Of a DNA stretch of 64,000 nucleotides, positions 1 to 64,000 are shown piece by piece. The translations under genes and the position numbers were made by a program. Each line of letters starts with the position of its first letter. Position 1 is the first letter of the stretch. This stretch comes from Anaerotruncus colihominis (lineage in GTDB: Bacteria; Bacillota; Clostridia; Oscillospirales; Ruminococcaceae), in contig CP102255.1 in assembly GCA_025146135.1 (NCBI GenBank), positions 2,542,001-2,606,000 of the forward strand, read 5' to 3'. The notes under the pieces are model-generated. The model was given only the letters and a program-made list of their open reading frames with translations, had not been told where the DNA came from and ran no database searches.

Positions 1-155
1 TTCTGTTCAAGCAGGTCATACATTTTATCGACCTGTTCAACGTCGTAATCAAGCTCCTCCAGAGCGTCGCTGATCTCCTTTGTTGTCAATTTTCCCTTGG
101 CCTTGCCGCTCTCCAAAAGCTCCTTTAAGATCGCCTTTTTTTCCTGTACACCCAT
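1..155 (-). CDS. rpoD: RNA polymerase primary sigma factor RpoD, N-terminal fragment
   Basis: The leftward reading frame starts with MGVQEKKAILKELLESGKAK and continues to the window edge, so only about 51 residues are visible. They are Lys/Glu-rich and resemble region 1.1 of the primary sigma factor, including the stretch TTKEISDALEELD seen in Firmicutes RpoD. Region 1.1 masks the DNA-binding surfaces of free sigma. The gene lies directly downstream of dnaG with an 84-bp gap, which is the classic dnaG-rpoD order of the macromolecular-synthesis operon. The ATG at 153-155 is preceded by AGGGGG. The conserved regions 2-4 lie outside the window, so the call rests on region 1.1 plus gene order. 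Confidence 0.85.
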   Translation of the reverse strand, partial: MGVQEKKAILKELLESGKAKGKLTTKEISDALEELDYDVEQVDKMYDLLEQ

Positions 156-239
156 TGATGCGGTCCCCCTATTATCAATCCTGTTGCCTGTTTTTCCCTG
201 ACCCCGGCCCGCATCCACAGGACGCAGCTGGGTCTTTGT

Positions 240-2000
240 TTATTTCTTTTTGGACGCCAAAGCGGCTATGTACGCCTTTAGATCATCGTCCGTCATGGCA
301 GCCACTTCATCCTGCGATTTGACTGTTTTAAAGCTGAGTAATGTATCGATATAGCTGTCAAGATCCTCCGGGCCAAAGGTCAGGCCGGAGATGGAATTGA
401 GCAGCCCTGCTGCCGCCGCCATCTGCTCCTCGTCAAGCTGTGCGGAAAGCAGCGGCAGCTCCACCGACTGCCCCGCGGCCAGGCGCTCAAACAGCACTTT
501 TGCAAGCGCGCGGTTGCGGTCCGTTACAAAGCCGTCAAGCCCGATACGCTGCGCCGCGTGCTCATAATAATCGGGATTCTTCATCAGAATCGCCAGAATC
601 TTATCCTCGGCAAGCGCATACCGGATATAACGCGCTCGCTGAGGATCGCGCCGCTGCTCGGCGGGTCCGGCCTCGCTGTAGACACGCAGCTGGGAGGCGT
701 CGCCCCTGCGGCGTTTGGCGGCGCGCTTCTGCTCGTATTTTAGCTGCGTTTCAATCGCACTTTTGGATACTTCAAGCTCCGCCGCCGTCTTTGAAACGTA
801 TACGTCGCGTTCAACGGCGTTCGGCACCGACACCATCAGCGCGGCGAATTCACGTAAAAATGCAACCTTGCCCTCGGCGGTGTCGCAATCGTATTTCCGC
901 CGCAGCTTCTCGATCTCATACTCCGTCGCATTCGACGCACCCGAAAGCAGCAGAGAAAAACGCTCGGCGCCGAATTTTTTGATATATTCGTCCGGATCCT
1001 TTGCGCCGGTCATCGAGAGGATGCGGATTTTCACCCCCGTCTCCCCAAGCAGCGAAACGGCGCGCTTTGTCGCCGCCTGACCCGGCCCGTCGGAATCGTA
1101 TGATAAAACAACCTCCTGCGCATACTGTGCGATCAGCCGCGACTGCTCCGGCGTCAGCGCCGTTCCAAGCGTGGCGACAGCATTGTCAAACCCCGCCTGG
1201 TGCATCGCGATCACATCCATATATCCCTCGCAGAGGATCAGCCCGCCGCGCTTGGATGCCTTTGCGAAATTGAGCGCAAACAGATTGCGGCTTTTTTTGA
1301 ACACGGGCGTATCGGAGGAATTGAGATACTTCGGGCCGCGCGCATCGCCCATAATGCGTCCGCCGAACCCGACCACATTGCCGCGCAGGTCGATGATCGG
1401 AAAGATCACCCTTCCCCGGAACTGGTCGTACAGCCCACCGCTTCTGCCGCGCGCCGCCACGGCCGCCGCCAGCAGTTCGTCGTCCCGGTACCCCTGAGAT
1501 CGCAGAAATTTAACGGCGCCGTCCCACGCCTCAGGCGCATATCCCAGCCCGAAATGCGTGATTGTGCGGTTTGTTAGCCCGCGTTCATGCAGGTAGTCAA
1601 GTCCCGGCTTTCCCGCAGGGCTTTTCAGGCAATCATGAAAATGCCGCGCCAGCGCCCGGTTGAGCGCATAAATACGCATCTTCATTTTCGCCGCGCCGTC
1701 GTCCGCGACCTCCTCCGGCATCGCCATGCCGGCGCGCTGCGCGAGGAAACGGACTGCCTCGACATATTCAAGGTTTTCAATCTTGCGGATAAATGTGATC
1801 ACATCGCCGCCCGCGCCGCAGCCAAAGCAGTAAAACGACTGGTTGTCCGGATAAACGGTAAACGACGGCGATTTTTCCGAATGGAACGGGCACAGCCCGT
1901 TGGCGATACGGCCACGCCGCTTTAAACGGACATAGGATGACACCACCTGCTCGATGTCGCTGTTGTTTTTCAACTCCTGTAAAAACAGATCAGGTATCAA
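240..2000 (-). CDS. dnaG: DNA primase DnaG
   Basis: Synthesises RNA primers for replication and works with the replicative helicase. The 586-residue protein begins with a CHC2 zinc-binding domain (C37, H40, C58, C61 in CPFH...CFGC), followed by the primase core with the motif EGYMDVIA and the acidic TOPRIM stretch YDSDGPGQ. The C-terminal part is a helicase-interaction domain. The length is normal for the family. The start is TTG at 1998-2000, preceded by GGGAGG at good spacing; no ATG fits better. It lies 36 bp after the dGTPase-like gene and 84 bp before rpoD, all leftward, so the three are probably cotranscribed. Confidence 0.97.
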   Translation of the reverse strand: MIPDLFLQELKNNSDIEQVVSSYVRLKRRGRIANGLCPFHSEKSPSFTVYPDNQSFYCFGCGAGGDVITFIRKIENLEYVEAVRFLAQRAGMAMPEEVADDGAAKMKMRIYALNRALARHFHDCLKSPAGKPGLDYLHERGLTNRTITHFGLGYAPEAWDGAVKFLRSQGYRDDELLAAAVAARGRSGGLYDQFRGRVIFPIIDLRGNVVGFGGRIMGDARGPKYLNSSDTPVFKKSRNLFALNFAKASKRGGLILCEGYMDVIAMHQAGFDNAVATLGTALTPEQSRLIAQYAQEVVLSYDSDGPGQAATKRAVSLLGETGVKIRILSMTGAKDPDEYIKKFGAERFSLLLSGASNATEYEIEKLRRKYDCDTAEGKVAFLREFAALMVSVPNAVERDVYVSKTAAELEVSKSAIETQLKYEQKRAAKRRRGDASQLRVYSEAGPAEQRRDPQRARYIRYALAEDKILAILMKNPDYYEHAAQRIGLDGFVTDRNRALAKVLFERLAAGQSVELPLLSAQLDEEQMAAAAGLLNSISGLTFGPEDLDSYIDTLLSFKTVKSQDEVAAMTDDDLKAYIAALASKKK

Positions 2001-2036
2001 ACAAACGGTCCTCCCTTCTAAAATGGCGCGTCGTTC

Positions 2037-3047
2037 TCAAATGGACCACGGCTTCGGTACAAACAGCTTTTCATATGTGGCGACCGCGAAACGGTCCGAC
2101 ATACCCGATATGTAGTCGCAGGCGGCACGCGGCGCGCCCTCGCCCTCCAGGATAGCCTGATATTCGCCCGGCAGCGCCTGCGGGTGCTCTGTAAAATACC
2201 CGTACAGGCTTTTGACAACATTTTCCGCCTTGCCCTCCTCACCCTTGGCTGTCGGGTTCAGGTACACCGCTTCATACATAAACGAATTGAACTGGGCAAA
2301 CGCTTCGCCAATCTGCTCATCCATACGGATATCGTCTGTGCTGTGGCTGATCAGCGAGGTGATCAGCGTCGTGATGCGCTGAGATTTCGTGCGGCCGAGC
2401 GTGTATTTGATCGTCCATGGAATATCGTCGTCGCACAGCACCCGTGCGCGCAGCGCATCCTCAAGGTCATGGTTGAGATAGGCGATCTTGTCCGCAAAAT
2501 AGACGGCGCGCCCTTCAAGCGTGGCCGCGCGCCCCTCCGGCGAAGGATTGGAATAAGAATGGCACGCAATGCCGTTGCGCACCTCCCAGGTCAGATTTAG
2601 CCCCGCACCGCCTTTCTCCAGGCGGTCTGCTACGCGCACGCTCTGCTGCGCGTGCGAAAAGCCATGCGGACAGACCTCCCGCAGCGCCCGTTCGCCCGCG
2701 TGCCCAAAGGGCGTATGCCCCAGATCGTGGCCAAGCGCAATTGCCTCGGTCAGTTCCTCATTCAGCCGCAGCGCGACTGCAAGCGTCTTTGCAATCTGGT
2801 TGACCTCAAGCGTGTGCGTCAGGCGCGTGCGGTAATGGTCGCCCTCCGGCGACAGAAACACCTGTGTTTTATGCATCAGCCTGCGAAACGCCTTGCTATG
2901 GATGACCCGGTCGCGGTCGCGTGCAAACGGCGTGCGGATCGGGCATTCCTCCTCCGGGCGGGCGCGTCCGCGCGAATGCTGCGGCAGGCAGGCGTGCTCC
3001 GACAGGCTCTGCGCCTGCAAGGCCTGCGTCTGTTCGCGGATGGTCAT
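2037..3047 (-). CDS. dgt: dGTP triphosphohydrolase-like HD-domain protein
   Basis: Predicted to hydrolyse dNTPs to deoxynucleoside and triphosphate. The 336-residue protein has the HD signature: H78 in RTRLTHTLEV, H107-D108 in ALGHDLGHTPFGHAGE, and a later NHDLEDA. The N-terminal RDRDRVIHSKAFRRL is typical of the Dgt family. This is the short, type-2-like form common in Firmicutes just upstream of dnaG-rpoD, an arrangement seen here. The start ATG has a strong AAGGAGG site. A promoter -10-like TATAAT lies upstream on the same strand (3100-3105), but I see no convincing -35. Substrate range cannot be told from sequence. Confidence 0.92.
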   Translation of the reverse strand: MTIREQTQALQAQSLSEHACLPQHSRGRARPEEECPIRTPFARDRDRVIHSKAFRRLMHKTQVFLSPEGDHYRTRLTHTLEVNQIAKTLAVALRLNEELTEAIALGHDLGHTPFGHAGERALREVCPHGFSHAQQSVRVADRLEKGGAGLNLTWEVRNGIACHSYSNPSPEGRAATLEGRAVYFADKIAYLNHDLEDALRARVLCDDDIPWTIKYTLGRTKSQRITTLITSLISHSTDDIRMDEQIGEAFAQFNSFMYEAVYLNPTAKGEEGKAENVVKSLYGYFTEHPQALPGEYQAILEGEGAPRAACDYISGMSDRFAVATYEKLFVPKPWSI

Positions 3048-3185
3048 AGCGCGCCTCCTTCCCCGCGTTTTTTGCCATTTTGATTGTATGTTCTAATATA
3101 TTATACTCCGCAAATAAAAAAATTCCTGCCTGGAGCAAAAATTTCTTGCAAAAGGCAGAAACTTACAAAATACGACTGTTTTTAA

Positions 3186-3347
3186 GAATCTGTATTCACA
3201 GCCAAAGGACGCTGGGCAGGCACGGGATTTTGTACCCAATCAAGGCAAATTTTTGCGGGCGGGCTGTCGCCCGGCAAGAAAATTTAACGTGGAGCGGGGG
3301 GCAAAAGGCCCGCCTGGGCAACGTTTTGCGGCTGTGAATACAGGTTC
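3186..3347. repeat. Interspersed MITE-like element, copy 1
   Basis: A 162-bp element with terminal inverted repeats. The left end reads GAATCTGTATTCACAGCC and the right end is the complement of GAACCTGTATTCACAGCC. It is flanked on both sides by TAA, consistent with a 3-bp target duplication. The interior aligns along its full length with copy 2 at 52382-52541, read on the other strand. Shared blocks include GGCAAATTTTTGC, CGGGCTGTCGCCC and AAATTTAACG. It lies exactly at the stop codon of the YigZ-family gene: the first base of the element completes the present TAG. It carries no credible gene and is too short to encode a transposase. It fills most of the 299-bp gap 3048-3346. Confidence 0.85.
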
Positions 3348-3970
3348 TAAGGCATACAGTCATAACGGCGGTCCTCCACACATGCCGTCACCCGGCCCGC
3401 CGTCAGCTCCGCCAGATCCCTTTGAAACGCTTCGACCCGGTTCGCCTTCATCAGCAGGCGCAGCGTTACATCTGCCGCGTAATCGGAACCAAGCGTGCGC
3501 GCGCCGTATTTTGCAAGCAGCCGCTCGATCCGTCCGTACTGGTCATAGGAAAACATCGCCGACAGTTCGGCGCATTCACTCATGACCATGCGCTCGGCTG
3601 CATCGACCGCCAGCTTGGCAGCGTGTGAATATGCGCGCACAAGGCCGCCCGCGCCGAGCAGAACGCCGCCGAAATAACGCGTGACAACGGCGGCAACATC
3701 GACTAATCCCTCCCGCTGGAGCACCTCGAGCACCGGCACGCCCGCTGTTCCCTGCGGCTCGCCGTCGTCCGAATAGCGGCGCGTCTGTCCCTCGCGCAGG
3801 ATGTATGCGTAGACATTGTGCGACGCGTCCCAATGAAGCGCCTTTTTTTCGGAGATAAAAGCGGCCGCTTCCTCCTCGGTACGCACAGGCGCGATGTATC
3901 CGATAAACCGGGAGCGCCGCTCGACAAATTCGTCGGACGCCGCCGCCCGGATTGTTGTATATTCCTCCAT
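3347..3970 (-). CDS. YigZ/IMPACT family protein
   Basis: The 207-residue protein belongs to the UPF0029/IMPACT family, which has an N-terminal ribosomal-protein-S5-like fold and a C-terminal ferredoxin-like domain. The family is linked to translation regulation, but its bacterial function is unsettled. Diagnostic stretches are RSRFIGY, the DASHNVYAY block, SDDGEPQGTAGVPVL and RYFGGVLLGAGGLVRAYS. The start at 3970 is chosen over an upstream ATG because AGGTGA precedes it at 7 nt. The stop codon TAG is formed partly by the end of the inserted repeat element, so the ancestral stop was probably TAA at the same place. The protein therefore seems unaltered. Confidence 0.93.
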   Translation of the reverse strand: MEEYTTIRAAASDEFVERRSRFIGYIAPVRTEEEAAAFISEKKALHWDASHNVYAYILREGQTRRYSDDGEPQGTAGVPVLEVLQREGLVDVAAVVTRYFGGVLLGAGGLVRAYSHAAKLAVDAAERMVMSECAELSAMFSYDQYGRIERLLAKYGARTLGSDYAADVTLRLLMKANRVEAFQRDLAELTAGRVTACVEDRRYDCMP

Positions 3971-3996
3971 GCCGTCACCTCGCATCAAATCCAAAA

Positions 3997-4025
3997 CCCG
4001 CCCGCCTGTAAAACGGGCGGGCGGG
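3997..4025 (-). terminator. Rho-independent terminator after ilvE
   Basis: A GC stem of about 10 bp (CCCGCCCGCC paired with GGCGGGCGGG) with a short A/T loop. It is followed on the minus strand by TTTTGGATTT and lies 22 bp beyond the ilvE stop codon. It separates ilvE from the YigZ-family gene. Confidence 0.8.
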
Positions 4026-4047
4026 CTTACTGACTCCTAAAAACTGT

Positions 4048-5115
4048 TCAGCAGCAGGGCGTGATCCAGCCGAACGGATCGGGGATACGGCCCCACTGGA
4101 TATCAGTCAGGGTATCATACAGCTTCTGGCTGATGGGACCGATCTTATTTTCATTGATGACCGTGGTGACATCGCCGCATTTCAGCTCGCCGATCGGGGA
4201 AATAACGGCGGCGGTGCCGGTGCCCCATGCCTCGTCCAGCTTGCCGGCCCTGGCCGCCTGCTCAAGCTCATGGATGGAGAGCTTACGCTCGGACACCTTC
4301 ATCCCCCACGACTCTAAAAGCTGGATCACCGATTTGCGCGTGATGCCCGGCAGGATCGACCCGTCAAGCTCCGGCGTAACGATTTCGCCGTCGATCTTAA
4401 AGAACACGTTCATCGAACCGACTTCCTCGACATACTTGCGCTCAACGCCGTCCAGCCAGAGCACCTGCGAATAGCCCTGCTTCTCGGCCTCCTCCTGCGC
4501 GATCAGGGAAGCGGCATAATTTCCGCCCGTCTTGTAAGCGCCCATGCCGCCGCGCGATGCGCGGACATATTTTGTCTCGACATAAATGCGCACCGGGTCG
4601 ATGCCGCCCGCGTAATAGGCTCCCGACGGCGAAAGAATGACACAATAGATATAATGCGTCGACGGATGCACGCCCAGAACCTCCTGGTTGGCGATCACAA
4701 ACGGGCGGATATACAGCGATGTCCCCGGCGCGGAAGGAACCCAATCCTTGTCGATGGTGACAAGCTGCCTGAGTCCTTCCATCAGAAGCTCCTCGTCGAG
4801 CTTGGGCACAACCAGGCGTTCGCAGGAGGTGTTCAGGCGTTTAAAGTTCTGACCGGGGCGGAAAAACTGAATTTTTCCTTCGGCGGTACGATACGCCTTC
4901 ATGCCCTCAAATATTTCCTGCGCATAGTGAAAACACGACGACGCCGGGTCCATCGGGATCGGCCCATACGGCACAATGCGCGGATCATGCCAGCCTTGGC
5001 CCGCAGTATAGTCCATCAGGAACATGTGGTCAGTAAAGATATGGCCAAAGCCGAGGTTGTTCTCATCGGGCTTGGCCTTGGGATGATCGGTCAGCGTGAC
5101 CTTGATCTCCATCAT
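4048..5115 (-). CDS. ilvE: Branched-chain amino acid aminotransferase (type II)
   Basis: A PLP enzyme that interconverts Leu/Ile/Val and their 2-oxo acids with glutamate/2-oxoglutarate. The fold-type IV BCAT features are clear: EIFEGMKAYR, RPGQNFKRLN, the PLP lysine in GAYKTGGNY (about K195) and EVGSMNVFF. The C-terminal GTGTAAVISPIG is the cofactor-phosphate region. At 355 residues it matches the eukaryotic-like BCAT II group. The start is placed at 5115 (ATGATGGAG) because GGAGT lies 8 nt upstream; the longer frame from 5145 lacks a ribosome site. The gene is monocistronic, with its own promoter and terminator. I see no T-box leader. Confidence 0.96.
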   Translation of the reverse strand: MMEIKVTLTDHPKAKPDENNLGFGHIFTDHMFLMDYTAGQGWHDPRIVPYGPIPMDPASSCFHYAQEIFEGMKAYRTAEGKIQFFRPGQNFKRLNTSCERLVVPKLDEELLMEGLRQLVTIDKDWVPSAPGTSLYIRPFVIANQEVLGVHPSTHYIYCVILSPSGAYYAGGIDPVRIYVETKYVRASRGGMGAYKTGGNYAASLIAQEEAEKQGYSQVLWLDGVERKYVEEVGSMNVFFKIDGEIVTPELDGSILPGITRKSVIQLLESWGMKVSERKLSIHELEQAARAGKLDEAWGTGTAAVISPIGELKCGDVTTVINENKIGPISQKLYDTLTDIQWGRIPDPFGWITPCC

Positions 5116-5166
5116 ATCGAACACTCCTTTATTGATTGCGTCCATTGTATTATAAAATTTTTTTCA

Positions 5167-5195
5167 ATCATAGCACGGATATACTGTATTGTCAA
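5167..5195 (-). promoter_or_regulatory. Sigma-A-type promoter of ilvE
   Basis: On the minus strand TTGACA (5190-5195) is followed after 17 bp by TATGAT (5167-5172). The predicted transcript start is near 5160, giving a leader of about 45 nt, too short for a T-box riboswitch. Confidence 0.8.
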
Positions 5196-5440
5196 AAATT
5201 TTACCACAATTTCGGCGTCTTGAACAAACCAGGCTGCGGCTTGGAAAATACCGCACAGCAATTTTACAAGCTATCAGTTTAACGCGCCGCACAAACAAAA
5301 TCCAGCGTCCTTGTTTTTCTGTTTCTTATTTATTATACGGAACAAATTGCAGCGATGCAATACAAATATTGCAGTTTTTTAGATTTTTCCATTGAATTCA
5401 CGTGGATTGCAGGGCTGTTTTGCAGGAACAAAATCTTCTG

Positions 5441-5470
5441 TTGACGCCCAGGCCCAATTTATAGTACAAT
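5441..5470 (+). promoter_or_regulatory. Sigma-A-type promoter of rnpB
   Basis: TTGACG (5441-5446) and TACAAT (5465-5470) are 18 bp apart. The expected start, near 5477, is just upstream of the P1 stem of the RNA. Confidence 0.85.
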
Positions 5471-5480
5471 AAAACATGTA

Positions 5481-5813
5481 TAGAGAGCGGGCCGGACGGC
5501 GGCGCGCCCCATGGGCGTGAGGAAAGTCCGGGCTTCACAGGGCGGGATACCTGCTAACGGCAGGCCGGGGCGACCCGAGGGAAAGTGCAACAGAAAGATA
5601 CCGCCGCGTTTTGCGGTAAGGATGGAAAGGCGAGGTAAGAGCTCACCGGGATGCGGGCAACCGCATTGCCATGTAAACCCTATCCGAAGCAACGCCAACT
5701 GGGACAATGCGGCTGCCCGCCGGGTCCCGAAAGGCGGCTGGAGCCGCGCGGCGACGCGCAGCCAAGAAAGATCGTCGTCCACGACAGAACCCGGCTTACA
5801 GGCTCCCTCTCTA
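5481..5813 (+). ncRNA. rnpB: RNase P RNA, bacterial class A
   Basis: Catalytic RNA that removes the 5' leader from tRNA precursors. The 5' end TAGAGAG pairs with the 3' end CTCTCTA (helix P1), which sets the ends. Conserved core segments are present: GAGGAAAGTCCGGGC near the start, GGGAAAGTGCAACAGAAAGATA in pieces around 5579, GGTAAGAGCTCACC around 5634, GTAAACCC at 5673, and the closing ACAGAACCCGGCTTACAG. The layout is class A, with an internal GC-rich helix around 5718-5765. The gene has its own promoter and terminator. The call is safe; the exact mature ends are good to within a few bases. Confidence 0.97.
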
Positions 5814-5829
5814 TGCGCCTGCAAATCCA

Positions 5830-5856
5830 GACCGCCCTGTGTTGGGCGGTCTTTTT
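5830..5856 (+). terminator. Rho-independent terminator of rnpB
   Basis: GACCGCCC and GGGCGGTC form an 8-bp stem with a 6-nt loop followed by TTTTT, 17 bp after the mature RNase P RNA. Confidence 0.93.
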
Positions 5857-5967
5857 GCATGTCCGCGCGCATATGCTTTTGTCAGAAGCCCGCCCCAAAA
5901 CCGGATCGACGGCTTTTAGGCGGCTAACATGCAGGCGGCTCAAGAGCCGCCCGGAGCGGAGGTATCA

Positions 5968-6231
5968 ATGATGTCCCATTCCCTGCTGCTTGCTGCGGCC
6001 GGCGCCGCGTGTATCACCGTCCTGGCTGCGCTCTGGCGTTCCGGCAAATTCCTGCGCGCGCTGCTTTTCTCCGCCGTCACCGGCAACCTGGCGCTGTTCG
6101 GCGTCGCCTACCTCGGCGCCTTCACCGGCGTCACAATCGCTCCTGGACCAATATCTGTTTCGATCGCAACCGTTCTTGGAATTCCCGGCGTGATCCTGAT
6201 GCTGGCGCTGCGGTTGATTTTCCGAGCATGA
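5968..6231 (+). CDS. bofA: BofA-family pro-sigma-K processing inhibitor
   Basis: In Bacillus, BofA is a forespore outer-membrane protein that holds the SpoIVFB protease inactive until engulfment is complete. This 87-residue protein is almost wholly hydrophobic, with three likely membrane segments (about residues 4-20, 28-50 and 60-82). It ends in the family signature LGIPGVILMLALRLI. The start is the ATG at 5968, with GGAGG 6 nt upstream. A short hairpin (GGCGGCT/AGCCGCC, 5932-5949) lies ahead of the ribosome site. The presence of bofA suggests a spore former. Many Clostridia keep bofA near housekeeping genes, as here. Confidence 0.88.
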   Translation: MMSHSLLLAAAGAACITVLAALWRSGKFLRALLFSAVTGNLALFGVAYLGAFTGVTIAPGPISVSIATVLGIPGVILMLALRLIFRA

Positions 6232-6242
6232 CGGCGTATAAT
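6214..6242 (+). promoter_or_regulatory. Promoter of the acetyltransferase gene
   Basis: TTGATT (6214-6219) and TATAAT (6237-6242) have a 17-bp spacer. The -35 element lies inside the last codons of bofA, giving a leader of about 110 nt before the gene at 6363. Confidence 0.65.
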
Positions 6243-6362
6243 GGGACGGTAAAATCAACGCGCCCACCGGACCGAAGCAGACTGCACGTGCAAAGCATAG
6301 CCGCTGTCAATGATGCGGCCATGCCCAGCGCGGTTGGCTGGCGGCGCTTTTGGAGGACGTTT

Positions 6363-6803
6363 ATGGAAATCCGCTTTTTTAACGGTAGAGACGATCTTAC
6401 CGACGCCTTTTTCGTCCGCGACGAGGTATTTACAAAGGAGCAGGGCTTCACGATCCCGGATGTGGACGCATTCGACGCCATTTCCGATCATATGGTCGTC
6501 TATATCGACGGCAAGCCGGCCGCGACCGGACGCGTTTACCGCGATGAAAGCGGCGCGTTCCACATCGGACGCATCGCCGTGCTCAAGCAGTACCGCGCCC
6601 GCCAGCTCGGCCGTCTGGTGATGGAGCGCCTCGAAGTCCTTGCTCGCGAACAGGGCGCCGAAAAAATCGTGCTTGGCGCGCAGCTTTATGCCATACCCTT
6701 CTATGAAAAATGCGGTTTCACTGGTACGGGCGAACGCTTCTTCGAGGAATTCTGCGAGCATGAAACGCTTGTCAAAACCGTCACGCCCTTTAACCGCACG
6801 TGA
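6363..6803 (+). CDS. GNAT family N-acetyltransferase (ElaA-like)
   Basis: A 146-residue single-domain acyl-CoA N-acyltransferase. The acetyl-CoA pyrophosphate loop is recognisable in YRARQLGRLVMERL (a Q/RxxGxG/A-type motif). The C-terminal part has the usual FYEKCGF beta-bulge motif with E-H-E at the end (EFCEHETL). The N-terminal FFVRDEVFTKEQGF is typical of the small ElaA/YjcF-type group, whose substrates are not known. GGAGG lies just upstream of the ATG at 6363. It is read from its own promoter and followed by a terminator, so it is probably monocistronic. Confidence 0.88.
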   Translation: MEIRFFNGRDDLTDAFFVRDEVFTKEQGFTIPDVDAFDAISDHMVVYIDGKPAATGRVYRDESGAFHIGRIAVLKQYRARQLGRLVMERLEVLAREQGAEKIVLGAQLYAIPFYEKCGFTGTGERFFEEFCEHETLVKTVTPFNRT

Positions 6804-6840
6804 GTCCTATCCGCCAAAACGCCCAGCGTATCCATGAAAG

Positions 6841-6874
6841 AAAGCCCGATGGACCCCCATCGGGCTTTATTTTT
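6841..6874. terminator. Terminator between convergent genes
   Basis: AAAGCCCGATGG and CCATCGGGCTTT form a perfect 12-bp stem followed on the plus strand by ATTTTTT. It ends the acetyltransferase transcript and, with weaker T runs on the other strand, may also serve the leftward catabolic operon that ends at 6957. Confidence 0.88.
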
Positions 6875-6956
6875 TGCCTGTTTAAGTGAAATTCCAACGG
6901 ATTCGGCGATTTCCCCACACGGCCCCGGCGCGCAGAGACACCGGCGGCCGCCGTTT

Positions 6957-8135
6957 TCAGTCCACGCGGTATTTTTCAATCGTGTCCTCACGCAGTTCGA
7001 TCCCCAGGCCAGGCTTCTGCGGCAAATAGACATAGCCGTCGGCTGCCATTTCAATCGGCTCGGTCAATAGCTCGTCGCGCAGCGGGTAAGGATTGCGGTC
7101 CATCTCCAAAATCCCCCGGTTGCTCAGGGAAGCCAGGAAATGGGCGTTTGCCGCGAGGCTCACGGCCGAAGAAAAAACATGCGGCATACAGGGCAGGCTG
7201 TTGGCCTGCGCATAATGGGCGATTCTGCGGCACTCGGTAAAGCCGCCGCTCCAGATCACGTCGGGCTGTACAATATCGATCGCGCGCTTGTCCATAAACT
7301 GCTTGAAGCGGAACAGCCCCACTTCAGATTCATAACCCGCAACCGGCATATCCAACGCACGGGCCAGCTCCGCCGAGCCGTCCACATTGTCCAGGCTGAG
7401 AGGTTCCTCCATCCAGAAAACCCCCATCTCCTGGAACTTTTTACCCATGCGGATTGCGGTGTATGTGTTCCAGACGTTGTTTACATCGACCATGATCCGC
7501 GCGCCATATTTCTTTGCCGCCTCGCAGCAGGCCCGTACCCGTTCCAGCTCCTCCTCCAGGGTATAAATGCATTTTTCCGGGCTGAGCATATTTTCAATCG
7601 GCGACATAAATACGTCCGGATTGCGCCCGATCTTGATTTTTGCATAGCGAAATCCCTGCCGGAAATAGCCTTCAGCCTCCGCCGCCAGTTTCTGCGCATC
7701 CTTGCCCACGCTGTAAAAGCCCGAACTGGCGTACGGCAGCAGCCGGTCGCTGTACCCGCCCAACAGCTTGTAAACCGGCAGGCCGGCTTTTTTGCCTAAA
7801 ATATCCCACAGCGCCACATCAATGCCGCTGAGGGCGGCGGTGATGATCCCGCCCCGCCCGTGCTGGCGGGTGCGGTCGTTGACCTTGCGCCAAATCCGTT
7901 CGATATTGGTCGGGTCCTCCCCCCTGACAAGATCGGCCAGCTCATGCTCAATCACATATTTCGTTGTCTCGGCAGGCCCGCCGAAGCAGGCCGACTCCCC
8001 AATTCCTTCGATCCCTTCGTCTGTTTTCACCTTGACGATCACCGCGCTGCGGGTATAAAAATAGTTTTGAGCGTCCGCGATCGCATTGTCATATTGGTAT
8101 CGCAGGATCATTGCGGAAACGTCCGTCACCTTCAT
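6957..8135 (-). CDS. Enolase-superfamily enzyme, mandelate racemase subgroup
   Basis: The 392-residue protein has the capping domain and the (beta/alpha)7-beta barrel of the mandelate racemase/muconate lactonizing family. These enzymes abstract the alpha proton of a carboxylate held by Mg2+. Expected catalytic residues are present: the KxK motif (K166, K168), metal ligands D217, E243 or E244 (WMEEP) and E269 (GYESE), and the Asp-His dyad D292 (QPDVIW) and H319 (MPHVF). The dyad places it with MR-type acid-sugar dehydratases or epimerases rather than MLE types. It is the last gene of the leftward catabolic operon, 34 bp after the racemase-like gene. The substrate is unknown, but it should be a carboxylate. 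Confidence 0.9.
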   Translation of the reverse strand: MKVTDVSAMILRYQYDNAIADAQNYFYTRSAVIVKVKTDEGIEGIGESACFGGPAETTKYVIEHELADLVRGEDPTNIERIWRKVNDRTRQHGRGGIITAALSGIDVALWDILGKKAGLPVYKLLGGYSDRLLPYASSGFYSVGKDAQKLAAEAEGYFRQGFRYAKIKIGRNPDVFMSPIENMLSPEKCIYTLEEELERVRACCEAAKKYGARIMVDVNNVWNTYTAIRMGKKFQEMGVFWMEEPLSLDNVDGSAELARALDMPVAGYESEVGLFRFKQFMDKRAIDIVQPDVIWSGGFTECRRIAHYAQANSLPCMPHVFSSAVSLAANAHFLASLSNRGILEMDRNPYPLRDELLTEPIEMAADGYVYLPQKPGLGIELREDTIEKYRVD

Positions 8136-8169
8136 CTCATCACATCCAAATCCTTTCAGTATTTCCCGT

Positions 8170-8826
8170 TTACAGATATTGCGCGAGCTGTGCGATCCCC
8201 ATTTCCACGCTCGTCAGCACCGGAACCCCCAGATCCTCCAGCGCGGAAGCCACGTCCACCATGCTGGCCTGTTCGAGCACGATCACATCGTAGCTGCCCG
8301 CAACCTCTCTTGCCTTCTCCACGATCAGCCGGTCGTGCGCCGCCTTGTCCCCCTCCAGATTGAGCGCCGCCCATGCGCCCTCGACAAGGATGGTGTCGAT
8401 TTGAACCTGCCCGCGTCCCATCTTTTCCGCCGCCTTCCGGGCAGACTGTGTGGAAGGCCCGAAGGTCAGTTCAGCCGTCACCAGCAGCGCGATCCGATCC
8501 CCCATCGTGGCGGCCCTTTCAAGCATCGGCCCATCAATTTTCAGGTATGGAATACCCACCGCGGGCTGCGCCGCATCCACCGCCGGCGCAATGGTGGTAC
8601 ACATGCAGACCGCAGCGGACGCGCCGTACCGTTCAGCAGTCACGCCGTAATCCGCGACCCGCTTTATAATATCCGGGGTGAGCTTTCCGCCGTTTTCCGT
8701 GATTTCCGGGATGATTCCGTCGTCCAGCAGATTGATGAGCTGCACGTCAGGAAATTGCCGGGCAAAAGCTTCCTTCATACCGGGGATAATTCCCGCAACG
8801 GTGGATACAAAAACAACCTTTTTCAT
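8170..8826 (-). CDS. Asp/Glu/hydantoin racemase family protein, second Cys missing
   Basis: A 218-residue protein of the two-lobed Asp/Glu racemase superfamily. The first lobe carries a cysteine loop (AVCMCTTIAP), where family enzymes have their first catalytic Cys. In the second lobe, where a CTG-type cysteine is expected, this protein reads VLEQASMVDVA, so the second acid/base Cys is replaced. It may therefore not be a two-base racemase. Related proteins include one-Cys decarboxylases and isomerases of the superfamily. The start at 8826 follows AAGGAAGG; the frame open from 8853 lacks a site. It is the third gene of the operon, 34 bp after the shikimate-dehydrogenase-like gene. Confidence 0.82.
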   Translation of the reverse strand: MKKVVFVSTVAGIIPGMKEAFARQFPDVQLINLLDDGIIPEITENGGKLTPDIIKRVADYGVTAERYGASAAVCMCTTIAPAVDAAQPAVGIPYLKIDGPMLERAATMGDRIALLVTAELTFGPSTQSARKAAEKMGRGQVQIDTILVEGAWAALNLEGDKAAHDRLIVEKAREVAGSYDVIVLEQASMVDVASALEDLGVPVLTSVEMGIAQLAQYL

Positions 8827-8860
8827 AGCAAGCCTTCCTTTCTCTATTTTCAAATAAGCC

Positions 8861-9703
8861 CTAAACAGTTGTGCCGCTTTGAAGGCGGTCGATCAGCTCC
8901 CGTACACAGTGGTCGGACGGTGTCCTTCCAAACCAGATTTCAAACGCACGTACCCCCTGGCAGGCATTCATCGGCTTGCCGATCCATGCAGGCAAACCGA
9001 GCGCACGCGCCGCAGGCACCAGCCGGGCGTCCGGATTGGAGTAATTCACATCGTAGACCGCCGCGCCCGGCCTGAGTTCTTTTAAAAATTCCAGAGAAAC
9101 AAAGTCGTCGTATCCGACCTGCCCCACCACGGAAGCATTGATAAACAGATCCGCGTCCCTACAGCAGCGGCATAAATCCTCCGCGGTGTATGGCACAGGA
9201 GCGAAACGCTGTCCAAACCGTTCGCACAGGCTTTGGGCCTGGTCCAAAAAGAGGTTGACCACACTGACCTGCTTTACCCCGTGCAGGCCGAGCTGATACG
9301 CGATCGAAAGCGCGACCCCTCCAGCGCCAAGCATCACCACACGCTTGCCCTCTATGGCGACGCCGAACAGCTCCAGCGCCTTCATCAGCCCCCATCCGTC
9401 GGTATTATAGGCGATCAGCCTGCCTTCCCGAACAAGGACGGTATTGGTCGATCCGCATTTCAGCGCCGAATCATCCGCTTCGTCGACGAATTCGAGCAGC
9501 TTCTGCTTATAGGGCATCGTGACATTAAATCCGTCCAGATGCGCCCGGCAAAAATCCACCTGCCCCTTCAACTGCTCCGGTTCAATGTTGAAAAGCGAAA
9601 AATCAATCTCCATTCCAATGTCCCGGGCGTATACCTCATAGACCGACGGGGTAATCGAATTGTGGATGTCCCGGGCAATCAGCCCGCAGCGATATTGCTT
9701 CAT
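8861..9703 (-). CDS. Shikimate/quinate dehydrogenase paralogue
   Basis: NAD(P)-dependent oxidoreductase of the AroE family (280 residues). Visible motifs are the catalytic lysine K66 in NVTMPYK, D102 in NTDGWG, and the Rossmann loop GAGGVA (126-131). The substrate-binding pair, normally SxS near residues 15-20, reads S16-x-T18 here; an SxT pair occurs in quinate-using relatives. With this operon context, the gene is more likely catabolic than the biosynthetic aroE. The start overlaps the stop of the reductase gene by 4 bp (ATGA type), so translation is probably coupled. Confidence 0.85.
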   Translation of the reverse strand: MKQYRCGLIARDIHNSITPSVYEVYARDIGMEIDFSLFNIEPEQLKGQVDFCRAHLDGFNVTMPYKQKLLEFVDEADDSALKCGSTNTVLVREGRLIAYNTDGWGLMKALELFGVAIEGKRVVMLGAGGVALSIAYQLGLHGVKQVSVVNLFLDQAQSLCERFGQRFAPVPYTAEDLCRCCRDADLFINASVVGQVGYDDFVSLEFLKELRPGAAVYDVNYSNPDARLVPAARALGLPAWIGKPMNACQGVRAFEIWFGRTPSDHCVRELIDRLQSGTTV

Positions 9704-11001
9704 TTTGCATCCCTTTCTTTTGTCCGGCCGCCTGTTTCCGCCTTCACACAGCGGATGGCCTTCCCGGTTTTTTTAATCCATGCCATACATCCGTTGCAGG
9801 TCGTACAGCAGCGTTCCCGTTTCATTCCGCCGCCTGTCAGAATATCCCGCGCATAGTCAGGATAACAGACCGGCTGGCGCCCGAACCCCGCAAAATCGAA
9901 CCACCCCTGTTCGATGCCGCCCGCGGCCACATTCGCGCCAAACTCCCGCAGCCATGTAAACGCCGAAGCCACAACAGCCGCTTGCGGAACAGCCTGTTTG
10001 ATCTGCCGGGTCAGCCGCAGCATCCGGTCGACTCCTGTAAGCGGATGCTCGGTCCGATAGATTTCTCCCCCCGTATCGGACGGGCGGATCACCTGCGGCG
10101 AACAGGCCCCAATTCCACAGGTGATGTTGAAAAGCCTCACCCCACGCTCAAAAAGCAGCTTGGCCAACCGGACCGGCTCCTCAAGGTCCGGAATCGCGGC
10201 TCCCTTTTGGGAAACGCCAAATCCATAGGGATAAGCAAGCGCGTCGTATACGTTGAGCCGGACCGCAACCTCAATTTCGGTATGCGCACGGATCTTTTCA
10301 ACCACATCCAGCAGAAAGCGCGCCCGGTTTTCAAAGCCGCCGCCATATCTGCCTTCCCGTTCCCGCGCCGCCAGCAGCTCATTGATGAGATAGCCGTGGC
10401 AGGCGCGCACGTCTACCGCGTCAAACCCCGCCTCCTGCGCAAGCTGTGCCGCGAGCAGATAATCGTCCTCCAGGCTTGAAAGCTCCCCGTCAGTCAAAAT
10501 CCGCTCATGTTCCTTTGGGATGAGAGGATTGTGAAACGCGCTTTCCGGTCCGGCGGCACTGTGCTGGCCGCTGTACCTTCCCGAATGAGTGAGCTGGACG
10601 ACCGTATAGGGCCGTCCCCAAGAATTGGCCGCCGTACGAATCTCGTCAGCAAGGCAGCGAAACCGGTCCACGTTTTCCCTGCGCAGCCAGAGCTGCGACG
10701 GATTAGAGCGCCCGGACGCGCATACGGAAACAGACTCCAGCCAGATCATTCCTGACATCCCGGCGGCGTAGGCCCGATACCTTGCCATGTTTTTTTCACT
10801 CGGCGAACCGTCCGGCAGGGCGTCAAAACCCTCTACAGGCTGTGCGGCCAAACGGTTTTCGATCTGCCTTTGGCCCAACCGGAGCGGCGTTTTGAGAATG
10901 CCTGTTTCCCGCGCAAAGGGGAGCTGTAAGCCCGCGATCTGGCGGTCGTGCAAAAGCTGCTCTGACGACTCATAGTCAAATATCCTGTGCTGCAAATCCA
11001 T
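9700..11001 (-). CDS. Old Yellow Enzyme-family flavin/Fe-S oxidoreductase
   Basis: FMN-dependent TIM-barrel reductase related to the N-terminal domain of 2,4-dienoyl-CoA reductase and other enoate reductases. It contains THSGRYSG, ACHGYLINELLAAREREGRYGGGFENRARF and VAVRLN. Near the C-terminus lies an iron-sulfur cysteine cluster (CTTCNGC, then a Cys about 12 residues later). It stops there, so the C-terminal FAD/NAD(P) domain of full-length 2,4-dienoyl-CoA reductases is absent and electrons must come from a partner. The ATG at 11001 has GGAGGG directly against it, which is poor spacing. The TTG two codons in (10995) sits 6 nt from that site and may be the true start. It is the first enzyme gene of the operon. 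Confidence 0.88.
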   Translation of the reverse strand: MDLQHRIFDYESSEQLLHDRQIAGLQLPFARETGILKTPLRLGQRQIENRLAAQPVEGFDALPDGSPSEKNMARYRAYAAGMSGMIWLESVSVCASGRSNPSQLWLRRENVDRFRCLADEIRTAANSWGRPYTVVQLTHSGRYSGQHSAAGPESAFHNPLIPKEHERILTDGELSSLEDDYLLAAQLAQEAGFDAVDVRACHGYLINELLAAREREGRYGGGFENRARFLLDVVEKIRAHTEIEVAVRLNVYDALAYPYGFGVSQKGAAIPDLEEPVRLAKLLFERGVRLFNITCGIGACSPQVIRPSDTGGEIYRTEHPLTGVDRMLRLTRQIKQAVPQAAVVASAFTWLREFGANVAAGGIEQGWFDFAGFGRQPVCYPDYARDILTGGGMKRERCCTTCNGCMAWIKKTGKAIRCVKAETGGRTKERDAK

Positions 11002-11015
11002 CCCTCCATTTTTAA

Positions 11016-11029
11016 ATACAAAAATGTAT
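11016..11029. promoter_or_regulatory. Candidate GntR operator upstream of the reductase operon
   Basis: ATACA-N4-TGTAT is a perfect inverted repeat lying 15 bp upstream of the reductase start and followed by a further TGCAT. A near-identical site, ATGCA-N4-TGTAT, lies upstream of the regulator gene at 11865-11878. Palindromes of this AT-rich kind are usual for FCD-type GntR regulators, so autoregulation and control of the adjacent operon are likely. Confidence 0.55.
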
Positions 11030-11080
11030 GCATTTTTTCATAAGAAAAGCGTCCCGCCTTTCCCAGGGGCGGAACGGAAT

Positions 11081-11758
11081 TCAGTCCTTGACCATCGGAC
11101 GCGGGTACCGCGTCATCAAAAGATTCTTTGTATCCTCGCGCGCAAGCTGCAAATGCAGCCGCATCTGCTCGCTGGCTCCGGCGCCATCATGCGCGTGCAG
11201 ACATTGAAGAATCCGCTCGTGTTCCGCAAGGCTCTCCTCGGTCCGATCCCGCGCACCCTCCGTCAAAAAGCGGATGCGCTGCTGCTGATCCTTGATCCGC
11301 CCGATGCAGGAGAGGATCACCCGGTTACCATGTATCCGAAGCAAGGCGCCATGAAACTCGTCATCCAGTTCGAAATAGCGCGCAAGGTCGCCCTGCCCCA
11401 CGGCCTGGCGCATCTGCCCGAGCAGGCTGTCCAGCCGTTCGATCTGCTCGGGGACAAGCGATTCGGCCAGCCGGGAAACCACCAGCCCCTCAAGCGCTTG
11501 GCGCGTTTCATAGATATCGTCAATCATCCGCCATGTAATTTCAGAAACACGGAACTTGCGGCCGTCGCTTTCCTCCACCAGGCCATCGTCCCGCAGACGC
11601 ACAACCGCCTCACGCACAGGGGTGCGGCTGATCCCGAAGTCCTTGGAAAGCTGCTGAACCATCAGGATCTGGCCGGGCATCAGCTCCAGGCTCACAATTT
11701 TATTTTTCAGTTCATTATAAACGCTCAAAGTAACGGGCTGGTGCTCCTGCTCGATCAT
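11081..11758 (-). CDS. GntR family transcriptional regulator, FadR/FCD type
   Basis: A ligand-responsive DNA-binding protein of about 225 residues. The N-terminal winged helix carries the GntR signature (YNELKNKIVSLELMPGQ, then GISRTPVREAVVRLRDDGLVE). The C-terminal half is an all-helical FCD domain with metal/ligand-type residues (ELDDEFHGAL, AEHERILQCL). FCD regulators usually sense small organic acids, which fits the enzymes next to it. The start is set at 11758, with GGAG 11 nt upstream; the frame also opens at 11800 but with no ribosome site. It lies between the two-component genes and the reductase operon, all leftward. Confidence 0.9.
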   Translation of the reverse strand: MIEQEHQPVTLSVYNELKNKIVSLELMPGQILMVQQLSKDFGISRTPVREAVVRLRDDGLVEESDGRKFRVSEITWRMIDDIYETRQALEGLVVSRLAESLVPEQIERLDSLLGQMRQAVGQGDLARYFELDDEFHGALLRIHGNRVILSCIGRIKDQQQRIRFLTEGARDRTEESLAEHERILQCLHAHDGAGASEQMRLHLQLAREDTKNLLMTRYPRPMVKD

Positions 11759-11848
11759 GCTGTCCCATTCTCCATTCCTTCTCAAATGCCTCGTCTGCAT
11801 TTTTCAAAAATATTATCGCATCTCCGTCTCCAAAATGCAACTAGAGAT

Positions 11849-11878
11849 TTGTACAAGATTTATAATGCAAAATTGTAT
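11849..11878. promoter_or_regulatory. Candidate GntR operators upstream of the regulator gene
   Basis: TTGTACAA (11849-11856) is a perfect palindrome, and ATGCA-N4-TGTAT (11865-11878) matches the operator half-sites at 11016-11029. Both lie in the 155-bp gap between the regulator gene and the response regulator gene. Confidence 0.45.
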
Positions 11879-11913
11879 TTATTTTTGTATACTATTTGTT
11901 TCTCACGTCCCCG

Positions 11914-13215
11914 CTACAGCACAGAGTGGTTATATTCGATAAACTCCTTAGGCGTGTAACCCGTCACCTTTTTAAAAATGCGGTTAAAGTAGGACGTATC
12001 GTTGAATCCTACCTTTTGCGCGATCACAAAAATCCGGTCCTGATTTTGCAGCAGCAGCTCCTTTGCCTTATCGATACGGACCATCAAAATATAATTAATA
12101 ATGCTGGTCTTTGTCTTTTCCTTAAATTTTTTGCACAGATGATACTTGCTGAAGTTGGAAATTCGCGCCAGATCATCCAGGCTGATCTGCTCACGGTAGT
12201 GCTGATGGATGTAATCGAGCACGTCGTCGATCGGATCGACCGGCAGCGCGCCGTCATCCGCCGCACGTTGGTAGATGCTCGGCAGGCTGTTGTCCTCCAG
12301 GTTTACGATCGTATCATAATAGAGGTGGTGATTGGCCTCCTGTTCCTCGGTGATCTCGATGTAAGAAGCGGGCAGCTCCTCCAGCCAGCGTGGCTGGTCA
12401 ATATAGATGCTGCATGTATTTTTGAGGTTGTTTTTGATGCTGATGCGGAACCGCTCGCAGATGCTCAACGCCCGGTCCTTTGGGGAAATGATGCTGCTTT
12501 TTGCCGCAACATGCAGCACGGTATAGAACACATGCCCCTCCGAATGAAACACGATACCGCCGCCATATTCCCCCACGATCTCTTGAAGGATATTCTCCAC
12601 CGCATAATCAAACAGGTCCCCAGCCCTAAAGCATGCGACGCATCCTGTGTAATTGTCCATCTGGATGGCAAGCAGAAAGAGCTGGCGGCTGTCGGGATCG
12701 ATCTGATGGGCCTGAAGATAGCCGCGCACCGCAGACACATTGTCCGTTTTGCCGCGCAGGAAGCTCAACAGCACCCGTTCGGGCGGAGCCTTTTCCGCCT
12801 CCCACAACTCCGCCCCATTGCGCTGCGAACGTGCATCCAGGCTCGCAACCGCCTTATCCAGCACAACGTCCAGCTCATCCGAATCCACAATAGAGCTTTT
12901 GAGCAGGTAATCAAACGCGCCCAGCCGCATCGATTCTTTAACATAATGGATATCGTTATGGCAGCTCAGGACAATGAACAGCAGGTCGGGAAAGCTGGCC
13001 TGCGCCTCCTGGATAAATTTCAGCCCATTGTAGTTGGGCATATACATATCCGTGATCACAATATCGGGGCGCAGGCTCTCAAGCAGCTCGAGCGCCTTGC
13101 CTCCGTCCGCCGCCTCCCCCGCCAGCACAAGCCCTTTTTTCTCCCAATCCACAAAGGATTTCAGGCCGCGGCGCACAAGGCTGTCGTCGTCCACCAGCAT
13201 CACCTTATAAGGCAT
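11914..13215 (-). CDS. YesN-type response regulator with AraC DNA-binding domain
   Basis: A 433-residue two-component regulator. The N-terminal receiver domain has acidic residues in LVDDD, the phosphoacceptor D56 in ITDMYMP, and the conserved Lys in DYLLK. A middle region of about 200 residues has no motif I recognise. The C-terminus (about 330-433) is an AraC double helix-turn-helix, with ISLDDLARISNFSKYHLCKKFK and VGFNDTSYFNRIFKKVTGYTPKEF. YesN-type regulators usually activate adjacent sugar or small-molecule importer genes, here the divergent ABC operon. The start at 13215 follows AAGGAAGGGG. The kinase gene lies 39 bp upstream. Confidence 0.93.
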   Translation of the reverse strand: MPYKVMLVDDDSLVRRGLKSFVDWEKKGLVLAGEAADGGKALELLESLRPDIVITDMYMPNYNGLKFIQEAQASFPDLLFIVLSCHNDIHYVKESMRLGAFDYLLKSSIVDSDELDVVLDKAVASLDARSQRNGAELWEAEKAPPERVLLSFLRGKTDNVSAVRGYLQAHQIDPDSRQLFLLAIQMDNYTGCVACFRAGDLFDYAVENILQEIVGEYGGGIVFHSEGHVFYTVLHVAAKSSIISPKDRALSICERFRISIKNNLKNTCSIYIDQPRWLEELPASYIEITEEQEANHHLYYDTIVNLEDNSLPSIYQRAADDGALPVDPIDDVLDYIHQHYREQISLDDLARISNFSKYHLCKKFKEKTKTSIINYILMVRIDKAKELLLQNQDRIFVIAQKVGFNDTSYFNRIFKKVTGYTPKEFIEYNHSVL

Positions 13216-13254
13216 TTTGCACCCCTTCCTTTCCATTTGTCCGCATTTGTCTGT

Positions 13255-14646
13255 TTACAGGGTGATTGGGATGGTAACTTCCACCAGCGTGTAACGTCCG
13301 TATTCGCTGCGGATCCCCAAGCCGTATTCCCTCCCACAGAGCAGCTTGATCCGTCTGTTTACATTGCCCAGGGCGACCCCCATATACCGGCCGGAGCTTT
13401 TATACCGGTTGCTCAACACCGCGCGGATGCGCTCCTTTTCGATCCCGATGCCGTTGTCCGCAACCCGGATATCGATCCGGTGTCCCCGCCGTGAAACGCT
13501 GATCTTAATCTGCCCGTTCTGGCGGTTGCAATTGATGAAGCCATGGTAGATGCTGTTTTCTACGATCGGCTGAAGAATAAACTTGGGGATTTTCATCTGG
13601 ATCAGCAGCACATCGATCTCAAAACTGTAGTCAAACACATCCCCAAACCGGATCTTCTGTGCGGTAAGATAAGCGTCTACATATCCCAGCTCCTCCTCGA
13701 TCGTAACAAGCTCGTCCTCATTGTGGGAGCAGGCCCTGAGCAGGCAATCGAGCGCGCGCACCGTTGCGATTACATCCTCTGTGCGTCCGTCCGAAGCGAG
13801 CCACTGGATATTGTTGAGGGTATTATAAATGAAATGCGAATTAATCTGGTTTTGCAGCACATCCAGTTCAGATTCCCGCTTTTGATCATTGAGCTGGTTG
13901 ATCTTGGCCAGGCTGTCCGAAAACTCCTGCGCGCGGCTGCGGTACGCATCGCACAGCCGCCCGATCTCATTTTTCCAGTCCAAATATCCTTCGGTACGGG
14001 TTGGCAGATCAGGATTGCGGATTTCATACACAAGCTGCTCCAGCGGGTCGGTCACAAGCCGCTTTAAAAGCAGATTCGCCCCGAACAGCATCGCCCCCGC
14101 AAACAGCATCGCCAGCAGGATCACCATCCAGAACCGTTCGACTGTTACCCGAAACTGCGCGGTTGGAAAGATGCACACAAGCGTCATCCCGTTTTGAAGC
14201 TTCGTGCACACATAGAGCAGTTGTCCGCGATAGAGGTCCTGAAACAGCAGGGTCCGGCTCGCTTCCCGCTGCACCTGCCCGAGCGCCTCCCATGAAAGGG
14301 GAAACGAATTTGTTTGCGGCGCAAGCTGGTAGTCCCGGCTGTACAGCGCCTCCAAGCCCTGGGTGATGTAAAGGGTGAATTGATAATGGTTTGTCAGCCA
14401 TGAGAGGCGCCGCTCCACCTCCTGCCCGATCTGCCCGGGCGTATGGCCGTCAATATCCTTTGCGGCGGCCACGCTGTCCGCGAGGCTCGCGGCGTATGTA
14501 TCCAGCACCAGGTCGCGGGAGGTGGATTCCAGCAGCAATCCACCGCATAGCACAGGCAGCGCCACGGCCAGCCCTGTCAGAGACAGGATCAGCCATCGAA
14601 CCGGCATATCCCTCAAAAACCCTCTCCTCCCAGCTCCGCCCGGCAT
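13255..14646 (-). CDS. YesM/LytS-type sensor histidine kinase
   Basis: A membrane sensor of 463 residues. A first transmembrane segment (about 17-40) and a second (about 172-194) enclose an extracytoplasmic domain of about 130 residues. A HAMP-like linker follows (RLVTDPLEQLVYEI). The His-kinase domain has the autophosphorylated H271 in NQINSHFIYNTLNNIQW, and the ATPase domain has PIVENSIYHGF and DNGIGI. This is the HPK7/8 architecture that pairs with YesN regulators. The start at 14646 is preferred because GGGAGG lies 8 nt upstream. The earlier in-frame ATG at 14673 falls just upstream of the predicted transcript start. Confidence 0.93.
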   Translation of the reverse strand: MPGGAGRRGFLRDMPVRWLILSLTGLAVALPVLCGGLLLESTSRDLVLDTYAASLADSVAAAKDIDGHTPGQIGQEVERRLSWLTNHYQFTLYITQGLEALYSRDYQLAPQTNSFPLSWEALGQVQREASRTLLFQDLYRGQLLYVCTKLQNGMTLVCIFPTAQFRVTVERFWMVILLAMLFAGAMLFGANLLLKRLVTDPLEQLVYEIRNPDLPTRTEGYLDWKNEIGRLCDAYRSRAQEFSDSLAKINQLNDQKRESELDVLQNQINSHFIYNTLNNIQWLASDGRTEDVIATVRALDCLLRACSHNEDELVTIEEELGYVDAYLTAQKIRFGDVFDYSFEIDVLLIQMKIPKFILQPIVENSIYHGFINCNRQNGQIKISVSRRGHRIDIRVADNGIGIEKERIRAVLSNRYKSSGRYMGVALGNVNRRIKLLCGREYGLGIRSEYGRYTLVEVTIPITL

Positions 14647-14675
14647 CAGCAGCCCCTCCCTTATTCGTTTCATTT

Positions 14676-14705
14676 ATTATATTACATAATGTCGACAAAA
14701 ATCAA
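14676..14705 (-). promoter_or_regulatory. Promoter of the two-component and catabolic genes
   Basis: On the minus strand TTGATT and TATAAT (14676-14681) are 18 bp apart. The predicted start near 14669 lies just upstream of the kinase ribosome site. Confidence 0.7.
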
Positions 14706-14877
14706 CGCATAATTGCATCATTATTTAACTTATTTTTAGCAAAGCACAAGATCGTTTTAAAAAAGCGTCCCTTTCGGGCATTTTCTCCATACAAAATTGG
14801 ATAATCATGTCCTCCGAGCATCTGTTTCATGGCGCCGGCTAGCATTTTTACAATGATAATCTTGGCAATCCTGTCCA

Positions 14878-14906
14878 TTTACACATTGCAGCAAGATATC
14901 TATAAT
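14878..14906 (+). promoter_or_regulatory. Promoter of the ABC importer operon
   Basis: TTTACA (14878-14883) and TATAAT (14901-14906) are separated by 17 bp. The start is expected near 14913, about 43 nt before the binding-protein gene. Confidence 0.75.
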
Positions 14907-14955
14907 AAAAGCAAGTAAATAATAAATTTTTAGCCAATTCGTCAGGAGGGGTATT

Positions 14956-16200
14956 ATGTCCAACCATCGAAAAGCCTTATCCATCTCCGCGTTCCTGCTT
15001 GCGGCGGCGCTTACTTTCAGCGGCTGCGGCGCAGGCTCCTCAGACCCCGCCCCGGCTGCCTCGGATGCGCCGGATGCTCCCGCTCCCGCTGTTTCCAGCG
15101 CGCCGGCCGGCGCCGGGGATACGGCGCCGGCCGGCGACCCTATCCGCATCGGGATTGTGACCACCCTTTCGGGCGCGAACGCGGGCCACGGCGAATACTG
15201 CAAGGAGGGGGCCGAGCTTTGGAAGGAGGATGTAAACGCCCGGGGCGGTATCCTCGGCCGTCCAGTCGAGCTGGTGTATGAGGACAACGGCGAGACAGAA
15301 CAGACCTATATGAACGCGATGGTCAAGGCTTTGAGCGACGATGACCTTTGCGCGGTCTATTCCAACGGATACAGCAACCAGATCACGCTGGTGCTGCCGG
15401 AAGTCGCAAACTACGAAATTCCGCTGCTTGCCGGCAACAGCAGCCAAGCCTGCCTTGACGCGAACAACGACTATTATTGGATGCTGCGCCTGTCGGACGC
15501 AAATGTCAGCCCCGCAATGGTGCTGGCCTGCCGCGACCAGCTTAACATGAAAAAACCTGCGATCCTCAATGTCAACGACAGCTATGGCCGCGGCATGGCC
15601 GACTTTGTTGTGAAGGCGATCGAGGAGAACGGCATGGAGCTTGCCATTCAGGTGGAATGCACGGCCGAGGAAAAGCAGTTCACCCCGATTCTCACACAGA
15701 TCGTCAACAGCGGCGCTGACGGGATCATCGCCATCAACCATCAGGATCAGGCCGCTTTGGTGATGATGCAGATCGAAGCGATGGACATTCAGCTCCCGCT
15801 GATGGGCTGCTCACAGTATGCGTCCGCGCTCGCGATGGATACGGCCGGCGAGGCGTCCAACGGCTGGTACTCGCTGGCCGACTGGTCCAACGAAGTGCAG
15901 ACCGAATCGGGCAAGGCGTTTGTCGAAGCATACCGCAAGGCTTACAACCGCGATTCGGACATGCAGTCCGTCTGCGCCTACGACGCGATGCTGCTGCTCG
16001 AGGACGCGATCACCCGCGCCGGTACGGACGATCCCAAGGCTGTAAATGAGGCGCTCAAGCAGACCAAGGACGTGGTGGGAGCGATGACCTCCTACACTTA
16101 TCTGGAGGGCGATCATTCGCTCGGAACTTCGATCATGCTTACCCAAACGCAGGATAAAAAGGGCGTTATGATCGATATGGTTGCAAAACCAGGGCTTTAA
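14956..16200 (+). CDS. ABC transporter substrate-binding lipoprotein, LivK type
   Basis: The 414-residue protein starts with a lipoprotein signal peptide (lipobox FSGC, Cys at about 24). An Ala/Pro/Ser-rich linker of about 35 residues tethers it to the membrane. The mature domain is a periplasmic-binding-protein type I fold: IRIGIVTTLSGANAGHGEYCKEGAELW, DVNARGGILGRPVELVYED and ILNVNDSYGRG. This family binds branched-chain amino acids, but also aromatic acids and other small carboxylates. Its place opposite a carboxylate-metabolising operon suggests a ligand other than Leu/Ile/Val. AGGAGGGG precedes the ATG. First gene of the importer operon. Confidence 0.92.
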   Translation: MSNHRKALSISAFLLAAALTFSGCGAGSSDPAPAASDAPDAPAPAVSSAPAGAGDTAPAGDPIRIGIVTTLSGANAGHGEYCKEGAELWKEDVNARGGILGRPVELVYEDNGETEQTYMNAMVKALSDDDLCAVYSNGYSNQITLVLPEVANYEIPLLAGNSSQACLDANNDYYWMLRLSDANVSPAMVLACRDQLNMKKPAILNVNDSYGRGMADFVVKAIEENGMELAIQVECTAEEKQFTPILTQIVNSGADGIIAINHQDQAALVMMQIEAMDIQLPLMGCSQYASALAMDTAGEASNGWYSLADWSNEVQTESGKAFVEAYRKAYNRDSDMQSVCAYDAMLLLEDAITRAGTDDPKAVNEALKQTKDVVGAMTSYTYLEGDHSLGTSIMLTQTQDKKGVMIDMVAKPGL

Positions 16201-16208
16201 GCCGCAGC

Positions 16209-16245
16209 ATCACCGGGAGCGCCGCGGGGCGGCGCTCCCGGTGAT
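16209..16245 (+). other. Intercistronic hairpin in the importer operon
   Basis: A strong 16-17 bp GC stem (ATCACCGGGAGCGCCGC with its complement, loop of about 4 nt) lies between the binding-protein and permease genes, with no T run after it. Such hairpins commonly protect the 3' end of the upstream mRNA segment and raise binding-protein levels over the membrane parts. Confidence 0.7.
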
Positions 16246-16277
16246 CCGCGCAAAGGACTGATTTGGGAGGGAACTCT

Positions 16278-17153
16278 GTGAACTTTGGAATCTTTTTGCA
16301 GCTTCTTGTAATCGGCCTTTCGATGGGCATGATCTATGCGATGATCTCGATGGGCATTGTGCTTCTGGTGCGCGCGGTGGGCGTGTTGAATTTTGCGCAG
16401 GGCGACCTCTTTATGCTCGGCGCTTATGTGACCTATGCTTTGACCTATCAGGCCCATCTGCCTCTTTACGCCATGGCGCTTGTCGCGCTGGTCATTTTCG
16501 CATTGTTCGGGACGCTGTTCATGTTTTCGGTCTACTGGCCGCTGCGCCGCTCCACCTGGTCCGCCACCGTGCTCATCAGCACACTGGGCGCCTCCGTTGT
16601 CATCAAGGAATTGGTAAAATTGATCTGGGGCACCGTGCCGCTTGTGTCAGAGCCGATTGTCAAGGGCGTGCTGGTCATCGGCACAGCGCGGCTGGAGTAT
16701 CAATACCTGTTCATCATTGTGATCGCCTCGGCCCTGATCCTCGGTGTTTTCTGCCTGTTTGACAAGCTGTATGCCGGCCGTGTGATGCAGGCCGCGGCGC
16801 AGGACAAATATGCCGCCGAGCTGTTGGGCATCCCGACGATTCTCACCACCATCGCCACCTACATCATCAGCATGTCGCTGGTCGGTATCGGGGGTTATCT
16901 GGTCGCCCCGCTCTTTTTGGTTTCGACATCACTGGGTTCGTTTATGCTCAAAGGCTTTGCCGGTATGGTCATCGGCGGAATCGGAAATGTCAAAGGGGCG
17001 GTGTTGGGCAGCCTGCTGATCGGAATCATCGAATCATTCGCCACCCTTTTCACCACCACCTACAAGGACGCGGTCGTGTTTATGGTTTTGATCGTGGTGC
17101 TGATTGTACGGCCGGAGGGCTTTTTCGGCCAGCTTATCAAAGAGAAAGCGTGA
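16278..17153 (+). CDS. ABC transporter permease, LivH type
   Basis: An integral membrane permease of 291 residues with about eight hydrophobic segments. It shows the LivH signatures LSMGMIYAMISMGIVLLVRAVGVLNFAQGDLFMLGAY, GFAGMVIGGIGNVKGAVLGS (the EAA-like coupling loop) and a final LIVVLIVRPEGFFG. It forms the heteromeric channel with the LivM-type protein. The start is GTG at 16278, with GGGAGG 8 nt upstream; the TTG at 16263 overlaps that site and is less likely. It lies 10 bp before livM. Confidence 0.92.
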   Translation: MNFGIFLQLLVIGLSMGMIYAMISMGIVLLVRAVGVLNFAQGDLFMLGAYVTYALTYQAHLPLYAMALVALVIFALFGTLFMFSVYWPLRRSTWSATVLISTLGASVVIKELVKLIWGTVPLVSEPIVKGVLVIGTARLEYQYLFIIVIASALILGVFCLFDKLYAGRVMQAAAQDKYAAELLGIPTILTTIATYIISMSLVGIGGYLVAPLFLVSTSLGSFMLKGFAGMVIGGIGNVKGAVLGSLLIGIIESFATLFTTTYKDAVVFMVLIVVLIVRPEGFFGQLIKEKA

Positions 17154-17163
17154 GGGGTAGCAT

Positions 17164-18165
17164 ATGAAAAAAATCCGTATTCTGCGGGGGACGCTGCTGG
17201 TGACCCTCGCTCTCGCCGCTTATCTGGTGCTGCCGAACCACTTGGGCAAATACATGATGACCGTTATGAACAGCGCGCTGATCTATTTTGTAGTCTGTCT
17301 CGGGATTCAGGTGATCCTCGGGATGGGCGGGATGGTTTCTTTTGCGGCTATCTCGTTTATGGGCGTAGGCGCATACGCGACCGCTATTTTCTCTATGAGG
17401 GCGGGGCTGCCAATCCTGCTTTCGGTGGCGGGCGCAATGGTGATTTCCGCTCTGTTCGCCCTGTTGATCGGCATGGTCCTTCTGCGTCTGAAGGGTACCT
17501 TCTTCACCTTCTCCACCGTCGCGCTGGTCCAGATTACATACAGCGTGTTCAACAACTGGCGGGCTGTCACCGGCGGGCCGGATGGAATTGCCGGTGTGCC
17601 GAACTTCTCAATCGGCGGCTTGCAGGCCAAAACATCCGATCAGAACTATCTGGTGCTGCTGACAGCCGCGATCCTCTGCGCATTGGTGGTCGTCAGGCTG
17701 CGCAAAACCAATCTCGGACGTGCGCTCAGTTCGGTGCGCGACAATGAGATCGCCGCGCAGGTGATGGGCGTCAACGTTTACAAGACCAAAGTCACCGCCT
17801 TTGTAATCGCTGCAATTTTCGCAGGACTGGGGGGCGCTTTGATGACCCATACCAACCATTTTGTCGGCGCATCCTCCTTCACCTTCGATCAGTCGACCAC
17901 ATTCGTTATTATGGCGATGCTTGGCGGCGTGACCAGCACGCCCGGCGTTTTTGTCGGCACGCTGCTTATCACGATGCTCCCTGAGTGGCTCAAACCGCTT
18001 CAGGAGTATATCCGCCTGTTTTACGGCCTTGGCGTTATGCTGCTGATGGTCTTTATGCCGATGGGGCTGGCCGGGTTGTATCGTAAAATTGCCGGGCAGG
18101 TCCGTGAACGCCTGCATCTGGGGTATAAAACGCGGATCGGCGCCGGCGGCCAGGCGGAGGTGTGA
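17164..18165 (+). CDS. ABC transporter permease, LivM type
   Basis: The second permease subunit (333 residues, about nine hydrophobic segments). Family features are GMGGMVSFAAISFMGVGAYATAI, NWRAVTGGPDGIAGVP, RLRKTNLGRALSSVRDNEIAAQVMGVNVYKTKVTAFVIAAIFAGLGGAL and the coupling loop AMLGGVTSTPGVFVG. The ATG has GAGGGG upstream. The gene is followed by the ATPase gene after 3 bp, typical of tight translational coupling in Liv operons. Confidence 0.93.
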   Translation: MKKIRILRGTLLVTLALAAYLVLPNHLGKYMMTVMNSALIYFVVCLGIQVILGMGGMVSFAAISFMGVGAYATAIFSMRAGLPILLSVAGAMVISALFALLIGMVLLRLKGTFFTFSTVALVQITYSVFNNWRAVTGGPDGIAGVPNFSIGGLQAKTSDQNYLVLLTAAILCALVVVRLRKTNLGRALSSVRDNEIAAQVMGVNVYKTKVTAFVIAAIFAGLGGALMTHTNHFVGASSFTFDQSTTFVIMAMLGGVTSTPGVFVGTLLITMLPEWLKPLQEYIRLFYGLGVMLLMVFMPMGLAGLYRKIAGQVRERLHLGYKTRIGAGGQAEV

Positions 18166-18168
18166 CGG

Positions 18169-18933
18169 ATGGAAAAGATTCTAAAGCTTAACAAGGTAAA
18201 TAAACGGTTCGGCGGCGTGGTTACCGCCCTGGATGTCTGTATGGAGCTGGAACCGGGTGCGATCCACGGCTTGATTGGTCCGAACGGTGCGGGCAAAACC
18301 ACCCTTCTCAACCTGATTTCCGGCATTTATGAAGTGGACAGCGGCTCCATCACCTTCATGGGGCGCGATATCACGCATATGCCGTCCCATGAGCGCGCGC
18401 ATCTCGGATTGGGGCGCACCTTCCAGACCCCGCGTTTCCTCGAACGCTCCAACATTGAGGAGAATCTTTTGGTCGCGGCCGATTTGGGGAAACGGGTCCC
18501 CTTCTGGAAATCTTTTATTTCAAGAAAGAGCCTGGATTTTCTTAACGACCTCGAGCATCTGACACAGCTTGCGGGATTCTCCTTTTGTCTGGAGGACGAG
18601 ATGGACAGCCTGACCTTTGGACAGAAAAAACTGTTGGAAATCATCCGGGCGATCCTGACACACCCCAAGGTGATTCTCGTGGACGAGCCGGCGGCGGGGT
18701 TGAACAACAGGGAGATTGAAAACGCGGTCAAGCTTCTGGAGATGGCTGCGCAGGAGATGGGCATCGGCATTATCCTGATCGAACATTCCATGGATATGAT
18801 TATGAATGTCTGCCAGCAAATCACGGTGCTGAATTTCGGAGAGGTGATCGCCTGCGGCACACCTGCGCAGGTATCCTCCAATGAGGACGTTATCACCGCC
18901 TATCTGGGGAGGGAGCGTAATGTTGAAAGTTAA
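18169..18933 (+). CDS. ABC transporter ATP-binding protein, LivG type
   Basis: A 254-residue ABC ATPase with Walker A GPNGAGKTT, Q-loop FQTPRF, a degenerate signature LTFGQKKLLEIIRAI (FGQKK instead of SGGQQ, common in LivG), Walker B VILVDEPAAGLN and the switch His in IEHSMD. It energises uptake at the inner face of the membrane together with the LivF-type subunit. Start after GGAGGTG. Its end overlaps the next gene by 14 bp. Confidence 0.93.
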   Translation: MEKILKLNKVNKRFGGVVTALDVCMELEPGAIHGLIGPNGAGKTTLLNLISGIYEVDSGSITFMGRDITHMPSHERAHLGLGRTFQTPRFLERSNIEENLLVAADLGKRVPFWKSFISRKSLDFLNDLEHLTQLAGFSFCLEDEMDSLTFGQKKLLEIIRAILTHPKVILVDEPAAGLNNREIENAVKLLEMAAQEMGIGIILIEHSMDMIMNVCQQITVLNFGEVIACGTPAQVSSNEDVITAYLGRERNVES

Positions 18934-19651
18934 GGACCTGCACGCGTACTATGGCTCGATCGAAGCCCTGCGCGGAATCGACCTGGAAGTATCCGATAAA
19001 AGCATCGTTTGTCTGATCGGTTCCAATGGAGCGGGAAAAACCACCCTGTTAAAATCGATCTCCGGTATGGTGCAGCACACCGGACGTATTGAATGGGACA
19101 GTGAAAATATCCGAAACTACAGCTCGGTGCAGATTGCCCGGCGCGGCGTGCTGCATGTCCCAGAGGGACGGCATGTTTTTCCCGGGCTTACGGTACAGGA
19201 AAACCTTGAGGTCGGTTGTATAAACTGGCGCGGCTTTTTTGGGAAAAAAAGGGACGATCAGGAGCTTGAATATGTGTTCAATATGTTTCCCCGGCTGGGG
19301 GAACGGCGCAACCAGCTTTCGTGGAGCCTTTCGGGCGGCGAGCAGCAGATGCTTGCCATCGGACGGGCGCTGATGGGCCGGCCCAAAATTCTGCTGCTCG
19401 ACGAGCCTTCGATGGGGCTTGCGCCGCTCGTAATCGAGGAGCTGTTTGAAAAGATTGTGGAAATCAATAACCAGGGCATGCCGATTCTGATGGTCGAACA
19501 AAACGCCCGTATCGCGCTTGAGGTTTCAGATTACGCCTATGTCATCAGCCAGGGCAGGATTGAGCTTTCCGGTCCGGCCAAGGAGCTGATCCACGACGAC
19601 CGGGTCATCAATGCCTATTTCGGCACTGGCGCGGGCAGCAAGCCCGCCTGA
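18920..19651 (+). CDS. ABC transporter ATP-binding protein, LivF type
   Basis: The second ATPase (243 residues): Walker A GSNGAGKTT, the LivF-specific RRGVLHVPEGRHVFPGLTVQENLEVG, signature LSGGEQQMLAIGRALM, Walker B ILLLDEPSMGLAP and VEQNARIALEVSD. The start is the ATG at 18920 inside the end of the LivG-type gene; GGAGGGAG lies 5-10 nt upstream. The frame stays open further up, but with no ribosome site. Confidence 0.93.
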   Translation: MLKVKDLHAYYGSIEALRGIDLEVSDKSIVCLIGSNGAGKTTLLKSISGMVQHTGRIEWDSENIRNYSSVQIARRGVLHVPEGRHVFPGLTVQENLEVGCINWRGFFGKKRDDQELEYVFNMFPRLGERRNQLSWSLSGGEQQMLAIGRALMGRPKILLLDEPSMGLAPLVIEELFEKIVEINNQGMPILMVEQNARIALEVSDYAYVISQGRIELSGPAKELIHDDRVINAYFGTGAGSKPA

Positions 19652-19674
19652 ACCGTCACAAAGGAGGTTCTTTT

Positions 19675-20559
19675 ATGAAGCTTGGCGCGCATACAATGCT
19701 CTGGCTTGACTGCCTTGGGGACGCGGATCTTTCCCTGCTCGACAGGATCTCCGCCTTCGGATACGACGCTGTGGAGGTGGTTGTCGGTGAGCGGCCGCTC
19801 TGTCCCCGTGCGCTTGCGGACCGGCTCGGCCGGCTTGGACTGTCCGCGTCCGTAAGCTGCGCAATCCCGCCGGAACGCGCCCCAGGCAGCCCTGACCCAG
19901 CTTCGCGCCATGCCGCGCTTCGTTTTTTTCGCCGTTGTTTTGAAACCGCCGCAGCGATCGGCGCAAGCAATTTTGTCGGTCCGCTCTATCTCAGCGGCCT
20001 GCCCGTCCGCCCGCGCACACAGGCGGAGCGCCAGACCGAATGGAGGAGCGCCGCAGACACTCTGCGCGAAGCAGCCAGAATCGCCTCGGATTACGGGGTT
20101 ACACTCTGCATCGAACCGCTCAACCGTTACAAGACCGATCTGATTAACACAGTGAGGCAGGGGATTTTAATGGTCGATGAAATCGGCCTGCCCAATGTCA
20201 AGCTGCTTTACGATACCTACCACGCCAATATCGAGGAGCGCAGCCTCACCGAAGCAATCGGGCGAATGGGAACCCGCTATCTCGGGGAGATTCATCTCTG
20301 TGAAAATGATAAAGGCGCGCCCGGAACGGGCCACATCGATTTTCCCGCCGTCGCCGCCACGCTGCGGCAAATTGGATTCGACGGATTCGCGGTCTTTGAG
20401 AGCTTTCCCCCATTCGGGAAGGACAATATCTGGCGGCAGCTCGCTCCCGATCAAGACAGCCTTGCGCAGGCAGCGGCGCGTTATCTGCGCGCCTTGTTCT
20501 GTCCCCCCAAGACTGAGCTTGCAGAAGGAAAGGGAACGGTTAAACGAGCATTCGTTTGA
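19675..20559 (+). CDS. Sugar isomerase/epimerase-type TIM barrel (tagatose 3-epimerase-like)
   Basis: The 294-residue protein belongs to the xylose-isomerase-like TIM-barrel superfamily. The stretch CIEPLNRYKTDLINT, with its catalytic Glu, is typical of D-tagatose/D-psicose 3-epimerases and hydroxypyruvate isomerases. The later LLYDTYHANIEE and GEIHLCENDKGAPGTGHIDF supply further metal ligands (Asp, His, Glu). Bacterial 3-dehydroshikimate dehydratases share the same fold, which matters given the shikimate-dehydrogenase-like gene in this island. The family alone does not decide. It is the last gene of the importer operon (23 bp after livF), with AAAGGAGG before the ATG and a terminator overlapping its end. 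Confidence 0.87.
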   Translation: MKLGAHTMLWLDCLGDADLSLLDRISAFGYDAVEVVVGERPLCPRALADRLGRLGLSASVSCAIPPERAPGSPDPASRHAALRFFRRCFETAAAIGASNFVGPLYLSGLPVRPRTQAERQTEWRSAADTLREAARIASDYGVTLCIEPLNRYKTDLINTVRQGILMVDEIGLPNVKLLYDTYHANIEERSLTEAIGRMGTRYLGEIHLCENDKGAPGTGHIDFPAVAATLRQIGFDGFAVFESFPPFGKDNIWRQLAPDQDSLAQAAARYLRALFCPPKTELAEGKGTVKRAFV

Positions 20560-20571
20560 CCGTTCCCTTTT
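20529..20571 (+). terminator. Terminator of the importer operon
   Basis: AAAGGGAACGGTTAAACGA pairs with TCGTTTGACCGTTCCCTTT (one mismatch, loop GCAT), followed by TTTTG. The 5' arm overlaps the last codons of the isomerase-like gene. Confidence 0.85.
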
Positions 20572-20721
20572 GTGGCTTTTTAGCCACCGCAAAAACAGGC
20601 GCCGGCGCACCGGTAGGCAGCACGCAGCGCCTTGTAAGCAAGGCCATTTTCTCCGCGGAGCGCGGCTCTTTGCCGCCTGTAATCCGCCCCGGCCTATGGC
20701 CATAACAGACAAGCTGATAAA

Positions 20722-20753
20722 AAAGGCTTCCGCTGTGGCGGAAGCCTTTTTTC
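20722..20753. terminator. Bidirectional terminator after secG
   Basis: AAGGCTTCCGC and GCGGAAGCCTT form a perfect stem with a 4-nt loop and T runs on both strands. It lies 8 bp after the secG stop codon and also backs up the rightward importer operon. Confidence 0.92.
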
Positions 20754-20760
20754 ATCTCTG

Positions 20761-21012
20761 TTACTTGAGCGCGGCGCTGATAAAATAGACAGCCAGCGTC
20801 ACGACCATAAAAACGATGCCAAAATATTTTGTGACGCGCACCAAAGTCGCCTGAAAGCTCCTGTTTTTGTTCTTGCCGAGATAAGACGACTCATTGGAGC
20901 CAGCCAGCGCGTTCAAGGCGCCCTGCTTGCCCTCCTGAAGCATAGCTGACACAATTACAATCACAGCGGCCACCAGAAGGATGATGCCGCCGATCACTTC
21001 GATCACACCCAT
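20761..21012 (-). CDS. secG: Preprotein translocase subunit SecG
   Basis: A small SecYEG channel subunit that stimulates protein export. The 83 residues contain two hydrophobic segments (about 4-24 and 57-80). Between them lies the conserved cytosolic loop SAMLQEGKQGALNALAGSNESSYLGKNKNRSFQATLVRVT, of which the LQEGKQGAL part is diagnostic. The start is the ATG at 21012 with GGAGG 9 nt upstream. It is monocistronic, with its own promoter and terminator; rnr and smpB, often adjacent to secG, are not here. Confidence 0.93.
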   Translation of the reverse strand: MGVIEVIGGIILLVAAVIVIVSAMLQEGKQGALNALAGSNESSYLGKNKNRSFQATLVRVTKYFGIVFMVVTLAVYFISAALK

Positions 21013-21058
21013 ATTTTCAACCTCCGATTCCATCGTGCCCAAATAGATAACAAATAAA

Positions 21059-21087
21059 ATTATAACAGATTACAGTGGCAATTGCAA
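21059..21087 (-). promoter_or_regulatory. Promoter of secG
   Basis: On the minus strand TTGCAA (21082-21087) and TATAAT (21059-21064) are 17 bp apart, with a start expected near 21052. Confidence 0.7.
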
Positions 21088-21191
21088 CCCGTTTGGAAAA
21101 TTTTTGCCGCGTGCATGTTTTGTTCCTGGGGCGCGCATACTAAGCTTGGTTTTTACCTCGAACCTTGCGTTTGCACGGGGATAAAACCCGA

Positions 21192-21224
21192 GCCGGACGG
21201 CCTATACCGTCCGGCTTTTGTTTT
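21192..21224 (+). terminator. Terminator-like hairpin downstream of parC-like gene
   Basis: GCCGGACGG and CCGTCCGGC form a 9-bp stem, followed on the plus strand by TTTTGTTTTTT. On the minus strand only a weaker TTTT run follows about 5 nt later. It may end the leftward topoisomerase transcript, but its T run suits a rightward transcript from about 21100 better. Confidence 0.65.
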
Positions 21225-23462
21225 TTATCCGAGCGTGAGCTGCTCCCCGGCGTCCTCCGCGCGAGGCAGCGCGCCGGCTGCCGGCAGCGTCTTTGTACGG
21301 AACCGATGGGGATTTGCTACCATCCCCTCCTCAAACGGGCGCACCCGCTCGACGAAATTATTTTTCTTAAGCGTCATCACGGCGACGCCCTGTGTCGACC
21401 GCGTTGTCTTGACGGCGACCGCGCCCGTGTGCACGATCAGCATGCGCCCGGCCGACGAGGTCAAAAGGTACTCAGCGTCCTGCGCCAACTGGAAAATGCC
21501 GGCCAGCGGCGACGCTGTGCTGTAGGCGCCGACAAGCTTTTTGCGGTTCGTTTTTGTCGCGTATCCAGCCAGATCGACCTTAGCGGCCTTACCATTTTGA
21601 AAAACAAACAGCATATACCCGGCGTAATCCGCCGTCACCGCCATATAAACGGCGCTTTCACCTTCGTCCATACCAAGGCGCGCCGGGATATAATCGCCCA
21701 TCACACTTGCCTTTGTATCGTCAAAATCGCTCGCCTTGGCCTTGTAGACCTGACCGCGGTCGGTGAAGAACAAAAGGTCGCTGTTGTTGGTCGCCTCCAC
21801 CGCCTGCGTAACCGTGTCGCCCTCTTTGAGCTTATGCTCGCCGCTCATACGCAGCGATTGCGGCGTGATCTTTTTAAAATAGCCCTCGCGCGTAAAGAAC
21901 AGATGGACCGCATAATCGGGCGCCGGCTCCTCTCCCGCTTCATCCTCGCCCTCCGTTGGATAGTAAAGCAGACTGCGGCGCGGTTTGGCGTATTTCTTTC
22001 CCACATTCTCCAGCTCGGAAATGATGATGGCGCGTATTTTTTCGCGGTGCTCCAGAATTGACTCCATCTCCGCGATGTCGTCGCGAAGCTGGCCGATCTC
22101 CTCAGTGCGCTTGAGGATATGCTCGCGGTTGAGCTGGCGCAGGCGGATTTCCGCGACGTACTCGGCCTGCACCTCGTCGATGCCAAATCCGATCATCAGG
22201 TTCGGCACGACCTCGCGTTCCTCCTGCGTCTCCCGCACAATCCGGACGGCCTTGTCAATATCAAGCAAAATCCTGGACAAGCCTTCCAGCAGATGCAGCT
22301 TTTCCTTTTTTTTGTTCAACTGGCGGAACACGCGCCGCCGCACGCATTCGCTTCGAAACGCCGCCCACTCCTCGATCAGCGTGCGCACGCCGCACACGCG
22401 CGGCATCCCGCCGATCAGGACGTTAAAGTTGCAGGAGAACGAATCCTCCAGCGGCGTCAGCTTAAAGAGCCGCTGCATCAGGCGGTCGGGGTCGACGCCC
22501 CGCTTGAGATCAAAAGTCAGTTTCAGCCCGTTCAAATCCGTCTCGTCGCGCATATCCGCGATCTCGCGGATCTTGCCCGCTTTCACCAGGTCGACCACCT
22601 TGTCCATAATGGCTTCGACGGTTGCAGTCGGCGGGATTTCCGTAACGTCGATACAATTGTTGGCGCGGTCATACGTATAGCGCGCGCGCACGCGGATGCC
22701 TCCGCGCCCTGTGTCGTAAATCCGGCGAAGCGCCTGCTCGTCATAGACGATATAGCCGCCGCCCGGAAAATCGGGCGCGTGCAGCGTCTCAAGCAGGTCA
22801 TGCTCCGGATTTTTGAGCACCGCGATCGTCGTTTCGCAGACCTCCGCGAGATTAAACGGGCAGATCGAACTGGCCATGCCGACGGCGATTCCGATGTTGG
22901 AGTTGACAAGCACCGATGGGAATGTCACTGGAAACAGCGTCGGTTCCTTCATCGTATTGTCGTAGTTATCGACCATATCGACGGTGTCCTCGTCGATGTC
23001 CCGGAACAGCTCGTTCGCAATCGGGTCGAGCTTGACCTCCGTGTAACGCGAGGCTGCGTAGGCCATATCGCGGCTGTACGCCTTGCCGAAATTGCCCTTG
23101 CTGTCGACATACGGATGCAAAAGCGCCTCGCAGCCGCGCGACAGGCGCACAAGCGTCTCATAGATCGCCTGGTCGCCGTGGGGATTGAGCTTCATTGTCG
23201 CGCCGACGACGTTGGCCGACTTGGTGCGCGCTCCGGTAAGCAGGCCCATCTTATACATCGTGTACAGCAGCTTGCGGTGCGAGGGCTTAAAGCCGTCGAT
23301 CTCCGGGATGGCGCGCGAAACGATGACGCTCATCGCATAAGGCATATAATTTTCCTCAAGCGTCGATACAATCGGCTGCTCGATCAGAACGCCGGCGTTT
23401 TCAATGACCGCCGACGTGTTCACGCTTTTTTTTGGTTCTTTCTTTTGGCGTTTTGCTGCCAT
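21225..23462 (-). CDS. parC: Type IIA DNA topoisomerase, subunit A (ParC/GyrA-like)
   Basis: The DNA breakage-reunion subunit (745 residues) of a type IIA topoisomerase. The catalytic tyrosine is Y140 in AASRYTEVKL. Other landmarks are MSVIVSRAIPEIDGFKPSHRKLLYTMY and the helix-4 region NPHGDQAIYETLVRL. The positions equivalent to GyrA Ser83 and Asp87 read Gln98 and Glu102, which is unusual for a quinolone-binding helix. A coiled-coil region (about 430-510) and a short C-terminal beta domain follow. It is encoded 29 bp after the B subunit. The sequence is divergent from standard GyrA and ParC, so assignment to topoisomerase IV rather than gyrase is an inference. Confidence 0.9.
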   Translation of the reverse strand: MAAKRQKKEPKKSVNTSAVIENAGVLIEQPIVSTLEENYMPYAMSVIVSRAIPEIDGFKPSHRKLLYTMYKMGLLTGARTKSANVVGATMKLNPHGDQAIYETLVRLSRGCEALLHPYVDSKGNFGKAYSRDMAYAASRYTEVKLDPIANELFRDIDEDTVDMVDNYDNTMKEPTLFPVTFPSVLVNSNIGIAVGMASSICPFNLAEVCETTIAVLKNPEHDLLETLHAPDFPGGGYIVYDEQALRRIYDTGRGGIRVRARYTYDRANNCIDVTEIPPTATVEAIMDKVVDLVKAGKIREIADMRDETDLNGLKLTFDLKRGVDPDRLMQRLFKLTPLEDSFSCNFNVLIGGMPRVCGVRTLIEEWAAFRSECVRRRVFRQLNKKKEKLHLLEGLSRILLDIDKAVRIVRETQEEREVVPNLMIGFGIDEVQAEYVAEIRLRQLNREHILKRTEEIGQLRDDIAEMESILEHREKIRAIIISELENVGKKYAKPRRSLLYYPTEGEDEAGEEPAPDYAVHLFFTREGYFKKITPQSLRMSGEHKLKEGDTVTQAVEATNNSDLLFFTDRGQVYKAKASDFDDTKASVMGDYIPARLGMDEGESAVYMAVTADYAGYMLFVFQNGKAAKVDLAGYATKTNRKKLVGAYSTASPLAGIFQLAQDAEYLLTSSAGRMLIVHTGAVAVKTTRSTQGVAVMTLKKNNFVERVRPFEEGMVANPHRFRTKTLPAAGALPRAEDAGEQLTLG

Positions 23463-23491
23463 GTCTGCACCTCAATTAAAATGGCCGCGGC

Positions 23492-25477
23492 TCACGAAAT
23501 GTCCGCCATCTCGAGATAGCGGCTTCCGTTTTCGGCGATAAACTCCTTGCGCCCGGCCAGGTTGTCGCCGAGCAGCAGATCGAACATGTCGGACGTCTCC
23601 TGCGCCTGCGACGGCGTGACACGGATCAGACGGCGCGTCTCTGGGTTCATCGTCGTCAGCCACATCATATCCGGCTCGTTTTCGCCAAGTCCCTTTGAAC
23701 GCTGGATTGTATATTTGGCGTCGCCGATCTGGGCGAGCGCGTGCGCTTTTTCCTGCTCGGTATAGGCAAAATACGTCTTGTCCTTCGTTGTGATCTCATA
23801 CAGCGGCGATTCCGCGATATAGACGCGCCCGCGCTCAATGAGCGTCGGCGCCAGGCGGAACAGCATCGTCAAAATCAGCGTGCGGATCTGGAATCCATCA
23901 ACGTCCGCATCTGTACAGATGACAATTTTGTTCCACCGCAGCCCATCCAGATCAAACGAGGAAAATTCCTTGTTTGATTTTGTCGTGACCTCGACGCCGC
24001 AGCCGAGCACCTTGAAAATATCGACGATGATATCGTTTTTAAATATCTTATCGTATTCCGCTTTCAGACAGTTGAGAATTTTCCCGCGCACCGGGATGAT
24101 CGCCTGGAATTCGCTGTCGCGCCCGAGCTTGCAGGAGCCGAGCGCGCTGTCGCCCTCCACAATATAGATCTCACGGCGCGATACGTCTTTTGTGCGGCAG
24201 TCCACAAACTTCTGCACACGGTTGGACATGTCGACCGTTCCGGCCAGCTTCTTTTTCAGGTTGAGCCGCGTGCGCTCCGCATTTTCACGGCTGCGCTTGT
24301 TGATGAGCACCTGCTCGGCGATGCGGGCCGCCTCGTCCGGATTTTCGAGGAAATAAACCTCCATCTGATGGCGCAGGAAATCGTTCATCGCCTCATAGAT
24401 GAATTTGTTTGTGATCGCCTTTTTCGTCTGGTTCTCATACGAGGTCTGCGTTGAAAAGCTCGACGAGACGAGCACCAGGCAATCCTCAACGTCGGCGAAG
24501 GTGATCTTGCTCTCGCCCTTCTGGTACTTGCCAGCGTTTTTAATATAGCCGTCGATCATATAAACAAACGCGAGCTTGACGGCGCGCTCCGGCGAACCGC
24601 CGTATTCCAGCCAGCTTGAATTGTGATAATATTCGCACCGCTTGACCCGGTTGGAAAAGCAGAACGCAACCGACAGCCGCACCTTATATTCCGGCTTGTC
24701 CTCGCGGTCACGCCCGCGCCGCTCGGCCTTCCAGAATTGGACCGGTGTAAGAGGCTCCTCCCCGGCAAGCTCCGTCACATAGTCGACGATGCCGTTTTCA
24801 TACTGGAATGTCGTCTCCTCAAAGCCCGAAGCCGTCTCGTTTTTCAGGATAAACGTTACACCGTCGTTGACGACCGCCTGGCGCTTGATCGTGTCCATAT
24901 AAAATTCAAGCGGGATATCGATCTCGGTAAATACCTGCAAATCGGGCTTCCACCGGATTTTTGATCCAGTCTGTTTGCGGCGCGTCTCCTCCTTATGCAG
25001 CCCTCCCACATTTTCACCGTGTTCAAAATGGAGCGTGTACTTCATGCCGTCGCGGTAAATTTCCACGTCCATATATTCGGACGCGTATTGTGTCGCGCAA
25101 AGGCCCAGACCGTTTAGCCCAAGCGAGTATTCGTAGCTTTCGCCCTCATTCGTCTGGTATTTGCCGCCGGCGTACAGCTCGCAGAATACCAGCTCCCAAT
25201 TGTACCGGCCCTCGCGCTGGTTAAAATCGACCGGAATTCCGCGGCCAAAGTCCTCGATCTCAATGGACTGGTCGCGGTAACGCGTGATCAGGATTTTATT
25301 TCCATGACCCTCGCGCGCTTCGTCGATGGAATTTGAGAGGATTTCAAACATCGCGTGCTGGCATCCCTCAAGCCCGTCCGAGCCAAAGATAACGCCCGGA
25401 CGCTTACGCACACGGTCAGCGCCCTTGAGCGATGAAATACTGTCGTTTCCATAATCCGTAGTCCTTTTTTTTGGCAT
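23492..25477 (-). CDS. parE: Type IIA DNA topoisomerase, subunit B (ParE/GyrB-like)
   Basis: The ATPase subunit (661 residues). The GHKL domain includes EILSNSIDEAREG, IEIEDFGRGIPVD and a glycine lid SLGLNGLGLCATQYAS. The transducer region follows. The TOPRIM domain reads YIVEGDSALGSCK and CTDADVDGFQIRTL, where most GyrB/ParE proteins have EGDSAGGSAK and TDADVDGAHIRTL. The acidic catalytic residues are intact, but the surroundings are divergent, as in its partner. The start follows GGAGG. The two genes form an operon and probably make an A2B2 decatenase. Confidence 0.9.
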   Translation of the reverse strand: MPKKRTTDYGNDSISSLKGADRVRKRPGVIFGSDGLEGCQHAMFEILSNSIDEAREGHGNKILITRYRDQSIEIEDFGRGIPVDFNQREGRYNWELVFCELYAGGKYQTNEGESYEYSLGLNGLGLCATQYASEYMDVEIYRDGMKYTLHFEHGENVGGLHKEETRRKQTGSKIRWKPDLQVFTEIDIPLEFYMDTIKRQAVVNDGVTFILKNETASGFEETTFQYENGIVDYVTELAGEEPLTPVQFWKAERRGRDREDKPEYKVRLSVAFCFSNRVKRCEYYHNSSWLEYGGSPERAVKLAFVYMIDGYIKNAGKYQKGESKITFADVEDCLVLVSSSFSTQTSYENQTKKAITNKFIYEAMNDFLRHQMEVYFLENPDEAARIAEQVLINKRSRENAERTRLNLKKKLAGTVDMSNRVQKFVDCRTKDVSRREIYIVEGDSALGSCKLGRDSEFQAIIPVRGKILNCLKAEYDKIFKNDIIVDIFKVLGCGVEVTTKSNKEFSSFDLDGLRWNKIVICTDADVDGFQIRTLILTMLFRLAPTLIERGRVYIAESPLYEITTKDKTYFAYTEQEKAHALAQIGDAKYTIQRSKGLGENEPDMMWLTTMNPETRRLIRVTPSQAQETSDMFDLLLGDNLAGRKEFIAENGSRYLEMADIS

Positions 25478-25604
25478 CTGTCTGCCTCCGTCACTGCCAT
25501 AGTCTGCGGACGCATCGCGTCAAACATCGCCCCCGCGCCCGTTCTCCGGACGCGGGGGTTTTCTATCAATCATTCACCAGTTTAACCGTTTTATACACAG
25601 TTTG

Positions 25605-26141
25605 TCAAGCGCCCTGCGTTTTTTCCTCCCGCGTGCAGCTCTGACGGATACGCCCCATGTAATATTCATCGACATAAGCGCCGTCGCGGATCGCACCCAT
25701 TCGCTTGGTACCTTCGACCTCAAAACCGGCCGACTGATACAGTGCAATGGCGCGCGCATTGTCTGTAAAGACGGTCAGCTCCACACGCAAGAGCATCAGC
25801 CAGTTGTCGGCAATGTCGAGCGCCGCGTCAAGCAGCGCCCGGCCAATGCCGCGGCCCTGGAAGTCGGGATGCACCATCAGCCCGATTCCGCCACAGTGGC
25901 GCATACGTCCGCTTTCCACGTGCAGGTTGACTGAACCGATCACCTGCTCCGTACCGTCCTCAAGCACGGCGGCCGCGACAAAATAGTGATCGTCACTCCC
26001 CAGCGACGTCAGAAAACGCTCCGCTTGCTCGTCACGGTTCGAGGGCATCCCAAGCACATCTTCCATTGTCCCGCGCATCGAGCGGATGGCGTTGATGCCC
26101 GGCGCGTCCTGCGGACGCACCGGACGGATCGAATAAAGCAT
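25605..26141 (-). CDS. GNAT family N-acetyltransferase
   Basis: A 178-residue acetyltransferase. The acetyl-CoA loop is HPDFQGRGIGRALLDAALDIA, matching Q/RxxGxG/A, and the C-terminal LYQSAGFEVEGTKR is typical of the RimI/YhhY-like group. The start at 26141 (ATG) has GAGGG 5 nt upstream; an in-frame GTG lies 12 nt further up, overlapping the ppk stop. It follows ppk with an 8-bp gap and is probably cotranscribed. Substrate unknown. Confidence 0.85.
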   Translation of the reverse strand: MLYSIRPVRPQDAPGINAIRSMRGTMEDVLGMPSNRDEQAERFLTSLGSDDHYFVAAAVLEDGTEQVIGSVNLHVESGRMRHCGGIGLMVHPDFQGRGIGRALLDAALDIADNWLMLLRVELTVFTDNARAIALYQSAGFEVEGTKRMGAIRDGAYVDEYYMGRIRQSCTREEKTQGA

Positions 26142-26149
26142 CTGATCCC

Positions 26150-28324
26150 TCACTTTCCAAACAGGCCGCGCAGCCGCTCGATCAGCGTGGGCTGGCGCTT
26201 TTTCTGCCCGTCCGCCGTCCGCGGACGCGGCGTTACCGGCTGCGCCGCGCGGCGCGCGGCTGCATTTTCGGCGCGCATGTACGCGGCCTTATACAGATCG
26301 ATCTGGCTGTCCGTGGGCGGCTTTTGATTCTTAACAGGCGTGTATTCACCGTTTTCCAACAGACGGCGCCCCTTGACATTGTCGGAAAATTCCAGGTCAA
26401 CAAGCCGCAGGATGCGCGCCCGGATCGCCTCGTCGTAGATCGGAGCGGCCACCTCGACGCGCCGTTCCATGTTGCGCGTCATAAAGTCGGCCGAGGAAAT
26501 ATACATCCGGCACCGCTCCGGCGTGCCGAACACATAGACGCGCGAATGCTCCAGAAAACGGCCGACAATGCTCACGACCTCGATGTTGTCCGTATAACCG
26601 GGTACGCCGACGCGCAGACAGCAGATGCCGCGGATGACCATACGGATCTTGACGCCGGCCATCGACGCTTCGATCAGCTTGTCGATCAGATCCTTGTCCG
26701 TCAGCGAATTGATCTTGATGGTAATCGCAGCCGGCTCGCCCTCATTGGCAAAGCGGATTTCACGGTCGATATAACGCAGCATCGCCGGCTTCATTGTAAC
26801 CGGGGCGGCAATCAAATGCTTTGTGCCGTCGGCGGGATTATCCGTCAAAATCCCCATAAAGATACGCAGGCCGTCCTCGCCGAATTCACGGTTGGCTGTC
26901 ATCAGGCTCAAGTCCGTATACTGGCGCGCGGTGCTCTCATTGTAGTTACCCGTACCCACCTGCGTGATAAAGCTCGTCTTGTCGCCGACGCGCCGCGTAA
27001 TGACCAGCAGCTTGGAATGTACCTTGTACTGACCAAGGCCATAGACGACGTTGACGCCGGCCTCCTCAAGCCGCTTGGACCAGATAATATTGTTTTCCTC
27101 ATCGAAGCGTGCGCGCAGCTCGACGACGACATGGACCTCCTTGCCGTTTTCCGCGGCTTTGATCAGCGCGGCCACGATCTGGCTTTCGCGCGCGACGCGG
27201 TACAGCGTCATCTTGATCGACAGGACCGCCGGGTCGTCGGCCGCCTCGAGCAGCAGCGCGATGAACGGCTTCATGCTTTCAAACGGATACGACAGTATAA
27301 TATCGTGGTCCTCAATCTGCGGAATCAGCGGCTTGCCGGGCTGCACCATCTCGCTGTCCTGCGGGATCAGCGAAGGATAGAAAAACTGCTTCAGCCCGCG
27401 CCGTTCCATCTTGCTGCACAACGCAAAGCCGAACGACATATCGAGCGGCGTCACGTTAAAAAATACGCGGTCGCGTGAAAGCTCCAGCTTGCGGCAAAGC
27501 TGTTCGATTACCGCGTCGTTGGCGCCGCCTTGAAACTCCAGGCGAACCGGCATCAGCTTGCGGCGGCTCTTGACCATCTCCTCCATGACGCTGCGGTAAT
27601 CCATATCATGGTCGTAAAGCGCCTCGTCGACATTGATATCCGCGTTTCGCGTCACCCGGAAAATCGTCTTGGCCACAACGACATATCCTGGAAAAATGTG
27701 TTCGCAGTATTTGAGCACCAACTCCTCCAGCAGCACGAATTTATTGATGTCAAACGGCAGGTATACAATGCGGTCGAACCCGGAAACCGGGATGATCGCC
27801 AGCTTGACAAACTCGCCCTTTGTCTGGAGCTGCGTGCAGATATACGTCTCCTTATTTTTCAAAAACGGGAACGGATGGTGCTTATCGATGATCTGAGGCG
27901 AGAGCATCGGCATGACCTCTGTGCGAAAGTACTCCTCCAGAAAAGCCGTTTGCTCGTCATCGAGCGCGTCAATATCGAGATGCCGGATACCTTCGCGCGC
28001 CATATCCGTGGCCAGCCGCCGGTATGTCTCATCCTTGCGTGCGATTAGTGCGCGCGTCTGTGTAAAGATTGCTTCCAACTGCTCTGCGGGACTCATGCCG
28101 CTTTTATTATCGGCTGTATCCGGCTCGATCATCGACGCGTCCGTCAGGGTACCGACGCGGATCATGAAAAATTCATCAAGATTGCTGCCAAAAATCGATA
28201 TGAATTTCAATCGTTCCAGCAGCGGGATCGACGCCTCATCGGCCTGCTCAAGCACACGCTGGTTAAATTTGAGCCAGCTCAGTTCCCGGTTGTGATATAA
28301 GATCGGCCTGTTCTGTTCGTTCAT
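26150..28324 (-). CDS. ppk: Polyphosphate kinase 1
   Basis: Makes long-chain polyphosphate from ATP reversibly. The 724-residue protein shows the four-domain PPK1 layout. The N-terminal YHNRELSWLKFNQRVLEQA and FISIFGSNLDEFFMIRVG are family signatures. The autophosphorylated histidine is in YKVHSKLLVI (HxK motif of the PLD-like domain). TQVGTGNYNESTARQYTDLSLMT and the second PLD-like FGTPERCRMYISSADFMTRN follow. The last 60 residues are a basic, Ala/Arg-rich tail not needed for the fold. The ATG has AAGGGGA upstream. No exopolyphosphatase gene is next to it. Confidence 0.96.
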   Translation of the reverse strand: MNEQNRPILYHNRELSWLKFNQRVLEQADEASIPLLERLKFISIFGSNLDEFFMIRVGTLTDASMIEPDTADNKSGMSPAEQLEAIFTQTRALIARKDETYRRLATDMAREGIRHLDIDALDDEQTAFLEEYFRTEVMPMLSPQIIDKHHPFPFLKNKETYICTQLQTKGEFVKLAIIPVSGFDRIVYLPFDINKFVLLEELVLKYCEHIFPGYVVVAKTIFRVTRNADINVDEALYDHDMDYRSVMEEMVKSRRKLMPVRLEFQGGANDAVIEQLCRKLELSRDRVFFNVTPLDMSFGFALCSKMERRGLKQFFYPSLIPQDSEMVQPGKPLIPQIEDHDIILSYPFESMKPFIALLLEAADDPAVLSIKMTLYRVARESQIVAALIKAAENGKEVHVVVELRARFDEENNIIWSKRLEEAGVNVVYGLGQYKVHSKLLVITRRVGDKTSFITQVGTGNYNESTARQYTDLSLMTANREFGEDGLRIFMGILTDNPADGTKHLIAAPVTMKPAMLRYIDREIRFANEGEPAAITIKINSLTDKDLIDKLIEASMAGVKIRMVIRGICCLRVGVPGYTDNIEVVSIVGRFLEHSRVYVFGTPERCRMYISSADFMTRNMERRVEVAAPIYDEAIRARILRLVDLEFSDNVKGRRLLENGEYTPVKNQKPPTDSQIDLYKAAYMRAENAAARRAAQPVTPRPRTADGQKKRQPTLIERLRGLFGK

Positions 28325-28376
28325 CTGTCCATTCCCCTTCCGTGCCCGCGCCGCGGGACGTTTACATGGATTTTAC

Positions 28377-28418
28377 AAAAAGAGAGAGCATCACCGTTTC
28401 TGGCAATACTCTCTTTTG
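28377..28418 (-). terminator. Possible terminator after ftsZ
   Basis: AAAAAGAGAG and CTCTCTTTT can pair across a loop of about 22 nt just past the ftsZ stop codon, with a T run on the minus strand. The stem is short and AT/GA-rich, so efficiency is doubtful. Confidence 0.4.
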
Positions 28419-28421
28419 CGA

Positions 28422-29552
28422 TCAGTTTTTCTTGTTGTTGAATATTGACAGAATGTCGAAGAAATTATCATCGTCATCGCTGCCGGTTTCCGGCTCCGGC
28501 TGTGTCTGTGCGGCGGGAGCCGCACCTTTTTGCCCCGTTGCGGCCGAGCGTCCGCCAAAATTATAATTGGGAAGGATAAAGTTTTTATCGTTGTCAAAGC
28601 CGGTTGCGATTACTGTAATGCGCATTTCGTCCTGAAGCGTCTCGTCGAACGTAGCGCCCCAGATCAGGTTGACATCAGGGTGCGCCGCGTCATGGATCAT
28701 CGACGAAGCAATGTCGATATCATCCAGATCGATATCAGGCGACGCCGTGATATTGACAATCACGCCCTTCGCACCGTTGATAGAGGTTTCCAGAAGCGGC
28801 GAAGAAATCGCCTTTTCAGCGGCGGCCCGCGCCTTATCCTTGCCGGATGCGCTGCCGACGCCCATATGCGCATAGCCGGCGTCCTTCATAATCGCAGTGA
28901 CGTCGGCGAAGTCAAGGTTGACAACACCGGGGATGTTCACAAGATCCGAGATGCTCTGTACACCCTGCTTGAGCACGTCGTCCGCTGCGGAAAAAGCGTT
29001 TTGAAGCGTAATTTTTTCCTCGGAAATCAGCTTGAGGCGCTCGTTCGGAATGACGAGCAGCGCGTCCACATGCTCACGCAGCGCGGTGACGCCCATCTCT
29101 GCCTGATCCATGCGGCGCTTGCCTTCAAACAAAAACGGTTTGGTAACAATGCCGACGGTGAGTATCCCCATTTCGTGCGCGACCTCCGCAACGACCGGCG
29201 CGCCGCCTGTGCCTGTACCGCCGCCCATTCCGGCTGTAATAAAGACCATATCCGTGCCCTTGAGGGCCGCAGCGATCTCGTCCCTGCTTTCTTCGGCGGC
29301 GCGCTGACCTTTTTCGGGATTCCCGCCTGCGCCCTTGCCGCGCGTGAGCTTGTCCCCGATGTGAAGCTTATATGTAGCCTGCGAGCGGATCAGCGCCTGA
29401 TTATCGGTATTAATGGAAATAAATTCCACGCTCCGCATACCGGACTGCACCATCCGATTGATGGCGTTTCCGCCGCCTCCGCCGACGCCGACCACCTTGA
29501 TCGATACGACATTCTCCGCATCGTCGTTCGCCATGTCGAAGTTCATTAACAT
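28422..29552 (-). CDS. ftsZ: Cell division protein FtsZ
   Basis: The tubulin-like GTPase that forms the division ring. The 376-residue protein has the N-terminal [15 protein letters not shown], the GTP-binding signature [13 protein letters not shown], the T7 loop with NLDFADV, and a variable linker rich in Ala/Gln/Pro. The C-terminal [17 protein letters not shown] contains the hydrophobic/acidic peptide that binds membrane tethers. ftsA, the usual tether gene just upstream, is absent; a SepF-type tether encoded elsewhere would be expected. The ATG follows GGGGGA. Last gene of the dcw cluster. Confidence 0.98.
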
Positions 29553-29767
29553 CGCTGTTCCCCCATTGTAATACTATCCGGCGGGTGCTGTCCCTCATCA
29601 AACGGGCCTATACCGCACATGTACTATTAAATATTATTTTACCAGATTCACCGGAGCAAATCAATAGCAATCCACCCCAGGAAGGCAAAATGTAATATTT
29701 CCCTGATTGTTTTCACCAAACGTCTCCGGCCCTATGCCAGCTCTGTGCAAATCTTTTCACAAAAAGC

Positions 29768-30916
29768 TTACTCCTCGCTTTTCGATGCAAAAGACGACGA
29801 ATCTGCCGGCTCCTCCACGGCGGAAGGGGCTGTCCCCGGAATCACTGCAAGAAAATCATCAACAGCCGATGAAGCCTGGCTTTGTTCATCCGCACCAGAA
29901 GAAGCGTTTTCCATCTGCAAGGAGGCGGGCGCCGTTCCTGGCACGACAGCCAAGCTCGGATCAACCGGCTCGGACGAAGCGGATTCAGCGCCGCTGTCCG
30001 GTTCCTCCTGCTGTGCGGCAACAGCCGCGCGGCGTTTCTCAAGCTCTGCCGTGATATCGCCCGGCAGCGCGTAAACGGTCTTCTTGGTCGGAGCGAGCGA
30101 CACGTCAAGCGTTCCAGTAAAGGAGCTTTCAAGCTCCGATTCGAGCACATTTTTGGCAAAGCGCAGCTTATATGGCAGCTCCGCCTCTGTCCCAAGCTCC
30201 AAAATCACACGGTTGTCATAGACAAGCAGCATATTAAGCCTGTCCGTAAAATCAACAAACGTGATCTTATCAAACTCCGTCTGGGCAATCGCGTCACTGA
30301 GCAGGGACAGCATCTTGAAGGCTTCCTCCTCGAGCGCCGCCTGCTTCTGTTCATCCTTCGAATATCCCTGGCCGAGTACGCGCCCAACCTGCGGCTGGTA
30401 AAGGTACATACCTGAAATAATCATGACGCCGTCGGGTACAGCCTGCGCGCCGATTTCCAGCACACGGCCGTCGCGGCCGATAACGACATAACCGCCCGCC
30501 GTTTCCACTGCACCCAGCGGCTTGGCTTGAGTGATTTCAACGACCAGCTTGGCCGGCAGAATACGGCGCAGCTTTACGGACTGTACATATGGGAATTGTT
30601 CGGTCAAACGCTTTTCCACCCCGCGCGCGCTGACGCGAAACAGGTTGTCCCCAACCTGTACGCCCGACGCGTCAAGCAGCTCGCCTGCAGCATACCGTGT
30701 CGAACCCGTGACCTCGATCGTCTCGATGCGAAACAACACCGTCAGGGATAAAAGCATCATGATTGCCGCTGCTGCCAGCAATATCAGTATGTAATGCAGG
30801 GTCCGGCGGCCGGTCCGCCTGCGCCGCCGGCGCGCGTTGACCGCTGCGGCGGCTCTGTTGCGGTCCGGCGAAGCACGCCGGGCCGGGCCGCCAAAGGATA
30901 TGATCTTTTGCTTCAT
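29768..30916 (-). CDS. ftsQ: Cell division protein FtsQ/DivIB with repeated acidic tail
   Basis: A bitopic divisome protein linking FtsL/DivIC and the septal synthase. It has a basic cytoplasmic N-terminus (a run of Arg near 29-38), a single membrane segment (about 41-62), a POTRA domain starting at IETIEVTGSTRY, and a beta domain up to about residue 300. The last 80 residues are Ser/Glu/Ala/Pro-rich and contain two copies of a short motif, LAVVPGTAP and LAVIPGTAP, 36 residues apart. The start at 30916 follows GGAGG; upstream in-frame codons lack a site. It lies 680 bp after murA in the cluster. Confidence 0.9.
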   Translation of the reverse strand: MKQKIISFGGPARRASPDRNRAAAAVNARRRRRRTGRRTLHYILILLAAAAIMMLLSLTVLFRIETIEVTGSTRYAAGELLDASGVQVGDNLFRVSARGVEKRLTEQFPYVQSVKLRRILPAKLVVEITQAKPLGAVETAGGYVVIGRDGRVLEIGAQAVPDGVMIISGMYLYQPQVGRVLGQGYSKDEQKQAALEEEAFKMLSLLSDAIAQTEFDKITFVDFTDRLNMLLVYDNRVILELGTEAELPYKLRFAKNVLESELESSFTGTLDVSLAPTKKTVYALPGDITAELEKRRAAVAAQQEEPDSGAESASSEPVDPSLAVVPGTAPASLQMENASSGADEQSQASSAVDDFLAVIPGTAPSAVEEPADSSSFASKSEE

Positions 30917-31596
30917 TGCGCGTCCTCCAAGATCTGGCTCCCGCGCACCGCTGAATATGTGCCGCCAGGGGCTGTCGACAAGCAAGGAACCGCCAAAATC
31001 GGTCGTCTTTCAGCGGATTAAGGGCTGCTTAAAGTCAAAAACACTGTTCTTTTTTTGCATTCAGCGATGCCCGCTGTATGAATAAGCATCAAAAGGAATC
31101 CATATCGATTCCTGTGTTTTCTGTCCTTTGTGCCCCTGCTGTTTATGAAAACCCGGAAGCTTCTCTCCAACAGTTCCTGAACAAAAAGTCCGAACAAGCC
31201 GCTGCGGCCCGGCAGTTAATTTGTCAAAGGCGCTGGAAGCAAGCGGCTTGGTCTTTCAAAATGCGGCTTTGTCAACAGACCCGCCAGATGACAGTATACC
31301 GCCAAACAGTTGCGATTTCACGGCGATTTTGTCGACCCACCGTTTATATATAGGCCCCTCTCCGCTTTGGCGCAAACAGGATTGTTGGCGGATACCGCAG
31401 CGCGGTATCCGCCCAGTCGCCGCGCCGCTAAAAAAGCGGCGGCCGCGCAGCCGATTCCGTGATCCTTGCTTTCTGGTAAGAAATCATTGGCCATACAGAC
31501 AGCAGCGGACCGCGCCCGCATATCGTCCTGGCTATAAATGTTATAATAACCGCTCTGCGGTTATTATAACACGTCATATACGTTTAGGCAAATAAG
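30917..31596. other. 680-bp non-coding gap between murA and ftsQ
   Basis: I see no supportable gene here; open frames lack ribosome sites and protein-like composition. It contains a perfect 12-bp-stem hairpin GGCGGATACCGC/GCGGTATCCGCC near 31387-31413, a GC-rich inverted repeat around 31427-31448, and one member of the palindromic repeat family (31489-31573). A gap of this size is unusual inside a dcw cluster and probably contains the promoter for ftsQ-ftsZ, which I could not locate with confidence. Confidence 0.6.
31489..31573. repeat. Single member of the 110-bp palindromic repeat family
   Basis: The segment from GGCCATACAG through the perfect palindrome TTATAATAACCGC/GCGGTTATTATAA aligns with parts of the repeats at 55.2 kb (the GGCCAT...CCTGGC hairpin) and 48.1 kb (the AATAACCGC palindrome). 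Only hairpins 2 and 3 of the unit are kept. Confidence 0.7.
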
Positions 31597-32850
31597 TTAT
31601 GCCCCTCTCCGGATTTTGGCGCCGATTTTTTCAAGGTTTTTCTCAAAATGTTCATATCCGCGGTCAATATGCCCAATATCGCTCAATCGTGTCACACCAT
31701 CTGCCGAAAGCGCCGCAATGGCGATCGCCGCGCCGCCGCGCAGGTCGGTGCAGCGCACATCGGCGCTGTGCAGCTTCGATACGCCCTGCACAAGCGCGAC
31801 ACGTCCCTCCACCTTGATATCCGCACCCATGCGCGCAAGCTCCGGGACATGCTTATAGCGGCTTTCAAAGATATTTTCAATAAAAACACTGTTTCCGTCG
31901 GCCAGGCAGGCTGCCGCCATCAGCGGCGACTGCGCATCAGTCGGGAAGCCAGGATAGGGCATCGTGCGCACAGAACGAAGCGGATGCAGACGCTTTGGCG
32001 CGCATAGGTGCACCTTATCGGGCGCGACATGCAGCGCGCAGCCCATCTCCTCAAAGCACGGCAGCACCGCCGCCAGATGCTCGGTGCAGACGTCGGTCAG
32101 TTCCACATCCCCGCCTGTCGCGGCGGCGGCCGAAAGGTAAGTCGCCGCCGCGATGCGGTCCGGAATCACCCGGTGCTCGGCCGCATGCAGCTCTTTGACT
32201 CCGGTAATGTGCAAATCTCCATCCGCTGTGATGCACACGCGCGCGCCGCAGGCATTGAGAAATGCGGCCAGATCGCTGATCTCCGGTTCACGCGCCGCAT
32301 TTTTGATCACAGTTTCCCCCTGGGCCAGTGTGGCGGCGATCATGATATTTTCCGTCGCGCCGACGCTCGGGAACGGCAGGGCGATCCGCGTGCCGCGCAG
32401 ACGGTCGCGGACGGTACACTCCAAATAACCATGATCCTCCTCGATCGTCACCCCAAGCTTTTCAAGAGCGGCCAGATGCAGGTCGATCGGACGCGGTCCC
32501 AATTCACAGCCGCCGGGCATGGAAATACGCGCGCGGCCGCATTTTGCAACAATCGCGCCGAGAAAGACGATTGACGAACGCATACGGCGCATCAACTCAT
32601 CCGGAATACAACAGCAGCAGCCTTTGCCTGCGCCGACATGAATGCTTGTGCCGACGCGCTCTGTCTCGGATCCGAGATGCCGCAGAATGTTACAGGCCGC
32701 ATCGACGTCGGTAAGCCGGGGACAATTATGTATCACACAGTCTCCAGGCAGCAGTGTGGCCGCCAAAATCGGAAGCGCGGAGTTTTTCGCCCCATGTACG
32801 GCGAGACTCCCTTCCAGCCGGCGCTTCCCTTCGATGATAAATTCAGCCAT
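31597..32850 (-). CDS. murA: UDP-N-acetylglucosamine 1-carboxyvinyltransferase
   Basis: First committed step of peptidoglycan synthesis: transfer of enolpyruvate from PEP to UDP-GlcNAc. The 417-residue protein has the inside-out barrel pattern with KNSALPILAATLL near the N-terminus. The catalytic cysteine lies in PGGCELGPRPIDLH, so it is the fosfomycin-sensitive Cys form. A run of four cysteines (GCCCCIP) near residue 82 is unusual. The start at 32850 is preceded by AAAGGG. In most Firmicutes one murA copy lies outside dcw; here it sits between murG and ftsQ. Confidence 0.95.
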   Translation of the reverse strand: MAEFIIEGKRRLEGSLAVHGAKNSALPILAATLLPGDCVIHNCPRLTDVDAACNILRHLGSETERVGTSIHVGAGKGCCCCIPDELMRRMRSSIVFLGAIVAKCGRARISMPGGCELGPRPIDLHLAALEKLGVTIEEDHGYLECTVRDRLRGTRIALPFPSVGATENIMIAATLAQGETVIKNAAREPEISDLAAFLNACGARVCITADGDLHITGVKELHAAEHRVIPDRIAAATYLSAAAATGGDVELTDVCTEHLAAVLPCFEEMGCALHVAPDKVHLCAPKRLHPLRSVRTMPYPGFPTDAQSPLMAAACLADGNSVFIENIFESRYKHVPELARMGADIKVEGRVALVQGVSKLHSADVRCTDLRGGAAIAIAALSADGVTRLSDIGHIDRGYEHFEKNLEKIGAKIRRGA

Positions 32851-32946
32851 CTTCACGCACCCTTTCGCTTTTCGCAAGGGTACGGGAAGCCCTTGCAAAA
32901 CCATCCTATGCCGCTCGGGCACGGGTGGTGATAAAGGGCGGATGTC

Positions 32947-34065
32947 TTATGTCCCGATCAAAGATATAATTTCTCTGTAAATGCGTTCATTGGCGTCAAG
33001 CACCGCCATCTTCTGCGCGTTTTTTCCCAAACGGCACAGCGTCTGCGGCTCCTCGCACAGACCTGCGACTGTGGAACGCAAAAGCTCCGGCGACAGGTTT
33101 TTTTCCTCAATGACAACGGCAGCGCCGCGCTCCTCCAGCACCCTGGCGTTGTGATACTGGTGGTTTTCAGCCACATTCGGGGACGGGATCAACACACAGG
33201 CCGTGCCGCTGGCCTCCAGCTCACTGAGGGTCATCGCGCCCGCGCGCGAGATAACAAGATCGGCCGCCGCAAGGCAGTCGGGCATATCGTCGATGTAGGT
33301 CCTGATATCCAATCCGGGCGCCTTCGGATCGACTCCAGCCGCCGTGAGCTGCTGTGGAAACCGGTCCTTTTCATAGGAGCCTGTCGCGTGGATGTGATAA
33401 ATGCCGCCGCGCGCCTGCTCCCAGGCCATCAAACCCGCGACCGCCTCGTTGATTCGGCGCGCGCCGAGGCTGCCGCCAAACGACACTATGCAGATTCGGC
33501 CGCCGATTCCCAGGCGCGCACGCGCCTTTTCACGGTCAGCAAATATGATCTGTTCGCGCACGGGGTTGCCGCTGACGATATAATCGCGTCCGGATGGCAA
33601 AAAGCGCCGCGCCTCCTCAACGGAAATGAGCACCTTATCGGCCGTGCGTGCCAGAAGCTTTGTCGTCACGCCCGGAAAAGCGTTCGACTCATGCGTGAGC
33701 GTTTTGACGCCAAGCTTACTGCCCTCGCGGAGCACCGGTCCGCTGACATAACCGCCCGTACCGACGATCACATCCGGACCAAACGTGCGGATGATCTGCC
33801 TGGCGCGTTTCCAGGAACGCATCAGGCAGCCGATGGAGCGTAGATTGTAGCGGATATTAAACCAACTCAGCTTTCGCTGAAAGCCCATGATCTCGATCGG
33901 CGCGAACGCATAGCCCGCCTGCGGTACGAGCCGCGCCTCCATCCCCTTGGGATTCCCCGCAAACAGGATTTCCGTTTCAGGACGCCTCGCATGGATATAT
34001 CCGGCCACAGCAAGCGCCGGGTTGATATGCCCCGCCGTGCCGCCGCAGGCAAACAGGATTTTCAC
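32947..34065 (-). CDS. murG: Undecaprenyl-PP-MurNAc-pentapeptide GlcNAc transferase
   Basis: Makes lipid II from lipid I at the inner face of the membrane. The 372-residue GT-B protein has the N-terminal glycine loop GGTAGHINPALAVA, THESNAFPGVTTKLLA, SFGGSLGARRINEAV and the UDP-GlcNAc site region SRAGAMTLSELEASGTACVLIPSPNVAENHQ. The start is GTG at 34065, with GGAGGG 5 nt upstream; the frame is open from 34092 but without a better site. It lies 35 bp after ftsW. Confidence 0.97.
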   Translation of the reverse strand: MKILFACGGTAGHINPALAVAGYIHARRPETEILFAGNPKGMEARLVPQAGYAFAPIEIMGFQRKLSWFNIRYNLRSIGCLMRSWKRARQIIRTFGPDVIVGTGGYVSGPVLREGSKLGVKTLTHESNAFPGVTTKLLARTADKVLISVEEARRFLPSGRDYIVSGNPVREQIIFADREKARARLGIGGRICIVSFGGSLGARRINEAVAGLMAWEQARGGIYHIHATGSYEKDRFPQQLTAAGVDPKAPGLDIRTYIDDMPDCLAAADLVISRAGAMTLSELEASGTACVLIPSPNVAENHQYHNARVLEERGAAVVIEEKNLSPELLRSTVAGLCEEPQTLCRLGKNAQKMAVLDANERIYREIISLIGT

Positions 34066-34100
34066 AGCGGACCCTCCCTTCGGAGCAGACACGCAGGGTT

Positions 34101-35252
34101 CTACTCCTTTTCGATATTCGTCTGACGTGAAACAGACAGGATAACGCCCATTTCACACAGCAGCATGACAAGCGCCGTGCCTCCATAGGAGAAAAACGGC
34201 AGGCTGATGCCCGTGTTCGGGATCGTATTGCTCACAACGGCGATATTTAAGACCGTCTGCACGCCCACCTGTGTTGTCAGCCCAACGGCAAGCATCGAGC
34301 CGAACCGGTCGCGGCAGCGCATCGCGACGACGTAGCCGCGCCAGATCAGCAGCACGAACAACAGGATAATCAGTGTCGCGCCGATGAAGCCAAGCTCCTC
34401 GCAGACGACGGAGAATACAAAGTCATTGTGCGGCTCCGGCAGATACAGGTGCTTTTGGCGGGAGTTGCCAATGCCCACGCCCATCAGGCCGCCCGAACCG
34501 ATCGCATAGAGCGACTGGATAGTCTGAAAGCCCTTGTTCTGCGGGTCGCTCCATGGGTCAATCCAATATTGGAGGCGGTCCATGGCATATGGAACGACGC
34601 CTGGTATCAAAACCGCCGCGACGATTGCCACACCGATCAGTACGCCGCCGAGCATGAACCATTTTAAATCCGTACCGCCGACAAACATCATCACAACGCC
34701 GATCGAAACGATCAGGATGGTACCGGACAGGTGCGGCTCGAGCAGCATCAGCATTACGACGACGCCGAGCAGCACAAGAAACGGCCAGACACCGTAGCGC
34801 GGGTTTTTCATGCGCTCATAGTTGACCGATATCAGGTGCGCGAAGATCAGTACAATCGCAAACTTGGCAAGCTCCGACGGCTGGAAAGTTGTAAAGCCCA
34901 GATTGATCCACCGCTTGGCGTCCTCGCGCGTCGGCACGATCAACACGACGACAAGCAAAAACAATGTGCCCGCATAGATCAGGAATGCAAAGCGGTGCAG
35001 AATGTGGTAGTCAATATTCGCGATGGCCAGCATCATGACAACGCCGACCACAGCGAACAAAAGCTGACGCTTAATGTAATAAAAGCTGTCGCCCGTCTCG
35101 TAATAGGAGGAGGCGTAGCTTGCGGAAAACATCATGATCAGGCCGATCGAAAGCAGGATCAGCACCAGAAACAAAAATGTCAGGTCGATGCCGTTTCTTT
35201 CCGCACGGATGCGTTTTTTGCGGGCCTTTCCCGCCGAATGTGCCGCGTCCAT
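34101..35252 (-). CDS. ftsW: SEDS peptidoglycan polymerase FtsW/SpoVE
   Basis: A polytopic glycan polymerase of 383 residues with about ten membrane segments. Signatures are the ANIDYHILHRF region, KRWINLGFTTFQPSELAKFAIVLIFAHL, the large extracytoplasmic loop with LQYWIDPWSDPQNKGFQTIQSLYAIGSGGLMGVGIGNSRQKHLYLPEPHNDFVFSV, and NTGISLPFFSYGGTALV. Its partner is the transpeptidase encoded nearby. The start at 35252 follows AAAGGGGG; the open frame upstream is not protein-like. Whether it serves vegetative division (FtsW) or spore cortex (SpoVE) cannot be told; the dcw location favours FtsW or a shared role. Confidence 0.95.
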   Translation of the reverse strand: MDAAHSAGKARKKRIRAERNGIDLTFLFLVLILLSIGLIMMFSASYASSYYETGDSFYYIKRQLLFAVVGVVMMLAIANIDYHILHRFAFLIYAGTLFLLVVVLIVPTREDAKRWINLGFTTFQPSELAKFAIVLIFAHLISVNYERMKNPRYGVWPFLVLLGVVVMLMLLEPHLSGTILIVSIGVVMMFVGGTDLKWFMLGGVLIGVAIVAAVLIPGVVPYAMDRLQYWIDPWSDPQNKGFQTIQSLYAIGSGGLMGVGIGNSRQKHLYLPEPHNDFVFSVVCEELGFIGATLIILLFVLLIWRGYVVAMRCRDRFGSMLAVGLTTQVGVQTVLNIAVVSNTIPNTGISLPFFSYGGTALVMLLCEMGVILSVSRQTNIEKE

Positions 35253-35286
35253 CGGCACGCCCCCTTTCAAATATCCCTGCCGGCCG

Positions 35287-36291
35287 TTACAGCAGCAGCA
35301 CCGACCAAACGCCAAGCGCGCCGCCGATCAGTCCCACTGCCGCAAAGGTCCCGACGATGCGCACCTCGCTCCAGCCGCTCAATTCAAAGTGATGGTGGAT
35401 CGGACTCATCTTAAAGATGCGCTTGCCTGTCGTTTTAAAGCTGATGACCTGCAATATGACCGACAGCGCCTCGCACCAGTAGATGACGCCCGTCAGAACG
35501 AGCAGCAGCGGCAGTCCGACCTGAAACGCAAGTCCCACGACCATGCCGCCCATAAACAGCGAGCCTGTGTCGCCCATAAACACCTTGGCCGGATAAAAGT
35601 TCCAGATCAGATAGCCGAGCAGTCCGCCGGCCAGCGCCGCCGACGCCAGGCCCGTCTCGGCAAAGCCGAGGATACCGGTCACGACAAGCATCGCCAAAGC
35701 GTTTACAAACGTCACCGACGAGGAAAGCCCGTCGACGCCGTCTGTCAGGTTGACCGCATTGACAAACCCTGTGATCACAATCAGCGCGAACACATAGTAT
35801 AGCGGCCCAAGCTCGATGCGCCCGAAAAACGGGATGGCTACCGAGGTTGAGCGGTCGCCCGCCATATGGAGCATCACCAGGTAGATTGCCGCAATGACCA
35901 GTTGCATCATATACTTCTGGCGCGCGGTAAGCCCCAGGTTCTGCTTTTTGACAACCTTGATATAGTCGTCCATGAATCCGATCGCGCCGAAGCCCATCGC
36001 CATAATCCAGCTATCGAACAGCTTGACGCCGCCCTGCGCGGACAAAAGCTGCGGCTGATAAGCTCTCAGCAGCATATAGCCGGTGATCACAGCGATTGGA
36101 ATCGAGATGATAAACATAAACCCGCCCATGATCGGCGTGCCCTGTTTTTTCTTGTGCCATGCCGGGCCGATATCAAGGATCGTCTGCCCGAAATGGATCT
36201 TGTGCAGAAACGGAATCAGAACGATCCCAAGCGACGCGCTGATTACAAAGGAAATCAAAGTCGTCAAAATCAACACTGTGCTATTATTCAT
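35287..36291 (-). CDS. mraY: Phospho-MurNAc-pentapeptide transferase
   Basis: Makes lipid I by moving phospho-MurNAc-pentapeptide to undecaprenyl phosphate. The 334-residue membrane protein has about ten hydrophobic segments with the conserved motifs GTPIMGGFMF, GFMDDYIKV (Mg2+-binding Asp pair), NLTDGVDGLSSS and FMGDTGSLFMGG, and ends with SPIHHHFELSGWSE (the HHH motif). The ATG at 36291 lies inside the last codons of murF (8-bp overlap), so translation is coupled. Confidence 0.97.
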   Translation of the reverse strand: MNNSTVLILTTLISFVISASLGIVLIPFLHKIHFGQTILDIGPAWHKKKQGTPIMGGFMFIISIPIAVITGYMLLRAYQPQLLSAQGGVKLFDSWIMAMGFGAIGFMDDYIKVVKKQNLGLTARQKYMMQLVIAAIYLVMLHMAGDRSTSVAIPFFGRIELGPLYYVFALIVITGFVNAVNLTDGVDGLSSSVTFVNALAMLVVTGILGFAETGLASAALAGGLLGYLIWNFYPAKVFMGDTGSLFMGGMVVGLAFQVGLPLLLVLTGVIYWCEALSVILQVISFKTTGKRIFKMSPIHHHFELSGWSEVRIVGTFAAVGLIGGALGVWSVLLL

Positions 36292-37651
36292 CAATGCGCT
36301 CTCCCTTATACAGTCCTTGGAGGACTTCCTCCATACGCATTCCCCGGCTGCCCTTTACCCAGACGATATCGCCTGGTCCGAGCGCGCCGCGCAGCCGCGC
36401 GAGCAAATCCGCCTTGTCGCTGAAGGTTTCGGACTCGACGCCGCCTTCCTTCGCGCCCTGACTATAATAGCAGGCGTCGCCTCCATATGCAAGCAGCAAA
36501 TCGACGCCCGCCCCGGCGGCGGCCCGCCCGACCTCACGGTGTGCGGCCTGCGAGTATGCGCCCAATTCCAGCATGCCGCCGAGCACCGCGATGCGCCGGC
36601 CGGCGCACCGCATGGCTGAAAGCGTCGTAAGCGCCGCGCGCATCGAATCGGGCGAGGCGTTGTAGCAGTCCTCCACAACCGTCACGCTGCCCCAGTGGAC
36701 CACGCGCTGGCGCATGCCGGACGGCACATAAGCCGCAAGCGCGGCCGCGCATTTTTCCGCTGGAATGCCCAGCGCCATCCCGACGCCGCAGGCCGCAACG
36801 GCGTTGCGCACATTGTGCAGCCCGATGCACGGGATGGTCGCGCCCACCTGGCCGCCGGGATATTGCAGCGTAAACGCCGTCTGCGCGTCCGCCTCGCGGA
36901 TATCCGCCGCATGCAACGCGCACGCGGGATTTTCGACACCGTAAAAGCGCACGTCCAGGCGCGGAATCGACACCTTTTTAAGCAGATCGTCGTCTCCGCA
37001 CAAAAACAGCGGCGCGCCGTCCGGCAGAGCATCGGCCAGCTCCAGCTTCGCCTTCATGATATTTTCACGGCTTCCAAGCTGTTCGATATGGCTGACGCCG
37101 ATATTGGTGATAACGCCGAGCGTCGGACGCGCCACATCGGCCAGAGCAGCGATCTCACCAAAGCCCTGCATCCCCATCTCGACGACGGCCGCCTCGTGGC
37201 CGCGCGTCAGACCGAGCAGCGTTTTGGGCAGGCCGATTTCGTTGTTGAGATTGCCCTCTGTTTTAAGCGTCTGGAATCCGGCGGATACAGCCGCCGCGAT
37301 CATATCCTTTGTCGTCGTCTTTCCAACGCTGCCTGTGATGCCGACGCAATGGATGTCAAAACGCGCCCGATAGGCGCGCGCCAGGTCCATCAGCGCGCGC
37401 TGCGTATTTTTTACGTACATAACAGGCCCGGCGCCGTAGTCGCGCCGCTCATGCGCGACAGCGCAGGCTGCCCCGCCGCGCAGCGCCGCCGTGATATAAT
37501 CGTGTCCGTCGAACCGCTCGCCCTCGAGCGCCACAAACAGGCAGCCCGGCGGCAGGGCGCGCGTGTCGGTGCTGACACAGTCGACCGCGCCTTCAAATGT
37601 TCCGTCCGCGCCGATGGCCGCGGCGATTTCCTTAAGCGTCATGCGTTCCAC
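36284..37651 (-). CDS. murF: UDP-MurNAc-tripeptide-D-Ala-D-Ala ligase
   Basis: Adds D-Ala-D-Ala to the UDP-MurNAc tripeptide in the cytoplasm. The 455-residue Mur ligase has DTRALPPGCLFVALEGERFDGHDYI, the P-loop GITGSVGKTTTKDMIAA, the carbamoylated-Lys region ENIMKAKLEL, and DCYNASPDSMRAAL followed by GGMLELG. The start is GTG at 37651, with AAAGGA in the 3' end of murE; the ATG three codons in is farther from the site. It overlaps mraY by 8 bp. Confidence 0.97.
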   Translation of the reverse strand: MERMTLKEIAAAIGADGTFEGAVDCVSTDTRALPPGCLFVALEGERFDGHDYITAALRGGAACAVAHERRDYGAGPVMYVKNTQRALMDLARAYRARFDIHCVGITGSVGKTTTKDMIAAAVSAGFQTLKTEGNLNNEIGLPKTLLGLTRGHEAAVVEMGMQGFGEIAALADVARPTLGVITNIGVSHIEQLGSRENIMKAKLELADALPDGAPLFLCGDDDLLKKVSIPRLDVRFYGVENPACALHAADIREADAQTAFTLQYPGGQVGATIPCIGLHNVRNAVAACGVGMALGIPAEKCAAALAAYVPSGMRQRVVHWGSVTVVEDCYNASPDSMRAALTTLSAMRCAGRRIAVLGGMLELGAYSQAAHREVGRAAAGAGVDLLLAYGGDACYYSQGAKEGGVESETFSDKADLLARLRGALGPGDIVWVKGSRGMRMEEVLQGLYKGERIDE

Positions 37652-37654
37652 GAT

Positions 37655-39106
37655 TCACGATCCTTTCTTTTTTTCCAGCAGTTCCAGCACAATCTGCCGC
37701 TCGTCAAAACAGATCGTCTCGCCGTGCAGCACCTGATAATCCTCATGGCCTTTTCCGGCCAGGATCAGCACATCGTCCTTTTTTGCATGGCCGAGCGCCC
37801 ATTCGATCGCCGCATAGCGGTCCGGGATGATTTCATACGGCGTGTCCGGATGCTCCAGCAGGCCGGGCTTTGCATCCTCGATGATCTGCATCTCGTCCTC
37901 ATCGCGCGGGTTATCCGATGTAAGAATCACAAAGTCGGACAGGCGCGCTACAATTTCAGCCATCTTTTTTCGCTTTGTACGGTCACGGTTGCCAGCGCAG
38001 CCAAACAGCGTTACAACGCGCCCGCGCGCGAATTTCTTCATCGTTGTAATGATCTTCTCCAGCCCGTCGGGGCTGTGTGCGTAATCGCGGATCACGACAT
38101 AATCCGTCCCTGTCGGCAGCACCTCGATGCGGCCCACAACCCCCTGGCAGGTGTTTAAGCCCTGCGCCGCCTGTTCGAGCGTCAGTCCGAGCGCCATACA
38201 CATGACGGCTGCCGTCATTGCGTTCGCGACCGAAAAATCCCCCGGGATCGGCAGGCGCACACGTGCGATCGCACCCTTGCCAACAATCATAAAGCGGCTC
38301 GAATCGGGCGCGGGGCGGATATCCTTCGCGGTAAAATCCGCCGCGTCCGAAACGGTGGAAAACGTCGTCACCGGGCAGATGTGCCGCACCTCCGCCGCCA
38401 GACGCTCGCCATAGGCATCGTCCATGTTGACCGCGGCGGCATCGCACATTGAAAAGAGCTTTTTTTTCGCATGGTAATAGCTTTCCATATCGCCGTGATA
38501 ATCGAGATGATCCTGCGTCAGATTTGTAAACCCAACGCTTGCAAAGCGCAGTCCTGCCAATCGCTGCTGATCGAGCGCGTGCGACGAGCACTCCATGACG
38601 ACATATTCACAGCCGGCGTCCGCCATGCGTGCGAGCATGCCATGCAGTGCAAGCGGATCGGGCGTCGTATGCTTGGCAGGCAGCGTGATGTCTCCGATCT
38701 CATTGTGAATGGTTCCGATCAGCCCGGTCTGATGGCCAGCCGACTCCAGGATGTGTTTGACCATATAGCTGACGGTCGTTTTCCCATTGGTGCCGGTCAC
38801 GCCAACCAGACGCAGACGGCGCGCGGGATTGCCGTACCAGTTGCCGCAGACGATGCCGTAGGCGTAATGCGTATCGTGGCAGACAATCTCATTTTCCAGT
38901 CCAATGGCGCGTTCACACAGGATGGCGGCCGCGCCGGCCTCTGCGGCCTTTACCGCGTAATCATGCCCGTCGGCGCGCGTGCCGCGGATACAGACAAACA
39001 GCGTCCCAGGCTCTACCTGCCGCGAATCGGAGGTGACGCCGGTGATTTCACAGTCCCTGTCCGGGCGGGCAGCGTCAAGCCCGTCGAGCAATTCGTAAAG
39101 GCGCAT
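37655..39106 (-). CDS. murE: UDP-MurNAc-dipeptide:meso-diaminopimelate ligase
   Basis: Adds the third stem-peptide residue. The 483-residue protein has DSRQVEPGTLFVCIRG, the P-loop GVTGTNGKTTVSYM, HTTPDPLALHGMLARMADAGCEYVVMECSSHALDQQR, and the amino-acid-specificity loop SDNPRDED. The DNPR sequence with Arg marks enzymes that add meso-diaminopimelate rather than lysine, so the cell wall is of mDAP type. The ATG has AAAGGGGAA upstream. It lies 73 bp after the PBP gene, across a GC hairpin. Confidence 0.97.
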   Translation of the reverse strand: MRLYELLDGLDAARPDRDCEITGVTSDSRQVEPGTLFVCIRGTRADGHDYAVKAAEAGAAAILCERAIGLENEIVCHDTHYAYGIVCGNWYGNPARRLRLVGVTGTNGKTTVSYMVKHILESAGHQTGLIGTIHNEIGDITLPAKHTTPDPLALHGMLARMADAGCEYVVMECSSHALDQQRLAGLRFASVGFTNLTQDHLDYHGDMESYYHAKKKLFSMCDAAAVNMDDAYGERLAAEVRHICPVTTFSTVSDAADFTAKDIRPAPDSSRFMIVGKGAIARVRLPIPGDFSVANAMTAAVMCMALGLTLEQAAQGLNTCQGVVGRIEVLPTGTDYVVIRDYAHSPDGLEKIITTMKKFARGRVVTLFGCAGNRDRTKRKKMAEIVARLSDFVILTSDNPRDEDEMQIIEDAKPGLLEHPDTPYEIIPDRYAAIEWALGHAKKDDVLILAGKGHEDYQVLHGETICFDERQIVLELLEKKKGS

Positions 39107-39126
39107 AAAGATTCCCCTTTCGGTCG

Positions 39127-39152
39127 CGTCCGCGCGCCAACCGGCGCGCGGA
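39127..39152. other. Hairpin between the PBP gene and murE
   Basis: GTCCGCGCGCC and GGCGCGCGGAC form a perfect 11-bp stem with a 4-nt loop and no T run. Likely an mRNA processing or stability element inside the dcw operon rather than a terminator. Confidence 0.65.
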
Positions 39153-39179
39153 CATACTGAGATGTAAAAAACATGCCCG

Positions 39180-41447
39180 CTATGGCTGCGCGGGCGGCTC
39201 TGCCGCCACGCATTCGACTGTCACCACGGCGCCCGCCTCCACCATCTCGCCGGCGTCAGGCGACTGTGCTGAAACAACGCTGTGCGTGCCTTCGATCTGT
39301 TCACCCTGGACGCTGATCTGCAGCCCGGAGCCGACGATCGACTGGTTTGCTTCCTGGAGCGTCTTTCCGACGACATCAGGCACCGGAATCAATTCTCCCG
39401 CGCCTTCCTCCTCGGTATACAGCACGATGACGCCGTCCTGCGGAATCAGCTCTCCCGCACCCGGGACCTGCTTGAGCACCTTCGCGCCGTTGCCGATCAC
39501 ACGGAACTTCAGACCACGGCGGCGCACCTCATACTCCGCTTCGTGCAGATCATAATTGAGCAGATAAGGCGCCTGTGTCGCGATATTTTCAAGCTCCTCC
39601 TCGGTGTACTGCGGCTCGATGCCCATATACGGCAGCGTCTCCGCCAAAATGGAGCCGACAATCGGCGCCGCGACGGTTGAACCGAAGGCGTTGTAAATAT
39701 CGGGGTCGTCGAGCAGCACAAGGCACGCCACCTGCGGATCGTCGACTGGTGCGAAGCCGAAAAACGACAGGGTATTCGGGATACGTCCATCCTCCTTGCG
39801 GTCGTCGAGCTGTTCGGACGTCCCCGTTTTTCCGCCGACACGGTAGCCGGGAATAGCTGCCTGCTTACCGGATCCGCCTCCGCCGACAACCTGTTCAAGG
39901 ATCAGCGCCATTTCCTCGGAAACCTCCTTGGAAACGACCTGCCGTTTGACAACCGGCTCCGTATTTGAAATAACGTTGCCCTCGCTGTCGATGATCTGCT
40001 TGACGACATACGGCTGCATAAGCTGCCCGCCGTTGATAGCCGCACAGGCGGCTGTGATCATTTGAATCGGCGTGACCTTGAATGTTTGGCCGAACGACGA
40101 GGACGCCAGATCGTTGACGGAATAGGTTCCGTGGTAAATACTTCCAGCTTCGCCCGGCATATCGATTCCGGTCGGCTGTGTCAGGCCAAAATTTGCAAAG
40201 TTTTCCGCGAAATTCTGCGCGCCCATTCGCTGTCCGATATCGATGAACGCCGGATTGCAGGAATTCATCACAGCATGCGTCAAATCCTGCGCTCCATGGC
40301 CGGAGTGGTGCCCGGTCCAGTACCAGCAGTGATACTGTGTGCCGTTGACGGTCACATAGCCCAGGCAATTAAAGCCCGACTGCGTCGTCACAGCGCCGCA
40401 TTCCAAAGCTCCGGCCGCCGTCACAATCTTAAAGACCGAGCCAGGCTCATATGGATCGGAAATCGCATAGTTGCGCCACAGCGAGTAAAGCGTCTCCATC
40501 CGGGCCTGCTGGCGTGCCTTCTGCGATTCCTCCGAGTCGTCCTGCGGCAGAGCGGCCAACTCCTCCTCAAGCTTTTTAGCGACGTTTTCGTCGATGATGT
40601 CATACGGGTTGTTTGGATCGAAATCCGGCTTGGAGGCCATCGCCAGCACCGCGCCTGTCTTTGGATCCATCACGATGCCGGTCACACGGTTGCGCACACG
40701 ATGCTCGGACAGCGCAATCTCAAGGTTCTTTTCAAGGTAATGCTGAATTGTCTCGTCGATCGTCAGCACAAGCGAATTGCCATCCTGCGCTTCATACCGC
40801 TGGACATACTGCATATCCATATCAACGCCCGCGCCGTTTTTCATCGACACAACGCGTCCCGGCGTCCCGGCGAGCGTCTTTTCATAATACGCCTCAAGTC
40901 CATACGCACCGTGGTTGTCATTGTTGGCAAAACCCAGCACAGCCGAAGCGAAATTCCCGTATGGATAATAACGGCGGGTGTCCTCCTCGAGGAAAATAAC
41001 GCCCGTCAGTCCGTTTTCGCCGACCGCTGCCATCAACGCGTCTGCCTGGTCGTCCTCGACCTTCTCCTTGACAACCTCGTAATAGGAACCTTTGCGCTCC
41101 AGCTTCTTTTTGACAGTTTCCTTATCCGCCCCGATATATTCCGCCAGCAGATCGATGACGGCCTCCTCTTTTTCGGGCGTATCAGCCAATTTTGGCGCAA
41201 TGCAGACCGACGAAACGTCGGCGCTGACAGCGAGCTTTTCGCCGTTTGTGTCGTAGATGACGCCGCGTTTGGCGCCGATGCGCGTTGTGCGCAGCTGATG
41301 TTGGAGCGCGCGCGCCTGCATCGACTCGCCCTCCACAATCTGGAGCACAAACAACTGATGCAGCACGACACAGAAACCGAGCACGATCATCGCGACAAGC
41401 ACGACGACCATACGGCTTTTCATATGGTAGGTTGGAGACTTCGCCAT
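39180..41447 (-). CDS. Class B penicillin-binding protein with PASTA domains (FtsI/SpoVD)
   Basis: A septal transpeptidase of 755 residues. It has a short cytoplasmic N-terminus, one membrane segment (about 13-33), a pedestal domain, and the transpeptidase domain with SVFK (SxxK in EPGSVFKIVTAA), SCN (MNSCNPAF) and KTGT (VGGKTGTSE). Two PASTA domains end the protein (about 605-670 and 675-748). PASTA domains occur in Firmicutes SpoVD and Pbp2x-like proteins; the single dcw copy here may serve both division and sporulation. The start at 41447 follows AAAGGA. The frame is open farther up, but the added residues would precede a cytoplasmic tail without precedent. Confidence 0.94.
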   Translation of the reverse strand: MAKSPTYHMKSRMVVVLVAMIVLGFCVVLHQLFVLQIVEGESMQARALQHQLRTTRIGAKRGVIYDTNGEKLAVSADVSSVCIAPKLADTPEKEEAVIDLLAEYIGADKETVKKKLERKGSYYEVVKEKVEDDQADALMAAVGENGLTGVIFLEEDTRRYYPYGNFASAVLGFANNDNHGAYGLEAYYEKTLAGTPGRVVSMKNGAGVDMDMQYVQRYEAQDGNSLVLTIDETIQHYLEKNLEIALSEHRVRNRVTGIVMDPKTGAVLAMASKPDFDPNNPYDIIDENVAKKLEEELAALPQDDSEESQKARQQARMETLYSLWRNYAISDPYEPGSVFKIVTAAGALECGAVTTQSGFNCLGYVTVNGTQYHCWYWTGHHSGHGAQDLTHAVMNSCNPAFIDIGQRMGAQNFAENFANFGLTQPTGIDMPGEAGSIYHGTYSVNDLASSSFGQTFKVTPIQMITAACAAINGGQLMQPYVVKQIIDSEGNVISNTEPVVKRQVVSKEVSEEMALILEQVVGGGGSGKQAAIPGYRVGGKTGTSEQLDDRKEDGRIPNTLSFFGFAPVDDPQVACLVLLDDPDIYNAFGSTVAAPIVGSILAETLPYMGIEPQYTEEELENIATQAPYLLNYDLHEAEYEVRRRGLKFRVIGNGAKVLKQVPGAGELIPQDGVIVLYTEEEGAGELIPVPDVVGKTLQEANQSIVGSGLQISVQGEQIEGTHSVVSAQSPDAGEMVEAGAVVTVECVAAEPPAQP

Positions 41448-41545
41448 TCTTTTATACCGTTCCTTTGCAAAAGTTGCGCCGTCCGCCGCATGGACACCGA
41501 TACGAAACGCGGCGTTTACCGTCGAATCCGGGCCAAAATGCGAGG

Positions 41546-41594
41546 AAAGCAAGAAGCATAGCGGGGTATTGCCCCTTCGCATCCTTCTTGCTTT
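41546..41594. other. Long intercistronic hairpin between ftsL and the PBP gene
   Basis: AAAGCAAGAAG and CTTCTTGCTTT form an 11-bp outer stem that encloses a second small stem (CGGGG/CCCC). On the minus strand it lies in the 184-bp gap before the PBP start. There is no convincing T run, so partial termination or RNA processing are both possible. Confidence 0.6.
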
Positions 41595-41631
41595 TCATGC
41601 CATTCATATATTTATTGGCGCGGCGCCTGTT

Positions 41632-42129
41632 TTAGTCCTCCGGATTTTTTGCGTTGCTGATTGCAACACGGATGCGGTCTATCAGCGACAACCGGGGGGA
41701 ATCCATCGTCAGCTCAATCTTGTCTCCTTCACTCAAGTCAACATATGTAATCTGGCTTTTGTCAATCGACACCATGCCAAGCGCCTGTGTGGCGTATTCC
41801 TCCACATTGCGCAGCGAAACCTTTGCGTCAAGCTGCGCGGACAAGCGTGTGTTTTCACTCTGTGCGTCCGCCAGCGCGTTTGTCTGTGCCGCAATCTGTT
41901 GGTTCAGCTCTGTCAGCACCGCACGGCTGTAAAGCATTGTCACCACAAACGCGGCCACCAGCGCAAGCGCCGCCGCCGTCTTGAATGCGGCCGCCATTCC
42001 CGCGCGCGCGCGGGCCTTTGCCGACGGTGCCGCAATCGTCAGATTCGGTTTTCTGCCGCGCTGTCTGTGCGCGCCAAACCGGTTCAGATCATATGCGGCG
42101 CCTGAATTTGATGCGTAACGTACCTGCAT
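41632..42129 (-). CDS. ftsL: FtsL-like division protein
   Basis: A bitopic protein of 165 residues with a basic cytoplasmic N-terminus, one membrane segment (about 46-68) and an extracytoplasmic coiled coil rich in Ala/Gln/Asn (about 70-115). It ends with the typical NVEEYATQALGMVSIDKSQITYVDL, where the ALGM...Y pattern is shared by FtsL/DivIC. Sequence conservation is low in this family, but size, topology and position between rsmH and the PBP gene are exactly those of ftsL. The ATG follows AAAGGAG. Confidence 0.87.
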   Translation of the reverse strand: MQVRYASNSGAAYDLNRFGAHRQRGRKPNLTIAAPSAKARARAGMAAAFKTAAALALVAAFVVTMLYSRAVLTELNQQIAAQTNALADAQSENTRLSAQLDAKVSLRNVEEYATQALGMVSIDKSQITYVDLSEGDKIELTMDSPRLSLIDRIRVAISNAKNPED

Positions 42130-42245
42130 GGCCGACTCCTTTCATCCAGTCTCTCTGCTGTCTCTTTCTCTATGTCTTTATTGGACGCGCCTGATTTTTT
42201 CTGTTGGCACGCCCTTCCGCCCGTGTGCGCGGGCGGTTTAAAGCT

Positions 42246-43181
42246 TTATAATTTTTCAATGACGCGCAGCTTCGCGCTTTTGCTTCTGCTGTTGGCGGCA
42301 AGCTCCCGCTCCCCGGCTTCAATCGGCTTGCGGTTTAAAAGCCGCCCGCGCGGCTGATTGCCGCAGATGCAGACCGGGAAATCAGGAGGGCAGGTACATC
42401 CCCTGCAAAGCGCCGCAAATCGCTGTTTGACCATACGGTCCTCAAGCGAGTGGAAGGTGATGATTGCCATGCGTCCGCCGATGCGGAGCCTTTCAAACGC
42501 TTCGCCGAGAAAAACAGACAGGCTGGAGAGTTCCCCGTTCACCTCAATGCGAATCGCTTGAAAGACGCGCTTTGCAGGGTTGCCCCCTTCGCGCCGTGCC
42601 CTTGCGGGAATCGACGCGCCAATAATTGCCGCCAATTCTGCTGTTGTTGCAATTGGGCGCTGCGTCCTGGATTTCAAAATATTTTTTGCGATTGCCGGCG
42701 CAAACTTTTCTTCGCCGTAATCGCGGAACACGCGGCACAAATCCTTGAAGCTGTAGGTGTTGACCACGTCGCGGGCACTGAGTCCCGTCTTTGTCATACG
42801 CATGTCGAGCGGCGCGTCATGCGCGTAGGAAAATCCACGCTCCGGCGTGTCAAGCTGGTAGGACGACACGCCCAAATCGAGCAGAATACCGTCGACCGCC
42901 TCGATTCCCAGCTTGTCCAATACCGTACACAGTTCTGAAAAATCGCTCTGTACAACCGTTGCGCAGCCAAACGGCGCAAGCCGGCTGGACGCCACCGCCA
43001 CAGCATCGGGATCCTTGTCAAGCGCGATCAGCCGCCCGCCGTCCAAACGCTCTGCGATGGCGCGCGAATGCCCCGCGCCGCCGGCCGTGCCGTCGACATA
43101 AATGCCGTCCGGGCGGATATTCAGCCCCTCCAGACAGGCGTCAAGCAGCACGGGCACATGGGAAAAATGCAGTTCGTCCAT
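42246..43181 (-). CDS. rsmH: 16S rRNA m4C1402 methyltransferase
   Basis: SAM-dependent methylation of cytidine 1402 (N4) in the ribosomal P site. The 311-residue protein has HVPVLLDACLEGLNIRPDGIYVDGTAGGAGHSRAI, the DLGVSSYQLDTPERGFSY block, and AFERLRIGGRMAIITFHSLEDRMVKQRF. A zinc-type cysteine group near the C-terminus (CRGCTCPPDFPVCICG) is common in the family. The start is close to the mraZ stop (3 bp gap). A GC hairpin lies in the 116-bp gap to ftsL. Confidence 0.97.
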   Translation of the reverse strand: MDELHFSHVPVLLDACLEGLNIRPDGIYVDGTAGGAGHSRAIAERLDGGRLIALDKDPDAVAVASSRLAPFGCATVVQSDFSELCTVLDKLGIEAVDGILLDLGVSSYQLDTPERGFSYAHDAPLDMRMTKTGLSARDVVNTYSFKDLCRVFRDYGEEKFAPAIAKNILKSRTQRPIATTAELAAIIGASIPARARREGGNPAKRVFQAIRIEVNGELSSLSVFLGEAFERLRIGGRMAIITFHSLEDRMVKQRFAALCRGCTCPPDFPVCICGNQPRGRLLNRKPIEAGERELAANSRSKSAKLRVIEKL

Positions 43182-43184
43182 AGG

Positions 43185-43604
43185 CTAGAACCCCAAATCG
43201 TCCATCGCACCGGCGATGGCCTCTGATGTAAGCAGCTCGTTCTGCGCCTCCCAACGCGCCGTGTCCCAAATCTCAGCGCGGTTGGAGACGCCCGCGATCG
43301 TTACATCGCGTTCAAGCCCCGCATATTCGCGCAGATGCGCCGGAAGCACGACACGTCCCTGCCGGTCCGGTTCCACCTCGGCTGCTCCCGCGAAGAAAAA
43401 GCGGTTGAGCGGCGCGGATTTGCTGATGGGCAGCTCGCGCAGCTTGGCCGCAAGACGCTCCCATTCCTCCATTGAATAGACAAACAGGCAGTTATCCAGT
43501 CCGCGGGTCACGACGAACCGATCGCCAAGCTCCTCGCGCAAGCGTGCCGGGAAGTTGACACGGCCCTTGGCGTCGAGGTTATGCGCATATTGGCCCGTCA
43601 GCAT
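43185..43604 (-). CDS. mraZ: Transcriptional regulator MraZ
   Basis: First gene of the dcw cluster, related to AbrB-type regulators. The 139-residue protein has two tandem half-domains with DAKGRVNFPARLREELG (residues 11-27) and DRQGRVVLPAHLREYAGL, the DxxGR signatures of the family. In other bacteria MraZ forms a ring and represses its own operon by binding phased repeats upstream; such repeats are present here at 43627-43676. The ATG lies next to a G-rich site (GGGGGTGAAGGG). Confidence 0.96.
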   Translation of the reverse strand: MLTGQYAHNLDAKGRVNFPARLREELGDRFVVTRGLDNCLFVYSMEEWERLAAKLRELPISKSAPLNRFFFAGAAEVEPDRQGRVVLPAHLREYAGLERDVTIAGVSNRAEIWDTARWEAQNELLTSEAIAGAMDDLGF

Positions 43605-43626
43605 CCCTTCACCCCCGCTGGGAAAA

Positions 43627-43676
43627 TTTTCACCACTTCAATGGAGTATTCTCCACTCTTAACCACTTTTCACCAC
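43627..43676 (-). promoter_or_regulatory. MraZ operator: four GTGG boxes in 10-bp phase
   Basis: Read on the minus strand, this 50-bp stretch divides into five 10-mers: GTGGTGAAAA, GTGGTTAAGA, GTGGAGAATA, CTCCATTGAA, GTGGTGAAAA. Four begin with GTGG and the fourth position is skipped. It lies just downstream of the predicted transcript start and upstream of mraZ, as expected for an MraZ-type autorepressor that contacts successive turns of the helix. Confidence 0.8.
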
Positions 43677-43688
43677 TTTTACTTCTTT

Positions 43689-43717
43689 ATTATACTTGTC
43701 CCACACCCAAATTGCAA
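43689..43717 (-). promoter_or_regulatory. Promoter of the dcw cluster
   Basis: On the minus strand TTGCAA (43712-43717) and TATAAT (43689-43694) are 17 bp apart. The start is expected near 43682, so the MraZ boxes lie at about +6 to +56. Confidence 0.82.
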
Positions 43718-43839
43718 GCACTTTTATTTGCCAAATCAAGGAATGCAGATGGAATCGGTCGACCCATACCTTTGCATTCCGACAGCTTGCACAACCTTTC
43801 ACGGCAAACCAACAGGAAGGCGGCGCATACTGTTTGTAC

Positions 43840-43880
43840 AAAAAAAGCGCGACGCGAAATTTTTATTTCGCGTCGCGCTT
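43840..43880 (-). terminator. Terminator after yebC
   Basis: AAGCGCGACGCGAAAT and its complement form a perfect stem of about 15 bp. It is followed on the minus strand by TTTTTTT, 155 bp after the yebC stop codon, and insulates the dcw promoter. Confidence 0.9.
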
Positions 43881-44035
43881 AGGGCTTGTTTGAAAATAGA
43901 GGATTTGATTTTTCAAACAGCCCCTAATCTTTTTTAAATTTCCCCGGTATTCTTCGCCCAGCAGCCGCTTTGCTGTCCGCCGCGCAGCCAGGCATCATTT
44001 TTTGCCAAGGTCCTTTTCAAAGCAAGGAAATGTCC

Positions 44036-44779
44036 TCAGTCCTCGTCCGGCTCCTCGGGCATATCCCAGTTGTGATAGACATTCTGTACGTCGTCGTTCT
44101 CCTCGAGCAGATCGAGCAGCTTTTCCATTTTCTGAAGCAGCGCCTCGTCGTCGATCTTCGACTTGGTCATCGGGATATACTCCGCCTCGGCGGAATCGTA
44201 CGTGTACCCCTTCTCCTGCAAAGCAGCCGCGACTTTGGGCACGTCGTTCGGCTCGGTCGTGATCGTGATCATGCCATCCTCATAGTTAAAATCAGTCGCG
44301 CCCACCTCGAAGCAGTCGTCCATGACCTTTTCCTCGTCGATCCTGTTATCCTCGTTTTCGATGTAGATCATACCACGCCGCTCAAATAAAAACGACACGC
44401 TGCCCGTCTGCCCCAAGTTGCCCCCGCACTTATCAAAATAATGGCGCAGATCGCCCGCTGTGCGGTTGCGGTTGTCGGTCAGGGTTTCCACGATGAGCGC
44501 AACACCCGAAGGGCCGTACCCTTCGTATGTAATCTCCTCGTAGTCCTCCTTGCCCTCTCCGGCTTTCTTGAGCAAACGTTCAATGTTGTCGTTCGGCACA
44601 TTGTTGGCCTTCGCCTTTGCGATCAGCGTTGCCAGACGGCTGTTGTTGTTCGGATCAGGACCTCCCTCGCGCGCCGCGACAGTGATCTCACGGCCAATTT
44701 TTGTAAATATTTTGGCGCGCTGGCCATCAGTTTTCTCCTTTTTGCGTTTGATATTCGCCCATTTGGAATGTCCGGACAT
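44036..44779 (-). CDS. yebC: YebC/PmpR (TACO1) family protein
   Basis: A 247-residue member of the YebC family, which affects transcription or translation of difficult (Pro-rich) sequences in various bacteria. Diagnostic stretches are MSGHSKWANIKRKK at the N-terminus, DPNNNSRLATLIAKAKANNVPNDNIERLLKKA and YEGYGPSGVALIVETLTDNRNRT. The C-terminus ends in a Glu/Asp-rich tail. The start at 44779 is the ATG of MSGHSKW with GAGGAAAGG upstream. It is followed by a strong terminator. Confidence 0.95.
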   Translation of the reverse strand: MSGHSKWANIKRKKEKTDGQRAKIFTKIGREITVAAREGGPDPNNNSRLATLIAKAKANNVPNDNIERLLKKAGEGKEDYEEITYEGYGPSGVALIVETLTDNRNRTAGDLRHYFDKCGGNLGQTGSVSFLFERRGMIYIENEDNRIDEEKVMDDCFEVGATDFNYEDGMITITTEPNDVPKVAAALQEKGYTYDSAEAEYIPMTKSKIDDEALLQKMEKLLDLLEENDDVQNVYHNWDMPEEPDED

Positions 44780-44851
44780 ATCGTTCAACCTTTCCTCTTT
44801 ATCAATTCATCGTCAAACGGCGCGCTGAAAGCTGCCGGTTATCATACGTCT

Positions 44852-46072
44852 TCACCCCTGTGCCGCGCGGCGGCGCAGCATGGAGCCGGGCGGCACAGGG
44901 CCTGCGCACGGCAGCTCATACCGGCGCATCGGGTGACAGGCGCGCTCCACAGGCGCGCCCAGCTCAACATCAAAAATTTCCTCGATGTGCAGCGGACGCG
45001 GCGCCTGCCGCGGAACAAGCAGCTCGGCCTGTTCCCCGCGTGAAAACGCGTTTCGCTCCTGCACAGTCAACCGGCCGCCGGCCCATCCCTCTACAGAAGC
45101 GATCACATCCCATCCGCGCACATAGCCGTTTGTCTCACAATTCTGGCCCGGCGTCCCGAAGTAAAAGCCTGTGGAATAATTGCGATGGCTTACCTTATCC
45201 ACTTCGTCAAGCGCCCAGGAAGGCGGGCTGTATGCGCCGGGTGCGGCAAGATATGCGTCCAATGCAGCGCGATAGGCCGCTGTGACGCACGCCGTATAAT
45301 AGGCCGACTTCGCGCGGCCTTCGATCTTAAACGAGGTCACGCCCGCCTCTGTCAGACGGTCGAGATGACCGATCATGCAAAGATCATCGGCGTTGAGGAT
45401 ATAACTGCCGTGCGTATCCTCCACAATCGGAAAATATTGGCCAGGCCGCTTTTCCTCCACAAGCCGGTAGCTCCAGCGGCACGGCTGGGCGCATTCGCCC
45501 CGGTTGGCGTCGCGACCGGTCAGGTAGCTGCTGAGCAGGCATCGGCCGGACACCGACATACACATCGCTCCATGCACAAACGCCTCAAGCTCCAGCTCCG
45601 GCGAGGTGCGCGCACGGATCGCGCCGATCGCTTCCAAAGACAGCTCGCGCGCGAGTACGACGCGTGAAGCGCCAAGCCGGTACAGTTCCTCGGCCGTACG
45701 CCAGTTGACGACGCCGGCCTGCGTCGAAACATGCAGCGCCATTTTGGGTACAATACGGCGCGCCGCCATCATCACGCCGATGTCGGCAACAATCAGCGCG
45801 TCGACACCGGCGCTGTGCGCCATCTTTAGAAAATCCGGCAAACGGTCGGTTTCCTCGTTCGTCGCGAGCGTGTTGCAGACAAGATAAACGTTCACATCGT
45901 TTTCATGCGCATATACGACTGCCCGCGAAAGCTCATCCGGGCCGAAGCCCGCGGCCGCGGCGCGCATATCAAACTGCGTGCTGCCGAGGTAAACTGCATC
46001 CGCACCGAAGCGCACAGCCGCCTCCAGCCGCTCCCAATCGCCCGCCGGAGACAGAATCTCTATGGTTTGCAA
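44852..46072 (-). CDS. U32 family peptidase / tRNA hydroxylation-type protein
   Basis: A 406-residue member of the U32 family. Several members (TrhP/YegQ, RlhA, UbiU) are now known to act in RNA or quinone hydroxylation rather than proteolysis. It has LSPAGDWERLEAAVRFGADAVYLG and the family signature EAFVHGAMCMSVSGRCLLS. An [Fe-S]-type cysteine set is likely (C in MCMS, GRC, and GECAQPCRW). In Firmicutes this gene follows mltG, as here (29 bp gap), and the product is most like TrhP, which makes 5-hydroxyuridine at tRNA position 34. The start is TTG at 46072 after AGGGGA. Confidence 0.9.
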   Translation of the reverse strand: MQTIEILSPAGDWERLEAAVRFGADAVYLGSTQFDMRAAAAGFGPDELSRAVVYAHENDVNVYLVCNTLATNEETDRLPDFLKMAHSAGVDALIVADIGVMMAARRIVPKMALHVSTQAGVVNWRTAEELYRLGASRVVLARELSLEAIGAIRARTSPELELEAFVHGAMCMSVSGRCLLSSYLTGRDANRGECAQPCRWSYRLVEEKRPGQYFPIVEDTHGSYILNADDLCMIGHLDRLTEAGVTSFKIEGRAKSAYYTACVTAAYRAALDAYLAAPGAYSPPSWALDEVDKVSHRNYSTGFYFGTPGQNCETNGYVRGWDVIASVEGWAGGRLTVQERNAFSRGEQAELLVPRQAPRPLHIEEIFDVELGAPVERACHPMRRYELPCAGPVPPGSMLRRRAAQG

Positions 46073-46101
46073 GCGGTGATTCCCCTTTTTAACGCCGCCC
46101 G

Positions 46102-47754
46102 CTATTCGCCCTCATTGGGCATGGCAATGCCGTGCACACCTTCAATACCCGCGGCTTCAATATTGGCCGCATGTTCTTCAGCGGTCGTAGCGTAATAGAA
46201 TTTACCTTCTCTGTCAGCCAGGAAGAAGTAGTATTCGGTATCCTCCGGATAGATAGCCGCCTTGATGGCGTCCATACCGGGATTGGAGATCGGACCGACC
46301 GGGAGTCCCGTACAGACATACGTATTGTATGCATCGTACATCGGCTGATAGTCCGGGTTGGCCGCATCGTCCAGATATGGCTTGATGTCGTCCTCGACAT
46401 ACATGATCGTAACATCGGACTCAAGCCGCGGGAAAGCGTCCGGGTTGTCCAAACGCTTGTGGAAAATAGACGACACCATCTTCATATCGGCCGTCTGCGC
46501 AGCCTCCTTTTGAATGATGGAGGCGAGCGTGACCGCCTGGTCAAGCGTCATATTCTGGCTTGCCATCTGAGCGCGCAGCTCGTCCGTATAGACCATTTCC
46601 TCAAAACGGTTGAAGAACTTCTGAACGATGATGCTCGGATCCTCATCCTCATAGAAATTATACGTATCCGGGAAGAAATAGCCTTCATAGCGGCGGTAAC
46701 GGTTTGGGTCGTCCGGAATATCCTTCAGAAATTCATATCGGTCGGAAAAGTCGTTGCTGCCCAGATAATCATATAGTTCCTGTTCACCGCAAACATTGTA
46801 CTGCTCCAGCTTCTTGGCAATATCCGAAAGCGTCATGCCCTCATAGAAAATCAGCGTCAATTCCTGCGGGCCTGTGCCGGTGCGAAACACGGTCAGTATC
46901 TCATCATAGCCCATATTTGTGTTGAGCGTGTAGGTGCCAGGCAGCAGATCCTCCGCATCGTTTTTAAGCCCTGCGTAAAGCTGGAATGTCAGCGGCTGTG
47001 TAATCACCCCATCCTCCTTGAGCAAAGCCGCGATTTCCGAAAGCGACAGGTTCTCGGGCAGCTCAAATGTGACCTCGCCTTCCGGCTTGTTGAGTCCAAA
47101 CAGGTCGCTCGCACTTTGCAGGGCAAACATCGCCAGAAATACCGAAACACCCAAAGCGATCAACAGCACGACAAGCGCCTTAAACCAACGCCCCGCTCCA
47201 CCGCCGGACGAGCCGTCGTCGTAATCGTCGCCGCCATGGCCGCCGTGCGGCGGATCTCCGCCAGCGCCGGCCGGCTGCGGCTCATAAGCAGCCTTGTCGT
47301 TGATATTGACACGAAACGCACCGTCCCTGCCGCGGGCGGGCCGCCGGTCCCCGGGCGGCTGGCCGCCTGGCTGCGTACCGCTGTGCTGTATCCGCGCGCC
47401 CGGCTGTGCAGGGTGCTGTCCATGGCTTGAAGGCGCAGGCCTCGCCCCCAACGGCTGCGTGGGGCGCTGCGTATGGCCTGACACCGTCGCCGGTCTTGTC
47501 CCCGGCTGCTGCGCATGATAGCCGGCAGGCGCCGCCTGGGAGGCGGCAGGTCTTGCGGCCGGCTGTGCCGCCGGGCGCTGCGCAGTCGCTGCTGCAGCAT
47601 GGCTGCGCGCCTGAGCGTACCGGCGCTGATCATCCTCGTAGTTAAAAGCCGGACGGCGCTGCGGCTCTTGGGGAGAGCCGGTCTGCTCCGCATTGCTATC
47701 GTCATCCAGCTTGAATTTTCTGATCAAATCTTCAAATTCATTCTGATTGTTCAT
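46102..47754 (-). CDS. mltG: Endolytic murein transglycosylase MltG with long disordered N-terminus
   Basis: Cleaves nascent glycan strands to set their length. The 550-residue protein has a cytoplasmic N-terminus of about 188 residues that is unusually long and made of Ala/Gln/Pro/Gly/His-rich sequence. One membrane segment follows (about 190-212), then a LysM-like subdomain. The YceG catalytic domain has EGYFFPDTYNFY, the catalytic Glu in ASIIQKEA, and SDVTIMYVED...NTYVCTGLPVGPISNPGMDAIKAAIYP. The disordered arm may recruit partners. The ATG has AAGGAGG. It is cotranscribed with the U32 gene. Confidence 0.94.
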   Translation of the reverse strand: MNNQNEFEDLIRKFKLDDDSNAEQTGSPQEPQRRPAFNYEDDQRRYAQARSHAAAATAQRPAAQPAARPAASQAAPAGYHAQQPGTRPATVSGHTQRPTQPLGARPAPSSHGQHPAQPGARIQHSGTQPGGQPPGDRRPARGRDGAFRVNINDKAAYEPQPAGAGGDPPHGGHGGDDYDDGSSGGGAGRWFKALVVLLIALGVSVFLAMFALQSASDLFGLNKPEGEVTFELPENLSLSEIAALLKEDGVITQPLTFQLYAGLKNDAEDLLPGTYTLNTNMGYDEILTVFRTGTGPQELTLIFYEGMTLSDIAKKLEQYNVCGEQELYDYLGSNDFSDRYEFLKDIPDDPNRYRRYEGYFFPDTYNFYEDEDPSIIVQKFFNRFEEMVYTDELRAQMASQNMTLDQAVTLASIIQKEAAQTADMKMVSSIFHKRLDNPDAFPRLESDVTIMYVEDDIKPYLDDAANPDYQPMYDAYNTYVCTGLPVGPISNPGMDAIKAAIYPEDTEYYFFLADREGKFYYATTAEEHAANIEAAGIEGVHGIAMPNEGE

Positions 47755-47825
47755 GCGTCCTCCTTACCCCATCCGACGCCGGCAGCGTCGTGTCTGGCGG
47801 AAAAAACAATATATTCCATATCCGA

Positions 47826-47905
47826 AAAGCGATATGAAATATTACCCATCAAAAGACGGCCGCCGTGTAAATACGGCGCGCCGTCGGGCTTTGCACCGGT
47901 AGCAT
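47826..47905. repeat. Diverged copy of the 109-bp palindromic unit
   Basis: ATTACCCATCAAAAGACGG...CCGTCGGGCTTTGCACCGG follows the same plan as ATTGCCCATCAAAAGGCGG...CCGTTGGGCATAGCCCGG in the intact units, with paired changes in the stem. Confidence 0.6.
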
Positions 47906-48014
47906 ACCCATAAAACTGCCGCAAAGCGGCAGTGAAACCGGTAAAGCCGGTTTTAGCTGTGGCATAACATGCGCAGCCCGCTGCTTTGCAGCGTTTGCCG
48001 TTTGCACTGCGCAT

Positions 48015-48350
48015 ATTATACCATGTCCGCAAAGCGGCATGGTATAATTGCCCATCAAAAGGCGGTTGCCGCGCAAGCGGCGAGCCGTTGGGCATAGCCC
48101 GGTATAATAACCGCTTTGCGGTTATTATACCATGTCCGCGAAGCGGCATGGTATAATTGCCCATCAAAAGGCGGTTGCCGCGCAAGCGGCGAGCCGTTGG
48201 GCATAGCCCGGTATAATAACCGCTTTGCGGTTATTATACCATGTCCGCGAAGCGGCATGGTATAATTGCCCATCAAAAGGCGGTTGCCGTGCAAGCGGCG
48301 AGCCGTTGGGCATAGCCCGGTATAATAACCGCTCTACGGTTATTATACCA
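48015..48350. repeat. Tandem array of 109-bp palindromic units
   Basis: Three near-identical units start at 48015, 48124 and 48233 (ATTATACCATGTCC), with the beginning of a fourth at 48342. Each unit has three inverted repeats. Hairpin 1 is ATTATACCATG...CATGGTATAAT, hairpin 2 is GCCCATC...GGGC with an inner CCGC/GCGG stem, and hairpin 3 is GGTATAATAACCGC with its perfect complement. The last arm of hairpin 3 is also the first arm of hairpin 1 of the next unit, so the two stems exclude each other. There are no unique spacers, so it is not a CRISPR array. Confidence 0.9.
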
Positions 48351-48471
48351 TATATAATACCTCAATCCGCCATAATAATCAAATATTTTATAGGCCGGTC
48401 ATAAAATATTTACAGTCTGCCTGTACATATCTGTAAACGATTCTCCCCATCTGTCAGATTCAAATTCGATG

Positions 48472-48500
48472 CACCCATTTCATGTGCCCAACATAGTATA
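48472..48500 (+). promoter_or_regulatory. Sigma-K-like promoter of the small Cys/Gly protein gene
   Basis: CACC (48472-48475) and CATAGTATA (48492-48500) are 16 bp apart. This matches the Bacillus sigma-K consensus mACm-N16/17-CATANNNTA, with every defined base of the -10 correct. The gene starts 34 bp downstream. Confidence 0.6.
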
Positions 48501-48534
48501 AAACAAATTCATCAATTTGCGAGGTGTCAACAAA

Positions 48535-48684
48535 ATGTGTTATAACAATGGTTGCGGCATGCAGAACTACTGCGGTAATGGCTGCTACAACAACGGCTGC
48601 GGCGGCTTTGGCGGTTATGGCTACGGCTCCTGGCTCTGGATTATCCTCATCATTATCATCATCTTTGGTTTCGGCTGCTGCTGA
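48535..48684 (+). CDS. Small Cys/Gly-rich membrane protein, probable sporulation protein
   Basis: A 49-residue protein. The N-terminal half is rich in Gly, Asn, Tyr and Cys (MCYNNGCGMQNYCGNGC and a GGYGYG stretch). The C-terminal half is one hydrophobic helix (WLWIILIIIIIFGFG) ending in Cys-Cys. The plan, glycine/tyrosine head plus short Ile-rich helix, resembles the YjcZ/YhcU-like small spore proteins of Firmicutes, although the Cys content differs. GAGGTG lies 8 nt before the ATG, a sigma-K-like promoter lies upstream and a terminator follows, so it is a complete monocistronic gene. Function unknown; a coat or mother-cell membrane role is inferred. Confidence 0.8.
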   Translation: MCYNNGCGMQNYCGNGCYNNGCGGFGGYGYGSWLWIILIIIIIFGFGCC

Positions 48685-48702
48685 CAGCCGGACACACCCA
48701 AA

Positions 48703-48738
48703 GCGGCGGCCCCGGATTAACCGGGGCCGCCGTTTTTG
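48703..48738 (+). terminator. Terminator of the small Cys/Gly protein gene
   Basis: CGGCGGCCCCGG and CCGGGGCCGCCG form a strong stem with a 5-nt loop followed by TTTTTG. It also separates the gene from the convergent lipoprotein gene. Confidence 0.92.
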
Positions 48739-48749
48739 TTTACCGCAGG

Positions 48750-49334
48750 TCAGGCCGAATAATCCACATCATACTCCCGTGCGACCTCAAGCGAGGCTGG
48801 CTCTCCATCTATGTAATTGACACGGACAGAATAACTGCTTCCATGGAAATAGCTGGAGGAGCCATCCTCACGGTCCTCTGCGTCAGGCACATGTTCCTTC
48901 AGTACGGCGGGAGTTAAATCTGGCAGCGCCACCCCGTCAAAGCTGACGCCCTCGAGCGGATTGTCAAGCTCCGAATCAATCTTGACGGACGCAATCACAG
49001 CATCTTGCACGGGAACGCTCTCCTTTTCAGTCACGAGAGCCAATGTAACGCGCTTGACATCATCCTTCATCATATAGACGCCGGTATAATAAGAATTTGC
49101 ATCCATCGGCTGCGACGGGCTGATATCCGCCGCGCCAATCATCCCCGGCGCCACGCTTTTCATCGTAAAACCGGCGTCAAACAGGACGCCCGCCTTCGTT
49201 TCGCCGACAATGATCTCCGTACCGTCGATCGCAACCGGATACGCTTTGTCGCTTTTACTGGAGCACGCAGACAATGCGAGGCACAAAGCCGCCAGCATTG
49301 CCAGAACACCGCCCAATCCCAATTTCTTTTTCAT
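48750..49334 (-). CDS. Lipoprotein of unknown function
   Basis: A 194-residue protein with a clear lipoprotein signal peptide (KKK start, hydrophobic core, lipobox LSAC at about residues 21-24) and a Ser/Lys-rich linker. The rest is a small alpha/beta-looking domain with VAIDGTEIIVGETKAGVLFDAGF near its start and acidic stretches later; I recognise no known family. The start at 49334 follows GGAGG; the frame runs open to 49394 without a site. It follows the 5-formyl-THF cyclo-ligase gene after 19 bp and may be cotranscribed. Confidence 0.8.
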   Translation of the reverse strand: MKKKLGLGGVLAMLAALCLALSACSSKSDKAYPVAIDGTEIIVGETKAGVLFDAGFTMKSVAPGMIGAADISPSQPMDANSYYTGVYMMKDDVKRVTLALVTEKESVPVQDAVIASVKIDSELDNPLEGVSFDGVALPDLTPAVLKEHVPDAEDREDGSSSYFHGSSYSVRVNYIDGEPASLEVAREYDVDYSA

Positions 49335-49353
49335 AACACAACCTCCATCATGA

Positions 49354-49971
49354 TCAGCGGTTCTGCATCCGCCGTCTATTTCCCGCAGGCACACAGCAAA
49401 GCAGCCGTGATTCCGTCACGATCAGATCGACCGGCACGTCATACCTGCCATGCCAAAGACGTGGGCGCAGGTTATGCGCATAGATCACGCCGATTTTTGG
49501 ACCTGTATATTGCGACAGGAACCGGTCATAGTACCCTGCCCCATAACCGAGACGATAGCCGCGGCGGTCATAGGCAAGCGCCGGGACAATACAGATGCTG
49601 CCCTCAAAGTCCTCCAAAAGCACGCAGCGTTCACGGACAGGCTCGAGCACGCCGAAGGTCTGCGCAGCAAGGTCCTCCAGAGAATGAATCAGAAAAAATT
49701 CCATCTCCCGCCGGCCTTCCACGCAGCGCGGCGCCGCAACCCGCTTGCCGTCTGCAAGCGCGCGCTCAATCAGCGCGATGGTATCCACCTCAATCGGCTT
49801 GGAAACGTATGTCAGCACCGTGCCGCACGACGCGTATTCGTGCAGCCCCGTGACACGCCGCAAAATCCGCGCGTCCGCGGCCTGTTTTTTCTCCGGCGTC
49901 ATTGCGCGCCTCCAATCCTTGATCTCCGCGCGCAGCCGCTGCTTGAGCGGCCGGATATCTACGCCCTGCAT
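49354..49971 (-). CDS. 5-formyltetrahydrofolate cyclo-ligase
   Basis: Converts 5-formyl-THF to 5,10-methenyl-THF with ATP. The 205-residue protein has KQRLRAEIKDWRRAMTPEKK at the N-terminus, VLTYVSKPIEVDT, the PALAYDRRGYRLGYGAGYYDRFL nucleotide and folate loop (the GYGxGYYDR motif is diagnostic) and the C-terminal PVDLIVTE. The ATG at 49971 lies inside the end of the DJ-1 gene (13-bp overlap) and has no strong ribosome site, so it is probably translated by coupling. Confidence 0.93.
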   Translation of the reverse strand: MQGVDIRPLKQRLRAEIKDWRRAMTPEKKQAADARILRRVTGLHEYASCGTVLTYVSKPIEVDTIALIERALADGKRVAAPRCVEGRREMEFFLIHSLEDLAAQTFGVLEPVRERCVLLEDFEGSICIVPALAYDRRGYRLGYGAGYYDRFLSQYTGPKIGVIYAHNLRPRLWHGRYDVPVDLIVTESRLLCCVPAGNRRRMQNR

Positions 49972-50501
49972 TGCAGCGCCGCCCGGATCTCTCCGGCGCG
50001 CGCGGCATCCGTCAAAACCTCGACAAGCTTGAGGCCAAAATCGACCGCGACGCCCATTCCGCGCGCCGTCACAAAACGCCCGTCGGCGCAGACGTAGTCG
50101 CCCGAAAGGCGCGCCGCGCCCAATTGATCCTGAAAACCGGGATTGGCCGTCGCCTCCAGCCCGTCCAGCAGGCCTTTATGCCCCAGGATTGAGGGCGCGG
50201 CACAGATCGCCGCCAGCCACAAACCGTTCTGCGCCGCATAGTCGACAAACCGCTGCACTACAGGCGACGCCTCCAGATTCGGCGTACCGGGCACGCCGCC
50301 TGGCAGCACGACCATCTCCAGACCGTCTATGCGCGCCTCGTCGTCCACAAGATCACAGACGACCGTAATCCCATGCGATCCGGTGATCTTTCGGCCGCCC
50401 ACACCGACAGTCTGAACCTCCAGGCGAGCGCGCCGCAGCACATCGACGGCGGCGAGCGCCTCGATCTCCTCAAAGCCTTCGGCCAGAAAAACATAAATCA
50501 T
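49959..50501 (-). CDS. DJ-1/PfpI family protein
   Basis: A 180-residue protein of the class I glutamine-amidotransferase-like fold. The nucleophile elbow is AAICAAPSILG with the reactive Cys at about residue 100, and the acidic partner is Glu in AEGFEEIEAL near the start, as in DJ-1. VVLPGGVPGTPNL precedes the elbow. DJ-1 relatives act as deglycase, glyoxalase III or redox-stress proteins; which applies cannot be told. The start at 50501 follows GAGGAGG. It overlaps the downstream folate gene. Confidence 0.92.
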   Translation of the reverse strand: MIYVFLAEGFEEIEALAAVDVLRRARLEVQTVGVGGRKITGSHGITVVCDLVDDEARIDGLEMVVLPGGVPGTPNLEASPVVQRFVDYAAQNGLWLAAICAAPSILGHKGLLDGLEATANPGFQDQLGAARLSGDYVCADGRFVTARGMGVAVDFGLKLVEVLTDAARAGEIRAALQCRA

Positions 50502-50567
50502 AAACTGCCTCCTCAAATTCTGAAATCAACCGCTGTTTCGGCCGGCGGCACGCCGTTATCCCTTCTT

Positions 50568-51443
50568 TTAATCGAGCACAAGGCTGATGTAGGGCGCGCG
50601 TCCGGGATGCTCAAACACCCGCTCACGCGCTGCCGCGTCATACCAGCAGGTCACGCCCGCCGCCACGCGTTCAAGCGGAAAAGGACAGGCCATATCCGGT
50701 GGCAGGGTCAGATGATATTCATCGGCGTTGTATTTGCTTTGCAGCACGGACAGTGCCGTGCGCACATCCATGCCGTCGAGCGCAAGCTCTTTGACGCGCA
50801 CGCTCCCGCCATCGTTGCGGCAGACCGCCACAGCCCGCGTCCCGCCCGCTTCAAGCAGAAGCGTTTCACCCCCGCCAAAGGCCGTTTCCGTCAAACGATA
50901 GGCAAGCGCGTCGCCATCCCACCGTACAAACATCGTGCGCCCGGCAAAAGCGCGCTCACGCAGCAGCATGAATTCAGAGGCGGTCGCCTCCGAGATGGCA
51001 AAGCTCTTTTCATACGGCATAATCCGGTCGCGCGGGACAATCGCGCGGCCGCTGTAAAATTCCGTATCAAAGCCGCGCTTGCCATAGAAATTGTAAAGCG
51101 CCGCGTTTGACGGCACGAGCACAGACAGCTTGACGCCCGCCTCGCGCATCGCCTTGTGCGCGGCCGCAAGAAGCTTTGTGCTGATGCCCCGGCCGCGGTA
51201 TGACGGCAGCGTTGCGACGGCGTAAACATAGCGCGCCGGCAGAATACCGGCCTGCGTCACAACGGTCATCGGAAGCAGCGAAAGCATCGAGGCGATATGG
51301 TCGCCGTCAAGGAACACCATCGTATGGCGCGCGGCGTCGTGCTGTTCAAAATACAGGTCCACATATGCGTTGCTGTCCCCAAAACATGCGCTCCACAGTT
51401 CCCTTAACTGCCCGCGCATCCCCTCGTCTGCGAAACGGATCAT
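50568..51443 (-). CDS. GNAT family N-acetyltransferase, Eis-like two-domain form
   Basis: A 291-residue protein. The N-terminal GNAT domain has YVYAVATLPSYRGRGISTKLLAAAHKAM, with the RGRGIS acetyl-CoA loop, and LYNFYGKRGFDTEFYSG. The C-terminal half resembles the SCP2-like/second GNAT-like part of Eis-type acetyltransferases. The ATG has GGGAGGG upstream. It follows the DUF2156 gene after 18 bp; the two are likely one transcription unit. Substrate unknown. Confidence 0.87.
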   Translation of the reverse strand: MIRFADEGMRGQLRELWSACFGDSNAYVDLYFEQHDAARHTMVFLDGDHIASMLSLLPMTVVTQAGILPARYVYAVATLPSYRGRGISTKLLAAAHKAMREAGVKLSVLVPSNAALYNFYGKRGFDTEFYSGRAIVPRDRIMPYEKSFAISEATASEFMLLRERAFAGRTMFVRWDGDALAYRLTETAFGGGETLLLEAGGTRAVAVCRNDGGSVRVKELALDGMDVRTALSVLQSKYNADEYHLTLPPDMACPFPLERVAAGVTCWYDAAARERVFEHPGRAPYISLVLD

Positions 51444-51461
51444 GCGTTGTCCCTCCCCGCG

Positions 51462-52361
51462 TCACTGTTCGGTCACAATAAATTTTTCAAGCAGGATCGC
51501 CGGCTTATAGGAAAGCTTGGCCCGCCGAAGCCCTTCGTCGCCCACATCGTCCTCACGGTTGACATATTTGAAATCGGCGCAGTTATACGCCGCAAATTCC
51601 CTGTTGATCATCGGATACGCGCCAGCCACATCCGAAAACGCCTTTTCAATATGGACGATGAACGTATCCGAATTGAGCGGCAGGCCCATCGTATACGCCA
51701 CAACGCGCCCGTCCACACGCAGAAGTCCGCCGCGAAGGCCGAGCGCCGAAAAATTTTCAAAGCAGTTGCGCACAGCGCACAGCTCCTCCATCAAGCTCGG
51801 ATCCTCTCCGCAGCCGTTTTGCTCGCACCACCGGGTATTCATACTCCAGCATTCGGCAATATTTTCAGGCGTGATCGCCTCAAACGACCAACCCCCTTCA
51901 TGTTCCGCCTGGAAACGGTTGATAAAATTGCGTTTGCTGTGCAGCTTTTTGCCGGAAAGGGTAATCAGTTTTTCGCTTTCATAAATGTAGTCGAAATGAT
52001 CCCGCGTCTCCTCAAATGTGAAACGTCCCGGAAACAGTGTCTCCAACGCCGCAACGCTCTCCTTTGTCACCCCGCTCATCACAAGCGGCTCGCCACGCAG
52101 CGCGGCGTCGGTCGACAGCGCATCAATCACCGGCTTTACGTCGCCGCTGCCGGACGGAAACAGATACGACCGCGGCTGACCGTCCCGGCCGGAACGCACA
52201 AGATAGTAATCATTCATGCGCGCGACCTCTATGTGATAAAGCTTGCGGTAAATAAAATTGTTGGAAAATGTATACTCGCTGCCGCGGAAATTCCCCATGC
52301 GCAGCAGCGGATCGATCCACGCCTTGTCCGACAATTCAATCGGTTTGAAATCCAATACCAT
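51462..52361 (-). CDS. DUF2156 (phosphatidylglycerol lysyltransferase-like) protein
   Basis: A 299-residue protein matching the DUF2156 family, whose fold is a tandem GNAT-like domain related to the C-terminal domain of MprF. Recognisable parts are FKPIELSDKAWIDPLL, SEYTFSNNFIYRKLY, GKKLHSKRNFINRF, EHEGGWSFEAIT and VNREDDVGDEGLRRAKLSYKP. No membrane domain is present, so this is the soluble form common in Clostridia, with unknown substrate. The site AAAGGGG is 12 nt before the ATG and abuts the end of repeat element copy 2. Confidence 0.88.
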   Translation of the reverse strand: MVLDFKPIELSDKAWIDPLLRMGNFRGSEYTFSNNFIYRKLYHIEVARMNDYYLVRSGRDGQPRSYLFPSGSGDVKPVIDALSTDAALRGEPLVMSGVTKESVAALETLFPGRFTFEETRDHFDYIYESEKLITLSGKKLHSKRNFINRFQAEHEGGWSFEAITPENIAECWSMNTRWCEQNGCGEDPSLMEELCAVRNCFENFSALGLRGGLLRVDGRVVAYTMGLPLNSDTFIVHIEKAFSDVAGAYPMINREFAAYNCADFKYVNREDDVGDEGLRRAKLSYKPAILLEKFIVTEQ

Positions 52362-52381
52362 AAATGAAAATTACCCCTTTA

Positions 52382-52541
52382 GAACCTGTATTCACAGTCG
52401 CCATGCGCCGTCCAGGTGGTCCTTTCGCCCCGCTTGGCGTTAAATTTTTTTGCTGGGCGACAGCCCGTCTGCAAAAATTTGCCTTGATCAGGTACAAAAC
52501 CCCTCGCCTGCCCGGCATCCTCCGGCTGTGAATACAGGTTC
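52382..52541. repeat. Interspersed MITE-like element, copy 2
   Basis: A 160-bp element with ends GAACCTGTATTCACAG on one side and its complement on the other. It is flanked by TTA on both sides of the plus strand (TAA in the orientation of copy 1), consistent with a 3-bp target duplication. Reverse-complemented, it aligns end to end with copy 1 at 3186-3347. It lies exactly between the stop codon of tmk and the ribosome site of the DUF2156 gene; the tmk TAA is one of the flanking triplets. Confidence 0.87.
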
Positions 52542-53207
52542 TTATTTGTTGCCGTCCATCAGGACCTTCCAGATACATTCGGCGATCGCCGCCGGTGAAA
52601 ACGCCTCGCGGTCGTCTGAACAGCGCACCATACTCCAGCCGCACCGTTCAGCCGCGTAAAGCGCACAGACGCGGCAGCGGCGCATATAGGCGGCGTTTGC
52701 CTCATGAATATCCTTTTTTGCCGCATCCCCGCCATACCGTTTCATCAGCAGCCGCTCCGACACATCGGGATGCATATCCAAAAACAGCACGGCGTCCGGT
52801 TTTGGCAGGCCAAGCTTTTCGTATTCGAAATCTGCGCTCCAATCTATAAATGCATCCCACTGTCCGCGCGGCAGCTTACCCATTTGGTGAATCAGATTTG
52901 ACGTCGCATAACGGTCGGCAATGATAGTATGCCCCGCCAAATAGTCATCCTTCCAATATCCGACATAGCTTGCAAACCTGTCGACCGCATAAAAACTGCT
53001 CGCCGCATAGGCCGGCACGTCGTCCGCCTGTCCAAATTCGCCCGCCAGATACTGCTTGACGAGCGCCGATGACGGATGCGTATAATCCGGGAAACTGATG
53101 CCGCGCGCGGGGACGCCCGCGCGCGCAAAGCGGTCCAGAAGCAGGGCGGCCTGTGTCTGCTTGCCGGCTCCGTCCAAACCGTCGATCACTATGAGACGGC
53201 CCTTCAT
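52542..53207 (-). CDS. tmk: Thymidylate kinase
   Basis: Phosphorylates dTMP to dTDP. The 221-residue protein has the P-loop [11 protein letters not shown] near the N-terminus, the [15 protein letters not shown] lid/substrate region (DRY motif) and [14 protein letters not shown]. It belongs to the divergent Clostridia group of dTMP kinase-like proteins. The ATG overlaps the thyX stop by 4 bp. The stop codon TAA borders repeat element copy 2. Confidence 0.93.
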
Positions 53208-54004
53208 GCGTCGTCCTCCGCCTTCACGCCATGGATGCGCGCGATATGCGCGCGCATCCCGCGCGCGTCGCCGCAGCTCATTTTCCCTTCATGGCACGCG
53301 CCTGTGTAACACGATGGTCCGGCCTTCGAAAACAGCGTCGGCGCCACCCTGCATACAAGTGAAAGCATCTGATCGGCCACCTCACGGATTTCCCACTGCG
53401 CGCGCTTGCAGCAGCGATGTGCAAAGAAGTTCAGCAAGCTGCGCGCATTCATTGTGACGATCAGTTTGGTGTCACAGGCGTTTGGCAGCACAAAACGCGC
53501 GTCCTCAATCGCCTGCTTCTCCGCGCGGCGCATGGCCGTTTTTTCATCGTCGCCGTTCGCGATGAAAGCGGCTGTATGCCGCGCCTTTAAAAGCGCGGCG
53601 ATCCGGTCGTAATGCGCCTGCGCGTCGCGCATCGCCTCCTCGAAAGCCGCGGCCGCCTGCGGATCGGCCTCGATTTCAGGCGGAACGACGTAATCAAACT
53701 GCGCCTCGCGCACATACCGCTGGCTCTGCACGCTGTACGATGCGATCCGATGGCGTGTAAGCTGTGCAAGGAAAGCTCGTGAGACGCCTTCAATGCCAAA
53801 TGTAAAGCTCGCGTGTTCGATCGGGCTTTCATGACCGATCGAGGCGAGCATCTGCACGAAGTCGGCCGCCTTCTCATCGGTAAGGCTGTCCATTAAATCC
53901 GCAAGCGACGCCGGCGAATAACAGAGCTTCGCCGCCGCCGCGATGGTTTTTTCAGGCGCGGGCGTGTGGCTAATCAGCGTGACCCGCAATTTAGCCTTCG
54001 GCAT
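53204..54004 (-). CDS. thyX: Flavin-dependent thymidylate synthase
   Basis: Makes dTMP from dUMP with FAD, NADPH and methylene-THF. The 266-residue protein has the ThyX signature [15 protein letters not shown] (RHRx7S; residues 84-94 from the chosen start), [25 protein letters not shown] before it, and [25 protein letters not shown] after it. The start at 54004 follows GGAGGAG; a longer open frame from 54079 has no site. It overlaps tmk by 4 bp, so two successive steps of dTTP synthesis are translationally coupled. Confidence 0.96.
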
Positions 54005-54132
54005 TTGACTCTCCTCCTGTTTTTCATTTCCAGCCCGGTGAAACCAAAAGACACGCTGCCTTTCGGCTTCACCGGGCAATCATGGTTACTTCCCGTTTAC
54101 GCAAAGGCCGGTCGGGCCGTCCGCGCTGTGAA

Positions 54133-54924
54133 TCAGAGCTGATCGCACTCCGAAAGCTTCGGGGGGAAAAACTGATTGACCGGGAATTTGATCTTCTTAA
54201 AGACCTCGCACGGATCGTCCGTTGTGCTGGTGCTTTCCTTGTCGGGCACACAATAATCGTATGCCGGGATCATCATCTGCACGCAGCGTTCCAGTTGAAC
54301 GATGGTGAACAGGCCGATTGTAATCAGTACGACCTTCTGCGGCTTGCACACGGCGAAATCGCCGTCGAATTTGGAGCAGATCGACGCCGGAAGCGTCACG
54401 CCGCACTCGAACATACGGCCTGGACCGCATTCCACCAGCTTGGAATCGAGACACATCGGGTCGACGACATGCACGCTGGCTTTGGGCATATTGGTGTTGT
54501 CGTGCTCGCAGCAATTGCGCGCGTCTGTGGAGCAGTAAACCTTGACGTTGCCGTCAGACCCGTACAGGATTACCTTCTTGGCGAAGGCAGCGACGCCGAC
54601 AACCGTCGCAGGCGGGATCGTCGGCGAGGAATACGCGGCGACAGTCACCTTGAAAAAGAATGTGATATCGACCGCATAGAAGCCTTTGTTAAACGGGACT
54701 GGCTCAACATCCAGATAAGCGGTCAGGATTTCCACATCCTTGCACTTGACACTGATTGCGTTATCAATCACCGGCTGCGCGCGGTCGGTGAAGTAGACCT
54801 GAAGATCGGTCAGGCAATCCTTGTCGGTACAGGAATCATAAATCCTTCCGGCATCTATGCATACTGCTTCCTTAAAGCAGTTCGCCCCGGTTGCGGTAAC
54901 AGGGGCCGTCTTTTGCTCTGCCAT
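54133..54924 (-). CDS. Cysteine-rich protein of unknown function
   Basis: A 263-residue soluble protein with about 17 cysteines and no signal peptide or membrane segment. Clustered cysteines occur near the start (ANCFKEAVCIDAGRIYDSCTDKDCL), in the middle (DARNCCEHD, MCLDSKLVECGPGRMFECG) and at the end (DPCEVF, SECDQL). I recall similar Cys-patterned proteins as conserved hypotheticals in Clostridia, but no named domain. GAGGAGG precedes the ATG at 54924. It is set apart from its neighbours, with 128 bp to thyX and a 612-bp gap upstream, so it is probably monocistronic. A metal-binding or spore-coat role would fit the composition, but neither is shown. Confidence 0.8.
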   Translation of the reverse strand: MAEQKTAPVTATGANCFKEAVCIDAGRIYDSCTDKDCLTDLQVYFTDRAQPVIDNAISVKCKDVEILTAYLDVEPVPFNKGFYAVDITFFFKVTVAAYSSPTIPPATVVGVAAFAKKVILYGSDGNVKVYCSTDARNCCEHDNTNMPKASVHVVDPMCLDSKLVECGPGRMFECGVTLPASICSKFDGDFAVCKPQKVVLITIGLFTIVQLERCVQMMIPAYDYCVPDKESTSTTDDPCEVFKKIKFPVNQFFPPKLSECDQL

Positions 54925-55179
54925 ATGAATCCTCCTAGTAATGTTTTGAGCTGTACTCAATACATTTTATGAGCATTCCGTTTATTTGTGCATCAGCAGA
55001 GAAAGTTTTCACCGGCGCTGATTGCCTGCCGGGCGTTTTTTTCCGCTTTAAGTCATGCTTCTTGCAGCAAATAGCGCCTATCCGCTCGAAAGGGACCATA
55101 CGGACCGATTTTGCATCTCCGTAAGCGCAGAGCAGAGCCGGTGCGTGTCTCCGCCATTTTGACAGAAGCAAATTGCCTT

Positions 55180-55370
55180 GACCATGAAGGGGAAAATAAT
55201 CGCCCCGGCCATATGGGGATAAAATAAATGCCGCGCATTTATTTTATCATGACCGCAGCGCGGCATGATAAAATTGGCCATCAGGGCGGCAGCGTGCCGC
55301 GCACGCGTATCGCCCTGGCCATATGAAGATAAAATAAATGCCGCGCATTTATTTTATCATGACCGCAGGC
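55180..55370. repeat. Second palindromic repeat array, 110-bp period
   Basis: One full unit (55207-55316) and a partial one (55317-55370), preceded by a diverged start. The hairpins follow the same plan as at 48 kb but with different bases. Hairpin 3 is GATAAAATAAATGC with its perfect complement, hairpin 1 is ATTTTATCATG...CATGATAAAAT, and hairpin 2 is GGCCATCAGGGCG...CGCCCTGGCC. Again the arm ATTTTATC can pair upstream or downstream. Confidence 0.85.
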
Positions 55371-55463
55371 ATTCGTCAATTTACCTGACTCTGGCAGGCC
55401 ATCTTTTCGCTTATCGACTCTGCGCCGCCCTTTCCGACTGCCCATGCCGCTAAAATATCATAT

Positions 55464-55492
55464 GAAAAAGCCGTGCTTTGCACGGCTTTTTC
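55464..55492. terminator. Bidirectional terminator after the small ORF
   Basis: AAAAAGCCGTG and CACGGCTTTTT form a perfect stem with a 5-nt loop and T runs in both directions. It lies 45 bp past the small leftward ORF at 55537. Confidence 0.9.
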
Positions 55493-55536
55493 ACAATACA
55501 AAACGTATTTTGGGAAAGCAATCCACAAATAGGTTC

Positions 55537-55749
55537 CTAGTCCAATCCGGCAAGTATCCGGTATGTACGTTCCAGCAAACGGGTCCTATACCCGATTTCC
55601 GCCGTACGGCCGTCCAGGCGCGCCAGCGCAGGGGATGTGTAGCGCGCACCGGCCTCAAACAGAGCCTCCATGCGGCTTCTGTTTCTTCTGATCCGTTTCC
55701 AGTTCCATTCAATCAGAGAGGCCAACATCCACATTTTAATTTTCGCCAT
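55537..55749 (-). CDS. Small basic protein of unknown function
   Basis: A 70-residue frame starting MAKIKMWMLASLIEWNWKRI, with AAAGGTGG about 9 nt upstream and a good terminator downstream. Both support a real gene. It is helical-looking and basic, with many Arg and a heptad-like pattern (IRRNRSRMEALFEAG, then LLERTYRILAGLD). The size and helical-hairpin pattern recall Spo0E-like phosphatases, but the required SQELD motif is absent, so I do not assign it. No neighbour in an operon: pcrA lies 137 bp upstream on the same strand. Confidence 0.5.
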   Translation of the reverse strand: MAKIKMWMLASLIEWNWKRIRRNRSRMEALFEAGARYTSPALARLDGRTAEIGYRTRLLERTYRILAGLD

Positions 55750-55886
55750 CCGGCAACCCACCTTTCATTCATTCGACAGATAGTCCCGCCGATCAACAAA
55801 ATAATTATACGCAAAGTAATTGGCGCAATTTGTCGAACAACAGGAGATCACCGTGAATAAACTATGAAGAATCGACGGATCATTCG

Positions 55887-58253
55887 TTAATTCCTGCGCA
55901 ATCGCGCGAATTTCGCCATAACCTTCTTTGTTCCGACAGATTCGAACGCTACTTCGACAAGCTGATCGTTACCCATCGGCGTAACAGACAAAACCATGCC
56001 AGGTCCAAACACCTTATGCACAACCGGATCGCCAGGCTTCCAATCGCATTCGCCCGCCTGTGCAGCCGGTGCATAGCCCACGCCGAGCATTCTGTCCGCC
56101 TGCGTCATGCGCGGGCGGCGCGACGGCAGATTTTCCACCATCTGCCGCCGCAGAACCGTTTGGTCCGTCACCTCGCACAACTGCTGCGGCACCTCGCCCA
56201 AAAAGCGTGACGGACGGTTTCGCATTGTCTGGCCAAACAGCATCCTCTGCGCCGCTGTCGAGATATAAAGCTGCTTTTTTGCACGCGTGATCGAGACATA
56301 TGCAAGCCTGCGCTCCTCCTCAATCTGTTCGGGATTGTTCATCGCCTGCATCCCCGGAAAAAGCCCTTCCTCAGCGCCGACTACAAATACATAATCAAAT
56401 TCAAGCCCTTTAGCGGAGTGCATGGTCATCAATACCACCATATCAGCGGCAGAATCGTAGTTGTCCAAATCCGTGTAAAGCGATATCTCCTCCAGAAAGC
56501 CAGATAAGGACGGCTCGTCTGTTTCCTCCTCATAACGATGCATCGTGGACTTTAATTCCTCAATATTTTCAATACGCGCCTGTCCTTCAGGCCCTTGTGC
56601 CTGAAGCATACGCAGATACCCTGTTTCCTCAAGCAGAGTATCCAGAAGCTCATCAAGCAAAACCTTGTCTGCCAAATCGACCAGCTTTTGAATCATTGAG
56701 GCAAAGGACATCAAATCCTGTGCCTTGCGTCCAAGCGATGCATATTCATCGGCATGGGCCAACACATCAAATACGGTTTTCCCCTCGCCCGCCGCAAGCT
56801 CTGCAACAGCCGCAATGGTGCTTTCGCCGATTTTTCGTTTTGGCTCGTTGATAATGCGGCGAAGGCGCAGCGTATCGGCCTGGTTGTTAATGACGCTTAA
56901 ATAAGCGACGACATCCTTAATTTCCTTGCGCTCATAAAATCGCAGTCCCCCAATGATTCTATAGGGAATCGCAGCTTTGGTCAGACCGCGCTCAATCGCC
57001 TGTGATTGGGCGTTCATGCGGTAAAGCACCACATGATCGGCATAGCGCGCGCCATTTTTAACATTCTCCTGAATGGTATCGCAGAGAAAGCGCGCCTCCT
57101 CGCCTTCATCCGCCGCGCGATAGACGCGCACCTTGCCGCCTGTATCATTTTGTGTCCAGAGCGTCTTTCCCTTTCGGGCTGTATTGTGCTCAATCACCGC
57201 GTTAGCCGCGTCAAGGATCGTACCTGTACTGCGGTAGTTCTGCTCGAGACGGAACACGCGCGCGCCCGGAAACGTATCCTCGAACTGCAAAATATTCTCA
57301 ATTGTCGCGCCGCGGAATTTGTAAATACTTTGATCGTCATCACCAACGACACACAGATTCCCGCTTTCAGAAGCGAGCAGGCGCACCAGCTCAAATTGGG
57401 CATGATTCGTATCCTGATACTCGTCGACCATCACATAGCGGTAACGGCGGCGATACGTCTCCAGCGCATCCGGATATTGCTGGAACACCCGCACCGTCAG
57501 CATAATGATATCGTCAAAATCGACGGCATTGGCGTTTTCAAGCTGACGCTGATACCGCTCATAAACTTTGGAGACGACCTGGAGACGATAGTCCTCCCCC
57601 ACAGTCGCTGCAAAATCGGCCGGTGTGCGCAGTTCATCTTTTGCGCGTCCAATTTCTGACAGGATAGACCTTGGAGAAAAACGTTTCTCGTCCACATTCA
57701 GCTCTTTGAGAGCCGCTTTAATCAAGCGTATCGAATCGTCTGTATCATAGATTGCAAAGCTCCGGCCATATCCGATCCGCTCAATCTCACGGCGTAGAAT
57801 ACGCACACACGCCGAATGAAAGGTCGATGCATTGACATCCGAGGCCACGGATCCCAACATCGCAGCAAGACGGTCGCGCAGCTCCCCGGCCGCTTTGTTT
57901 GTAAAAGTAATGGCAAGAATATTCCAGGGCATAACCGTCCGGTTTCGAATCAATGAAAAAGCACGGTCCATATCCCAGCTTTCACCGGCAGCATATTCCT
58001 CCAAAAACACAACGTCATCCTCGGTCAAATGCTCCGGAACATGTGCACTTGTATATGCGTCGCCAAATTGAATCATATTTGCAATGCGGTTGATGATTAC
58101 GGTCGTCTTTCCGCTGCCCGCGCCGGCAAGAATCAACACCGGTCCGTCAACCGCATAAACCGCCTGGCGCTGCATTGGATTCATTTGGATAAAAAAATCG
58201 TCGATGATGCGCCGCCTGACGGATAAAAAACGTTCTGACAATGATTGTTCCAT
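55887..58253 (-). CDS. pcrA: ATP-dependent DNA helicase PcrA/UvrD
   Basis: A 3'-5' SF1A helicase for repair and rolling-circle replication. The 788-residue protein has the Q motif MNPMQRQAVYAVDGPVLI, Walker A AGAGSGKTTVI, motif Ia ILAITFTNKAAGELRDRL, motif II VMVDEYQDTNHAQFELV, motif III GDDDQSIYKFRGA, motif IV LEQNYRSTGTIL, motif V LMTMHSAKGLEFDYVFVVGAEEGLFP and motif VI EEERRLAYVSITRAKKQLY. The C-terminal tail ends in a Tudor-like segment that in PcrA binds RNA polymerase. The length is slightly over family average because of insertions near residues 90-110. The ATG follows GAGGAG. Confidence 0.97.
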   Translation of the reverse strand: MEQSLSERFLSVRRRIIDDFFIQMNPMQRQAVYAVDGPVLILAGAGSGKTTVIINRIANMIQFGDAYTSAHVPEHLTEDDVVFLEEYAAGESWDMDRAFSLIRNRTVMPWNILAITFTNKAAGELRDRLAAMLGSVASDVNASTFHSACVRILRREIERIGYGRSFAIYDTDDSIRLIKAALKELNVDEKRFSPRSILSEIGRAKDELRTPADFAATVGEDYRLQVVSKVYERYQRQLENANAVDFDDIIMLTVRVFQQYPDALETYRRRYRYVMVDEYQDTNHAQFELVRLLASESGNLCVVGDDDQSIYKFRGATIENILQFEDTFPGARVFRLEQNYRSTGTILDAANAVIEHNTARKGKTLWTQNDTGGKVRVYRAADEGEEARFLCDTIQENVKNGARYADHVVLYRMNAQSQAIERGLTKAAIPYRIIGGLRFYERKEIKDVVAYLSVINNQADTLRLRRIINEPKRKIGESTIAAVAELAAGEGKTVFDVLAHADEYASLGRKAQDLMSFASMIQKLVDLADKVLLDELLDTLLEETGYLRMLQAQGPEGQARIENIEELKSTMHRYEEETDEPSLSGFLEEISLYTDLDNYDSAADMVVLMTMHSAKGLEFDYVFVVGAEEGLFPGMQAMNNPEQIEEERRLAYVSITRAKKQLYISTAAQRMLFGQTMRNRPSRFLGEVPQQLCEVTDQTVLRRQMVENLPSRRPRMTQADRMLGVGYAPAAQAGECDWKPGDPVVHKVFGPGMVLSVTPMGNDQLVEVAFESVGTKKVMAKFARLRRN

Positions 58254-58334
58254 ATCGCTCTCCTCAAGTTTTTTCCTAGTAATCAGTTTGTTTCAACACC
58301 CATTGTACCACACTTTGCGCTGCCTGTGAACGAG

Positions 58335-58363
58335 AAAAGGACGGTCCTGTAGACCGTCCTTTT
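58335..58363. terminator. Terminator after oadB
   Basis: AAAAGGACGGTC and GACCGTCCTTTT form a perfect stem with a 5-nt loop and T runs on both strands, 25 bp past the oadB stop codon. Confidence 0.92.
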
Positions 58364-58387
58364 GTTTACTTTGATCGAATTGCTATT

Positions 58388-59575
58388 TTAAACAAGCGGT
58401 TTGAGGATCGCCAGCAGAACGCCGGCGGCCACAGCCGAACCGATAACGCCGGAAACGTTCGGTCCCATGGCGTGCATCAGCAGGAAATTCGTGGGGTTCT
58501 CCTTCTGCCCCACCTTCTGCGAAACACGTGCCGCCATCGGGACGGCGGAAACGCCGGCAGAGCCGATCAGCGGATTGATTTTGCCGCCGGTGATAATGCA
58601 CATCAGATCGCCGAGCAGCACGCCGCCAGCAGTGCCAATGGCGAACGCGCACAGGCCAAGGGCGATGATCTTCAATGTCTGCGGCGTCAGGAAACGTTCC
58701 GCGCTGGCAGTCGCGCCAACCGTGGTGCCGAGGAAAATCGTAACGATATTCATCAGCTCGTTCTGCGCCGTTTTGCTCAGGCGGTCGGCAACACCGGACT
58801 CACGGAACAGGTTGCCGAGCATCAGCATACCGATCAGCGGAGCCGTATCAGGAACGAGGAAGGAAACAACAACCGCGACAAGAATTGGGAACACAATACG
58901 CTCCAGCTTGGAAACCGGACGCAGCTGCTCCATTCTGATCGCACGCATTTTTTTGGTAGTCAGCAGCTTCATGATCGGCGGCTGAATAATCGGGACAAGC
59001 GCCATGTAGGAATATGCCGCAATCGCAACTGAGCCGAGCAGGTGCGGCGCGAGCTGTGTTGTTGTAAAGATCGCCGTCGGGCCGTCGGCGCCGCCGATGA
59101 TACCAATTGATCCGGCCTCCGGGCCTGTAAAGCCAAGCAGCAACGCTCCGAAGAAAGCGATAAAAATACCAAGCTGCGCCGCGGCGCCCATCAAAAAGCT
59201 CTTGGGATTGGCGATCAGCGGCCCAAAATCCGTCATGCAGCCGACGCCAAGGAAGATCAGCGGCGGATAAATGCCGAGCTTGACACCCAAATACAAATAA
59301 TCAAGCAGGCCGCCGCTGTTTCCAAGCTGCTCCCATAGGATATGCCCCGTATCGTTGATGAAAATCTCAGGATGGTACAGGCCGGCCATCGGCAGGTTTG
59401 TCAAAAGCATACCAAAAGCGATCGGCAACAAAAGCAGCGGCTCAAAGCCCCGGCCGATTGCAAGATACATAAGAACAAATGAAACAAGAATCATCAGCGC
59501 CTGACCGCCAGTCAGATTCATAAAACCTGAACCGTTAATCAGCTTCTGCACCGAATCCAGGAAAATCTCAAGCAT
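58388..59575 (-). CDS. oadB: Sodium ion-translocating decarboxylase, beta subunit
   Basis: The Na+-pumping membrane subunit of biotin-dependent decarboxylases (oxaloacetate, methylmalonyl-CoA or glutaconyl-CoA type). The 395-residue protein has about ten hydrophobic segments. Family signatures are [47 protein letters not shown] (with the conserved Asp of the Na+ site) and [24 protein letters not shown]. The ATG has AAAGGG upstream. It follows the gamma-subunit gene after 76 bp; alpha and biotin-carrier genes are not in the window, so the substrate is undetermined. Confidence 0.94.
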
Positions 59576-59651
59576 GTTGTCAGCCCTTTCGTTTAAAATG
59601 CGGTTTTTCGTCCGTACATGCCATTACTGCCAACATAAGCAGTTCCGCCGT

Positions 59652-60119
59652 TTAAAACGGCTGCGTGTTCTGGGCAAGTCCTGCCTGCGACCACGCCGTG
59701 CGTTCGGTGCGGCGGATGCTGCGAACGACAAATCCGCTCTCTAAGGCGGGCCCTTCAACAGCCGGGACGGGAATTACCGGAGAACCGGTCATTGCGGCGA
59801 TCGCAGCCGTGATCACCGCTACAATCTCGTCACCAATTCCATCCTCAACCGCCATGACAGGCTGCTGTGCCACAGGCGCGGGCGCGTCGGCTACCCGGAT
59901 GGCAGGCGGCTGCACAGACGCCTGCTGGGGCGCTGCCTTCGGCGGCTCCTTCGGCGCCGGCGGCGCTGGCTGAACCGGCTTCTGCGGCTGCTTTTTCTGC
60001 GAAATCGCCGTGAAAATCTTGCCCATAATGGCCACAATGAACCACAGGCCGATCAATGCGACAAACACGACGACGAGTCCGGTGATGATAACCGCACCCG
60101 CAAGGGTCATATTTTCCAT
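59652..60119 (-). CDS. oadG: OadG-type decarboxylase gamma subunit
   Basis: A 155-residue protein with one N-terminal membrane segment (TLAGAVIITGLVVVFVALIGLWFIVAIMGKIF), as in OadG, which anchors the alpha subunit. A Pro/Ala/Gln-rich linker (about 42-90) is followed by a short helical domain (DEIVAVITAAIAAMTG) and the C-terminal SIRRTERTAWSQAGLAQNTQPF, a tail common to Clostridial gamma subunits. The ATG has AAGGAGA upstream. First gene of the pair, with its own promoter. Confidence 0.88.
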   Translation of the reverse strand: MENMTLAGAVIITGLVVVFVALIGLWFIVAIMGKIFTAISQKKQPQKPVQPAPPAPKEPPKAAPQQASVQPPAIRVADAPAPVAQQPVMAVEDGIGDEIVAVITAAIAAMTGSPVIPVPAVEGPALESGFVVRSIRRTERTAWSQAGLAQNTQPF

Positions 60120-60200
60120 AATAATTCTCCTTGCTATTTTATTTTTATGTTTATTAACTACAATTCAATTGCTTTCCTCAAAAAATCGAAACTAGAATTT

Positions 60201-60229
60201 ATTATACAATATCTTGTGGTGATATGCAA
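60201..60229 (-). promoter_or_regulatory. Promoter of oadG-oadB
   Basis: On the minus strand TTGCAT (60224-60229) and TATAAT (60201-60206) are 17 bp apart; transcript start expected near 60194. Confidence 0.75.
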
Positions 60230-60303
60230 TTGCTTTTCCAAAAAATTTTGAAAAAATTTTAACAAACTTTGGCCTGTTCATTTCCACGTACACAATTTAG
60301 ACA

Positions 60304-60333
60304 TAAAAAGCGCCGCCCATATAGGCGGCGCTT
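60304..60333 (-). terminator. Terminator after galT
   Basis: AAAGCGCCGCC and GGCGGCGCTTT form a perfect 11-bp stem followed on the minus strand by TTTTTATG, 22 bp past the galT stop. Confidence 0.9.
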
Positions 60334-60354
60334 TGTGAACTTTTACCAATCGAA

Positions 60355-61329
60355 TTACATAAGCGATTTCATGTAGCGTTCGTATGCCTCGCGCAGCTCC
60401 TGCGCTGTCTGCTCCGGACAGGTCGGATTGCAGTGCGCCCAAACGCCGGTTTCCGACGAGGCATTGTATTTGATTTTGTCCGCGCTGCGCATCGGCGGGA
60501 AAAATTCAATGTGGAAGTGATAGCTTTCATGGACATCCGGCCCATTGACCGGCGCGTTGTGCATACACATCATATATGGGAACTTGTAGCCGAACAAACT
60601 GTCGAGCATACCAACCGTGTGCTTGACCGTCACAGCCAGCGCACGGCGCTCCTGCTGCGTGAACTCATCCAGATTGCTCTTGTGCGAATTGGCGAAGATA
60701 TAAACGCCATATGGATATTCCGTAAAGAACGGCAAAAACACGGTGAAGTGTTCATTGGAAAAGATGACGCGCTTTTGAAAATCAAGCTCCGCCTTGAGCA
60801 TATCGCAGAACAGGCAGCGGCCCTTTTCTTCAAAATAACCGCCGGAGGACGCAAGTTCCAGCTCGATCTTTTTCGGCACAAAGGAATATCCGTAAATCTG
60901 GCCATGGGGATGCGGCATCGTAACGCCGACCGCCTCGCCGCGGTTTTCAAAGATAAACACATACTTGATCCCTTCATCCTGCCGCAGTGCGTTAAACCGC
61001 TCGCACCACAGATCGACCAGCTTCTCCATATGATCGTCCGAAAGCTCCGGGACGGTTGTCGTATGACCGGGCGAATAAAGGATCACTTCGCATTTTCCAT
61101 ATGCCGGCGCCGTTTTAAAAAAATCGTTGGCCACATCGTCGGGCGCGGGCGGGTCCTGGCTCAACGCTGGAAAATCGTTGTCGTATTTATAGACGTCATA
61201 ATGCTCCGGCACCTTGCCGGAGCCGGGACAGAACGGACACCAGTCCTTGGGCATCTGCGGCCGTGCCTGCCGGTGCGAAGCAATCATGACCCAATCCTGT
61301 GTAAGCGGATGCCATCTCAATTCTGCCAT
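60355..61329 (-). CDS. galT: Galactose-1-phosphate uridylyltransferase
   Basis: Leloir pathway: exchanges UMP between UDP-glucose and galactose-1-phosphate. The 324-residue protein is the family I (HIT-like) form, with the Zn-binding CPFC near the N-terminus, the nucleophilic histidine in MPHPHGQIYGYSF (HPH motif) and HFHIEFFPPMRS near the C-terminus. A second Cys pair (CLFCD) lies in the middle. The ATG follows GGAGGA. It is 29 bp after galK in the same operon; galE is not in the window. Confidence 0.96.
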   Translation of the reverse strand: MAELRWHPLTQDWVMIASHRQARPQMPKDWCPFCPGSGKVPEHYDVYKYDNDFPALSQDPPAPDDVANDFFKTAPAYGKCEVILYSPGHTTTVPELSDDHMEKLVDLWCERFNALRQDEGIKYVFIFENRGEAVGVTMPHPHGQIYGYSFVPKKIELELASSGGYFEEKGRCLFCDMLKAELDFQKRVIFSNEHFTVFLPFFTEYPYGVYIFANSHKSNLDEFTQQERRALAVTVKHTVGMLDSLFGYKFPYMMCMHNAPVNGPDVHESYHFHIEFFPPMRSADKIKYNASSETGVWAHCNPTCPEQTAQELREAYERYMKSLM

Positions 61330-61358
61330 TGTCGATTCCTCCTGTTCATCAGTTGCTG

Positions 61359-62648
61359 TTATGCGCCAAGCTTTGGTGTGATCTCAACGCCGCCCACAGG
61401 ACGGATCGAAAGCACATGACAGCTTCCCGCTCCAAAGACGGACTCCATCCTTTCCCGGTACGCTTCGAGCAGATCGTCCGGTACAAAGCTCTGTATGGTG
61501 CCGGCAAAGCCTCCGCCGTGCACGCGCCACGCACCGCGTCCCGCAAGCAGATGTTCGCTCATGGCCAACGCGAGCGAAAGCCCTTGCTCGTCCGGATTTT
61601 TGCAGGTATAAACGTTTTGCAGATACATAAACGATGAGCGGCCGCTTTCAATGACAAGCGCCTTGAACGTCTCAAAATCGCCGGCGCGCAGCGCCGCGAC
61701 CTGACGCGGCACACGCGCGTTGTCGCCGTAGAAGTGGAAGGCGCGCAGCAGCGCGCGGTCGGTGCATTTGCCGCGCAGCGAAGCGACACGCCCGTAAAAT
61801 GTCTCCGGCGCGATATCCCGCAGAACCTCTTTGCCGAGCGCCCTGGCGACAGAACACATCTCGACAGCCGCCGACGCATAATCGTCTGTCAGATCGGCGT
61901 GATTGCCACCTGTATCGACGATACAGAGCTTATAGCCGGAACGCGCAAAGTCAAAATCAACCTTTTCAACAACAGGCTTTTCAGGGTCGGCGAAATCAAT
62001 CGTAATGAACCCGCCTACTGAACAGGCCATCTGATCCATCAGACCGCTCGGCTTGCCAAAATAAACGTTTTCGGCGTACTGTCCGATCTGCGCAATCTGT
62101 ATGGCGTCGACCGCACCATCCGCATACAGGCTGCCAAGCATCGTTCCAACGATCGTTTCGAACGCGGCCGACGACGACAGCCCCGAGCCTTTGAGCACGT
62201 TTGAGGTTGTATAAGCGTCAAATCCGGCGACCGGATGTCCCATCGCAGCAAGCCGGGCGGCCACGCCCCGGATCAGCGCAGCGGCTGTGTTGGGCTCGTC
62301 ATCGCGCGCCGACAGATCCGACAAATCAACCACATCCATCGGAAAGCCCTCCGACTTGATGCGGATGATCCGATCGTCATTTTTAGACGCCACCGCAATC
62401 ACATCGAGGTTGACGCCCGCCGCCAGAACACGCCCGTGCTGATGATCCGTGTGATTCCCGCCCACCTCGGTGCGTCCCGGCGCGCTGAACAGGCGGATCT
62501 CACGGCCCGCGCCGAACAATGTTTCAAACTGCAGCGCCGCATTTTTATAGCGCGCGCGCTGCTCCTGCGCTTTTTCGCTGTAAAGATAGCCAAACGCCTC
62601 ATCAAATGCTCCGCTGTCAATCCTTGTCATCGTCTCGATCGTATCCAT
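61359..62648 (-). CDS. galK: Galactokinase
   Basis: Phosphorylates galactose at C1 with ATP. The 429-residue GHMP kinase has the galactose signature as GRTEVGGNHTDHQHG (usual form GRVNLIGEHTDYNGG), the ATP loop LKGSGLSSSAAFETIVG and the C-terminal HGGGFAGTIQSFV. VGG in place of LIG is a mild variant, and the catalytic Asp and Arg are kept. At about 430 residues it is longer than E. coli GalK (382) and belongs to the long Clostridial type. The start at 62648 follows GGGAGG; an upstream open stretch lacks a site. Confidence 0.93.
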   Translation of the reverse strand: MDTIETMTRIDSGAFDEAFGYLYSEKAQEQRARYKNAALQFETLFGAGREIRLFSAPGRTEVGGNHTDHQHGRVLAAGVNLDVIAVASKNDDRIIRIKSEGFPMDVVDLSDLSARDDEPNTAAALIRGVAARLAAMGHPVAGFDAYTTSNVLKGSGLSSSAAFETIVGTMLGSLYADGAVDAIQIAQIGQYAENVYFGKPSGLMDQMACSVGGFITIDFADPEKPVVEKVDFDFARSGYKLCIVDTGGNHADLTDDYASAAVEMCSVARALGKEVLRDIAPETFYGRVASLRGKCTDRALLRAFHFYGDNARVPRQVAALRAGDFETFKALVIESGRSSFMYLQNVYTCKNPDEQGLSLALAMSEHLLAGRGAWRVHGGGFAGTIQSFVPDDLLEAYRERMESVFGAGSCHVLSIRPVGGVEITPKLGA

Positions 62649-62773
62649 CTGTTGACCTCCCATCTTTTGGATGCGTCTGCCGGATGTCACGTCCAAAATT
62701 TCCTGTTTCCTATAGCTTAACGCAAAGGCGGCCCTATTACAACAGAAAAAACAATCATTTTTATGGATTTTTG

Positions 62774-62803
62774 TTGCGTCGGCGCATAGACTTCTGATAT
62801 GAT
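62774..62803 (+). promoter_or_regulatory. Promoter of the AraC regulator gene
   Basis: TTGCGT (62774-62779) and TATGAT (62798-62803) are 18 bp apart, 37 bp before the regulator start. The divergent galK promoter must lie between 62660 and 62770, but I cannot fix it. Confidence 0.55.
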
Positions 62804-62839
62804 GTCAATAGACATTCATGATGGCGGGAGGGCGTAAAC

Positions 62840-63679
62840 ATGGCGTCCGGGATTTTCAAGCATTCCTATAAAACAAAAACGCGCGAAAGCCTGCCGATTG
62901 CAATTTATAACGCCGGAGCGCAGCGGTGCGAGCCGTTGTATGCCTGGGGACCGGGCCTGCGCGACCATTTTCTGGTTCACCATGTGATCGTCGGGCGCGG
63001 CGTTTACACGGCCGACGGCGTTACGCATGACGTAAAAGCCGGCGATACCTTTATCATTTATCCATCTGTTGTCGTAACCTACAGCGCCGACGCAGCCGAT
63101 CCCTGGGAATACTGCTGGGTTGGCTTCAATGGCGCGGAAGCGCGTCTGATGATCGCACAGACTCCTTTTACACGCCAACGGCCTGTCGTCCGGTTTGAAC
63201 AGCCTGATGAAATCCGCGAAGCCATTGCCGATATTTACCGTGCGTCGGGAACCACGCGATCAAGCGAACTGCGCGCAATCGGAATGCTATACATCTTTTT
63301 GGCCCTGCTCATCGAGCAGGCCGGTGCGCCCGCGCCGGCCGCCGGACTGTCGCTGGAGTATGTCGAAAGCGCCATCCGGTTTATCGCACATAACTATTCC
63401 GGACATATCGACATCGAAGCGGTCGCCGCCTCTGTCGGCATCAGCCGAAGCCATTTGTACCGCGTCTTTATGCAGCATATTAGCACGCCGCCCAATGAAT
63501 ATCTGGCTAAATTCCGTATTTCACAGGCGTGTGAGCTGCTTGGCCATTCCTCGCTGCCTGTTTCTGCGGTTGCCGCTTCCGTCGGCTACGACGATCCACT
63601 TTATTTTTCACGCGTATTTAAACGAATCACCGGAATGCCGCCGTCGGCCTATATCAAAGCGCACCAGGCCGGGACTTAA
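62840..63679 (+). CDS. AraC family transcriptional regulator
   Basis: A 279-residue regulator. The N-terminal cupin-like sugar-binding domain has FLVHHVIVGRGVYTADGVTHDVKAGDTFIIYP, and the AraC double helix-turn-helix is at about 175-275 (IDIEAVAASVGISRSHLYRVFMQHI, then VAASVGYDDPLYFSRVFKRITGMPPSAY). It is divergent from galK-galT across a 191-bp gap, so it probably controls them in response to galactose or a galactoside. The ATG follows GGGAGG. Confidence 0.93.
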   Translation: MASGIFKHSYKTKTRESLPIAIYNAGAQRCEPLYAWGPGLRDHFLVHHVIVGRGVYTADGVTHDVKAGDTFIIYPSVVVTYSADAADPWEYCWVGFNGAEARLMIAQTPFTRQRPVVRFEQPDEIREAIADIYRASGTTRSSELRAIGMLYIFLALLIEQAGAPAPAAGLSLEYVESAIRFIAHNYSGHIDIEAVAASVGISRSHLYRVFMQHISTPPNEYLAKFRISQACELLGHSSLPVSAVAASVGYDDPLYFSRVFKRITGMPPSAYIKAHQAGT

Positions 63680-63756
63680 GCGCCCTAACGACCACAGGCC
63701 GCATCTTTTTGCGGCGCCGTCCGGCGGCTGCATTCCAAACGCAAGGAGGCTTTTCC

Positions 63757-64000
63757 ATGGAAACTGATATCGCAAATGCTCTCGAAACAAATTCAACCGC
63801 CGCCGAAATTCAAAGCGCGGTCGACGCCATCGCACAGATGCCATCGAACACACGGCTGCACTATCTTCTTGGAAAATTTTTAGATCTGCTGCCCAAGCTC
63901 TTGACGGCCGCGCTGATTCTGCTGGTCGGCATCATCCTTGTGCGCTGGGCCGCAAAATTTGCGCGCAATCTGCTCAAGCATTCCCGGCTGGACGTAACGC
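63757..64000 (+). CDS. MscS-family mechanosensitive channel, N-terminal fragment
   Basis: The first 81 residues of a rightward gene cut by the window end. A hydrophilic start (METDIANALETNSTAAEIQS) is followed by LPKLLTAALILLVGIILVRWAAKFARNLLKHSRLDVT. That is typical of the first or second transmembrane helix of small MscS channels, where a K/R-rich end leads to the pore helix. AAGGAGG precedes the ATG. The pore helix and the beta domain are outside the window, so the family call is tentative. Confidence 0.7.
   Translation, partial: METDIANALETNSTAAEIQSAVDAIAQMPSNTRLHYLLGKFLDLLPKLLTAALILLVGIILVRWAAKFARNLLKHSRLDVT

Follow-up and report, generated by a model that had tools for sequence, protein, structure and literature searches.

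Organization of the locus

The window, that is, the whole 64,000-nucleotide stretch of the Anaerotruncus colihominis genome analyzed here, contains, at positions 6957 to 20559, 13 contiguous genes that are organized in two divergent units: ENO-RAC-ARO-OYE-GntR-YesN-YesM on the minus strand and SBP-LivHMGF-TIM on the plus strand. All genes named in an earlier note on this DNA were found as open reading frames, and no additional genes were seen inside the block, in agreement with the claim of that note that no other metabolic genes interrupt it.

The plus-strand unit encodes a Liv-type substrate-binding lipoprotein (SBP, 14956-16200; Peripla_BP_6, 193 bits), LivH- and LivM-type permeases (16263-18165; ORFs 16263-17153 and 17164-18165), LivG- and LivF-type ATPases (18169-19651; ORFs 18169-18933 and 18881-19651), and a TIM barrel protein of the ketose 3-epimerase family (TIM, 19675-20559; AP_endonuc_2, 140 bits). 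The Pfam scan covered 9 of the 13 proteins of the block; the Liv permeases and ATPases, encoded by the remaining four genes, were assigned by inspection and from tblastn matches with the counterparts in locus L015 (77% and 58% for the LivH- and LivM-type permeases, 69% and 77% for the LivG- and LivF-type ATPases), and the LivM counterpart in genome G819 matches BPD_transp_2. The SBP resembles Leu/Ile/Val-binding proteins, with 84 bits as the best NCBIfam score (cut-off, 477 bits); to our knowledge, sugar acids are not typical substrates of Liv-type importers. The minus-strand unit encodes three regulators, namely, a YesM-type sensor kinase (13255-14673; His_kinase, 77 bits, and HATPase_c), a YesN-type response regulator (11914-13236; Response_reg, 79 bits, and an AraC-type HTH) and a GntR/FCD regulator (11081-11800; FCD, 105 bits; GntR, 56 bits), followed by four enzyme genes.

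Predicted catalytic sites of the island enzymes

ENO (6957-8135; Pfam MR_MLE_N/C, with 213 bits for MR_MLE_C) belongs to the MR subgroup of the enolase superfamily, and its best curated model is arabinonate dehydratase, with 291 bits against a cut-off of 650. The best PDB match is the acid-sugar cycloisomerase AtGCI; the overall similarity is modest (186 bits in two stretches), but the catalytic residues, to which the comparison was confined, all align, ENO K168, D217, E243, E269 and H319 corresponding to K166, D194, E220, E246 and H296 of AtGCI (the pairing was counted by hand in the alignment). These residues are kept in all five island ENOs, so that the predicted catalytic set for an acid-sugar dehydratase or cycloisomerase is complete. 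The second-best match, 5olc, is an enzyme of the 3,6-anhydro-D-galactose route of Zobellia; the first of these two relatives acts on the lactone of a sugar acid, and the second on an anhydro sugar acid. In the Zobellia route, an enzyme of the MR type, with an active site of the same type as that of ENO, is reported to yield a 2-keto-3-deoxy acid, on which a kinase and an aldolase then act. DauA of this route is an aldose dehydrogenase, and DauA-D include no OYE, AroE-type or racemase-type enzyme (PMC5698469). The window block, in contrast, encodes the latter three enzymes and lacks the kinase and the aldolase; neither does it encode an aldose dehydrogenase. The plasmid-encoded relatives of ENO (all below 60% identity) are found in varied loci that do not point to a substrate.

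RAC (8170-8853; Asp_Glu_race, 59 bits) is a member of the Asp/Glu/hydantoin racemase superfamily, and its structural model (pLDDT 88.5, 5 sequences) matches hydantoin, glutamate and aspartate racemases. Of the two catalytic cysteines of a two-base racemase, RAC has one, Cys85, kept in all six aligned rows; the other position, which we take to be the second catalytic Cys site, is occupied by Gln195 in five rows and by His in the paralogue L013b. Among 11 phylum-level matches from outside the window, nine loci encoding RAC relatives (30-37% identity) were fetched with flanks, and ten chosen proteins were scanned in all. DUF1537 kinases are encoded nearby at four of the nine loci and were not seen in L142, L143, L144, L146 and L149. 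RAC relatives occur in loci of DUF1537 acid-sugar kinases, whereas the window island lacks such a kinase. As for the plasmid-borne relatives, the one from Haladaptatus is encoded near a four-carbon acid sugar kinase in an acid-sugar context, the Deinococcus locus includes class II aldolases, the Rhizobium relative is found in an amino-acid-type context, a 3-oxo-tetronate kinase being encoded at a distance of about 8 kb, and the Sinorhizobium locus shows no clear theme.

ARO (8861-9703), whose ORF overlaps that of OYE by 4 bases, is an AroE/YdiB-type dehydrogenase (Shikimate_dh_N, 64 bits) that scores below the cut-off of every NCBIfam model listed. In the alignment with AroE proteins, S16, K66, N87 and D102 are present in all six rows and Q249 in five, and we take these to be the catalytic and substrate-type positions of AroE. 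ARO thus shares with the AroE/YdiB dehydrogenases the family, the catalytic-type Lys and Asp and most of the substrate-type residues, but their second Ser is replaced by Thr in ARO and by Leu in L096 and, unlike the comparison proteins, ARO is encoded among catabolic-type genes. Because a full-length second AroE homologue is encoded elsewhere in G000, G384, G819 and G024, ARO is a paralogue, as the earlier note had proposed; in G820, only weak partial matches were detected.

OYE (9700-11001; Oxidored_FMN, 105 bits) is a short form, 433 aa, of the FMN-dependent ene-reductases with a 4Fe-4S-type Cys motif. R199, H202, Y204, C399, C402, C405 and C418 are present in all five island OYEs, which therefore have the catalytic-type Tyr (Y204) of the FMN TIM barrel family; instead of the His-His or His-Asn substrate pair, they contain Arg in the first position (R199) and His in the second one (H202), whereas the three comparison sequences that we aligned have His in both. 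The predicted structure (pLDDT 87) matches Old Yellow Enzymes; of the 50 matches listed, 2-naphthoyl-CoA reductase (6qkg) has the top query TM score, 0.73. Although the model superposes on these enzymes, the island OYE differs from them in the lack of the C-terminal FAD/NAD domain, in the Arg in place of the first His and in the low identity of about 20%.

For TIM, the D-psicose 3-epimerase model is the best of the nine NCBIfam models matched, with 146 bits against a curated cut-off of 300, and the top PDB matches are epimerases of ketoses. A 3-dehydroshikimate dehydratase is named in none of the 9 NCBIfam and 31 PDB matches, a comparison of names only that assumes such an NCBIfam model to exist.

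Distribution of the island in other genomes

The earlier note suggested looking for the same gene set in other gut Clostridia, and the OYE-ARO-RAC-ENO core was recovered in four further clostridial genomes (G384, G819, G820 and G024), that is, in five including that of the window. The ENO proteins of the four other islands show 71-73% identity, and the island OYEs form a single clade (support 100/98). This co-inheritance supports the notion of an uptake-and-catabolism island for a small carboxylate. The island is patchily distributed, in a few clostridial bacteria: of the 11 genomes of the genus, one contains a close match to the SBP, a fraction that is not a true frequency, given that the known carriers G024, G819 and G820 are missing from the match lists of the samples. 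The GC and GC3 content of the island genes is similar to that of the neighboring genes; foreign composition was therefore rejected, and the patchy occurrence is the one line of evidence for horizontal gain.

The window, G819 and G820 each carry the Liv genes and the core as a single block, and in G024 these genes are split over two contigs; three gene orders are represented. The possibility that a Liv amino-acid importer with YesMN and a separate enzyme operon are two unrelated neighbors should be considered given the similarity of the SBP to Leu/Ile/Val-binding proteins and the G384 core, which by our reading has DctP/DctM-like genes close by and, within the stretch inspected, lacks Liv genes. 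The linkage in the other genomes, with SBPs that are 59-68% identical to that of the window (351-410 aligned residues) notwithstanding the rearranged gene order, makes such a chance association improbable. According to the earlier note, enzyme genes in unrelated contexts without the importer would refute the proposed island; this pattern holds for the G384 core and for relatives of OYE alone, but not for the core in G819, G820 and G024, where the Liv genes accompany it.

Linkage to KdgK and KDPG aldolase

In all four other islands (G820, G819, G384 and G024), genes for KdgK (2-keto-3-deoxy-sugar-acid kinase) and KDPG aldolase are located near the core, within about 15 kb across the four. In G024, the two genes counted as near are on the second contig; in G384, they belong to a separate divergent run, about 10-17 kb from the core, together with other transporter-like genes. 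The assignment of the island aldolases to PF01081 was confirmed, and in G819, where KdgK and the aldolase are encoded at positions 8032-9726 of L109, the island aldolase is the sole PF01081 match. The position after LivF is occupied by TIM in the window, as opposed to KDPG aldolase followed by KdgK in G819 and G820, and KdgK in G024. Neither gene is present in the window block (6957-20559). A search of the window genome for the G819 KdgK revealed no close homologue (the best match shows 29% identity over partial length), and PF01081 matches are found in three places unlinked to the island, with one PfkB-aldolase pair, also elsewhere.

Outside the islands, the OYE relatives are mostly planctomycete, this Fe-S branch of Old Yellow Enzymes being present in many Planctomycetota. 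KDPG aldolase is encoded nearby at 45 of 99 such loci and KdgK at 12 of 99, counts that include some genes fetched twice; the other clostridial relatives are found in small clusters in which neither gene was seen. The OYE relatives occur in differing sugar-type loci (FGGY kinase with UlaE/AraD-like genes; IlvD; KDPG aldolase), and an OYE/Liv locus of G004 (L098) combines an IlvD/EDD dehydratase with a TIM that is 37% identical to that of the window over 276 aa. This variety, as if one job were performed on many sugars, would fit a role of OYE, ARO and RAC in the removal or repair of an uncommon group on a sugar-acid glycoside or derivative, for example, by elimination after 3-keto formation, with ENO, KdgK and the aldolase processing the released aldonate. 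The ring 3-hydroxyl of a uronic acid could also be a suitable target for AroE-type oxidation. However, glycoside hydrolases, esterases and known deglycosidases were not recognized in the window block, and we consider this glycoside or derivative option rather unlikely.

Predicted pathway and substrate

Because KdgK and KDPG aldolase are encoded near the core in all four other islands, a route through a 2-keto-3-deoxy sugar acid appears to be the best explanation: we estimate at roughly 0.55 the probability that the island is responsible for acid-sugar catabolism with a 2-keto-3-deoxy acid as the intermediate and with pyruvate and a sugar phosphate as the products. From the gene content, its co-inheritance, the catalytic residues and the kinase and aldolase genes linked in four relatives, we infer the class of the substrate, all activities, and how the steps are ordered and directed. 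An unusual sugar-like acid is probably imported and converted to an intermediate of a known sugar-acid route; the predicted substrate is a small acid sugar, most likely a C6 compound that is oxidized, unsaturated or cyclic.

Under this scenario, the YesMN pair and the GntR/FCD regulator would sense the acid sugar, and the Liv-type importer would bring it into the cell. OYE would then reduce an activated C=C bond (enoate or enone), with the Arg possibly holding the carboxylate; ARO would use NAD(P)(H) to interconvert an alcohol and a ketone; RAC would act on the carbon adjoining the carboxylate; and ENO would remove water or open a ring ether, yielding a 2-keto-3-deoxy sugar acid. KdgK and then KDPG aldolase would convert this acid to pyruvate plus a sugar phosphate. 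Genes located elsewhere in the window genome could supply these last steps, and the TIM of the window might epimerize a ketose entering or leaving the route.

The earlier note had listed quinate, shikimate or a dihydro derivative, or else a sugar acid, as substrates, and the linkage to KdgK and the aldolase argues for the last of these options. The retained AroE substrate residues of ARO would also suit a carbocyclic acid and, in this respect, speak against the acid-sugar reading. A quinate- or shikimate-like acid might be processed by ARO oxidizing a ring alcohol and OYE reducing a ring C=C bond, whereas the remaining enzymes would open the ring or reduce it further; the OYE Arg would fit 3-dehydroshikimate, an enone with a carboxylate, and there are Liv-type binding proteins that recognize aromatic acids. 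Such a hydroaromatic route seems unlikely because TIM is similar to ketose 3-epimerases and because a search for type I dehydroquinate dehydratase, positive for 7 of 14 control genomes, found this enzyme in none of the five island genomes. Furthermore, on chemical grounds, the linked KdgK would find no primary hydroxyl on the products of the ring. Type II AroQ-like genes, which could serve instead, are present alongside other aro-type genes in G819 and G024. Given the linked KdgK and aldolase and the missing type I enzyme, quinate or shikimate was set aside as the first choice.

A less conventional combination, with a slightly better though still low probability, involves a cyclic unsaturated acid that is either shikimate-like or a 4,5-unsaturated uronic acid, the latter being similar in shape to a shikimate-like ring acid. 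In this new anaerobic route, reduction by OYE, acting as a standalone Fe-S enzyme, re-oxidation by ARO and opening by ENO would lead to the 2-keto-3-deoxy acid; if true, this would join hydroaromatic-type chemistry to Entner-Doudoroff chemistry.

The earlier note described the gene set as an unfamiliar pathway, which is consistent with our literature search: no paper with this gene set was found within the coverage, outside of which many subscription papers lie. The co-inherited genes provide a testable handle on a carbon source that has not been described for clostridial bacteria. They also give an initial indication of the function of the Fe-S Old Yellow Enzyme branch that, in Planctomycetota, is often encoded near KDPG aldolases. 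If OYE and the AroE paralogue do prepare a sugar acid, both families would gain a new kind of substrate.

Putative regulatory elements

GntR-type genes adjoin the core in L013 and G024 as well. A candidate common GntR operator, TTGTATACTA, occurs once in the window (position 11885) and not at all in L013, L015 and L109, and was dropped. The top two promoter-like sites of the region, which are consensus matches only, both fall in the divergent gap (14674-14955), one on the minus strand (14705-14676, 10 of 12) and one on the plus strand (14878-14906, 11 of 12); across the region, such sites are not enriched (9 compared to 8.2 in shuffles). Terminator-like sites number 21 in the region compared to 14.7 in shuffles, and plus-strand terminator-like hairpins lie beyond both ends of the block, at 6841-6868 and 20719-20752, the former of which may belong to the adjacent plus-strand gene.

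Organization, conservation and spread of the island

Thirteen contiguous genes at 6957-20559 form two divergent units. The minus-strand unit, delineated from ORFs and Pfam matches, encodes YesM, YesN, a GntR/FCD regulator, an Old Yellow Enzyme-type reductase (OYE), an AroE/YdiB-type dehydrogenase paralogue (ARO), an Asp/Glu-racemase-like protein (RAC) and an MR-type enolase-superfamily enzyme (ENO). The plus-strand unit, delineated from ORFs, Pfam and similarity, encodes a Liv-type substrate-binding lipoprotein (SBP), LivH, LivM, LivG, LivF and a ketose 3-epimerase-family TIM barrel (TIM); Pfam and NCBIfam scans covered 9 of the 13 proteins, the remaining four, all Liv proteins, being named by similarity. 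By consensus matches alone, the intervening gap has promoter-like sites, and terminator-like hairpins lie past both ends of the block. The island lies at ~2.549-2.563 Mb of a single-contig genome of 3.56 Mb, and a search for foreign base composition in it found none.

Scanning the OYE protein against the genome_contigs collection yielded 83 relatives, with 80 loci kept; ARO and RAC relatives accompany OYE in three of these (L013, L014 and L015), and an ENO relative is present within the DNA retrieved for two (L013 and L015). Genome searches added G384 as well as a second island part in G024, the genome of L014 (identical match positions), in which the core is divided between two contigs, each ending in a RAC2 gene fragment, that we infer to be neighbors. 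Because the OYE-ARO-RAC-ENO core recurs in five genomes, including that of the window, the island is a true conserved unit, which bears out the compact uptake-and-enzyme block described in the earlier note. Identity to the window proteins across the islands is 71-73% for ENO, 59-68% for SBP, 52-54% for OYE, 53-58% for ARO and 48-53% for RAC, and the five island OYEs form one clade (support 100/98; 88-row, midpoint-rooted tree in which several island rows are long).

The spread of the island is patchy. OYE-family matches (E <= 0.001) were found in 38 of 100 relatives, but identity exceeded 50% in just two genomes, G024 and the window's own. In samples that missed some known carriers, the window's genome gave the sole SBP match among 11 members of the genus (E <= 1e-40) and the sole ENO match among 391 of the class (E <= 1e-120); ARO matches (E <= 1e-70) came from it and one further genome among 394 of the order.

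The 2-keto-3-deoxy-sugar-acid kinase (KdgK) and KDPG aldolase genes are linked to the core in all four other islands, whereas the importer and regulators vary. The G819 island reads KdgK-OYE-ARO-RAC-RAC2-ENO, VOC, GntR, YesN, YesM, SBP, LivHMGF, KDPG aldolase, KdgK (L013 and L109), and that of G820 (L015) reads KdgK, KDPG aldolase, LivFGMH, SBP, then OYE-ARO-RAC-ENO-VOC. G024 has similar kinds of genes, with two KdgK genes, the aldolase, a YhcH-like gene and a second, more divergent ARO (ARO2, L158:6460-7320; 44-49% identical to other AROs). In G384, the core genes stand in another order, accompanied by a LacI-type gene, an RraA-like protein and a pair of aldo/keto-reductase-type genes; the divergent run has transketolase-, FGGY-kinase- and DctP/DctM-like genes, assigned by inspection, and continues with KDPG aldolase and KdgK. 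PF01081 matches confirm the aldolase assignments, and NCBIfam that of the G819 kinase-aldolase pair; the other KdgKs were assigned by similarity to that of G819 (54-77%).

Sequence features of the enzymes

ENO aligns with the acid-sugar cycloisomerase AtGCI (4ggb) and with DauB (5olc), and the published active-site K, D, E, E and H of AtGCI are retained in all five islands. All six ARO rows have the AroE-type Lys and Asp, and the substrate-type positions are mostly conserved as well; the deviations are T18 to Leu in locus L096, N60 to Thr in L096 and ARO2, and, in ARO2, T62 to Ser and the conserved Gln, Q249, to His. A second full-length AroE homologue is encoded elsewhere in four of the five island genomes. 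RAC retains one of two catalytic Cys, and TIM is nearest to ketose 3-epimerases, with a score below their curated cut-off.

The island OYE bears a CxxCxxC...C motif. The first substrate His of the OYEs aligned for comparison is replaced by Arg199, whereas His202 and Tyr204 are kept; C201, H202 and Y204 are invariant in a 39-row alignment. In the OYE cluster, 56 of 98 proteins are 867-1004 aa long, and in the two planctomycete proteins of this size that were scanned, the FMN domain is followed by Fer4_20 and Pyr_redox_2 domains. A predicted electron-input partner is thus built into those proteins, whereas the island OYE lacks it.

Acid-sugar catabolism as the likely role

Three observations point to an acid sugar that would end as a 2-keto-3-deoxy acid: KdgK and aldolase are linked to the core in the other islands, ENO has a complete active site of the acid-sugar type, and RAC relatives lie in acid-sugar contexts (of 9 loci, 4 have a DUF1537 kinase; Haladaptatus is a further case). 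The interpretation in the earlier note is thus partly supported: its sugar-acid option is favored, and its other option, quinate, shikimate or a dihydro derivative, is less likely. A hydroaromatic acid would nevertheless suit ARO, and Liv importers are unusual for sugar acids. Further points against the acid-sugar reading are that some RAC relatives are found in different surroundings, that the core can exist apart from the importer, as in G384, and that the window lacks a linked kinase and aldolase, TIM coming after LivF. Moreover, several other clostridial OYE relatives adjoin SDR and fumarate-reductase-like flavoprotein genes, with no KdgK or KDPG aldolase seen beside them (some on short contigs); therefore, OYE alone is no marker of an acid-sugar route.

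Under the acid-sugar reading, the presence of OYE and ARO in the core implies that the starting compound would be unsaturated or would need prior re-oxidation, a requirement that does not arise in the one route compared, the Zobellia 3,6-anhydro-D-galactose route (PMC5698469). A 4,5-unsaturated uronic acid, shikimate-like in shape, would fit OYE and ARO, but ENO would then need another intermediate. The island is best classified as a variant acid-sugar catabolic system whose three preparatory enzymes are unexplained.

In the window genome, no close island-type KdgK was found (best match 29%), and PF01081 matches occur in three places, one adjoining a PfkB-type kinase. At C1 ~2653819-2655161 (L113, L162), a KDPG aldolase match in two pieces lies near a match to a PfkB-type kinase that is interrupted by an in-frame stop, which would fit either decay of a kinase-aldolase pair or sequencing errors. 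At C1:62000-75000 (L111), dehydrogenase-type, Gfo/Idh-type, PfkB kinase and KDPG aldolase genes are consecutive, a possible second sugar-acid locus.

Related loci

Among 99 OYE loci (all counted, some genes twice), SDR-type genes occur near OYE at 64, fumarate-reductase-like flavoprotein genes at 50 and KDPG aldolase genes at 46. In planctomycetes (e.g., L067:9962-17655 and L074:9953-17285), an OYE-GltD-like fusion is followed consecutively by SDR, KDPG aldolase, fumarate-reductase-like flavoprotein and KdgK genes, a row for which we know of no assigned function. A locus from the window's genus (L098; G004:C3:1377000-1396900) combines Liv-type importer genes, an IlvD/EDD dehydratase, OYE and a TIM 37% identical to that of the island with genes for a zinc alcohol dehydrogenase, SDR, flavoprotein, class II aldolase and FGGY kinase, and may represent an analogous locus for acid sugars that relies on another dehydratase. 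In L097 and L099, OYE relatives adjoin FGGY kinase and AraD-like genes, together with a UlaE-like TIM in L097, an arrangement reminiscent of pentulose- or ascorbate-type routes; in the 88-row tree, the OYE of L097 is placed as sister to the island clade, on a long branch.
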